NCBI GenBank assembly: GCA_017446745.1
Contig: JAFSQF010000104.1
Coordinates: forward strand, 1-33,163
Origin: Bacteroidales bacterium
GTDB taxonomy: Bacteria; Bacteroidota; Bacteroidia; Bacteroidales; P3
Direction of reading: 5' to 3'
DNA: 33,163 nt
Shown here: piece after piece, positions 1-33,163 of the stretch
Layout of the letters: every line of letters begins with the position of its first letter
Position numbering within the stretch: the stretch's first letter is position 1
Notes under the pieces: generated by a model
Seen by the model: only the letters and a program-made list of their open reading frames with translations
Told to the model about the DNA's origin: nothing
Databases searched by the model: none
Program-made: the position numbers and the translations under genes

Positions 1-30
1 AAAAAGGTAAAACGATTGTTTTTTGGGGGT

Positions 31-60
31 CTACGAATTAGCACGAATTGGCACGAATTA
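31..60. repeat. Short tandem decamer repeat
   Basis: Three consecutive 10-base units of the form NNACGAATTR (ctacgaatta, gcacgaattg, gcacgaatta) are visible. A further isolated acacgaatt lies near 122-130. The function is unknown. It sits in the otherwise gene-free 1-477 region. Confidence 0.7.
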
Positions 61-182
61 CATGATTTTCAAGATATGCGACACCGAATATAAAACTATA
101 TTTTCGCAGGCGAAATGAATTTACACGAATTATAGTTGCATTTTTTACATCACTATCGTTACACATTATTTTTTTACCGTCT

Positions 183-230
183 TTATAAGGATTTTTAATC
201 CGTTATTTTGCGGATTAAAAATCCTTATAA
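183..230. repeat. Long perfect hairpin palindrome
   Basis: A 20-bp perfect inverted repeat: arm 183-202 pairs with 211-230 across an 8-base loop (203-210). There is no gene upstream that it could terminate within the window. It is the first of three adjacent palindromes, which suggests a REP-like repeat cluster rather than a terminator. Confidence 0.8.
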
Positions 231-236
231 TATTTT

Positions 237-259
237 GCGTCGGATTGCAAATCCGACGC
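237..259. repeat. Palindrome GCGTCGGATT-gca-AATCCGACGC
   Basis: A 10-bp perfect stem (237-246 with 250-259) around a 3-base loop, 6 bases after the preceding palindrome. It is the second unit of the same cluster. Confidence 0.75.
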
Positions 260-272
260 AACCGAAGCTATT

Positions 273-312
273 GAAAGCTCCACTGGAGCTTTCTTCACAC
301 CTACGGGGCTCA
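273..312 (+). repeat. Dispersed palindromic repeat, copy 1
   Basis: A 40-base unit starting with the palindrome GAAAGCTCCACTGGAGCTTTC, here 10-bp arms around one base. It matches the reverse complement of 32897-32936 at about 36 of 40 positions by eye. Two copies in one window point to a dispersed element rather than a terminator. Confidence 0.75.
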
Positions 313-364
313 CTATATGCCGACAGTATGGGATGCACTATTAACAACGAAGGAAGTGAAAAAA

Positions 365-397
365 TTTGTTTGAACGGATTTTTTTTTGTTACTTTGC
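365..397 (+). promoter_or_regulatory. Possible Bacteroidota-type promoter
   Basis: TTTG at 365-368 (and again at 369-372) is followed by TTACTTTGC at 389-397, which resembles the -33 TTTG / -7 TAnnTTTG pattern with one base missing between TA and TTTG. It would give a leader of about 75 bases before the small lipoprotein at 478. Confidence 0.4.
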
Positions 398-477
398 GGT
401 GCAAAAAAATGGAGAAGGGTGCGTTGCAGCAAACGTGTATTTAAATAGTAATAATATCATTAACAGTTTTCATCAAT

Positions 478-675
478 ATGAAAAAAATAGTTCGTTTCTT
501 TATCATCGCACTACTGGCGGCAGGGTTGTCGGGGGTGTGTACCGTGGTGACATCATGCAAATCGTCCGACAAGACGATGTACAGTTCCAAGACCAAGAAA
601 TCGAAGAAAATAAACCGCAACTACAAAGTGCGGGGCAACAACAAAACCAACGGCTCAACCTATCGTTCATACTGA
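478..675 (+). CDS. Small basic lipoprotein, unknown function
   Basis: This 65-residue protein begins with a charged start (MKK), a hydrophobic stretch to about residue 25 and a lipobox-like V-T-S-C, so Cys27 is the likely lipidated residue. The mature part is short, rich in Lys, Ser and Asn (SSDKTMYSSKTKKSKK), and has no recognisable fold. It is probably attached to the periplasmic face of a membrane. A promoter-like box lies about 80 bases upstream, and the next gene starts within 50 bases of its stop, so the two may be co-transcribed. I do not recognise the family. The size and composition match the many small lipoproteins of Bacteroidales. Confidence 0.65.
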   Translation: MKKIVRFFIIALLAAGLSGVCTVVTSCKSSDKTMYSSKTKKSKKINRNYKVRGNNKTNGSTYRSY

Positions 676-722
676 TTCGCGTGGTCAGGCAAAAGAGCGG
701 ACATTGGTTGCCGTGGGCAAGG

Positions 723-1613
723 ATGATGGTGTGTTGCATTGCGCTGGCATTGCAGGCCACAGACCTCCGTGCCCAGTCGTTCGTGGTGCGAGCCTACATG
801 CCGGGCGGCGCAAGCGGCGCCGTACAGCTTCTCATCTTTGGCGACGGCAACCGCCCGCATATATTACAGAGCAAAGTGGCAAACGGCATGGCCACGTTCG
901 AGGGCACCGTGGGGAGGCCCACCTACGCTGAGTTGCACCACAGAGGCCTTTCCCGGCCCATCCCATTATTCATAGAAAACAGCGACATCACGGTGACCGT
1001 AGATGCCGAGATGCCCGAGCGTTCGCCCATCTCCGGCTCGCGGAGCAACAGCGAGATGCGCTACCTGCTTGAGACCTGCGGAGCCGACAACACCGGGCAA
1101 TGCCTTGCCGAGCGGCTGGGCGAGATGCCTGCGGCTCCCTACGCGCCATATCTGGCCTACCGCTACCTGGCCGACGACCTGGAGGCCCTGCAACGGCTTG
1201 CCGACAGCATGACGCCACCCGCCACCCAAGCATGGCACTACAGAGAGCTCCGCAAGCGGATTGCCACGCTGCAACATCTGCAGGCCGACAGCGTCTTGCC
1301 AAGCTTCAGCTACACCGACAGCCAAGGGAAGCAATGCCTTATCGACACACTGCTGGCCGACAGCTGCCACTACCTGCTGCTCTTTGCCGCCACTTGGTGC
1401 CACGAATGCGACAGCATCCAGCAGAGAATGAACAGCCTCGGCCCCACCCTGCGGACAGTACGCATCGATATCGACCAACAGCCCAAAGGCTGGGACGCTC
1501 CATTCATGCAACAACTTGCCATCGACCACCTGCCGCACCTGATGCTCGTCAACCCCAACCGGCGCATCGCCAACCGCGACATCCGGCATTGGCAAGTGAA
1601 AAAACAAGACTAA
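723..1613 (+). CDS. Secreted thioredoxin-like protein with DUF4369-like N-terminus
   Basis: The protein has a signal-peptide-like start (MMVCCIALALQATDLRAQS) and an N-terminal beta-rich part (residues about 20-110) resembling the DUF4369 domain of Bacteroidota TlpA-type proteins. A helical linker follows, then a C-terminal thioredoxin-like domain. That domain carries WCHEC, giving a CxxC pair at about Cys226/Cys229, and a cis-Pro-like 'HLPHLML'. It probably acts as a periplasmic thiol-disulfide protein; its substrate is unknown. The reading frame is open much further upstream, but that part overlaps the lipoprotein gene and shows no protein-like features. I therefore take ATG 723; GTG 681 is the alternative and would lengthen the n-region of the signal peptide. 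Confidence 0.7.
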   Translation: MMVCCIALALQATDLRAQSFVVRAYMPGGASGAVQLLIFGDGNRPHILQSKVANGMATFEGTVGRPTYAELHHRGLSRPIPLFIENSDITVTVDAEMPERSPISGSRSNSEMRYLLETCGADNTGQCLAERLGEMPAAPYAPYLAYRYLADDLEALQRLADSMTPPATQAWHYRELRKRIATLQHLQADSVLPSFSYTDSQGKQCLIDTLLADSCHYLLLFAATWCHECDSIQQRMNSLGPTLRTVRIDIDQQPKGWDAPFMQQLAIDHLPHLMLVNPNRRIANRDIRHWQVKKQD

Positions 1614-1646
1614 TTTAACGTTTTAACATATTACAAAACAAACGAC

Positions 1647-2687
1647 ATGCTTTATCCGATGAAATTCATGCCCCTGTTCAAAAACAAGATATGGGGCGGC
1701 AACAAAATCAAAGAGATGGGTTTCGATTATAGCCCGCTGCCCAACTGCGGCGAGATGTGGGTTCTGTCGGCCATGGAAGGCAACGAATCGGTGGTCAGCA
1801 ACGGTTTTCTGGAAGGCAACACCATCAACGAGGTGCTGGAGATATATATGGGAGAATTGATAGGCGAGAAGAATTTTGCTCATTTCGGACTTGACTTCCC
1901 GCTGTTGGTCAAGATAATAGATGCCAACGACCGGCTCTCGATCCAGGTGCACCCCGACGATGAGCTGGCCCGCCGGCGCGGCGAAGCCAACGGCAAGACC
2001 GAGATGTGGTACATCATTAGCGCCGACAAGGGTGCACAGATTGTCGACGGCTTCGCAGCCGAACTGACGCGCGACGAATACCAGCAATTCCTAAGCCTGG
2101 GCAAGCTTGAGGAGCAGCTACACCTGGAGCATCCGCAGGCCGGCGATGTGTTCTTCATCCCCGCCGGAAGGGTCCACGCCATAGGCAAAGGGCTGCTGCT
2201 GGCCGAGATACAACAGTCGAGCGACACCACCTACCGCATCTACGACTACAACCGCCCCGATGCCGACGGACACCTGCGCGAGCTGCACACCCAACAGGCC
2301 CTCGATGCCATCGACTTCAGCCCCACCGCCGACGGGCGTACACACTACACCTACCGCAACAACGCCACCACTCAGCTGGCCCAGTGCCCCTATTTCACCA
2401 CCAACCTCATAGCCATAGACAGCACGCTACGCAAGGATTTCTCGCAACTCGACTCGTTCGTGGTATACCTCTGCACCGAGGGCATCGCCGCCGTGAAAAG
2501 CATGGACACCATCTGCCCCCTCCATGCCGGCGAATGCGTCATGGTGCCAGCCACGGCCGAGACAGTGGAGCTGCACACCCAGAACGGAGCCAAGCTGCTG
2601 GAAGTGTATGTGGACCCCTCGCAGTGGAACGCCACCGACATCGACCATACCCACGACTTCGACTGGGTGGCCAAGTTTTCCATGTAA
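1647..2687 (+). CDS. manA: Mannose-6-phosphate isomerase, type I
   Basis: It interconverts mannose-6-phosphate and fructose-6-phosphate in the cytoplasm, linking glycolysis to GDP-mannose synthesis. At 346 residues it matches the short bacterial form. The cupin zinc-ligand pattern is visible: Gln100 and His102 in IQVHPDDELA, Glu119 in KTEMWYI, and His177 in PAGRVHAIGKG. This last motif is followed by LAEIQQSSDTTYRIYDY, a strong family signature. The N-terminus (MKFMPLFKNKIWGGNKI) also matches the family; ATG 1659 is a possible later start. It appears monocistronic, with a terminator immediately downstream. A specific role in polysaccharide or glycoprotein synthesis is plausible but not shown here. 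Confidence 0.95.
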   Translation: MLYPMKFMPLFKNKIWGGNKIKEMGFDYSPLPNCGEMWVLSAMEGNESVVSNGFLEGNTINEVLEIYMGELIGEKNFAHFGLDFPLLVKIIDANDRLSIQVHPDDELARRRGEANGKTEMWYIISADKGAQIVDGFAAELTRDEYQQFLSLGKLEEQLHLEHPQAGDVFFIPAGRVHAIGKGLLLAEIQQSSDTTYRIYDYNRPDADGHLRELHTQQALDAIDFSPTADGRTHYTYRNNATTQLAQCPYFTTNLIAIDSTLRKDFSQLDSFVVYLCTEGIAAVKSMDTICPLHAGECVMVPATAETVELHTQNGAKLLEVYVDPSQWNATDIDHTHDFDWVAKFSM

Positions 2688-2688
2688 A

Positions 2689-2746
2689 AGCCTCCCCTCC
2701 AACAGAAGTGTAACATTATGGATGTGACACTTTAGGCTGTTTTTTT
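2689..2746 (+). terminator. Rho-independent terminator after manA
   Basis: Nested stems (AGCCT 2689-2693 with AGGCT 2734-2738; AAGTGT 2706-2711 with ACACTT 2727-2732) are followed by a run of T at 2740-2746. It lies directly after the manA stop codon. Confidence 0.75.
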
Positions 2747-2786
2747 AACATTTTGGATTACTTTTAACACTCTTGAAATAATTGTG

Positions 2787-2819
2787 TTGACGTTTGATTA
2801 TTCAACAAACGTAATTTTG
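2787..2819 (+). promoter_or_regulatory. Promoter of the tolC-type exporter operon
   Basis: TAATTTTG at 2812-2819 fits the Bacteroidota -7 box TAnnTTTG exactly. TTG at 2787-2789 (spacing about 22) or TTTG at 2793-2796 (spacing 15) could serve as the -33 element; neither spacing is ideal. The first gene starts 68 bases downstream. Confidence 0.5.
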
Positions 2820-2886
2820 CAATTATATTCCATTTTTTGAAGATACACAACAACAACTTGACGTTCAAAGACTTGCCATATACAAA

Positions 2887-4395
2887 ATGAATCATCTGCC
2901 AACAAATAACAAAACATGCAAGAAAGAACTCGGATGCTGGGTTGCGATTCTGACGCTGCTGCTTACAGCCCTGGTACCCACCGCCGAGGCGCAGCAGACC
3001 CTCGACCTGGAGCAATGCCGCCAGATGGCCTTAGAGTCGAACTATGGACTACGCAACGCCAAAGAAAAAACCACGGCGACACAGAACCTCGAGAAAGCAG
3101 CCCTCTGGCAGATGTTGCCGAAAGTGGGCTTCACGGGAGGCTACTCATGGATGCAGAAAAGCGTCAACCTGCTTAGCGACGAGCAGAAAGAGCGCCTGTC
3201 GAACATAGGCAACACCGCCGAAGCCGACCTCTCGCAAGCCATCCACGACGAGTTCAACCAGCTGCCCTTCGGCGGCCAAATTATAGCCGACGCCCTCGAC
3301 AACGTCATAGCCAACAGCAACCTCAGCAGCAACCTCAACGCCATAGGGTCCGACCTTGTCAACGACCTGGAGACCGACACGCGCAACGTGGCCTTCGGCG
3401 TCGTTACGCTGACCCAACCCATCTACCTTGGCGGCAAGCTCCGCGCCCTCTACCGGTCGGCGCAGCTGGCCAACAGGCTGGCGGGCATAGAGTACGACAA
3501 GAAACAGGAGGAGACGCTGATAGCCGTCGACGAGGCCTACTGGCAGGTGCTTTCCGTGAAGCACAAGAAAGAGCTGGCGCAGCGCTATGCCGACCTCCTC
3601 GACACGCTGAACCGCAACGTAGAGGCCATGGTGGAAGCACAGGTGGCCACGCGCGGCGACCTTGCCAACGTGCGCGTGAAGCTCAACGAAGCCCAGATGA
3701 GCCTCACCAAAGCCTCCAACGGCCTGATTCTTGCCAAGATGCTGTTGGCACAACGCTGCGGCATACCCCTCGACACCGACTTTGAGGTTGCCGAGGCCTC
3801 GCCCCTTCAGATTGGCACCACCGACAGCAACGACATCGACATGAACAGCGTATGGCAGAAGCGGCGCGAGATGCAGATGCTGCGCATCTCGGACAGCATA
3901 GCCCTCCAGGCACAACGCGTGGCGGCCTCCACCCTGAAGCCCAACGTCGGCTTCACGGGCGGATACCTCTTCTCCAACCCTAACCTCTTCAACGGCTTCA
4001 AGAACGAGGTGGGCGGCACCTTCTTCGCCGGCCTCGCCGTGAACATCCCTATAGCTCATCCGGGGGGCATCTATTCGCTCAAGGCCGCAAAAGCCAAACG
4101 CCGGCAGGTGACCTACCAGATTGAAGAGGCCAAACAGATGATAGAGCTACAGGTCAACAAACTGAATTTCGAGCTGCAGCTGGCCTACAAGAAACTGGCG
4201 CAGGCGCAGAGCAACCTGACCCACGCCGAGGAGAACCTGAAGCTGGCCACAGAGAGCTTCCACTCCGGGCTGTGCAGCTCGAGCGACCTGATGGCAGCGC
4301 AGACAGCATGGCTTCAGGCGCAGACAGAAATCCTCGATGCCGAGATAGAGATAGAAATGAACGCCCTCTACCTCCGCCAAGCCTTGGGGGACTGA
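2887..4395 (+). CDS. TolC-family outer membrane efflux protein
   Basis: This 502-residue protein has a signal peptide (hydrophobic ILTLLLTALVPTAEA, cleavage near AEA-QQ) and starts its mature part with TLDLEQCRQMALESNYGLRNAKEK, the classic opening of TolC/OEP repeats. Two long coiled-coil halves are recognisable; each carries the 'KPNVGFTGGY / LPKVGFTGGYSW' strand motif at the start of its beta-barrel part. It should form the trimeric outer-membrane channel of the exporter encoded by the following three genes. A good -7 promoter box lies upstream and the HlyD gene starts 37 bases downstream, making this the first gene of a six-gene operon. The exported substrate is unknown. Confidence 0.93.
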   Translation: MNHLPTNNKTCKKELGCWVAILTLLLTALVPTAEAQQTLDLEQCRQMALESNYGLRNAKEKTTATQNLEKAALWQMLPKVGFTGGYSWMQKSVNLLSDEQKERLSNIGNTAEADLSQAIHDEFNQLPFGGQIIADALDNVIANSNLSSNLNAIGSDLVNDLETDTRNVAFGVVTLTQPIYLGGKLRALYRSAQLANRLAGIEYDKKQEETLIAVDEAYWQVLSVKHKKELAQRYADLLDTLNRNVEAMVEAQVATRGDLANVRVKLNEAQMSLTKASNGLILAKMLLAQRCGIPLDTDFEVAEASPLQIGTTDSNDIDMNSVWQKRREMQMLRISDSIALQAQRVAASTLKPNVGFTGGYLFSNPNLFNGFKNEVGGTFFAGLAVNIPIAHPGGIYSLKAAKAKRRQVTYQIEEAKQMIELQVNKLNFELQLAYKKLAQAQSNLTHAEENLKLATESFHSGLCSSSDLMAAQTAWLQAQTEILDAEIEIEMNALYLRQALGD

Positions 4396-4432
4396 ATTAT
4401 AGAATATTGAACGCTGAAAATCGAAAGAAGAA

Positions 4433-5419
4433 ATGAAAGAAAATCAGAAAACATTATTCGCAGGACTAATAGCCGTGATCAGTGCCGTGGCTATCGTGGC
4501 GCTGGTAGGCCTCTTCGCCATCCATCCACAGAAAGAGATGATTATGGGCGAGGCCGACGCCACGGAATACCGGGTATCGAACATGGTGCCGGGCCACATC
4601 GACCGCATCTATGTCAGCGAGGGTTCAATTGTACATGCCGGCGACACGCTGGCCCACATCACCAGCAAGCAAGTCGACGCCAAGCTGATCCAGGCCAAAG
4701 CGGCACGCAGCGCCGCCACGGCACAGAGCCGCAAGGCCAAGAACGGCGCCCGCGAGCAGCAGGTGCAGATGGCCTACCAGGTGTGGCAGAAAGCCAAGGC
4801 CGCCGAAGAGGTGTACCGCAAATCGTACGAGCGCATCAAAGGCCTGCACGACAAAGGAGTGGTCTCGTCCCAGCAATACGACGAGGTCGACGCCAAATAT
4901 AAAGCTGCCCAGGCCGACTGTGCCGCCGCCGAGCAGCAATACCTGATGGCCAAAGAGGGAGCGCAGGCCGAGGACATCGAGGCCGCCTCGGCATTGGTGA
5001 ACCGCGCCGGTGGCGCCGTGGCAGAGGTGCAGAGCTACCTCGACGACAGCTATATCATTGCCGCCGCCGACGGCGAAGTGGTGGAGGTGTATGTGAAACT
5101 GGGCGACCTGGTGGGCACCGGGGCCCCCGTGGTGTCGATTCTCGACATGAGCGACAACTGGTTCAACTTCAGCATCCGCGAGGACCTCCTGAAAGATATA
5201 CGCACCGGCAACACCGTCAAGGTGCGCCTGCCGGCATTGGGCAACAAGACCTACGACTGCACAGTGCGCAACGTACGCGTCATGGCCTCCTACGCCACCT
5301 GGCGCGCCACAAAGACACTGGGACAATACGACGTGAAATCGTTCGACGTGAAAGTGATACCCAACGGCATCATCGAAGGGCTACGCCCCGGCATGACAGC
5401 CATACTCGTTGAAGACTAA
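4433..5419 (+). CDS. HlyD-family membrane fusion protein
   Basis: One N-terminal membrane segment (residues about 8-30, FAGLIAVISAVAIVALVGLFAI) is followed by a lipoyl-like half motif (VPGHIDRIYVSEGSIVHAGDTLAHI). Next comes a long alpha-helical hairpin rich in Ala, Lys and Gln (about residues 80-195), the second lipoyl half (YIIAAADGEVVEVYVKLGDLVGTGAPV), and a beta-barrel region ending in GLRPGMTAILVED. At 328 residues it is a normal periplasmic adaptor of the HlyD/EmrA/YhiI type, bridging the inner-membrane permeases to the TolC protein. It lies between tolC and the permease genes with short gaps of 37 and 24 bases, consistent with co-transcription. Confidence 0.93.
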   Translation: MKENQKTLFAGLIAVISAVAIVALVGLFAIHPQKEMIMGEADATEYRVSNMVPGHIDRIYVSEGSIVHAGDTLAHITSKQVDAKLIQAKAARSAATAQSRKAKNGAREQQVQMAYQVWQKAKAAEEVYRKSYERIKGLHDKGVVSSQQYDEVDAKYKAAQADCAAAEQQYLMAKEGAQAEDIEAASALVNRAGGAVAEVQSYLDDSYIIAAADGEVVEVYVKLGDLVGTGAPVVSILDMSDNWFNFSIREDLLKDIRTGNTVKVRLPALGNKTYDCTVRNVRVMASYATWRATKTLGQYDVKSFDVKVIPNGIIEGLRPGMTAILVED

Positions 5420-5443
5420 ACGACGCCAAAAAAAGCAGAGGAA

Positions 5444-6613
5444 ATGGACACCAACATCACACGCGTCCTGCGGCGCGAGCTTTTGCGCATACGTCAACAT
5501 TCGCGCTACCTCATCCTGATGAGCCTGGGGTTCATTTTTGTATTCGTATTTTTCGCCACCATGACCCACAACGGGCAGCCCACCAAACTCCCCGTGGCGG
5601 TGGTAGACATGGATGGCTCCTACCTCTCACGACGGCTATGCCACGAGATCAACGCCACCCAAGGCGTGGAGGTCGCCGCGGTCTACAACAACCACAACGA
5701 GGCACGCCGGGCCATGCAGCGCGGCCAGATCTTCGCATTCTATGAGTTCCCCAGCGGCACCTACAACGACCTCCTGCAGTTCCGCTCGCCCCATTTCGTG
5801 CTCTACGTCAATTCGGCCTATATGCTTGCCGGCACGTTGAGCTACAAGCAGCTGGCCACCATGGGCATGCTGGCCACCGGGGCCGTGCAACGCGAGGTAT
5901 ACCGTAAGAAAGGCTTCAACGACGACCAAATCATGGGGCTTATACAACCCGTGGAATACGACACCCGCACCATCGGCAACCCATGGATCAACTATGGCAA
6001 CTACCTGATGACCACCCTCATCCCTGCCGTGCTTGCCTTCATCATAGTGATGCACACCATCTATATCATAGCCCGCGAGCGGCAGCAGAAAAGCCTGCGC
6101 CGCTGGCTGGCGAGTGCCAAATACAACCCCTATGCCGCCCTCATAGGCAAGCTGCTGCCCTACACGGCATGGTACCTGCTCCTTGGCCTGCTGGCCAACC
6201 TCATAATGTTTGGCCCCATGGGGTTCCCCCTGAAAGGGTCGTGGCTCCTCATGGTGCTGAACACCATCCTCCTCGTCACCGCCGCACAGAGCGTGGGGGG
6301 CTTCATAGCCTCCTGCATCCCCGACGCGCCCCTGTCGATGAGTGTGGGAGCCATCTACAGCGCCGTGTCCTTCTCGCTGTCGGGCTTCTCATTCCCCGTC
6401 GACAGCATGCCGCGAATATTCACGGCGGTGTCGTGGATATACCCCATCCGTCACTACTACCTCAACTTCTGCGATATAGCCATCTTCGGCAACGCCATGG
6501 AACATTGTTGGCCACGCTTCATGACCCTCATAGCCTTCGCCCTGCTCCTCTTCGTAGGAGCACCCTTCCTGACGTGGCAACTAAAAATCAGCAAGCAAAA
6601 AGCAACAGCATAG
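5444..6613 (+). CDS. ABC-2 type transporter permease, first of pair
   Basis: The 389-residue protein has the ABC2_membrane_3 layout. There is one N-terminal membrane helix (about residues 24-45, YLILMSLGFIFVFVFFATMT), a large extracytoplasmic domain (about 46-185), then five hydrophobic helices ending near TLIAFALLLFVGAPFL. The extracytoplasmic part opens with LPVAVVDMDGSYLSRRL, a signature of YhgE/Pip- and YbhS-like permeases. It should form a heterodimer with the next gene's product, moving the substrate to the HlyD/TolC conduit. No ATP-binding subunit is encoded nearby. Confidence 0.88.
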   Translation: MDTNITRVLRRELLRIRQHSRYLILMSLGFIFVFVFFATMTHNGQPTKLPVAVVDMDGSYLSRRLCHEINATQGVEVAAVYNNHNEARRAMQRGQIFAFYEFPSGTYNDLLQFRSPHFVLYVNSAYMLAGTLSYKQLATMGMLATGAVQREVYRKKGFNDDQIMGLIQPVEYDTRTIGNPWINYGNYLMTTLIPAVLAFIIVMHTIYIIARERQQKSLRRWLASAKYNPYAALIGKLLPYTAWYLLLGLLANLIMFGPMGFPLKGSWLLMVLNTILLVTAAQSVGGFIASCIPDAPLSMSVGAIYSAVSFSLSGFSFPVDSMPRIFTAVSWIYPIRHYYLNFCDIAIFGNAMEHCWPRFMTLIAFALLLFVGAPFLTWQLKISKQKATA

Positions 6614-6620
6614 CATCACC

Positions 6621-7841
6621 ATGTTCAACGCATTAAAGGATATATGGACTGTGTTCAGCATCGAGGTGCGCCGAGTGTTCGGCGACCCTACCGTGCTGCT
6701 CATTTTCTTCCTGGCTCCCATAATCTACCCGCTCCTCTTCTGTGCCATCTATCACAACGAGAACGTGGAGGACATGCCCATAGCTATTGTTGACGAACAG
6801 CCCTGCGATGTCAGCAAACGGTTCATCCACAAGCTTGATGCCACGCCGGAGCTCAGCGTGGCATACCGATGCAACACCCTTGGCGAGGCGCAGCGGCTGC
6901 TGGAGGACCATCAGGTGCGTTCCATCTTCCTGTTCCCCCACGATTTCTCGACGCGCGTGGCCGAGAACCGCACCGGCCGTATAGTGGTGTTCAGCGACAT
7001 GAGCTCGTTCTACTACTACAAAGCCGCCCTCACCGGCGGCAACGCCGTGCTTATCGACGAGATGCACACCATAGAGCTGCAGCGCTACGAGCAGGCCGGC
7101 ATGACCAACGAGGAGGCCTCGATACAGATGCAACCCGTGGTGATGGAGAACACCACACTCTACAACCCCTCCGGAGGCTACGGGAGCTTCTTCCTCCCCA
7201 TCCTGCTGGTGCTGGTGATCCACCAGACCCTCTTCCTCGGCATCTGCATCCTTGCCGGCGAAGCCGTAGAGAGCCGGCGCTACCTGCAACTCATACCGCA
7301 CCATCTGCGCCGCAACTCGGTCTACCGCCTTATATTGGGCCGTGCGCTGTGCTACCTGCTGCTCTACGTGCCCCTTACCATCTTCTGCTTCTGGTTTGTG
7401 CCGCGGTGGTTCCACCTGCCTCAGCTGGGCAACCTCTACACGCTGCTAATCTTCGCACTCCCCCTGCTCCTGGCCGTCATCTTCTTCGCCATGACAGTGG
7501 CGAACCTCCTCGTGCGTCAGAAGATCTCGCCCATGCTCTGCTTCGTCTTTCTGTCGCTGGTGCTCTTCATGCTCACCGGCATGGTGTGGCCACAGCAGAG
7601 CCTGCCGCGTTTCTGGTACTACTTCAGCTATATTTTCCCCTCAACGCCGGCGGTGCAGGGCTTCGTAAAGCTCGCCTCGATGGGAGCGCCGCTCTCCGAG
7701 GTGCGCCACGAGTATCTGACCCTGTGGATTCAGGCCGGAAGCTATTTCGTCCTCTCCACCCTTATCACCTTCGCCAAGAATTACCTGCGTCAGCGACGCA
7801 ACATACTTATCCATCGCCTCCGCCAAGCAAGGAATGCGTGA
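6621..7841 (+). CDS. ABC-2 type transporter permease, second of pair
   Basis: The 406-residue protein has the same architecture as the gene before it: a first helix at about residues 25-48 (VLLIFFLAPIIYPLLFCAIYH), an extracytoplasmic domain beginning MPIAIVDEQPCDVSKRF, and a C-terminal bundle of hydrophobic helices. The gene starts 8 bases after the stop of the first permease, so the two are probably translated together and form a heterodimer. The two proteins share the layout but differ clearly in sequence, consistent with an old duplication. Its dedicated ATPase, if any, is not in this operon. Confidence 0.88.
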   Translation: MFNALKDIWTVFSIEVRRVFGDPTVLLIFFLAPIIYPLLFCAIYHNENVEDMPIAIVDEQPCDVSKRFIHKLDATPELSVAYRCNTLGEAQRLLEDHQVRSIFLFPHDFSTRVAENRTGRIVVFSDMSSFYYYKAALTGGNAVLIDEMHTIELQRYEQAGMTNEEASIQMQPVVMENTTLYNPSGGYGSFFLPILLVLVIHQTLFLGICILAGEAVESRRYLQLIPHHLRRNSVYRLILGRALCYLLLYVPLTIFCFWFVPRWFHLPQLGNLYTLLIFALPLLLAVIFFAMTVANLLVRQKISPMLCFVFLSLVLFMLTGMVWPQQSLPRFWYYFSYIFPSTPAVQGFVKLASMGAPLSEVRHEYLTLWIQAGSYFVLSTLITFAKNYLRQRRNILIHRLRQARNA

Positions 7842-7867
7842 CATGAAACCATCAAAACGCCAAAATC

Positions 7868-8941
7868 GTGCAGCTTTTTCGATTTGGACATAACCGACTC
7901 ACATTCAGTGCTGCCAACGCACTACTGATAGCCCTGATAGGCGGTGCCATACTCACCGCCCTGATAACCATAGCCCGTTGGGACAACAATTTCCGGCTTG
8001 ACCCATCGTTTCATTTCGTCTACTCGCTGTCCGTCAACACCATCATTATCTTTGCCGTACTGTTCTACAACTTCTACATCTTCAAATCCTCACGCCTGAC
8101 GCGCAAAACCCTTGCCGCCATGCTGGGCTCGCTGCTCATCACCATTGTCCTGTCGTTGCTGTCGGGTTTTCTCCACCAGCTAATCTACGACGACACACTG
8201 CTGAGCGAGGCCATCAACGTCAACATACTCCGCGACATCCTGATAGCCTTCGTGGCTGTGCTCATAGCCCTGCTTCTCTACAACCTCACACGGCGACTGC
8301 AATCGTCGATAGAACGTGAACAGCTGCAAGCCGAGAATATCACGATGCGCTATGAGGCTCTGGAGAAGCAGCTCGACCCGCATTTCCTGTTCAACTCGCT
8401 CAACACCCTCAGCGGACTTATAGGCAACGACGACGAACGCGCACAGAGCTACCTGCAGCAACTGTCGTCGACCTACCGCTACATCATGCAGGTCAAACGC
8501 TTAGTGACTTTGGAGCAAGAGCTGAAGTTCGTCGACTCCTACTGCCAGATGATGCAGATAAGATATGGCCAGAACCTTACGTTCGAATACCATATTGACG
8601 AACGCTTCAAGCAATACGAGATTATACCCATCAGCCTGCAGCTGCTGATAGAGAACGCACTGAAACATAACGTCGTCAGCGACCGCCACCCTTTGAATGT
8701 TGTCATCGCCACCACGGCCGACAGCACCATAACGGTGAGCAACATCATCCAACCCCGCCAGGCCGAAGAGAACTCCACCGGGTTGGGGCTGGTGAACCTG
8801 AGCAAACGCTACCAGCTGCTGTGCCAGAAAGAGATCAACATCACACAGTGCGACGACCTCTTCACCGTAGAGGTGCCCCTTCTCGACAGCACAGCGGCCA
8901 ACAGAATAAACAACAAGATTCTAAAAAACAATTTATCATAA
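7868..8941 (+). CDS. LytS/YpdA-type sensor histidine kinase
   Basis: Four hydrophobic segments (about residues 17-38, 50-70, 78-100, 112-135) form a membrane sensor without a large periplasmic domain. The cytoplasmic His_kinase (PF06580) domain has the phosphoacceptor motif LDPHFLFNSLNTL with His172, and an ATP-binding region with LLIENALKHN and GLGLVNLSKRY. The start is GTG 7868; the only nearby ATG (7843) is out of frame. The LytTR regulator gene follows 13 bases after its stop, and the exporter genes precede it by 26 bases. The obvious reading is a two-component system that senses a membrane or export cue and controls the same operon. Confidence 0.9.
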   Translation: MQLFRFGHNRLTFSAANALLIALIGGAILTALITIARWDNNFRLDPSFHFVYSLSVNTIIIFAVLFYNFYIFKSSRLTRKTLAAMLGSLLITIVLSLLSGFLHQLIYDDTLLSEAINVNILRDILIAFVAVLIALLLYNLTRRLQSSIEREQLQAENITMRYEALEKQLDPHFLFNSLNTLSGLIGNDDERAQSYLQQLSSTYRYIMQVKRLVTLEQELKFVDSYCQMMQIRYGQNLTFEYHIDERFKQYEIIPISLQLLIENALKHNVVSDRHPLNVVIATTADSTITVSNIIQPRQAEENSTGLGLVNLSKRYQLLCQKEINITQCDDLFTVEVPLLDSTAANRINNKILKNNLS

Positions 8942-8954
8942 AAAAAACTGTCGT

Positions 8955-9713
8955 ATGAACACACTGATTATTGAAGATGAACAGATTGCGGCTCAGAACT
9001 TGCAACGGCTCATCGCCGAGGTGGAGCCAGAGCTGAAAGTGATTGATACGCTGCAGAGCGTAGAAGATACCATCGAGTATTTCTCGCAGCCGGTTTCCGT
9101 CGACCTCATCTTTATGGATATCCACCTGGCCGACGGCATCGCTTTCCACATCTTCGACAAGGCTACCATCAACAGCCCCATCATTTTCACCACAGCATAC
9201 GACCAGTATGCCCTCGAGGCCTTCAAAGCTGGCGGCATGGACTACCTGCTGAAACCCATCAGTGCCGACGACCTGCGACGCGCCGTGGAGAAGGTGCAGC
9301 GCTACGTCAACCCCCAGAAACCTATAGACCCGGCCATGGTTGCCACCATGCTCGACATCATGCAGCCCCGCAAATACAAGTCCTATTTCCTGATACCGGT
9401 ACGCGACAAGCTGATACCACTGAAAGTGAATGACATAGCCTACATCTACGTGGTAGAGAAAGTCACCCATATCGTGACCTTCGACAACCAGACACACGTC
9501 ATCGACAAACCCCTCGACGCCATCATTTCGCAGCTGGACCCCACCAATTTTTTCCGCGCCAACCGCCAATACATCATCTCGCACCAAGCCGTCAAGGACA
9601 TCTCCATCTGGCCTCTCAGCAAACTCCATATCACGCTCACCGTTCCCACACCTGAAAAAATCATCATCTCGCGCGCACGCACCTCGGAATTCAAGAACTG
9701 GTACACCACCTGA
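8955..9713 (+). CDS. LytTR-family response regulator
   Basis: The 252-residue protein has an N-terminal receiver domain (about 1-120): acidic cluster Glu7-Asp8-Glu9, phosphoacceptor Asp55 in LIFMDIHLADG, and Lys100 in YLLKPIS. A C-terminal LytTR DNA-binding domain (about 145-252) follows, including DIAYIYVVEKVTHIVTFDN and the typical FFRANRQYIIS. It should be phosphorylated by the LytS-type kinase encoded just upstream and then bind promoter DNA. It is the last gene of the exporter operon. Targets cannot be read from the sequence, although the operon's own promoter is a natural candidate. Confidence 0.93.
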   Translation: MNTLIIEDEQIAAQNLQRLIAEVEPELKVIDTLQSVEDTIEYFSQPVSVDLIFMDIHLADGIAFHIFDKATINSPIIFTTAYDQYALEAFKAGGMDYLLKPISADDLRRAVEKVQRYVNPQKPIDPAMVATMLDIMQPRKYKSYFLIPVRDKLIPLKVNDIAYIYVVEKVTHIVTFDNQTHVIDKPLDAIISQLDPTNFFRANRQYIISHQAVKDISIWPLSKLHITLTVPTPEKIIISRARTSEFKNWYTT

Positions 9714-9775
9714 AAATCACGGCGTCCCGAATTTAATCCACGCCAAACGAAACATTATCAGCCTCTTTCCCGTAA

Positions 9776-9810
9776 AAAGGAGAAAACAACAGACCCAACT
9801 TTTCTCCTTT
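9776..9810 (+). terminator. Hairpin between lytTR gene and lipoprotein gene
   Basis: An 11-bp perfect inverted repeat, AAAGGAGAAAA (9776-9786) and TTTTCTCCTTT (9800-9810), has a 13-base loop. The T residues of the descending arm could act as a weak terminator for the regulator operon. It also lies 16 bases before the next start codon, so a 5'-leader structure is equally possible. Confidence 0.45.
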
Positions 9811-9825
9811 AACAAAAACAAACAC

Positions 9826-12003
9826 ATGATAATGACTAAGTTTACGGGAACTCTATGGGCAAGTGTTTTATTTGCCATTCTCAGCTTTTCATTCTCCAGT
9901 TGCCAAAAAGAAAGCGACAACGTATTCACCATCACCACAGCGGACTACGATGCCGGGAAAGCCTATATGGGCGACAACCACGTGGTTTATTGGCACAATG
10001 GCGACGAGCTGCGTATCAACGGCGGCGTCTACGCCGTCAGCGTCGATGCCAGTCAAAACAACAGGGCCACCATCGCTTCCGATGGCATAACGCCCTACGG
10101 CGACAGCTATTATGCTGCATACCCTGCCGGGCTCAGCCAGATTGCCAACAACGGCACGGTGACCATCACGCTGCCCAGCGAGGTGGCCTACCAGTGCGAC
10201 GGCACGGTACAGCGCGTAGAGAACGTCATGGCTGCCCACTCTACAGGCAACAGCCTGCAGATGCACAACCTCTGCACCATGCTCCGCCTGCCGGTGAAGA
10301 CAGCCAACGGCACCAAACTCTGCGCCATCGAAGTCAGCGCCGACCAGGACTTGGCCGGCCAATTCAGCGCCGTGCCGTCGGGCAACGGATGGAGCGTCAC
10401 AACCACAAACTCAGGCAACATGAAGACGCGCACACTCATATTCCCAACCCCTATAGAGCTCGCCACAAACACTCAATACTTCTATTTGCCCGTGATGCCC
10501 CAAGCCTCAGTCACCAACTTCACTTTGCGCTACTTCATCGAAGACATAAACCACAATGTGCGCTCTATCGCACGCACACGCACCACGGCCACCAACTTCA
10601 CGCAAGGCCACATGTACGGCTTCGACGAGGTATGCCTCTCGTCAAACACGGCACCCAACGGCTACACCATGACGACCTACAATGGCACTCAAGAGCTTCC
10701 CTATCACGTGTTTACTGCAGAGTGCTGGGACTACGTGGCACCCGCAGCAACCACCGGAAAATATATAAAGCTTGCTAACGACATCACAGTAACGTCAACC
10801 ACAGAAACTTTCTCCGCCAACCTCGACGGCCAAGGCCACACCATAACCCTCGACGGCAACGCCACCTCGCTCTTCAAAACAATGGCAGCAAACTCAACGG
10901 TAGCCAACCTGACGATAGAAAAAAGCGGAACAGTCACCACCATTCCCACCGACGTAGAGAGCTACAACAACTGCTTTGGATTTCTAGCATATACCGCAGC
11001 CGAAAACACTGTGATTTCGAACTGTACATCACTATGTAGCCTTAACGTTGAGAACAATAACTACGCTAAAATCATTGGCGGCATCTGCGGGCAGTCGAAA
11101 GGCTCTGTTGAGAATTGTACAAACAATGGCACATTGAGTGCAAATGCTAACAGACTTGGTGGCATCACTGGCATTTTCGCTGGCACCAATATGCTGAACT
11201 GCACAAACAACGGAACAATAGAAAGCCGTGGAGCCATTACCAATACAGAATGTTATTGTGGTGGTATCTCAGCAGAAGTCAACAGCACAACCGCTCAAGT
11301 CACAGGATGTGTGAACAACGCTCAACTGATCTTATCTAACTCTGGAGCATCGGCAAACGGAATTTACATCGGCGGAATTTTCGGGTGCGCAAAAAGCAAT
11401 ATCAATAACTGCCACAATAGTGGAACTCTGACATGCTCAGAGACAACAAACATACAAAAATACATAGGGGGCATATTAGGTTTTAATATATCATCAAAAG
11501 ATTATCTGGCAGTAACGATGCTCAACTGCTCCAACACTGGTGACATCAACCATTCAACACAAATCAACAACTATAGAGCAGCAGGCCTTGTAGGCAAAGT
11601 GCAGCGCATGAATATCGACAATAGCTTTGCCTACTGCAACATTAGTTCATGGAAAGCTGCAGGAATAGTATCTGTAACCGACTTATTTTCGGATATATCA
11701 ATCACCAATTGCTACTATTATGGAACAATGACGGTCACTTCAACTAACAACAATGCAAAAGGTGCAATCGTTAATGAAAAAGAACTAAACACTCATACAG
11801 CAAGTGCTACACGCTGTTATTATCCTTCTGGCTTGTCTGTCGTGAATTGTACGACAGACAATTGCAGCGCACTTTCCGACCAGTTCACGCTACAGGGCGC
11901 TGGAAGCCTTGTGGATGCTCTGAATGCCGAAGGCAAACCTGCGGGCGGTTTCAGCTGGATTCAGGGCAGCGACATGGTGAAACTGTCGATTCCGGAACAA
12001 TAG
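9826..12003 (+). CDS. Large surface lipoprotein with GLUG-like beta-helix repeats
   Basis: The 725-residue protein has a hydrophobic start and lipobox F-S-S-C with Cys26 as the lipidated residue. Residues about 30-270 resemble the fimbrillin-like domains of Bacteroidota lipoproteins (YYAAYPAGL, VENVMAAHS, NLCTMLRLPV). From about residue 300 the protein shows imperfect repeats of the type GGI.G...ssi.NCtNnGtl, for example GGICGQSKGSVENCTNNGT and GGITGIFAGTNMLNCTNNGT. These match GLUG-like right-handed beta-helix units, so an adhesin or carbohydrate-contacting surface protein is likely; the ligand is unknown. ATG 9832 is an alternative start. The repeat region (about 10970-11860) is visibly AT-richer than both ends of the gene. 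Confidence 0.8.
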   Translation: MIMTKFTGTLWASVLFAILSFSFSSCQKESDNVFTITTADYDAGKAYMGDNHVVYWHNGDELRINGGVYAVSVDASQNNRATIASDGITPYGDSYYAAYPAGLSQIANNGTVTITLPSEVAYQCDGTVQRVENVMAAHSTGNSLQMHNLCTMLRLPVKTANGTKLCAIEVSADQDLAGQFSAVPSGNGWSVTTTNSGNMKTRTLIFPTPIELATNTQYFYLPVMPQASVTNFTLRYFIEDINHNVRSIARTRTTATNFTQGHMYGFDEVCLSSNTAPNGYTMTTYNGTQELPYHVFTAECWDYVAPAATTGKYIKLANDITVTSTTETFSANLDGQGHTITLDGNATSLFKTMAANSTVANLTIEKSGTVTTIPTDVESYNNCFGFLAYTAAENTVISNCTSLCSLNVENNNYAKIIGGICGQSKGSVENCTNNGTLSANANRLGGITGIFAGTNMLNCTNNGTIESRGAITNTECYCGGISAEVNSTTAQVTGCVNNAQLILSNSGASANGIYIGGIFGCAKSNINNCHNSGTLTCSETTNIQKYIGGILGFNISSKDYLAVTMLNCSNTGDINHSTQINNYRAAGLVGKVQRMNIDNSFAYCNISSWKAAGIVSVTDLFSDISITNCYYYGTMTVTSTNNNAKGAIVNEKELNTHTASATRCYYPSGLSVVNCTTDNCSALSDQFTLQGAGSLVDALNAEGKPAGGFSWIQGSDMVKLSIPEQ

Positions 12004-12005
12004 GA

Positions 12006-12027
12006 GGTCGGGCTTCCCAGCCCGACC
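12006..12027. repeat. GC-rich hairpin after lipoprotein stop codon
   Basis: Perfect 8-bp stem GGTCGGGC (12006-12013) and GCCCGACC (12020-12027) with a 6-base loop, starting 3 bases after the stop codon. There is no T-run, so it looks more like a palindromic repeat or an mRNA-stabilising hairpin than a terminator. Confidence 0.6.
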
Positions 12028-12090
12028 AACGCGACGACTATAGGCAATTGGCATTAGCAGTGGCAAAGCTGAAAGCTTCGCCTCCTAAAA

Positions 12091-12128
12091 AAAAAAGCAT
12101 CCAAGGACGCGACCTCGGATGCTTTTTT
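12091..12128. terminator. Bidirectional terminator between convergent genes
   Basis: AAAAAAGCATCC (12091-12102) pairs with GGATGCTTTTTT (12117-12128) across a 14-base loop. The T-run on the plus strand and the A-run at the other end let it work in both directions: for the lipoprotein gene (+) and for the atoD-kal pair (-). Confidence 0.88.
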
Positions 12129-12146
12129 ATTGTCGGTTTGGATGAA

Positions 12147-12539
12147 CTACTTGTTATAGCGCTGGCACTCCTTGGGAGTGACGCAAGTGCCGCTGGCACG
12201 GCACACCAGAACTTTCTCTTCCAGCACCTCAGCGGCGCTGTCGCTGATGTCGGGACGGGTCTTGATGACCTTGTAGGCCTCGAAGCTCATCTTGCGGCTG
12301 GTGTTGCCGACGTGGGTTATCTCGCCGTAGGCTTCGATATAGTCGCCGGCATAGACCGGGGCCTTGAACTCTACCATGTCGTAGGCACAGAAGAGACCTT
12401 CGTCGCCGTCCTGGATGATGAGGAGCTCGGTGGCGACATCGCCAAAGAGGTGAAGCATATGGGCACCGTCGACCAGGTTGCCGCCATAGTGGGCGTCCTT
12501 AGCACTCATGCGGACGCGAAGCATTGATTTTACTGCCAT
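12147..12539 (-). CDS. kal: 3-aminobutyryl-CoA ammonia-lyase
   Basis: This 130-residue hot-dog-fold protein catalyses removal of ammonia from 3-aminobutyryl-CoA to crotonyl-CoA, the step of anaerobic lysine fermentation that follows cleavage of the 3,5-diaminohexanoate-derived chain. The sequence matches Kal well: [35 protein letters not shown] near the start, [17 protein letters not shown] in the middle and [11 protein letters not shown] near the end. It lies 23 bases downstream of the CoA-transferase alpha-subunit gene in the same orientation and before a terminator. In other lysine-fermenting bacteria these genes belong to a larger kamA-kamDE-kdd-kce-kal-ato cluster. The rest of that cluster is not in this window. 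Confidence 0.85.
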
Positions 12540-12562
12540 AGTGATTGGTGATTAGTGATTAG

Positions 12563-13210
12563 TTATTTTTTGATGATGAAATCGACAAAGATGCCGGGGG
12601 TCTTGACATTCTCGGGAGCTATGGTGCCAGTCTCGACTATCTCCTGGGGCTCAACGATAACCATGTCGGCAGCGGTAGCCATCATGGGGCTGAAGTTCTG
12701 GCTGGTTCCTTTGTAGACCAGGTTGCCCTCGTGGTCGCTGATGTTGGCACCGATAATGGCCACATCGGCACGGACGGGTTTCTCGAGGAGGTATTCCTTG
12801 CCGTCAACAGTGATTTTCTCTTTGCCTTTCTCGACGATGGTGCCGAGGCCCGTCTGGGTCAACACGCCGCCAAGGCCGGCGCCGGCAGCACGGATCTGCT
12901 CGGCCAGGGTGCCCTGGGGCTGAAGAGTGACGTCGAGCTCACCAGCATTCATCTGGTCGATAGTGTTATTGTTGGTTCCGATATGGGTGGCGATGAGTTT
13001 CTTCACCTGATGGTTGGTGATGAGCTTGCCCACGCCGACTTCGGGATAGGCGGTGTCGTTGCAGATGATGGTAAGGTCTTTGACACCCTTCTCGACCAGC
13101 GCGTCGATAAGAGCAATGGGGTTGCCCACTCCGAGGAAACCGCCAACCATAACGGTCATGCCGTCGTGAATTTTCTCAGCAGCTTGCTGTACAGAAACGA
13201 ATTTGTTCAT
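12563..13210 (-). CDS. atoD: Acetate/butyrate-acetoacetate CoA-transferase, alpha subunit
   Basis: The 215-residue protein has the full length of a family-I CoA-transferase alpha subunit. Visible motifs are VMVGGFLGVGNPIALIDALVEKG near the start, the GGVLTQTGLGTIVEKGKEK block, and the late VVEPQEIVETGTIAPENVKTPGIFVD (read as short motifs of the family). The alpha subunit binds CoA; the catalytic glutamate is on the beta subunit. In lysine or butyrate fermentation the enzyme moves CoA between butyryl-CoA or acetoacetyl-CoA and free acids. The beta-subunit gene, normally adjacent, is absent on both sides here. A strong divergent-type promoter lies about 100 bases upstream. Confidence 0.9.
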   Translation of the reverse strand: MNKFVSVQQAAEKIHDGMTVMVGGFLGVGNPIALIDALVEKGVKDLTIICNDTAYPEVGVGKLITNHQVKKLIATHIGTNNNTIDQMNAGELDVTLQPQGTLAEQIRAAGAGLGGVLTQTGLGTIVEKGKEKITVDGKEYLLEKPVRADVAIIGANISDHEGNLVYKGTSQNFSPMMATAADMVIVEPQEIVETGTIAPENVKTPGIFVDFIIKK

Positions 13211-13313
13211 AGTTGACTATATTATTTTTATTTATCCAAAGCATCACAGAAGAATGAATATCAACCCGTTTAATACCAAAACAGGCCGAAAACACCCTTC
13301 GGTAAAGAGATTG

Positions 13314-13344
13314 CAAATATATGATTTTTTTTTGAAACAGCAAA
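13314..13344 (-). promoter_or_regulatory. Promoter of atoD-kal
   Basis: Read on the minus strand, TTTG (13344-13341) is followed after 19 bases by TATATTTG (13321-13314). This is an exact fit to the Bacteroidota -33 / -7 consensus. It predicts a leader of about 95-100 bases before atoD. Confidence 0.7.
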
Positions 13345-13368
13345 AAATACACCTTATGCAAAATATTT

Positions 13369-13399
13369 TTTGCCAGATGACGTTTTCTAAGTAATTTTG
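13369..13399 (+). promoter_or_regulatory. Promoter of secreted protein gene 13425
   Basis: TTTG (13369-13372), 19 bases, then TAATTTTG (13392-13399): an exact consensus match. It is arranged back to back with the atoD promoter, with the two -33 boxes about 25 bases apart, which leaves room for a shared regulator site. Confidence 0.7.
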
Positions 13400-13424
13400 C
13401 AACGTGATATTATAGTTAACGAAT

Positions 13425-14066
13425 ATGAAAAGAATACTCTTTTTTGCCACAATACTCTCGATTTTCGGCGCCCGCTACGCAGTGCTCCAAGCCCAGGATT
13501 TCATAGTGCCCGAAGAGGTATGGTACCACACCGAGGTGATGGGAAGCAACTACCACGGCTATGTCTTCAACAAGGAGTGGGATGTCGACATCCTGGTTGA
13601 GAATCAGGACGGACGCTTCACGCCGGATGACATCGACATCGCCAAGGCCGAGAAGCTGATGCAGAAAAAGCTGGCCTACCTGAACCGCAACCATGAGAAC
13701 CAGGAAGGCATGTGCCCCATCATCGACGAGCACATACGTAAATACACCCGTCAGTATGTGGGCTTCACCGACATCAACGGCGCCAAGATTATCTGGATAA
13801 ACTGCGTGTGGGACGACAAGATGCAGAAGCAGCTCTCGCAGGACATCGTGCGCACCTCCGGCGGGTGCGGCCACTACTGGAGCATCAAGGTGAACCTCGA
13901 CACCGAGAAGGTCTACGGCCTGGAGGTGAACGAGAGCGGCGACGTGAAATACATACCGCGCAACAAGAAACCCGGCCCGCGCATCAGCAAACCCAAGAAC
14001 AGCCACAAGGTGCAGCGCATACGCAAGACCGGCATCATGCACGACCCTAACGAGGTGACGTTCTGA
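13425..14066 (+). CDS. Secreted protein of unknown function
   Basis: The 213-residue protein has a signal peptide (MKRILFFATILSIFGARYAVLQA, cleavage near LQA-QD). The mature part is predicted soluble, with alternating strands and helices, a central stretch KQLSQDIVRTSGGCGHYWSIKVNLDTEK (in which GGCGHYW stands out), and a basic C-terminal tail (RNKKPGPRISKPKNSHKVQRIRKT). I do not recognise a family. The gene has its own strong promoter and is followed by a 60-base spacer of short GTGATTR repeats before the gtrA operon. It is likely periplasmic or surface-located. Confidence 0.7.
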   Translation: MKRILFFATILSIFGARYAVLQAQDFIVPEEVWYHTEVMGSNYHGYVFNKEWDVDILVENQDGRFTPDDIDIAKAEKLMQKKLAYLNRNHENQEGMCPIIDEHIRKYTRQYVGFTDINGAKIIWINCVWDDKMQKQLSQDIVRTSGGCGHYWSIKVNLDTEKVYGLEVNESGDVKYIPRNKKPGPRISKPKNSHKVQRIRKTGIMHDPNEVTF

Positions 14067-14090
14067 GCAGTGACTGGTGAATGGTGAATA

Positions 14091-14108
14091 GTGATTGGTG
14101 ATTAGTGA
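14091..14108 (+). repeat. Shared 18-base GTGATTR repeat, copy 2 (copy 1 at 12541-12558)
   Basis: GTGATTGGTGATTAGTGA occurs exactly at 12541-12558 (5' of kal, between atoD and kal) and at 14091-14108 (before gtrA), inside longer runs of GTGA-type heptamers (14070-14108). Both copies lie between tightly spaced genes. The role is unknown. Confidence 0.75.
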
Positions 14109-14128
14109 AAAAAAATGATATCTGAATT

Positions 14129-14548
14129 GTGAAACTCCTCTCTTCTTTTCTGTCGCAATTTTTCGAGAAAGCCTTCATACTGAAATTCCTGCGCTTCTGC
14201 GTGGTAGGCGTGACGGGGACAATCATCGATTTCGGCTTGACATGGATTTGCAAGGAAAAGCTGCACATCCATAAGTTCATATCCAATGCCATAGGCTTTG
14301 TGGTGGCGGCCACCAACAACTATATCCTGAACCGCATCTGGACCTGGGGCAGCACCAACGAGCATATCGGTGTGGAATACACCACTTTTTTCGTCGTTTC
14401 GCTCATCGGCCTGGGACTCAACACCCTTATTCTTTACCTGCTCAACGAGAAGCTGAAGTCCAATTTCTGGATTGCCAAGGTCATCGCCACAGGCTTCGTG
14501 ATGCTCTGGAATTTCTTCGCCAACAATTTCATCACTTTCGCCACATGA
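14129..14548 (+). CDS. GtrA-like membrane protein
   Basis: The 139-residue protein has four hydrophobic helices and the family's hallmark opening FLRFCVVGVTGTIIDFGLTW, followed by ISNAIGFVVAATNNYILNRIWTW and a final FVMLWNFFANNFITF. GtrA-like proteins are thought to flip undecaprenyl-phosphate-linked sugars, or otherwise assist glycosyltransferases, at the inner membrane. The start is GTG 14129. Its stop codon overlaps the start of the next gene by ATGA (14545-14548), so translation is probably coupled to the M14 peptidase and, through it, to the GT2 enzyme. Confidence 0.88.
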   Translation: MKLLSSFLSQFFEKAFILKFLRFCVVGVTGTIIDFGLTWICKEKLHIHKFISNAIGFVVAATNNYILNRIWTWGSTNEHIGVEYTTFFVVSLIGLGLNTLILYLLNEKLKSNFWIAKVIATGFVMLWNFFANNFITFAT

Positions 14549-15864
14549 GAAAAGCATTACTCCTTGCCGCTGTACTGTACACACTGAACCTGCCCACCCT
14601 CAACGCGCAGACCCTCAAGCCACGCCCCGACGCTTTCCCCTGGGAGCCCGACACAACAGCGAGCAAGGCCATTGAGATGGCCACGACCGTTGCAGAGATG
14701 GCCAACTGGGACCGCTACCCCACCTACGATACCTACCAGAAAATAATGCAGCAGTGGCAAGAGCAGTACCCGACGCTGTGCCACGTCGACACCATAGGGC
14801 GTTCGGTGCAGGGCCGGCTGCTGCTCTGCATGGTGATACGCGGCGAGAACGCCTACCCAAACGTGCACCCCGAATTTTTCTACACCTCGACGATGCACGG
14901 CGACGAGGTGACGGGCTACGTCATGATGCTGCGCCTGATCGACACCCTGCTCAGCGGCTACGGCACCAACCAGCAGTACACCGACCTCATCAACACCGTG
15001 GACATCTACATCAACCCCCTGGCCAATCCCGACGGCACCTACCGCAGCGGCGACAACACGGTGCGGGGCTCGATGCGCTACAACGCCAACTACGTGGACC
15101 TTAACCGCAACTTCCCCGACCCCTTCGGCACAGCGCCGCTCAACGGCCAGCAGCAGGAGACCGCAGCCATGATAGACTACGCCACAGCACACCATTTCCG
15201 CCTCAGCGCCAACCTGCACGGCGGCAGCGAGGTGATGAACTACCCCTGGGACAGCTTCACCTCGGCACAACAGCAGCACCCGGCGCGCAACTGGTGGATC
15301 CAGGTGTGCCGACGCTTCGTTGACACCTGCCGGACGATGTCGGCCACCTTCATGACCGATGTGACCTCAGAAGGCTACATCGCCGGCGGCGACTGGTACG
15401 TCATACCCAACGGACGTCAGGACTATATGAACTATTATCATAACTGCTTGGAAATGACTATGGAGATATCTTCAGTCAAGACCCTCAGCAGCGACCGCCT
15501 GCCAGAATACTGGCGGCGGCTGCAACACGCGCTTGTCAACTATATCGGCGAGATCCACGCCCTGCCCAGCAGCGTAGGGATAGACCGGGACGAGGATGGC
15601 CAGCAGGGGCTACTGGAGATATACCCCAACCCCACGCACGACAAGATTTTTCTTTCGCAGGCAGGATTTTCGCAGGCGGGGACGCCAGCGTACCAATCGC
15701 AGGCGGGAATGCCATCGTACCACTGTCTACAACTGTACAACAGCATGGGGTATTGCGTGATGCAACTTCCAGCCGACACGAGGGTCGTCGACCTCAGCAC
15801 GTTACCGGACGGCATCTACCTGCTGCGCTGCGGCAATCATACCGCTAAAGTAGTGAAACAATGA
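14545..15864 (+). CDS. Secreted M14 zinc carboxypeptidase with T9SS sorting domain
   Basis: The 439-residue protein has a signal peptide (LLLAAVLYTLNLPTLNA) and an M14 peptidase domain of about residues 55-340. The first zinc pair is His118 and Glu121 in TMHGDEVTG; NYVDLNRNFPDPFG carries the substrate-binding Asn-Arg; NLHGGSEVMNYPWD supplies the third zinc ligand His. CLEMTMEIS resembles the CPE/CPD-subfamily motif, with Glu307 as the probable catalytic base. The C-terminus (LEIYPNPTHDKIFL ... DLSTLPDGIYLLRCGNHTAKVVKQ) is a type A T9SS sorting domain, so the enzyme should cross the outer membrane by type IX secretion. Two 27-base repeats expand this domain at residues 376-393. It overlaps both neighbouring genes by ATGA. 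Confidence 0.92.
   Translation: MRKALLLAAVLYTLNLPTLNAQTLKPRPDAFPWEPDTTASKAIEMATTVAEMANWDRYPTYDTYQKIMQQWQEQYPTLCHVDTIGRSVQGRLLLCMVIRGENAYPNVHPEFFYTSTMHGDEVTGYVMMLRLIDTLLSGYGTNQQYTDLINTVDIYINPLANPDGTYRSGDNTVRGSMRYNANYVDLNRNFPDPFGTAPLNGQQQETAAMIDYATAHHFRLSANLHGGSEVMNYPWDSFTSAQQQHPARNWWIQVCRRFVDTCRTMSATFMTDVTSEGYIAGGDWYVIPNGRQDYMNYYHNCLEMTMEISSVKTLSSDRLPEYWRRLQHALVNYIGEIHALPSSVGIDRDEDGQQGLLEIYPNPTHDKIFLSQAGFSQAGTPAYQSQAGMPSYHCLQLYNSMGYCVMQLPADTRVVDLSTLPDGIYLLRCGNHTAKVVKQ
15655..15723 (+). repeat. In-frame palindromic tandem repeat in T9SS domain
   Basis: A 15-base partial unit (15655-15669) is followed by two 27-base units (15670-15696 and 15697-15723) that differ at 4 positions. They encode SQAGF, SQAGTPAYQ and SQAGMPSYH. 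Each full unit contains a hairpin of the form CGCAGGCG-ggga-CGCCAGCG, so a palindromic intergenic-type repeat seems to have entered the gene in frame. Confidence 0.8.
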
Positions 15865-17105
15865 GATACAACCATATCTCAGTAGCCATACCTATGCTGG
15901 CCGAGCAGGGAAACGTGGAGGCCTTGCTGCAGAACCTGCAACGACAGACCTTCGGCGATTTCGAGGTGTACCTTTGCATCAACAACCCCGCGAGCTGGGC
16001 ATCGAGCGAAGAGCCGTCGGAGCGCGCCATGTATGCCGACAACCAGGAGACCCTCCATTTCCTCGAGGCCACACGCACCAACTACGCCTTCCGCATCACA
16101 GTGCTCGACCGGCAATGGACGGGCAAGCAACGCGGCGTAGGCTGGGCGCGGAAAGCATTGTTTGAGGCCATTGCGAAGCAGCATGACAACAACGAACTCA
16201 TCGTCAGCCTCGATGCCGATACCGCTATAGATACCGACTATCTGGAGAAGGTGCTGACGGCCATGAACGCCCATCCCGACCACAGCGCCCTCGGCGTGCC
16301 TTACTACCACCCCCTTGGCGGCGATGCCGCAACCGACCGCGCCATGCTGCGCTACGAGCTCTATATGCGGCACTACCACCTGATGATGCTTGACATTGAA
16401 GCCCGGCTGGCGGCCTCACGGGGCGCACAATCGCCGGCAGGCATTCCATTCCCCTATGCTTTCACCGCCTTGGGCAGCGCCATGGTCTTCCCCCTTTGGG
16501 CCTACCGCCGCGTGGGCGGCATAACGCCGCTGCAGGGTGGCGAGGACTTCTACCTGATGCAGAAATTCGCCAAGACCGGCAAGGTGCTGCAACAGTGCGA
16601 CGCCGTGGTGCGTCCGCAGGGACGCCTGTCGAGCCGCGTGCCCTTTGGCACCGGACCGGCCATTGCCGGCGGCCTCGAAGCTATGGAGCTCGCCTATCCT
16701 CTCTACCCTCACGAGGGCTTCGAAGCGGCGAGGGACACCTACGCGCTGTTCCCCGACCTTTACGAGCACGACATCGAGACACCCATGAGCCCTTTCCTGC
16801 GCCAGCAGCTGAGAACCGACGACTTGTGGGGCCCACTACGCAAGAACTTCCGTTCTCGCCACCTCTTCGTCCATGCCTGTGCCGAACGCGCCGACGGCCT
16901 CCGCATCCTGCAGTTCCTCAAACAGTGGCGCCAACAACAACCGTCGCAACGCACGGCGGAAGAAGAGCTCACGCTATTCTGCCGGCAGCATGCAGTCGCA
17001 CTGCCCACCGACCTCTCATTCCGCCTCTCCCCCATTGCCGACCTTGACGCCCTGCGCGACAGCCTTTTCGCCATGGAACAAAACGCCATAGCACGACAAC
17101 ACTGA
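15861..17105 (+). CDS. Family 2 glycosyltransferase
   Basis: The 414-residue protein has a GT-A fold opening: ISVAIPMLAEQGNVEALLQNLQRQTF. The nucleotide/metal motif is Asp118-Ala-Asp120 in LIVSLDADTAID. The acceptor-side motif GGEDFYLMQKF has Glu228/Asp229 as probable catalytic-base region. No membrane helix is visible, so it is cytoplasmic or peripheral. The gene starts inside the peptidase stop codon (ATGA, 15861-15864), forming a three-gene coupled unit with gtrA. The donor sugar and acceptor cannot be told. The partner GtrA suggests a lipid-linked intermediate, possibly for surface glycan or glycoprotein synthesis. Confidence 0.85.
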   Translation: MRYNHISVAIPMLAEQGNVEALLQNLQRQTFGDFEVYLCINNPASWASSEEPSERAMYADNQETLHFLEATRTNYAFRITVLDRQWTGKQRGVGWARKALFEAIAKQHDNNELIVSLDADTAIDTDYLEKVLTAMNAHPDHSALGVPYYHPLGGDAATDRAMLRYELYMRHYHLMMLDIEARLAASRGAQSPAGIPFPYAFTALGSAMVFPLWAYRRVGGITPLQGGEDFYLMQKFAKTGKVLQQCDAVVRPQGRLSSRVPFGTGPAIAGGLEAMELAYPLYPHEGFEAARDTYALFPDLYEHDIETPMSPFLRQQLRTDDLWGPLRKNFRSRHLFVHACAERADGLRILQFLKQWRQQQPSQRTAEEELTLFCRQHAVALPTDLSFRLSPIADLDALRDSLFAMEQNAIARQH

Positions 17106-17244
17106 AAGCGAAGTCCTCAAAAGCCCCCAGAATGATACCGTTAAAGCATGGCTGCCGCACTGCCTATAAGCAGAATGGATAGTCACGCACCTCGCCGCTT
17201 TGCAGAATGCACACCTGCTCACGCCGGGACCCGCCGGAAAAACT

Positions 17245-17850
17245 TCAGGCTTTCACCGTGTCTTCCATCAGCGATGATGCGAAGCCGTCGGCGAGCTGCA
17301 CCAGTGCACAGAGGGGATACTTGTCCTTGGCAGCGTTGAGGTTGCCGAGTGCCTCGCGGCTCTGGAACGGCATATCCCACGCCGTCATATGCCAGCGGAT
17401 AGCGGCAATCTCTGCATCGGTCATGTCAAGACCAAGGCGGAGAAGGATAATGGCGCTTTTCTCGCCGTGGCCTAAAGGGAAATTGCTGTAGTCCACGGTG
17501 TAGCCAGGGTATTCCTCCCAGCGTCCGAAGCTGTTCTGGCGTTTCTTGGTCACCTCCTTGTAGACGTCGGACTTGCAGATGTCATGGAGAAGAGTCGCTA
17601 TAATCACGCTGTCCTCAGGCAGTTCATTTTCAAGAGCCGGGTTGAGACTCAATGCGGTGGCTCGCAGACGCATGGCAGCAGTATACACGTTGTAGGAGTG
17701 GTCGGCCAGACCGCCCTCGTAGTTGCCGTGGAAGTTGGTTGATGCCGGCGCCATAAAGAACCCGCTACCCTTGAGCCAGTCCATCACCTCGTCAATACCC
17801 GCGCGATCGGTCTTGTCAAGCAAATCTAATATCTTGTCTTTTGTTGTCAT
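17245..17850 (-). CDS. HD-domain phosphohydrolase
   Basis: The 201-residue protein has the metal-binding pattern of HD hydrolases: His51 in LADHSYNV, His89-Asp90 in IIATLLHDICK, His128 in LGHGEK, and His154 in IRWHMTAWD. Such proteins hydrolyse phosphoester or nucleotide substrates; this subfamily's substrate is not known to me. It is cytoplasmic, with no signal peptide. The gene faces the gtrA-M14-GT2 operon and lies directly upstream of, and divergent from, the BREX island. Its GC-rich codon use matches the backbone rather than the island, so I count it as a host gene and not a BREX component. Confidence 0.82.
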   Translation of the reverse strand: MTTKDKILDLLDKTDRAGIDEVMDWLKGSGFFMAPASTNFHGNYEGGLADHSYNVYTAAMRLRATALSLNPALENELPEDSVIIATLLHDICKSDVYKEVTKKRQNSFGRWEEYPGYTVDYSNFPLGHGEKSAIILLRLGLDMTDAEIAAIRWHMTAWDMPFQSREALGNLNAAKDKYPLCALVQLADGFASSLMEDTVKA

Positions 17851-18112
17851 TGTATGCCATTTAATTGTTCCGTTACAACGCGGGAAAACATTTTTTATTG
17901 TCCTTCATACACTCCGACAACCAAAATCAGTCGTGTGAGCCTTGTCCGTACATCTGTTTCACTACGCCACACATCTCCGGCGGTAGGCATACGGTGCAGC
18001 CCGATTATCGACAGGGTTTGTCATTTTGTACTGATTCACTGTATAAAAATCAAGCGCATCACAATAAAATCACAATGTTGTCGTTATAAAATGATATATT
18101 TTTTTGAATAAA
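17851..18112. other. Intergenic region, no gene recognised
   Basis: I see no convincing ORF, tRNA or conserved RNA in this stretch. It must hold the promoter of the HD gene on the minus strand, but no clear TTTG / TAnnTTTG pair is visible. Composition changes here from the GC-rich backbone to the AT-richer island. Confidence 0.5.
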
Positions 18113-18376
18113 TTAATAAATGATTATCCGCATTTTCCACAAAGAAGCCTCGGAGACGGGTGCAAACCCCAGTGGAGCGCGCAAAGAAGCCCTGCGCGTG
18201 GCATATTATCTTAATAACCCCAGACACACAGAGTGCAGTCTGGGGATCTGTAAATCGAGCCAGTCCCCGCGTCTCGACCCCTGAAAGGGTGATGAGCACC
18301 GCTGAATAAAATCAAATACTGTGAATAAGAGACTCGATCTCAAATTTGGGCATTTTGCGGATAATCATTAAATTAA
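18113..18376. repeat. Inverted-repeat-bounded structured segment upstream of BREX
   Basis: Imperfect ~20-bp inverted repeats at 18113-18132 and 18356-18376 share a perfect 14-base core (AATGATTATCCGCA, 18119-18132; its complement 18356-18369). The segment between holds several stems: CGCGCA/TGCGCG near 18179-18200, CCCCAGAC/GTCTGGGG near 18219-18246, a GGGT-gcaa-ACCC hairpin near 18160-18171, and a possible long-range GAGACGGG with CCCGCGTCTC. CAAAGAAGCC occurs twice (18140-18149, 18182-18191). It could be a MITE-like repeat, a structured RNA or an invertible segment; none is proven. Confidence 0.55.
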
Positions 18377-18382
18377 AATGGT

Positions 18383-18499
18383 ATGGCAAATCTAAATCGA
18401 CTGAAAGTAATGTTAATAGAGCAAAGCATATCGGAATTATTGGACGTAGATATTCGGGATTTGATAGTGAGCACCAAAACTTCCAATAATCAGAACTAA
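18383..18499 (+). pseudogene. Internally deleted XRE-type regulator remnant
   Basis: A 38-codon ORF opens with MANLNRLKVMLIEQ and ends ISELLDVDIRDLIVSTKTSNNQN. The first part resembles the start, and the second part the end, of the small (about 65-75 residue) helix-turn-helix regulators common in Bacteroidota; the DNA-binding middle of about 30-35 residues is missing. It stops 21 bases before brxA in the same direction, the position expected of a BREX locus regulator. An in-frame internal deletion is the simplest reading, leaving a protein that should not bind DNA. Alternatively it is a genuine mini-protein or a leader peptide. Confidence 0.5.
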
Positions 18500-18520
18500 C
18501 TAAACTAATAACGACCATCT

Positions 18521-19162
18521 ATGGCAAACCGAACACTAACCAGTCCCTATTCTGCCTCCATCACAGGATGTGGGTTTATGTACGAGGAGATGAGAGCATT
18601 GTTGCCGATGCTGATGTCTCCCGACAGAGACTCACTTCTGAAAGAGGAACTCCTGACGGGAGAGCATCTGATGATGAGCAGCGAGAGAACCCGTTCCCGT
18701 GCAATTCCTGAATTTGTAAAACGATATAATGCTGTTCCCAAATCCTTTTGGAACTGGTTTCTTGCCCTGAATGACAAGTCCCAGAGGGTGGCAATGTTCT
18801 ATGTGATATTGAAGACTTACAAGATTGTCTTCGACCTTCATATAAATGTAGTCTTGGAACATTGGCGTGGCGTCGACCAGCGTGTCTCCAAGAACGACTT
18901 GATGATGGAGTTTAATGAGATTTCTGCTAAAGATGCCTTCGTGGAGAGTTGGAGCGAGAACACGAAGGACAGAGTTGCATCGGCAGTGTGTTCCGTATTG
19001 AGAAAAGTCGGACTGATGGAGGAAAAGAACTTCGATTTGAAACCGATAGACTTCTCGGACATAGACAGTACATATTATATACAGAACAACGAACTCTGGT
19101 TTTTGGAGGCTTGCTTCCTTGAACCGTATGAGGTGCAAAAGATAAAGGAGGGACAACTATGA
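18521..19162 (+). CDS. brxA: BREX protein BrxA (DUF1819)
   Basis: The 213-residue protein matches the DUF1819/BrxA family in length and layout. It opens with YSASITGCGFMYEEMRALLPML and has the middle signature ERTRSRAIPEFVKRYNAVPKSFW. A helical C-terminus with FDLKPIDFSD and WFLEACFLEPYEVQKI follows. BrxA has a winged-helix-like fold and binds nucleic acid; its exact role in BREX is unsettled. It is the first intact gene of the island, and its stop overlaps the brxB start by ATGA (19159-19162). Codon use is less GC-rich than that of the HD gene upstream. Confidence 0.9.
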   Translation: MANRTLTSPYSASITGCGFMYEEMRALLPMLMSPDRDSLLKEELLTGEHLMMSSERTRSRAIPEFVKRYNAVPKSFWNWFLALNDKSQRVAMFYVILKTYKIVFDLHINVVLEHWRGVDQRVSKNDLMMEFNEISAKDAFVESWSENTKDRVASAVCSVLRKVGLMEEKNFDLKPIDFSDIDSTYYIQNNELWFLEACFLEPYEVQKIKEGQL

Positions 19163-19767
19163 CAATAGACGAGTTATACGAGAAACTACAGAGTCCCCTG
19201 TTTCAAGATACCCCCAACGGAGACCTCAACTATAACTTCTTTGTGTATCAGTATCCGGCAGAGAAAGAGTATGAGATTCGGCAGCAGATAAAGGAGTTCA
19301 AGGAGCAGCTCATCCGTCCCATCAACTATGTCGATGCTTTGACGATGAACATTTTTGAAGAGTTCTGCAACTTCTTGGATGGACAACCTTTTGGCAAACT
19401 GAATCCTTCGTTCCTCAAATACCTCATTGATAAAGATGATACAAATCCAGAAAGCGTAACCAAGACATTGACTAACAAGGCAAACAGTGATGCTTTCTTC
19501 CAGCATATTCACAACAGGATAATTGAGCACATATCCATCAAGGACAATAAGAAGCGTCCATATATCTTCCTGTATGGAATCGGCAGTATGTATCCGTACC
19601 TTCGGACAAATGTGTTTCTGACCAATTATGAGAAGTACAATCGGAGCAGTGATTACAAACTGATTGTCTTCTACCCTGGCAATGTGAATAAAAACACATA
19701 CCACCTTTTCGGAATGCTCAACGATGAGCACACCTATCGTGCAACATTACTTATAAACGACAGATAA
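19159..19767 (+). CDS. brxB: BREX protein BrxB (DUF1788)
   Basis: The 202-residue protein shows the DUF1788 features: an N-terminal NYNFFVYQYPAEKEYEIRQQIKEFKEQL segment and a C-terminal nucleotide-binding-like fold with FLYGIGSMYPYLRTNVFLTNYE. It ends with KLIVFYPGN and HLFGMLNDEHTYRATLL. The family is found almost only in BREX loci and is required for defence in studied type I systems; its biochemical role is not established. Start and stop overlap the brxA stop, and brxC follows after 11 bases, so the three genes form one transcript. Confidence 0.9.
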   Translation: MTIDELYEKLQSPLFQDTPNGDLNYNFFVYQYPAEKEYEIRQQIKEFKEQLIRPINYVDALTMNIFEEFCNFLDGQPFGKLNPSFLKYLIDKDDTNPESVTKTLTNKANSDAFFQHIHNRIIEHISIKDNKKRPYIFLYGIGSMYPYLRTNVFLTNYEKYNRSSDYKLIVFYPGNVNKNTYHLFGMLNDEHTYRATLLINDR

Positions 19768-19778
19768 TAGTTACAGAT

Positions 19779-22700
19779 ATGAAACTAAAAGACTTATACA
19801 ACAGGGATATTGAACGTAAGGTCAATCCGGCAGTGTCGGCTTCCGACTTCGATGAAGAAACCGTACACACCGAAATAGAGGAGTATGTTTTTACAGACGA
19901 AATCATACAGGGCCTCTACAACATCCTTTCGGCTGTGCAGAAGAAAGAGAAGAACCACTGTGGTATATGGATAAACGGATACTTCGGTTCCGGTAAATCC
20001 CACTTCCTCAAATATCTTGACTATTGTCTCTCTCCACAATACGGTCAGCGTGCTTTGGAGAGGCTGATGGAGGCTGTCGAGGAAAGAGACCCATTGCAAC
20101 ATCCGGACAGCAAACTTGATTTGACGGTTGCAGATATGAAAGACCTCATCATCTGGATGAAGGACAATCAGGTTGATACTATCCTCTTCAATATCGGAAC
20201 CGTCCATAATATCAACGGTAACGAGAAGAAGGTCTTCCTTGATGTCTTTTGGGCAGAACTCAATGAATTCCGTGGATACAACAAGTTCAACATTGCACTG
20301 GCTCAACATTTTGAGAAACTGCTTGACAGCAAGGGCAAATTTGATGAGTTCAAGCAGCGTATTGCAGATGACGGATTTGATTGGAACGAACAGGCATCCG
20401 ACCTTGCAGACCAAGAACTGGACTATGTGCTTGACATCGGCAAGGAACTGGTCCCCACGATGACCACAGACATCATCAGGAAACGTATTGTCGAGGACGA
20501 CTCCTACATCAGTGTGGAGACATTTATGAAGGAACTGAAGAGCTTCATCGACGGCAAGGGCAAGAACTACCATCTTCTTTTCTTGGTCGATGAGATTAGT
20601 CAGTTTATTGATGGACGTGGTGGTTTGTTGCTGCAACTCCAAGAAATCGTCACACGGCTGCACGAGGTGTGTGAAGACCGAGTATGGCTTGGTTGCACAG
20701 CACAACAAGACCTCACCGAACTGCTTGATGACTGTAAGATTACAAAGACCAATGAGGATTACGGAAAGATTATGGGTCGTTTCGAGGTCAGAGTTTCTCT
20801 TAAAGGGACCCAGCCAGAGTATATCACCCAGAAACGTATCCTTGACAAGACCGGTGGTGCCGAGATTGAACTGGGGAAACTCTACGAAGAGAAGAAGAAC
20901 GCCATCGACAACCAGTTCCAACTTCCTTCGGGATACAAGAAATTTTCCGACAAGGAGGAGTTTATTGCCTACTATCCCTTTGTTCCCTACCAGTTCAAAC
21001 TGATAATGCAGGTTTTCAACAACTTTGTAGATATCGGGTTTGTTGAACGTGAGGTCAAAGGTAACGAGCGAAGCATCATCAAGGTAACACACGCTACAGC
21101 CAAAATGACGAAAGATGAAGAAGTGGGCAAATTCATTTCGTTTGACCAATTCTTCAATGCAATGTTCCAAGGCAGTCTGATGAATCTCGGACAACGGGCA
21201 ATACAGAACGCCAACGGCATCATCCAAGAATACAAAGACCCCGAATTTGGTCAGAGAGTGGTCAATATACTGTTTATGATATGCTACCTCTCGGAGACAG
21301 ACAAACTACAATTCCCTGCCACTGTCGAGAACATCACGAACCTCTTGATGACGGATGTGGATACACAGAAGTTGTCCATCAAACACGATGTGCAAGAGGT
21401 GCTCGACTATCTCTGTGAGAAGAACATCATCCGTTACGAGTCGAAGAAAGGAACGGCATCGGACTACTACTGCTTCTATACGGAGGATGAAATGGAGGTT
21501 GCCCAACTCATCAAGAACCAACAGGTTGATAATGCCACGATGGCAGAGGAATTGAAAAAGATATTCTTCGACTATATGGGCAATCCATCGAACCGTGAGA
21601 CATACCGTAGCAACAAGTTCTCCATTGCCTGTTTCATAATGGGGAGAAGTTATCTCTCCAACAATGCAGACATCGAGATAGAACTGGTGATGGAAGACGA
21701 TTTCGGAGGCAACTGCCATCAGTATGCACTCCAAAACAAGGCAAACAGATTGTCATTCCTTATAGGACCTCTGTATAATGCAAACAATGCTTTCCGAAAC
21801 GAGTTCTTCAACTTCTGCAAAGTGCAGCAATACTTGAAGACACCTGCATCAAGCGACACGAGGAAGCGGACAATGGACGATTTCAGAAAGCGTGCAAGAG
21901 AGACCTACGACAGCAAGATTGTGCCCGAGTTCAAGAAGATGTTCGACAACTGTGAGGTGGTGTCCAGTCAAGATGTCATCACAGCAAAGCTTGCCACCCT
22001 CAAAGGAAAGGAGCGATACAAGAGTGCATTGGAAAGTCATTTTGAAAACAACTATCCATACGGTCGTTTAGTCACCGACCCGATATTTCCCCGTACAAGT
22101 GACGATTTACGAAAGGCAATCCTCCGTAAGATAAACACAGGCGACTATGAGGGTTTGCATGCAGAATTGACTGACCCGGAGAAACCCGTTGAGAACTACC
22201 TCCTCCAACAAGGACGGGAATTGAGTCTCGGAGACATCACCAAGAAATTCTCGGGTGCTCCCTATGGTTGGAACGAGCTTTGCACGATGTATGTCGTAAA
22301 TGAATTGGTGAGGAGACATAAACGAGACTATTCCTACAACAACGACCCCAACACCGAGACCAAGATTATCGCCACTGCTATGACAACCAGCGACCGGAAC
22401 AAAATCGTTGTCCGTCCGGCACAGGCAATCAGCAGAGACGTTTTGGACAATTTCACTGGCGCTTGGAAAAAGGTGTTTGGATTCAACTCGGCACCATCCA
22501 ACGACAGTAGTGAATTGTTCCGTGGTGCCAAAGAGAAACTGAAAGAGGCTATTGAGAAGATGGGTATATTGAGAGACAATATCTCCAAATATCCCTTTGT
22601 TTCTCCAGTGGTAGAAGCCATTCATCTCTTCGAGGAATGGGAGTCCAAACGAGACCCTGTCCAATTCTTCAATGCCATCGTCCAAGGACAGGACAAAGGC

Positions 22701-23330
22701 AAAGCATTGGTTGATAGATGCAAGGAAGTCAAACAGTTTACCGACGATCAATTGTCCCGTTACATAGAGTTCCTACGGTATATTGACAACAACAAGGAGA
22801 ACTTCGATTTCCTTCCGGACAACAAGAAGTCATCGGCAGAGAAGTTCAAGGAGTTGGTTGATGATGAGACTCCATTTGAACGGATGCCGTCCTACAACAA
22901 GTTGAAGAAAGAGATTGAGGCTGCCTTGAATGAGATTAAGAAAGGTCTGTGTGCAGAGATTGCCGCCAACTACGGGAAAGCATATACCGACCTGCAAGAG
23001 GTGTGTAAGGAGAATGGCGTCTCTGAAGACATCCTCCCCAATCTGCAATCCACCATCACATCCAAGACCAACACCGACAACCTCTATGCACTGAAAGACA
23101 ACCGTTCCACCGACGAGTTCTATACCCATTGGGTGAAGGTGATTCTGGACAAGAAAGATCCCGACGGTGGCGGTAATCCAACGGGCAGGAAGACCGCCAG
23201 CATCACCTTGAACACACGGACCCGGCAGAAACTGACCAACGAAAGCGAGGTGGATGACTACTTGGCACAACTCAAACAACAACTGATGAAACACATCAAC
23301 GACAACGAAGATGTAATGGTTATCAAGTAA
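19779..23330 (+). CDS. brxC: BREX ATPase BrxC
   Basis: At 1183 residues this has the usual BrxC/PglY length. The Walker A motif is FGSGKSHF with Lys73 (GYFGSGKSHFLKY), and Walker B is LLFLVDEISQF with Asp271-Glu272. A sensor-like WLGCTAQQDL follows near residue 307. The C-terminal half is helical and charged, typical of the family. BrxC is the large P-loop ATPase of the BREX complex and is thought to couple nucleotide binding to assembly or DNA recognition with PglX. It starts 11 bases after brxB and ends 7 bases before pglX. No truncation or frameshift is seen. Confidence 0.93.
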   Translation: MKLKDLYNRDIERKVNPAVSASDFDEETVHTEIEEYVFTDEIIQGLYNILSAVQKKEKNHCGIWINGYFGSGKSHFLKYLDYCLSPQYGQRALERLMEAVEERDPLQHPDSKLDLTVADMKDLIIWMKDNQVDTILFNIGTVHNINGNEKKVFLDVFWAELNEFRGYNKFNIALAQHFEKLLDSKGKFDEFKQRIADDGFDWNEQASDLADQELDYVLDIGKELVPTMTTDIIRKRIVEDDSYISVETFMKELKSFIDGKGKNYHLLFLVDEISQFIDGRGGLLLQLQEIVTRLHEVCEDRVWLGCTAQQDLTELLDDCKITKTNEDYGKIMGRFEVRVSLKGTQPEYITQKRILDKTGGAEIELGKLYEEKKNAIDNQFQLPSGYKKFSDKEEFIAYYPFVPYQFKLIMQVFNNFVDIGFVEREVKGNERSIIKVTHATAKMTKDEEVGKFISFDQFFNAMFQGSLMNLGQRAIQNANGIIQEYKDPEFGQRVVNILFMICYLSETDKLQFPATVENITNLLMTDVDTQKLSIKHDVQEVLDYLCEKNIIRYESKKGTASDYYCFYTEDEMEVAQLIKNQQVDNATMAEELKKIFFDYMGNPSNRETYRSNKFSIACFIMGRSYLSNNADIEIELVMEDDFGGNCHQYALQNKANRLSFLIGPLYNANNAFRNEFFNFCKVQQYLKTPASSDTRKRTMDDFRKRARETYDSKIVPEFKKMFDNCEVVSSQDVITAKLATLKGKERYKSALESHFENNYPYGRLVTDPIFPRTSDDLRKAILRKINTGDYEGLHAELTDPEKPVENYLLQQGRELSLGDITKKFSGAPYGWNELCTMYVVNELVRRHKRDYSYNNDPNTETKIIATAMTTSDRNKIVVRPAQAISRDVLDNFTGAWKKVFGFNSAPSNDSSELFRGAKEKLKEAIEKMGILRDNISKYPFVSPVVEAIHLFEEWESKRDPVQFFNAIVQGQDKGKALVDRCKEVKQFTDDQLSRYIEFLRYIDNNKENFDFLPDNKKSSAEKFKELVDDETPFERMPSYNKLKKEIEAALNEIKKGLCAEIAANYGKAYTDLQEVCKENGVSEDILPNLQSTITSKTNTDNLYALKDNRSTDEFYTHWVKVILDKKDPDGGGNPTGRKTASITLNTRTRQKLTNESEVDDYLAQLKQQLMKHINDNEDVMVIK

Positions 23331-23337
23331 AGATGTT

Positions 23338-26217
23338 ATGGATACAAGTCAGATAAAACGATTTGCCATCGAGGCTCGAAATATACTGAAACAAGGGGTG
23401 ATAAACCGTATCGCCGCCTTTGGATTTAATGACAAAGGTGAGGTTGAAGAACGGAACAAACCACAGCGTTTGCAAGGGAACACCCTCTTTATGGGACAAT
23501 TGTATGATGAGAATTTCTATGGCAAGTGGATGGCACTTTACAACCGCGTTCAAACCAAAGGAATAAAGGAGGTCTATGAAGAGGCTGCCTACACTTGGTT
23601 CAACCGCCTGATGGCAATCCGTATTATGGAGAAGAACGGTTTTACCGAACCAGTCCTTGCCTTCGACGATGACCGTTTCCGTATCCCTCGTATTGTCTCC
23701 AATGCCCGTGCCGGACAGTTCTCCGTTGATGCATCAGACCGCGAGAAACTGTCCGAACTGCTGATGGACGATACAAAGACCACCGAGCAATTCACACTGC
23801 TTATCACCTCGTTCTGTCATACCAATCCCATAATCAACAACTGCTTCGGGGGCGTATCCGACTACACCGAAATTCTCCTTCCGACCAATATTCTCTCGGA
23901 GGGTGGTTTTGTGGATTTGCTCAACCACACGGCATTTATCACCGATGATGATTACAGGCAGTCGGAACTCATCGGTTGGCTATACCAGTTCTACATCAGC
24001 GAGAAGAAGGATGAAGTGTTCGCTTCGTTCAAGGGTGGCAAGAAAGCCGGGGCAGAAGACATCCCCGCCGCCACACAGATATTCACCCCCAACTGGATTG
24101 TGAAGTATATGGTACAGAACACAGTGGGCAGAATCTTCTTAGACAACAACCCCGACAGTGACTTAAAGGGCAAGTGGAAATATCTTGTAGAACCATCTAC
24201 ACCAACACCTGATGACTGCATCTTCCACTATGACGACCCCAAGGAACTGACGATGGCTGACCTTGGATGTGGCTCTGGGCACATCCTCAACGAGGGATTC
24301 GACATCCTCTACGACATCTACATCGAGGAAGGGTACAGCAGAAAACAAGCTGTGGAGAATATTTTCAAGTACAATTTGACTGGTGTAGACCTCGACACAC
24401 GTGCCAAGCAATTGGCGACCTTTGCTCTGATGATGAAGGCATGTCAGAAGGATGACTCGTTCTTGGACTGCCACGTGATGCCCAACGTGCTGGATATGCC
24501 GGATGTCGATAGATACTCTTTCATCGAGGCTGACGGTCACTTCTGTTGTGCCTATTCTTTGGAATGGGACTATGAACAAAAAGAGAAAATCCATCTTGAA
24601 CTTGTCAGGGCATTTGAACTCCTAAAACAAGCCCACAACCTTGGCTCCATTATGAAGTTCGACCTTTCTAATTTCACAAAAAAATATATCAAACGTTGTG
24701 TGGAACTATATGAGGAAGACCCCAAATTCCCAAATCCTTTTGCCACCCTTATCCACGCCTACAAACTCATTCTTGCTCTTACCCAAAAGTATGCCTCATT
24801 GGTGATGAACCCGCCCTATATGGGTTCTGGTAATATGAATGCAGAGTTGAGCCTGTATGTGGCAACAAACTATCCAGAAGGTAAGGCAGATTTGATGACT
24901 GTTTTTATGGAAAAAGCTTGGGGCTCAATGTTACCACTGGGTTATTTTGCAATGATAAATCTGCCTTCGTGGATGTTTATTGCATCTTTTATTGAGTTAC
25001 GAAAAACATTGGTTAATAATTTCCAGATAGAGTCTCTATTGCATCTCGGAAGAGGCATATTTGGGTCGGATTTTGGGACAGTTGCTTTTGTTGTCAAGAA
25101 TACCATCCCAAATAATAGTGGTATTTATCGAAGATTATTCAAAGAACACGTACAGGTTCGTTCCGTTGAGCAAATCCAACATCTTTTCCTTGAAAAACAG
25201 TATGGACGATATGTTACTTGTCAATCGATTTTCAATCACATTAAGGGAACTCCAATTGGATATTGGGCAACTCCTCAAATAATTAAAGCATTCTCTGGCA
25301 AACTATTGTCTTCATTTGGGGTAACAAGAAAAGGAATGTACACAGGGTGTAATGCATTATATGTACGTTCTTGGACAGAAGTATCCGATACAAAAGTGGG
25401 ATTTCATTACACAGTAGACACTTATAAGGAAAGTGGGAAAAAATGGTATCCTTATGCTAATGGCGGTGAATTCAGAAAATGGTATGGTAATTTCAATGAT
25501 GTGGTATTATGGGAAAATGATGGTGAAGAATTAAAAGCTGCAAGAAATAGTAAAGGGAAAATGCAAGCTGGATGTTTCAATGTGGACTACATTTTTAAGG
25601 AAGGAATCTTTTGGTCATCCATCTCCGCAAAGCAATATTCAATGAAATATTTGCCACAAGGACATCTATTTAGTTCTGCTTCAAACGCCTGGTTTCCCTA
25701 CGACCTTGAAACAATCGAATATATTCTTGCTAATGTAAACTCAAAAGTATCAAGGGAAATAATGAATATTTTGAATCCAACATTAAATTATAATGCAGGA
25801 GATATCATTAATATCCCAATAATCATTGAGAACAAGCCAATAATAGAATCTTTTACAAAGGAAAATATTTCCATCTCCAAGCAGGATTGGGATGCCCACG
25901 AAACCTCTTGGGATTTTGAGACCAACGAGTTGCTGAAAATTGATGACGATACCTATCATTCCTTTACCGATGCCCACGAAGATGAAATACGAGAAAGATA
26001 CGGGAGAATAGATGGTGACGGGTATCTGTTGGAAGCATTGGTGGAATGCTACAAGGAGAAATGGGAGGAGAACTTTCACCAACTCCACGCCAACGAAGAA
26101 GAACTCAACCGCCAGTTTATCGAAATTTACGGCTTGCAAGACGAACTGACACCAGATGTGCCGTTGGATGAAATCACCATCCTCCAACAGGGTGAAATCA
26201 GTATTGAGGACGACTAA
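23338..26217 (+). CDS. pglX: BREX adenine methyltransferase PglX, main part (split gene)
   Basis: The 959-residue protein carries the SAM-binding motif DLGCGSGH (residues 308-315) and the catalytic N6-adenine motif Asn491-Pro-Pro-Tyr494 (VMNPPYMGSGNMN). PglX methylates host DNA at a non-palindromic site, marking it as self. The family is usually about 1200 residues. This ORF ends at EIYGLQDELTP...DEITILQQGEISIEDD, where longer homologues continue. The missing end is encoded 1.3 kb downstream at 27546-28289. The region for residues about 515-840, expected to hold target recognition, is much more AT-rich than the flanks. Whether this part is active alone is unknown. Confidence 0.92.
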   Translation: MDTSQIKRFAIEARNILKQGVINRIAAFGFNDKGEVEERNKPQRLQGNTLFMGQLYDENFYGKWMALYNRVQTKGIKEVYEEAAYTWFNRLMAIRIMEKNGFTEPVLAFDDDRFRIPRIVSNARAGQFSVDASDREKLSELLMDDTKTTEQFTLLITSFCHTNPIINNCFGGVSDYTEILLPTNILSEGGFVDLLNHTAFITDDDYRQSELIGWLYQFYISEKKDEVFASFKGGKKAGAEDIPAATQIFTPNWIVKYMVQNTVGRIFLDNNPDSDLKGKWKYLVEPSTPTPDDCIFHYDDPKELTMADLGCGSGHILNEGFDILYDIYIEEGYSRKQAVENIFKYNLTGVDLDTRAKQLATFALMMKACQKDDSFLDCHVMPNVLDMPDVDRYSFIEADGHFCCAYSLEWDYEQKEKIHLELVRAFELLKQAHNLGSIMKFDLSNFTKKYIKRCVELYEEDPKFPNPFATLIHAYKLILALTQKYASLVMNPPYMGSGNMNAELSLYVATNYPEGKADLMTVFMEKAWGSMLPLGYFAMINLPSWMFIASFIELRKTLVNNFQIESLLHLGRGIFGSDFGTVAFVVKNTIPNNSGIYRRLFKEHVQVRSVEQIQHLFLEKQYGRYVTCQSIFNHIKGTPIGYWATPQIIKAFSGKLLSSFGVTRKGMYTGCNALYVRSWTEVSDTKVGFHYTVDTYKESGKKWYPYANGGEFRKWYGNFNDVVLWENDGEELKAARNSKGKMQAGCFNVDYIFKEGIFWSSISAKQYSMKYLPQGHLFSSASNAWFPYDLETIEYILANVNSKVSREIMNILNPTLNYNAGDIINIPIIIENKPIIESFTKENISISKQDWDAHETSWDFETNELLKIDDDTYHSFTDAHEDEIRERYGRIDGDGYLLEALVECYKEKWEENFHQLHANEEELNRQFIEIYGLQDELTPDVPLDEITILQQGEISIEDD

Positions 26218-26223
26218 ACAAAC

Positions 26224-27453
26224 ATGGCTATGGTACAAGATAATGAAATACAGAAATCGAAGTTTGTCAGTTCGCACGATGTGTATCTTGACAACGATTA
26301 TGCGGACTGGATTGCCGACATCAAGCATCGCTACCGCACGGCGCAGGTGAAAGCCGCCGTAAGGGTGAATGCCGAGAAGCTGTTGTTCAACTGGATGCTT
26401 GGCCGCGACTTGGTGCAGAGAAAAGCAGAGGAACGTTGGGGCGCTGGAGTGGTGGAACAGGTGAGTCTCGACCTGAGGCGGGCGTTTCCCGATGAGGAAG
26501 GATTCTCCAAGTCCAACCTGTGGTTTATGAAGAAATGGTATCTCTTCTATTCGGGAACTGAAGCATCCATAATACTGCAACAGGTTGTTGCAGAATTAGA
26601 AAAAATCGATGCAGGCATTGATAAAAAACTCTACCAAGTGGGTAGAGAATTGGAGGATAAAAAACTCTACCAAGCTGGTGGAGAATTTCCGCTACCTTTT
26701 GCAATGGTTCCGTGGCGGCACCATATAGAGATAATCAACAGGTGCAAGAGTGTGCAGGAGGCGTTGTTCTACATAGGGAAGACTGTCGAGCAGGGATTGA
26801 GCCGCAACGCCCTAATCAACTGCATAAAATCCAATCTGTATGAACACCAGGGCAAGATCGTCAACAATTTTTCCGACCACCTGCCGGCTCTCCAAAGCCA
26901 ACTGGTGCAAGAGGTATTAAAAGAGAACTACGACTTCGGCTTTGCCACCGTCGGCCACGAGATATACGACGAGGCCGAGCTACAAGAGGCCTTAATGAGC
27001 AACGTCACCGACCTGCTGTTAGAGATGGGCAACGGTTTTGCTTTCATCGGCAAGCAGAAAGAATTGGTGGTAGGCGGTCGCTCGCGCAGGATAGACCTTC
27101 TGTTCTATCACATACGTTTGCGGTGCTATGTGGTCTGCGAGCTGAAAGCGAAGCCTTTTGAACCAGAATATGCAGGCAAGCTGAACTTCTACGTCAACGC
27201 TGTCGACGAACTGTTAAAGTCTGGCGACGACAACCCAACCATAGGACTACTCATCTGTTCCGACATGAACAAGACTGATGTGCAGTGGTCGTTTAAAGGG
27301 ATAGAGACCCCTATGGGCGTTGCCACCTACAACAATATCAGAATAAAAGACGTGTTGCCGATGGATGAGCTGAAAGAACGCATCAAATTGTTGCAAAAAG
27401 AACTGAAAACCACACGTCGAATACTGGAGAGAAAAACAGCCAATAGAGAATAG
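26224..27453 (+). CDS. DUF1016 / YhcG-type PD-(D/E)xK nuclease inserted in pglX
   Basis: The 409-residue protein has an N-terminal DUF1016 helical domain (residues about 18-125, including MLGRDLVQRKAEERWGAGVV and SKSNLWFMKKWYLFYS). A C-terminal PD-(D/E)xK nuclease domain follows: Asp291 in RRIDLLFYH, then Glu306-Leu-Lys308 in VCELKAKPFEPEYAGKLNFYV, all catalytic residues present. Genes of this family often sit inside restriction-modification and other defence loci of Bacteroidota. Here it begins 6 bases after the first pglX ORF and is followed by the rest of pglX, so it interrupts that gene. An in-frame 36-base duplication expands the inter-domain linker at residues 133-156. Its DNA target and any role in BREX are unknown. 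Confidence 0.9.
   Translation: MAMVQDNEIQKSKFVSSHDVYLDNDYADWIADIKHRYRTAQVKAAVRVNAEKLLFNWMLGRDLVQRKAEERWGAGVVEQVSLDLRRAFPDEEGFSKSNLWFMKKWYLFYSGTEASIILQQVVAELEKIDAGIDKKLYQVGRELEDKKLYQAGGEFPLPFAMVPWRHHIEIINRCKSVQEALFYIGKTVEQGLSRNALINCIKSNLYEHQGKIVNNFSDHLPALQSQLVQEVLKENYDFGFATVGHEIYDEAELQEALMSNVTDLLLEMGNGFAFIGKQKELVVGGRSRRIDLLFYHIRLRCYVVCELKAKPFEPEYAGKLNFYVNAVDELLKSGDDNPTIGLLICSDMNKTDVQWSFKGIETPMGVATYNNIRIKDVLPMDELKERIKLLQKELKTTRRILERKTANRE
26620..26691 (+). repeat. In-frame 36-base tandem repeat in DUF1016 gene
   Basis: Two adjacent 36-base units (26620-26655, 26656-26691) differ at about 6 positions. They encode DKKLYQVGRELE and DKKLYQAGGEFP. The first contains the perfect hairpin CTCTACC-aagtg-GGTAGAG. 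It lies in the linker between the two protein domains. Confidence 0.8.
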
Positions 27454-27545
27454 CTATCGACAATGCGACTGATACAAAATGTGACGTAACCTAAAATTTA
27501 CGCGACATTTACGCAAAAGATACGCAATAATAATACATAGAGAAG

Positions 27546-28289
27546 ATGGATACCGACAACAATACACACCAACATATAGTTTGGCATGATGACGTGCTGA
27601 TGAAACAACTTATCAGTTACGCTATAGGCTGTATGATGGGGCGTTACCGCCTTGACAAACCCGGTCTCTGGATTGCCCATCAAAACCCCACGTCAGAAGA
27701 GATTTGCACCTACCAATATAAGGGCAATAATTACACCATCGACGATGACGGCATTATGCCACTGATGAGCCGTGACTGTGGTTTCGATGACAACGGGGTG
27801 CTTCGCTTCGCTGAGTTCCTCCGTGTGGCATTTGGAGAAGAGCACCTCACCGAGAACCTCAACTATATAGAAGGGTGTCTCGGCAAGACCGTAGAGGACT
27901 ACTTGAAGAAGGATTTCTGGAAAGACCATAAGAAGATGTACCAGAACCGCCCCATCTACTGGTTGTTCAGCAGCAAGAGGGGGGCATTCCAAGTCCTCGC
28001 CTATATGCATCGTATGAACCCCTACACGGTGGAACAGATACGAAACAAATACCTGCTCCCACACATTGAGTATATCAACGGCAGGATTGCCGAGATGGAG
28101 GTAAAGGAGGCAACCCTTTCCACGTCGGAGAGAAGAACCCTCTCCAAACTGAAAGAGAACCTTGCCGAATGTCAGGAATACCACGAGCGGCTGCACTTGG
28201 TGGCCGACCAGCAGATTGGATTCGACTTGGACGATGGTGTGGTGGTCAACTACGCCAAATTTGGTGATGTGGTAGCAAAAATCAAATAG
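27546..28289 (+). CDS. PglX C-terminal part encoded separately
   Basis: The 247-residue protein starts MDTDNNTHQHIVWHDDVLMKQLISYAIGC. It continues with MMGRYRLDKPGLWIAHQ, RFAEFLRVAFGEEHLTENLNYIEGCLGKTVEDYLKKDFW, RPIYWLFSSKRGAFQVLAYMHRM and the ending IGFDLDDGVVVNYAKFGDVVAKIK; as I recall them, these are C-terminal motifs of full-length type I PglX. Added to the 959 residues upstream it gives about 1206, the normal PglX size. A stop codon in frame at 27531-27533 shows it is a true separate ORF, and ATG 27546 is the first start. The pglZ gene begins one base after its stop. It probably assembles with the main PglX part in trans. Confidence 0.85.
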   Translation: MDTDNNTHQHIVWHDDVLMKQLISYAIGCMMGRYRLDKPGLWIAHQNPTSEEICTYQYKGNNYTIDDDGIMPLMSRDCGFDDNGVLRFAEFLRVAFGEEHLTENLNYIEGCLGKTVEDYLKKDFWKDHKKMYQNRPIYWLFSSKRGAFQVLAYMHRMNPYTVEQIRNKYLLPHIEYINGRIAEMEVKEATLSTSERRTLSKLKENLAECQEYHERLHLVADQQIGFDLDDGVVVNYAKFGDVVAKIK

Positions 28290-28290
28290 G

Positions 28291-30801
28291 ATGACACAAG
28301 ATAAGATATACAACTACTTTGAACGTAATCCGAGACTTCACGTCCTGTTCGTCTTCGACCCATTCGGAGACTTGGAGGCAGAGCTTTCAGAATGGACTTG
28401 GAAGGATGGATATCGTTATGTAGCCTTCGATGGAGGATGGTTTAAGACCAAATATGCTATTGAACACGACTGGAAAGACGAAAAGGTCATATTACTGTTT
28501 CGACAGAACAATCCGTCGAACAACCAGCAGTCGATGTTGGATTTCCCCTTGATGGATGTGCTTGCAGCCAATATGGATTTGAAGGTGGATGACTATGCCG
28601 CCTTCATACAACAGTACCACATAGTACCAAGTATGGCTCCCTTTGTCCAAAACCACATAACGGAACTGCAGCAAACCAGAGTAACCAAGATACTGGGGCC
28701 ATACTACAAAACCGCCGACTTCACGATGGATGTGGCTCATCGGGGATTGTTGTCGGCATACCTTGGAGCAGACAAACTCCTTGACTGGAATATGATTATC
28801 ATCAAACTCCTTATTCAGGATGTCAATTCCGGTCTTGGTACTGTCACCAGCAAATTCCAGCGTAACCCAACCACGATGAATGCTCTCAATTCCAAACTGG
28901 ACGACATCTTCGGCGTGAAATACGAATACAACTCACTAGGCTATAAGATGCAGAAGGTGGCCGAATGCCTGAAATACAATGTTATCACACAGTCATTGTC
29001 GGTCAATACCTCAAAAGACGAATACCGCAAATACAAGGTGGAGAGTGCATACGCACTCCAACAAATGAACAGTTTGTGGGAATATCCTCTCAACAAGGTG
29101 CAGCGGAAACAGTTTGAGGATGCCGTGTCGGTTTTGGCAGAAGGAGTCAAGGACGAAGAGATACTCAAATGCTACGGTGTTGATGCCAACTACTACAAGA
29201 TTACAACTAAGATGGCTGTTCCGATAGTGATGGAACTCTTGAAGAAAGCATCGAATGAGCCTGCCTTGGTTGCTGAAAAAACAAGAGAACTCGACCTGAG
29301 GATGGGAGAAGACAACCCCGTCCAACCCATCATTGCTTTCGTTGGCAATATCGCCAACTACTACAAATGTGCCGGTGAGATGGGGACACTATGCCTCAAC
29401 ACCCCATCCGAGTATTTGGCGAAATACCAGACATCATTCTACCTAACAGACACATACTACCGTCATATTTTGGAGTCATTCAAGGCGTTGGACAAATCCA
29501 CGGAACAATACGACACCTATCATCAGGCAAAGGTGGAGATAGACAGACACTATGCAACGCTGACGAACAACCTCAACCTGGAATGGGTCAAATGTCTGGT
29601 TGCAAAAGGTACGAAACTCAACCAGATGCCTGACTACAAGGCACAGCAGAATTTCTATCGGGACAACCGTAACAAGGATGTCAAGCAGGTGGTCATCATC
29701 TCCGATGCCCTCCGTTACGAGGTGGCAAAGGAACTGCTTGGGGAACTTGCTAAAGAGAAACATATCGCCACATTGGACTGCTGCATTGCCATGCTTCCCA
29801 CCGAGACCAAGTTTTGCAAGAAGGCCCTATTCCCACACAGCAAGTTGGAGTTGAAAGAGGCAGATATGCTAGTGAATGGATCTGACCTTACAACCACCTC
29901 CCAACGGTCGGACTTCCTAAACGGATATGTGAAAGGAGCCACCTGTGTAAGTTTCGAGGATGTGGAAGGAAACAACCAGCAGACCAATCGAGAGTTGTTC
30001 AAGAGGCCGCTTGTGTATGTGATCCACAACACCATAGACGAGGCTGGACACAACGGTGACATCATAGACGCCTGCCGGAAATCCATCCAGCAAATCGCAA
30101 AGCTGGTGAAAAGTCTCCACGCCTCGTTCAATGTGGCCAACGTCATCGTCACCAGCGACCATGGATTCCTCTACAACGACTTAGAATTTGAAGAGAAAGA
30201 CAAACAGACAATCACGGAGGAAGTCATCGAAAAGAAGACCCGATACTATCTCACTAAGTCGGACGAGGAGGTTCATGGTGTGGCCAAGTTCAGACTGGCT
30301 GATGTCTCTGGGATGGAAGAGGATGTTTTTGTCGCTGTGCCGACTGGGACAAACCGATTCGCTGCCGCAGGTAGTTATCAATTTGCACACGGTGGTGCTG
30401 CACTTCAAGAGATTGTGGCCCCCGTCATATACAGCAAGTTGAAAAAGGATGACACCAAGGAGAAGACCAGAGTGCTGCTGATGAACAAGAAACTCTCGAT
30501 GGTGTCCAGCAGGGTCAAGTTCCAGCTCATCCAAAGCGATGCAGTCTCGATGGAGGTGCAAGGAAGGACGATAGTTTGTGGCATATACAACAATGACGAA
30601 CTCTTGACAGCAGTGAAGGAGATTGTGATGGACAGCAGTGACGGAAACGCACAGAACCGTTTCTTTGATGTGGAGCTGACACTGAACAAACCCACCGATG
30701 CAAGCATCCTCCAATTGAAGATTTACGATGTTGAGGATGACCTGAACCCTCTCATAAAAGAGACCGTGAAAAACAACACACTTATTGAACAAGATTTCTA
30801 A
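28291..30801 (+). CDS. pglZ: BREX phosphatase-like protein PglZ (type A)
   Basis: The 836-residue protein has an N-terminal recognition part (DKIYNYFERNPRLHVLFVFDPFGDLEAEL), a helical middle, and a C-terminal alkaline-phosphatase-superfamily domain. The metal-binding region is VVIISDALRYEVAKELL with Asp472, followed by the second metal motif VIVTSDHGFLYND with Asp623-His624. PglZ is a core BREX protein that binds metal and, in studied homologues, shows phosphodiesterase or nuclease activity. It is directly adjacent to the PglX C-terminal ORF (one-base gap) and precedes brxL by 16 bases. Length and motifs are complete. Confidence 0.92.
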   Translation: MTQDKIYNYFERNPRLHVLFVFDPFGDLEAELSEWTWKDGYRYVAFDGGWFKTKYAIEHDWKDEKVILLFRQNNPSNNQQSMLDFPLMDVLAANMDLKVDDYAAFIQQYHIVPSMAPFVQNHITELQQTRVTKILGPYYKTADFTMDVAHRGLLSAYLGADKLLDWNMIIIKLLIQDVNSGLGTVTSKFQRNPTTMNALNSKLDDIFGVKYEYNSLGYKMQKVAECLKYNVITQSLSVNTSKDEYRKYKVESAYALQQMNSLWEYPLNKVQRKQFEDAVSVLAEGVKDEEILKCYGVDANYYKITTKMAVPIVMELLKKASNEPALVAEKTRELDLRMGEDNPVQPIIAFVGNIANYYKCAGEMGTLCLNTPSEYLAKYQTSFYLTDTYYRHILESFKALDKSTEQYDTYHQAKVEIDRHYATLTNNLNLEWVKCLVAKGTKLNQMPDYKAQQNFYRDNRNKDVKQVVIISDALRYEVAKELLGELAKEKHIATLDCCIAMLPTETKFCKKALFPHSKLELKEADMLVNGSDLTTTSQRSDFLNGYVKGATCVSFEDVEGNNQQTNRELFKRPLVYVIHNTIDEAGHNGDIIDACRKSIQQIAKLVKSLHASFNVANVIVTSDHGFLYNDLEFEEKDKQTITEEVIEKKTRYYLTKSDEEVHGVAKFRLADVSGMEEDVFVAVPTGTNRFAAAGSYQFAHGGAALQEIVAPVIYSKLKKDDTKEKTRVLLMNKKLSMVSSRVKFQLIQSDAVSMEVQGRTIVCGIYNNDELLTAVKEIVMDSSDGNAQNRFFDVELTLNKPTDASILQLKIYDVEDDLNPLIKETVKNNTLIEQDF

Positions 30802-30817
30802 TGATAGATATTGAAGT

Positions 30818-32830
30818 ATGGATAACTTGGAACAAAAAATACTGGAACTCTTTGAAGGCAAGGTGGTACGGAAAGACCTTGCATTCTCCGTCAAGGGAAA
30901 CCTGCCGGTTCCAACATACGTCCTTGAATACCTCTTGGGACAGTATTGTGCAACAGATGACGAAAATGTCATTGCCGAAGGCATAGAGATAGTCAGGACC
31001 ATCATCAAGAACAACTATGTGCATCGTGCAGAAGCAGAGATAGTCAAAGGCAAAATCAAGGAAGCAGGCAGATACCGTATCATCGACAAGGTGAATGTGG
31101 TGCTGAACGACAGAGCAAATGTGTATGAGGCATCTTTCGCCAATCTCGGTTTGACCAAGATACCCATTGTGGATAGTATCGTCGTTCAGAACCCCAAGTT
31201 GATGAGTGGAAACGGGGTGTGGTCAATCGTCAATCTTTCATACGACACCACTGACGACAGTCCGAACCGTTGGACAATCGAGACACTGAAACCCATCCAG
31301 ATTTCCAGAGTTGATGTAGATAGTTATGTGGCACAACGAAACAAGTTCTCCACAGAGGAGTGGATGGACTTCTTGGTGCATACTGTCGGTCTTAATCCCA
31401 ATGTACTCAATGAGCGTGAGAAGATGCTGGTCATTGCCCGTCTCCTCCCCCACGTAGAGAACAACTACAACTTTGTAGAGTTGGGTCCCAAAGGCACGGG
31501 TAAATCCCACGTCTTTCAGGAGCTGTCTCCATACGGTGTGCTTGTCTCTGGTGGAGATGTGACATCTGCCCGTCTATTCGTCCGTATTTCTGGCAGCAAG
31601 GAATACTTGGGATTGGTCGGTTATTGGGATGTGGTTGCTTGGGATGAATACGAGCATCAACCGGGCAAGAAGGTCGAGCCAGTGATGATTGACACGATGC
31701 AGAACTATCTTGCAAACAAATCCTTCAACAGAGGCAAAGCCACACACGAGGCATCTGCTTCGATGGCTTTCGTGGGAAACACCAAGCATACGGTTGAATA
31801 TATGCTCAAAAACAGTCATCTGTTTGAGAGTATCCCCGAAGGTTTTGTCAAGGGTGCTTTCCTCGACCGTATCCACCTGTACAATCCTGGGTGGGAGGTC
31901 AAGACTTTGAGAAAGGACTCCTTCTCCAAATCGTATGGTCTGATTACAGACTATATCTCTGCCATACTGCACGAACTCCGTAACAGAGACTACTCTGCAA
32001 TGTTGGGTGAATATGTGAAGTTTGACAGTTCTTTGTCAGAACGTGACCATTTGGCCATTAGAAAAACTTTCTCCGGTATGGTGAAGCTCCTGTACCCTGA
32101 CGGCAATCTAACCCACGAGGAAGCCCTGAAACTTGTCGAATTTGCAGCCGAAGGACGTAAGCGTGTCAAAGACCAGCTTTACATCATAGACTCTACATTC
32201 AAAGAGAACCCAGCCTTGTTCAGATACACCATCCTCAAAGGTGGGGATGTCCGATATGTGGAGACATTGGAGAAGTTGAACAACAATATGCCGGATGCCA
32301 TACCAGAGGAACCGAAAGCGGAGAAGACTGCCGAGTCCGAGGAACCTACAAAGACAGTTCGACTGTCCGAGAAGACCGTCAGTATAAGGATGGGACAGAT
32401 GGGAGTGTCGTACAAATCACTGTTTGCAGACTATCTGGCCAATGCCAACGTCATCACCATCGAAGACCCGTTCATCCGTACCTTCTGGCAGATTAGGAAC
32501 TTATCGGAGTTTCTGTCTATGCTGGTTGAGACAAGAAGTGTTGAGGGTTTGAAGATACACTTGAAGACCTCTTCGGATGACGATTCCAAAGCAGCCGAAG
32601 TAATAGATGACCTTACGGATATCAAGGATGAGATGGAGTCTCTGGGAGTTGATTTCTCCTTTGAGTTCGCCGATTTTCACGACAGGTGCATCCTTACGGA
32701 TAAAGGATGGAAAATTGTGCTTGGTCGAGGATTGGATATATACGAACCCTACGGCAAGTTCTCCATCGCCAACAGCCAACAGTCCCGAAGGAAATGTAAG
32801 GACTTTAATGTTACGTATGTTCGGTACTGA
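30818..32830 (+). CDS. brxL: BREX Lon-like AAA+ protein BrxL
   Basis: At 670 residues this is close to the usual ~690. The Walker A motif is LGPKGTGKSHVF with Lys229; Walker B is WDVVAWDEYEH. The AAA+ core is followed by the long region with GRKRVKDQLYIIDSTFKENP. The C-terminus resembles Lon-type beta structure (LGRGLDIYEPYGKFS, then a C-terminal FNVTYVRY). BrxL binds DNA as a ring-shaped oligomer and is needed for phage restriction in some but not all type I systems; methylation does not need it. It is the last gene of the island on the plus strand. The first ATG in frame is 30818; an overlapping ATG at 30801 is in another frame. Confidence 0.92.
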   Translation: MDNLEQKILELFEGKVVRKDLAFSVKGNLPVPTYVLEYLLGQYCATDDENVIAEGIEIVRTIIKNNYVHRAEAEIVKGKIKEAGRYRIIDKVNVVLNDRANVYEASFANLGLTKIPIVDSIVVQNPKLMSGNGVWSIVNLSYDTTDDSPNRWTIETLKPIQISRVDVDSYVAQRNKFSTEEWMDFLVHTVGLNPNVLNEREKMLVIARLLPHVENNYNFVELGPKGTGKSHVFQELSPYGVLVSGGDVTSARLFVRISGSKEYLGLVGYWDVVAWDEYEHQPGKKVEPVMIDTMQNYLANKSFNRGKATHEASASMAFVGNTKHTVEYMLKNSHLFESIPEGFVKGAFLDRIHLYNPGWEVKTLRKDSFSKSYGLITDYISAILHELRNRDYSAMLGEYVKFDSSLSERDHLAIRKTFSGMVKLLYPDGNLTHEEALKLVEFAAEGRKRVKDQLYIIDSTFKENPALFRYTILKGGDVRYVETLEKLNNNMPDAIPEEPKAEKTAESEEPTKTVRLSEKTVSIRMGQMGVSYKSLFADYLANANVITIEDPFIRTFWQIRNLSEFLSMLVETRSVEGLKIHLKTSSDDDSKAAEVIDDLTDIKDEMESLGVDFSFEFADFHDRCILTDKGWKIVLGRGLDIYEPYGKFSIANSQQSRRKCKDFNVTYVRY

Positions 32831-32896
32831 CAAAAAGTCCAAAATCTATATTAAGTAACAGTGAGAAAATAGGGTGTAATGATACTCTGACCCATC

Positions 32897-32936
32897 TGAG
32901 TCCCGTAGTGGTGAAGAAAGCTCCAGCGGAGCTTTC
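32897..32936 (-). repeat. Dispersed palindromic repeat, copy 2
   Basis: Read on the minus strand it matches 273-312 at about 36 of 40 positions, including the palindrome GAAAGCTCC-(A/G)CT-GGAGCTTTC. There is no T-run after it on the plus strand, so it is not an obvious terminator for brxL. It lies in the 212-base gap between brxL and the last, partial gene. Confidence 0.75.
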
Positions 32937-33042
32937 GTTAGCGAAGCCGAGAACAAAATTAATAAACAGTAAAAAATAAGGTGTGTATTTTTTGAAATTT
33001 TTCCTACCTGATTGTATCAACTTATTCAAGTTTCGGGAGTAA

Positions 33043-33163
33043 TTATGCAGCCTCCCAAAACGCATGATTTATAAGTTTATTGAATTTTTCATTGTCATAT
33101 ATGCATTTTTCGAGGATGGTCTCCATGTCAGACTCAAAGAAATCGGCAATCTCTTTTATGAGA
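33043..33163 (-). CDS. C-terminal end of an unrecognised gene (partial)
   Basis: Reading inward from the window end on the minus strand gives an open frame of 39 residues ending at TAA (33043-33045). It includes IADFFESDMETILEKCIYDNEKF and the ending INHAFWEAA. The start lies beyond the window. The residue mix looks protein-like, and it converges with brxL across the gap. I do not recognise the family. It could belong to the same defence island or to the next backbone gene. Confidence 0.55.
   Translation of the reverse strand, partial: LIKEIADFFESDMETILEKCIYDNEKFNKLINHAFWEAA

What the first reader, a model, noticed from the sequence alone, without database searches (positions are those of the whole stretch)
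23338..28289. BREX PglX is split in two, with a complete nuclease gene between the parts
The first pglX ORF (959 residues) has both methyltransferase motifs but stops where type I PglX normally continues. Its C-terminal ~240 residues appear as a separate ORF at 27546-28289, with an in-frame stop just upstream. Between them lies an intact DUF1016 PD-(D/E)xK nuclease (D291, E306, K308). The two parts sum to about 1206 residues, a normal PglX. All three genes remain open and tightly packed (6 and 92 base gaps), which argues for a working arrangement rather than decay. A two-piece methyltransferase carrying an embedded nuclease could couple modification and cleavage in a way not described for BREX.
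Basis: partly seen in the sequence, partly recalled or inferred. Interest (0 to 1): 0.78.

Follow-up and report, generated by a model that had tools for sequence, protein, structure and literature searches.

The report
BREX methyltransferase gene split around nuclease
In this phage-defence (BREX) operon the DNA-marking enzyme is encoded as two separate proteins with the gene of a likely DNA-cutting enzyme placed exactly at the joint, and the same break appears to have arisen several times in related bacteria, often with defence genes in the gap, so it looks like a working design and not a broken gene.

Summary
Observation confirmed. The window holds a type 1 BREX operon whose pglX is two reading frames, 959 and 247 aa. 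They match contiguous, non-overlapping stretches of full-length PglX (NCBIfam positions 1-960 and 972-1209 of 1210). An intact DUF1016/YhcG PD-(D/E)xK nuclease gene lies between them. The break falls in a short variable hinge behind the spacer helices, before the conserved C-terminal metal-site domain.

The split recurs. Six further Bacteroidales loci break at the same hinge. Trees of both halves need five changes of state; one clade is rejected (AU p 9e-43, 1e-4). Four of the seven loci carry DUF1016; 0 of 18 fused loci with brxC, pglX and pglZ do. C-parts of three other split lineages are constrained (dN/dS 0.06-0.11; the window's own is too diverged to measure). Splits at two other PglX boundaries exist: in a genus of the same phylum, with DUF1016, reverse transcriptase, SIR2-HerA or Schlafen-like genes between, and in Collinsella. 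DUF1016 sits between hsdM and hsdS in 4 of 15 other contexts, one in this genome.

Best reading: a two-subunit PglX that reassembles, its fission site a slot for auxiliary effectors. Coupled modification and cleavage is untested.

The parts
18521..19162 (+). brxA
   Evidence: PF08849 BrxA, 7e-25
19159..19767 (+). brxB
   Evidence: PF08747 BrxB, 3.5e-22
19779..23330 (+). brxC
   Evidence: NF033441 BREX_BrxC, 766 bits over cut-off 400
23338..26217 (+). pglX N-part: N-terminal domain, methyltransferase (motif I GCGSG from residue 310, NPPY from 491), target recognition domain, spacer helices; ends ITILQQGEISIEDD
   Evidence: NF033452 1-960/1210, 826 bits; PDB 9ewz 1-900; motif positions; domain names by alignment to the published structures
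26224..27453 (+). DUF1016/YhcG-family PD-(D/E)xK nuclease gene inside the split
   Evidence: PF17761 + PF06250; PADLOC PDC-S02; D291/E306/K308 invariant in four split-associated copies
27454..27545 (+). 92-base intergenic stretch before the C-part, 35% G+C
27546..28289 (+). pglX C-part: C-terminal metal-site / winged-helix and coiled-coil region as a separate subunit
   Evidence: NF033452 972-1209/1210, 256 bits; PDB 9ewz 945-1195; D66, D68, D82, Y169 (aligned by hand with BrxX D997, D999, D1012, Y1113) invariant in 25 rows
28291..30801 (+). pglZ
   Evidence: PF08665 1.6e-34; TIGR02687 259 bits, just under its cut-off of 270
30818..32830 (+). brxL with a C-terminal phospholipase-D-like (HKD-type) domain
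   Evidence: PF13337, PF20442, PF16565; TIGR02688 533 bits

Best explanation
A type 1 BREX system whose PglX/BrxX methyltransferase is a two-subunit enzyme. The N-subunit holds the N-terminal, methyltransferase, target-recognition and spacer parts; the C-subunit is the conserved metal-site/winged-helix/coiled-coil domain, which in fused BrxX contacts DNA beside the recognition site. The two are encoded in one operon and most likely reassemble without a covalent bond into a normal PglX that joins BrxB, BrxC and PglZ. The fission lies in a variable hinge, has most likely arisen several times, and its gap serves as a slot in which auxiliary defence genes are carried and co-expressed with the methyltransferase. 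Here the cargo is a DUF1016 PD-(D/E)xK nuclease, most likely an auxiliary restriction effector, as is presumed here for hsdM-DUF1016-hsdS type I loci. Shown: anatomy, contiguity, recurrence, at least four changes of state forced by starred branches, constraint on C-subunits of other split lineages, cargo diversity. Inferred: direction (fused to split), reassembly, methylation activity, and any contact between nuclease and PglX.
For: Contiguous parts. Same hinge split in 7 rows of a 33-row Bacteroidales clade and in 0 of the 16 rows outside it; in 5 of the 6 others both ends of the break are on the contig. C-part tree 5 changes (4 forced by starred branches), N-part tree 5 changes (5 forced); one-clade AU p 8.8e-43 and 1.25e-4. 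L073 nests among fused relatives in both trees (C-part 90% identical to a fused one). dN/dS of split against fused C-parts 0.06-0.09, between two split ones 0.11; fused against fused 0.03-0.06. DUF1016 in 4/7 split loci and 0/18 fused loci with brxC, pglX and pglZ all fetched (Fisher 0.003; 0/14 within the clade, 0.006; chosen after seeing the data). In L020 the three genes overlap by 8 and 4 nt; in L073 DUF1016 and the C-part overlap by 23 nt, first ATG taken. A genus of the same phylum is split at the methyltransferase | recognition boundary, in 1 of 4 loci with DUF1016 between. DUF1016 between hsdM and hsdS in 4 of 15 contexts opened, one in the window's own genome.
Against: No biochemistry; no structure could be predicted (tool off). 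No dN/dS for the window's own C-part (dS saturated). Cargo is not always a nuclease: L072 carries DUF3791/DUF3990/DUF6078, L069 a DUF6078-like gene, and in L071 the insert looks decayed with a Fic-like_C fragment. dN/dS of split pairs is somewhat higher than that of fused pairs. DUF1016 is common in the order (34 of 60 genomes), so its presence alone is weak. The DUF1016 copies of L073 and L020 are sisters (100/99), so recruitments may be three and not four (with 3/7 against 0/14, Fisher 0.026). Tree counts cannot tell gain of the split from loss. One C-part remnant exists (L041, 153-aa frame). A paper on Salmonella PglX could not express its larger C-terminal domain alone (PMC11341690, passages).
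Confidence: 0.68

Rival explanations
1. Neutral slot: the hinge merely tolerates insertions. PglX works as two pieces, but the genes in between are passengers of defence-island turnover with no functional link to PglX.
For: Cargo varies and is once seemingly decayed; accessory genes also sit on either side of fused pglX in related operons; DUF1016 is common and mobile, and the window copy's nearest relative among those compared stands beside an integrase gene, not in BREX.
Against: DUF1016 found inside splits in 4/7 loci and in no slot of 18 fused operons, plus once at another fission point; the same family sits between hsdM and hsdS.
Confidence: 0.3
2. The nuclease is specifically coupled to the split PglX: it binds one or both parts and cleaves unmodified BREX sites, turning BREX into a restriction-modification-like system.
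For: Repeated placement of DUF1016 between modification and recognition/DNA-binding parts in both BREX and type I loci; active-site residues intact.
Against: No contact shown; PglZ is reported to be a nuclease of type 1 BREX (PMC12205998, title in listing); the gap also carries genes with no nuclease family match.
Confidence: 0.3
3. Decay: pglX was disrupted by an insertion and the BREX operon is inactive, or relies on a pglX elsewhere.
For: Interrupted pglX genes are known and have been read as needing a functional copy from elsewhere (PMC9716671 passages); the C-part is preceded by a 92-base, 35% G+C gap.
Against: No second pglX in the own genome, 92% complete; start and stop lie exactly at a hinge with no conserved residue lost; recurrence and constraint in other split lineages.
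Confidence: 0.06
4. Phase-variable pglX: the two pieces are products of site-specific recombination, and a fused form exists in the population.
For: pglX shuffling with recombinases is described for other BREX loci (recalled from Goldfarb 2015; not held).
Against: No inverted repeats and no direct repeat flanking the insert at the settings used; no recombinase among the ten operon-region proteins scanned, 17207-32830; single copies of each part. Genes beyond the contig end at 33163 are unseen.
Confidence: 0.04

Closest known systems
Type 1 BREX with fused PglX/BrxX (E. coli HS, Salmonella; PDB 9ewz, 8c45)
   Same: Six core genes in order brxA-brxB-brxC-pglX-pglZ-brxL; PglX domains, catalytic motifs and metal ligands kept
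   Different: PglX encoded as two proteins, with a nuclease gene between them
Type I restriction loci with DUF1016 between hsdM and hsdS
   Same: DUF1016 gene between the methyltransferase gene and a DNA-recognition/binding partner; found in the same order and in the same genome
   Different: Here the second part is PglX's terminal domain without the target recognition domain; partner genes are BREX; no hsdR found in the operon
Auxiliary/backup nucleases of BREX (Rakesh and Krishnan 2026, PMC12839542; abstract, part 1 of section 35 and passages seen)
   Same: PD-(D/E)xK, Schlafen and other effectors inside BREX operons; BrxL with HKD domain
   Different: The parts seen do not mention a split BrxX or cargo placed inside it; 'split', 'YhcG' and 'DUF1016' have 0 occurrences in its main text. 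Its supplementary tables were not available to me
pglX in two truncated genes in Antarctic cyanobacterial MAGs (PMC9716671, passages seen)
   Same: Two partial pglX genes that together make the full length
   Different: Read there as not functional without a full pglX; the passages name no break point, cargo or recurrence
PADLOC PglX models of about 600 aa (PDLC02516, 593; PDLC02525, 607)
   Same: Their lengths and matched ranges fit halves of PglX, so pieces may have been met when that library was built (inference)
   Different: These halves would break at the methyltransferase/recognition boundary, not at the window's hinge

Membership tests
Type 1 BREX | Core genes brxA, brxB, brxC, pglX, pglZ, brxL in one operon | tested here: met
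   BrxC 766 bits/cut-off 400, BrxL 533/329, PglX N-part 826/500; the C-part alone (256) is under that cut-off; PglZ 259 bits is just under TIGR02687's 270 but matches PF08665 and PADLOC PglZ
Type 1 BREX | Site-specific N6-adenine methylation by PglX | not testable with these tools
   Motif I GCGSG and NPPY present; no methylome data
PglX/BrxX | All domains of the type 1 enzyme present | tested here: met
   Two ORFs together cover NF033452 1-1209 of 1210, with 11 model positions unaligned at the break
PglX/BrxX | One polypeptide (usual, not defining) | tested here: not met
   Stop at 26215-26217; C-part starts at 27546
DUF1016/YhcG PD-(D/E)xK nuclease | Both Pfam domains and D...ExK active site | tested here: met
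DUF1016/YhcG PD-(D/E)xK nuclease | DNA cleavage | not testable with these tools
   Listings were seen; no paper on it was opened
Type I restriction-modification | hsdM, hsdS and hsdR genes | tested here: not met
   No Methylase_S or HsdR family among the ten operon-region proteins scanned, 17207-32830; only a weak MTase_I match of the PglX N-part (PADLOC, 1.1e-6). Resemblance is of gene order only
Phase-variable pglX | Second pglX copy, recombinase or flanking inverted repeats | tested here: not met
   contig ends at 33163, so genes beyond are unseen

The most novel reading that the evidence does not exclude
PglX fission sites are evolved docking slots: BREX repeatedly splits its methyltransferase at domain hinges so that a nuclease or other effector made between the parts is built into the complex, giving BREX interchangeable effector modules and a direct methylate-or-cut choice like that of type I restriction enzymes.
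Probability: 0.2. Interest if true: 0.88.

Novelty: new variant of a known kind. Interest (0 to 1): 0.62.

Why it matters
How BREX destroys or blocks unmodified phage DNA, and how BrxX is licensed to methylate, are open. Natural two-piece PglX proteins mark which joints can be cut, offer a natural boundary for expressing the C-terminal domain apart (a larger C-terminal construct failed for the Salmonella protein, PMC11341690, passages), and point to auxiliary effectors that may act through PglX. The repeated use of one nuclease family between modification and recognition genes in both BREX and type I loci suggests a shared functional logic that can be tested. It also warns annotators not to call such pglX genes broken.

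Tried and rejected
Duplicate C-terminus: rejected (no similarity between parts better than E=1.2). Complete shorter PglX: not supported; relatives whose frames are complete are fused proteins of about 1140-1450 aa in which both parts align. One split inherited by all: rejected by both trees. One DUF1016 lineage travelling with split pglX: not supported; among 19 copies the window's groups with one beside an integrase gene and L103's with an hsd-associated one, while L073 and L020 are sisters. Phase variation: no flanking repeats. Structure prediction of the C-part was planned but the tool is off, so autonomy of the domain rests on alignment to solved structures. Plasmids: of the 40 of 273 and 60 of 268 records listed, most matches lie under a gene named pglX. 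I opened two annotated as hypothetical: Tenacibaculum looks like a frameshift (two overlapping frames, no insert), Collinsella is split with an insert. In that 199-aa insert an RNGFAH string resembles a HEPN RNase motif (recalled; no family match).

Literature: ten searches. No paper of the library holds both PglX and DUF1016. No title or start of abstract listed describes pglX split around another gene; the lists were capped. I opened four papers, in passages or sections only. Goldfarb 2015 is not held.

Counts; 27 loci, of which 5 split, 20 fused, 1 cut by the contig end (L038), 1 remnant (L041) (states); 9 of 393 genomes with a match, 1 split (window); 15 of 399, 1 split (G583), 13 long frames (one matched only in part), 1 fragment; 6 of 104, 1 split (G397); 8 of 201, splits G399 and G583; its genomes overlap those; 26 of 395 genomes, 27 matches: the window, ten frames of 504-665 aa (six opened), 16 long ones. 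Of the 18 fused loci in the DUF1016 count (L043, which repeats L042, dropped) four lie outside the 33-row clade (L012, L013, L014, L040); ten further fused loci with less DNA also have none. C-part tree: rows with incomplete C-parts were left out; N-part tree has no row for L019. DUF1016 contexts: 11 of the many matches, mostly from the top of the list, plus four of the own genome; Pfam was run on neighbours in six of these 15, picked after looking at the frames.
Full report
Anatomy. The window (whole contig C35 of an unnamed draft genome) carries a type 1 BREX operon on the + strand: brxA, brxB, brxC, pglX N-part, DUF1016, pglX C-part, pglZ, brxL. The N-part (959 aa) ends ITILQQGEISIEDD; the C-part (247 aa) begins MDTDNNTHQHIVWHDD. 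In close fused relatives the text runs ITILQQGEISI-(short variable linker)-IVWHDDVLMKQLISYAVG or near it, so the break removes no conserved residue: it replaces a linker by a stop and a start.

Where the break falls. Against solved BrxX/PglX the N-part aligns to residue 900 and the C-part from 945 of 1205 (9ewz), or from 966 of 1225 (8c45). The Salmonella paper puts two spacer helices at 850-960 (PMC11341690, passages); the BREX survey puts a winged helix and coiled coil behind the spacer (PMC12839542, passages). The E. [quoted passage not shown] I mapped the four side chains by hand on the alignment to D66, D68, D82, Y169, which are invariant in 25 C-parts, split and fused. So the C-subunit is the domain after the spacer.

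Recurrence. Related loci from genome contigs, viral contigs and whole-genome searches gave six more loci broken at this hinge: L020, L022/L073, L019/L068, L033/L072, L039/L071, L069. For L019 only the C-part side is on the contig. A 49-row C-part tree needs five changes between split and fused, four forced by starred branches; a 34-row N-part tree needs and forces five. A single clade is rejected in both. L073 sits among fused relatives in both trees. Direction (fused to split) is inferred from fused forms being the rule in and outside the clade; the counts themselves cannot tell gain from loss.

Constraint. Pairwise dN/dS over the C-part: split against nearest fused 0.06-0.09 (L073 with three fused rows, L068 with one), two split ones 0.11 (L072, L069), four fused pairs 0.03-0.06. 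Three pairs, the window's among them, have saturated dS and give no value. These C-subunits are therefore kept as protein, perhaps slightly relaxed; for the window this is by analogy.

Cargo. DUF1016 in the window, L020, L073 and (YhcG_C part, contig-cut) L019; L019 also has Schlafen AlbA_2 and Fic-like_C pieces; L072 has DUF3791, DUF3990, DUF3791, DUF6078; L069 a frame like L072's DUF6078 protein (by eye, no family search); L071 a seemingly decayed stretch with Fic-like_C. No DUF1016 in 18 fused loci with brxC, pglX and pglZ all present, nor in ten with less DNA (Fisher 0.003 and 0.0007; 0.006 for the 14 within the clade; chosen after seeing the data). The D...ExK residues are intact in all four copies. 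The copies are 26-40% identical to each other, while the C-parts of the same loci are 62-64% identical to the window's.

Other fission points. In one genus of the same phylum (code g261) pglX is often two genes of about 600 aa, broken at the methyltransferase | recognition hinge. In four loci with both halves on the contig the cargo is DUF1016 plus a UG5-nitrilase-type reverse transcriptase (L103), an AlbA_2/ATPase/Fic-like_C gene (L104), an ATPase/Fic-like_C gene without detected AlbA_2 (L105), and a SIR2-HerA pair plus a 131-aa frame (L106). Two genomes of that genus have fused frames of 1210 and 1241 aa. Collinsella aerofaciens plasmid OY725717 breaks between the spacer helices (N ends ETSWDFKRNPLV, C begins before NEEELNR) around a 199-aa gene. 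L108, a far relative, has two slightly overlapping 665-aa halves and no cargo.

Parallel with type I loci. Of 15 other DUF1016 contexts fetched, four are hsdM-DUF1016-hsdS by Pfam (L116, L119, L121, and L125 in the window's own genome; in L119 and L125 one small extra frame also lies in the interval) (Pfam run on six contexts). The gene thus stands between modification and DNA-recognition parts in two systems. This supports 'works like', not membership: no hsdR or hsdS family was found among the BREX operon proteins scanned.

Mechanism. Most likely N- and C-subunits reassemble, as in fused PglX where the C-terminal domain holds the DNA beyond the recognition site (PMC11842806, passages), and join BrxB, BrxC and PglZ. 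The DUF1016 protein is co-expressed and probably adds cleavage of incoming DNA. Whether it docks on PglX is open; the cargo's diversity argues that the slot is general and that coupling, if any, is cargo-specific.

Verdict. Its mechanistic claim is plausible but untested. Auxiliary nucleases in BREX and pglX in two pieces are each in print; their union, with repeated fission at domain hinges and defence genes in the gap, I did not find in the searches made, which cover open-licence papers only.

Noticed in passing
L069 4730-8698: The pglX N-part of genome G583 carries an in-frame insertion of about 360 aa at the spacer tip, with repeated VRQECRTS/QHSCCT-like strings (probably coding-read REP palindromes) and a stretch resembling a REP-associated tyrosine transposase (labels recalled, no family search).
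   Followed up: partly
window 25138-25887: The target recognition stretch of pglX has 35% G+C against 45-46% on both sides, as if exchanged from elsewhere.
   Followed up: partly
window 30818-32830: BrxL carries a C-terminal phospholipase-D-like domain (PF16565), fitting the HKD-type BrxL described in PMC12839542.
   Followed up: no
L103-L106: In genus g261 the gap between the pglX halves holds different defence-type genes (UG5-nitrilase reverse transcriptase, SIR2-HerA, Schlafen-like): a nested defence slot.
   Followed up: partly
L076 4897-5496: Collinsella insert: 199 aa with no Pfam or PADLOC match and an RNGFAH string reminiscent of HEPN RNases (recalled motif).
   Followed up: partly
window 26620-26687: Two copies (91%) of a 32-bp direct repeat inside the DUF1016 gene, within DUF1016_N at an insertion relative to the copies of L020 and L073.
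   Followed up: no
G000, contigs C2, C35, C40, C66, C114: The host genome has several DUF1016 genes (six matches over the Pfam cut-off, the window's included), one between hsdM and hsdS, one beside a Fic gene.
   Followed up: partly
L026, L030: Some related BREX operons carry two fused pglX genes in tandem.
   Followed up: no
window 1-17100: Flank holds chromosome-type genes (efflux, ABC-2 transporters, LytTR regulator, carboxypeptidase with Por sorting tail, glycosyltransferase) at 55% G+C against 41-49% for the BREX genes, fitting acquisition of the operon by transfer.
   Followed up: no
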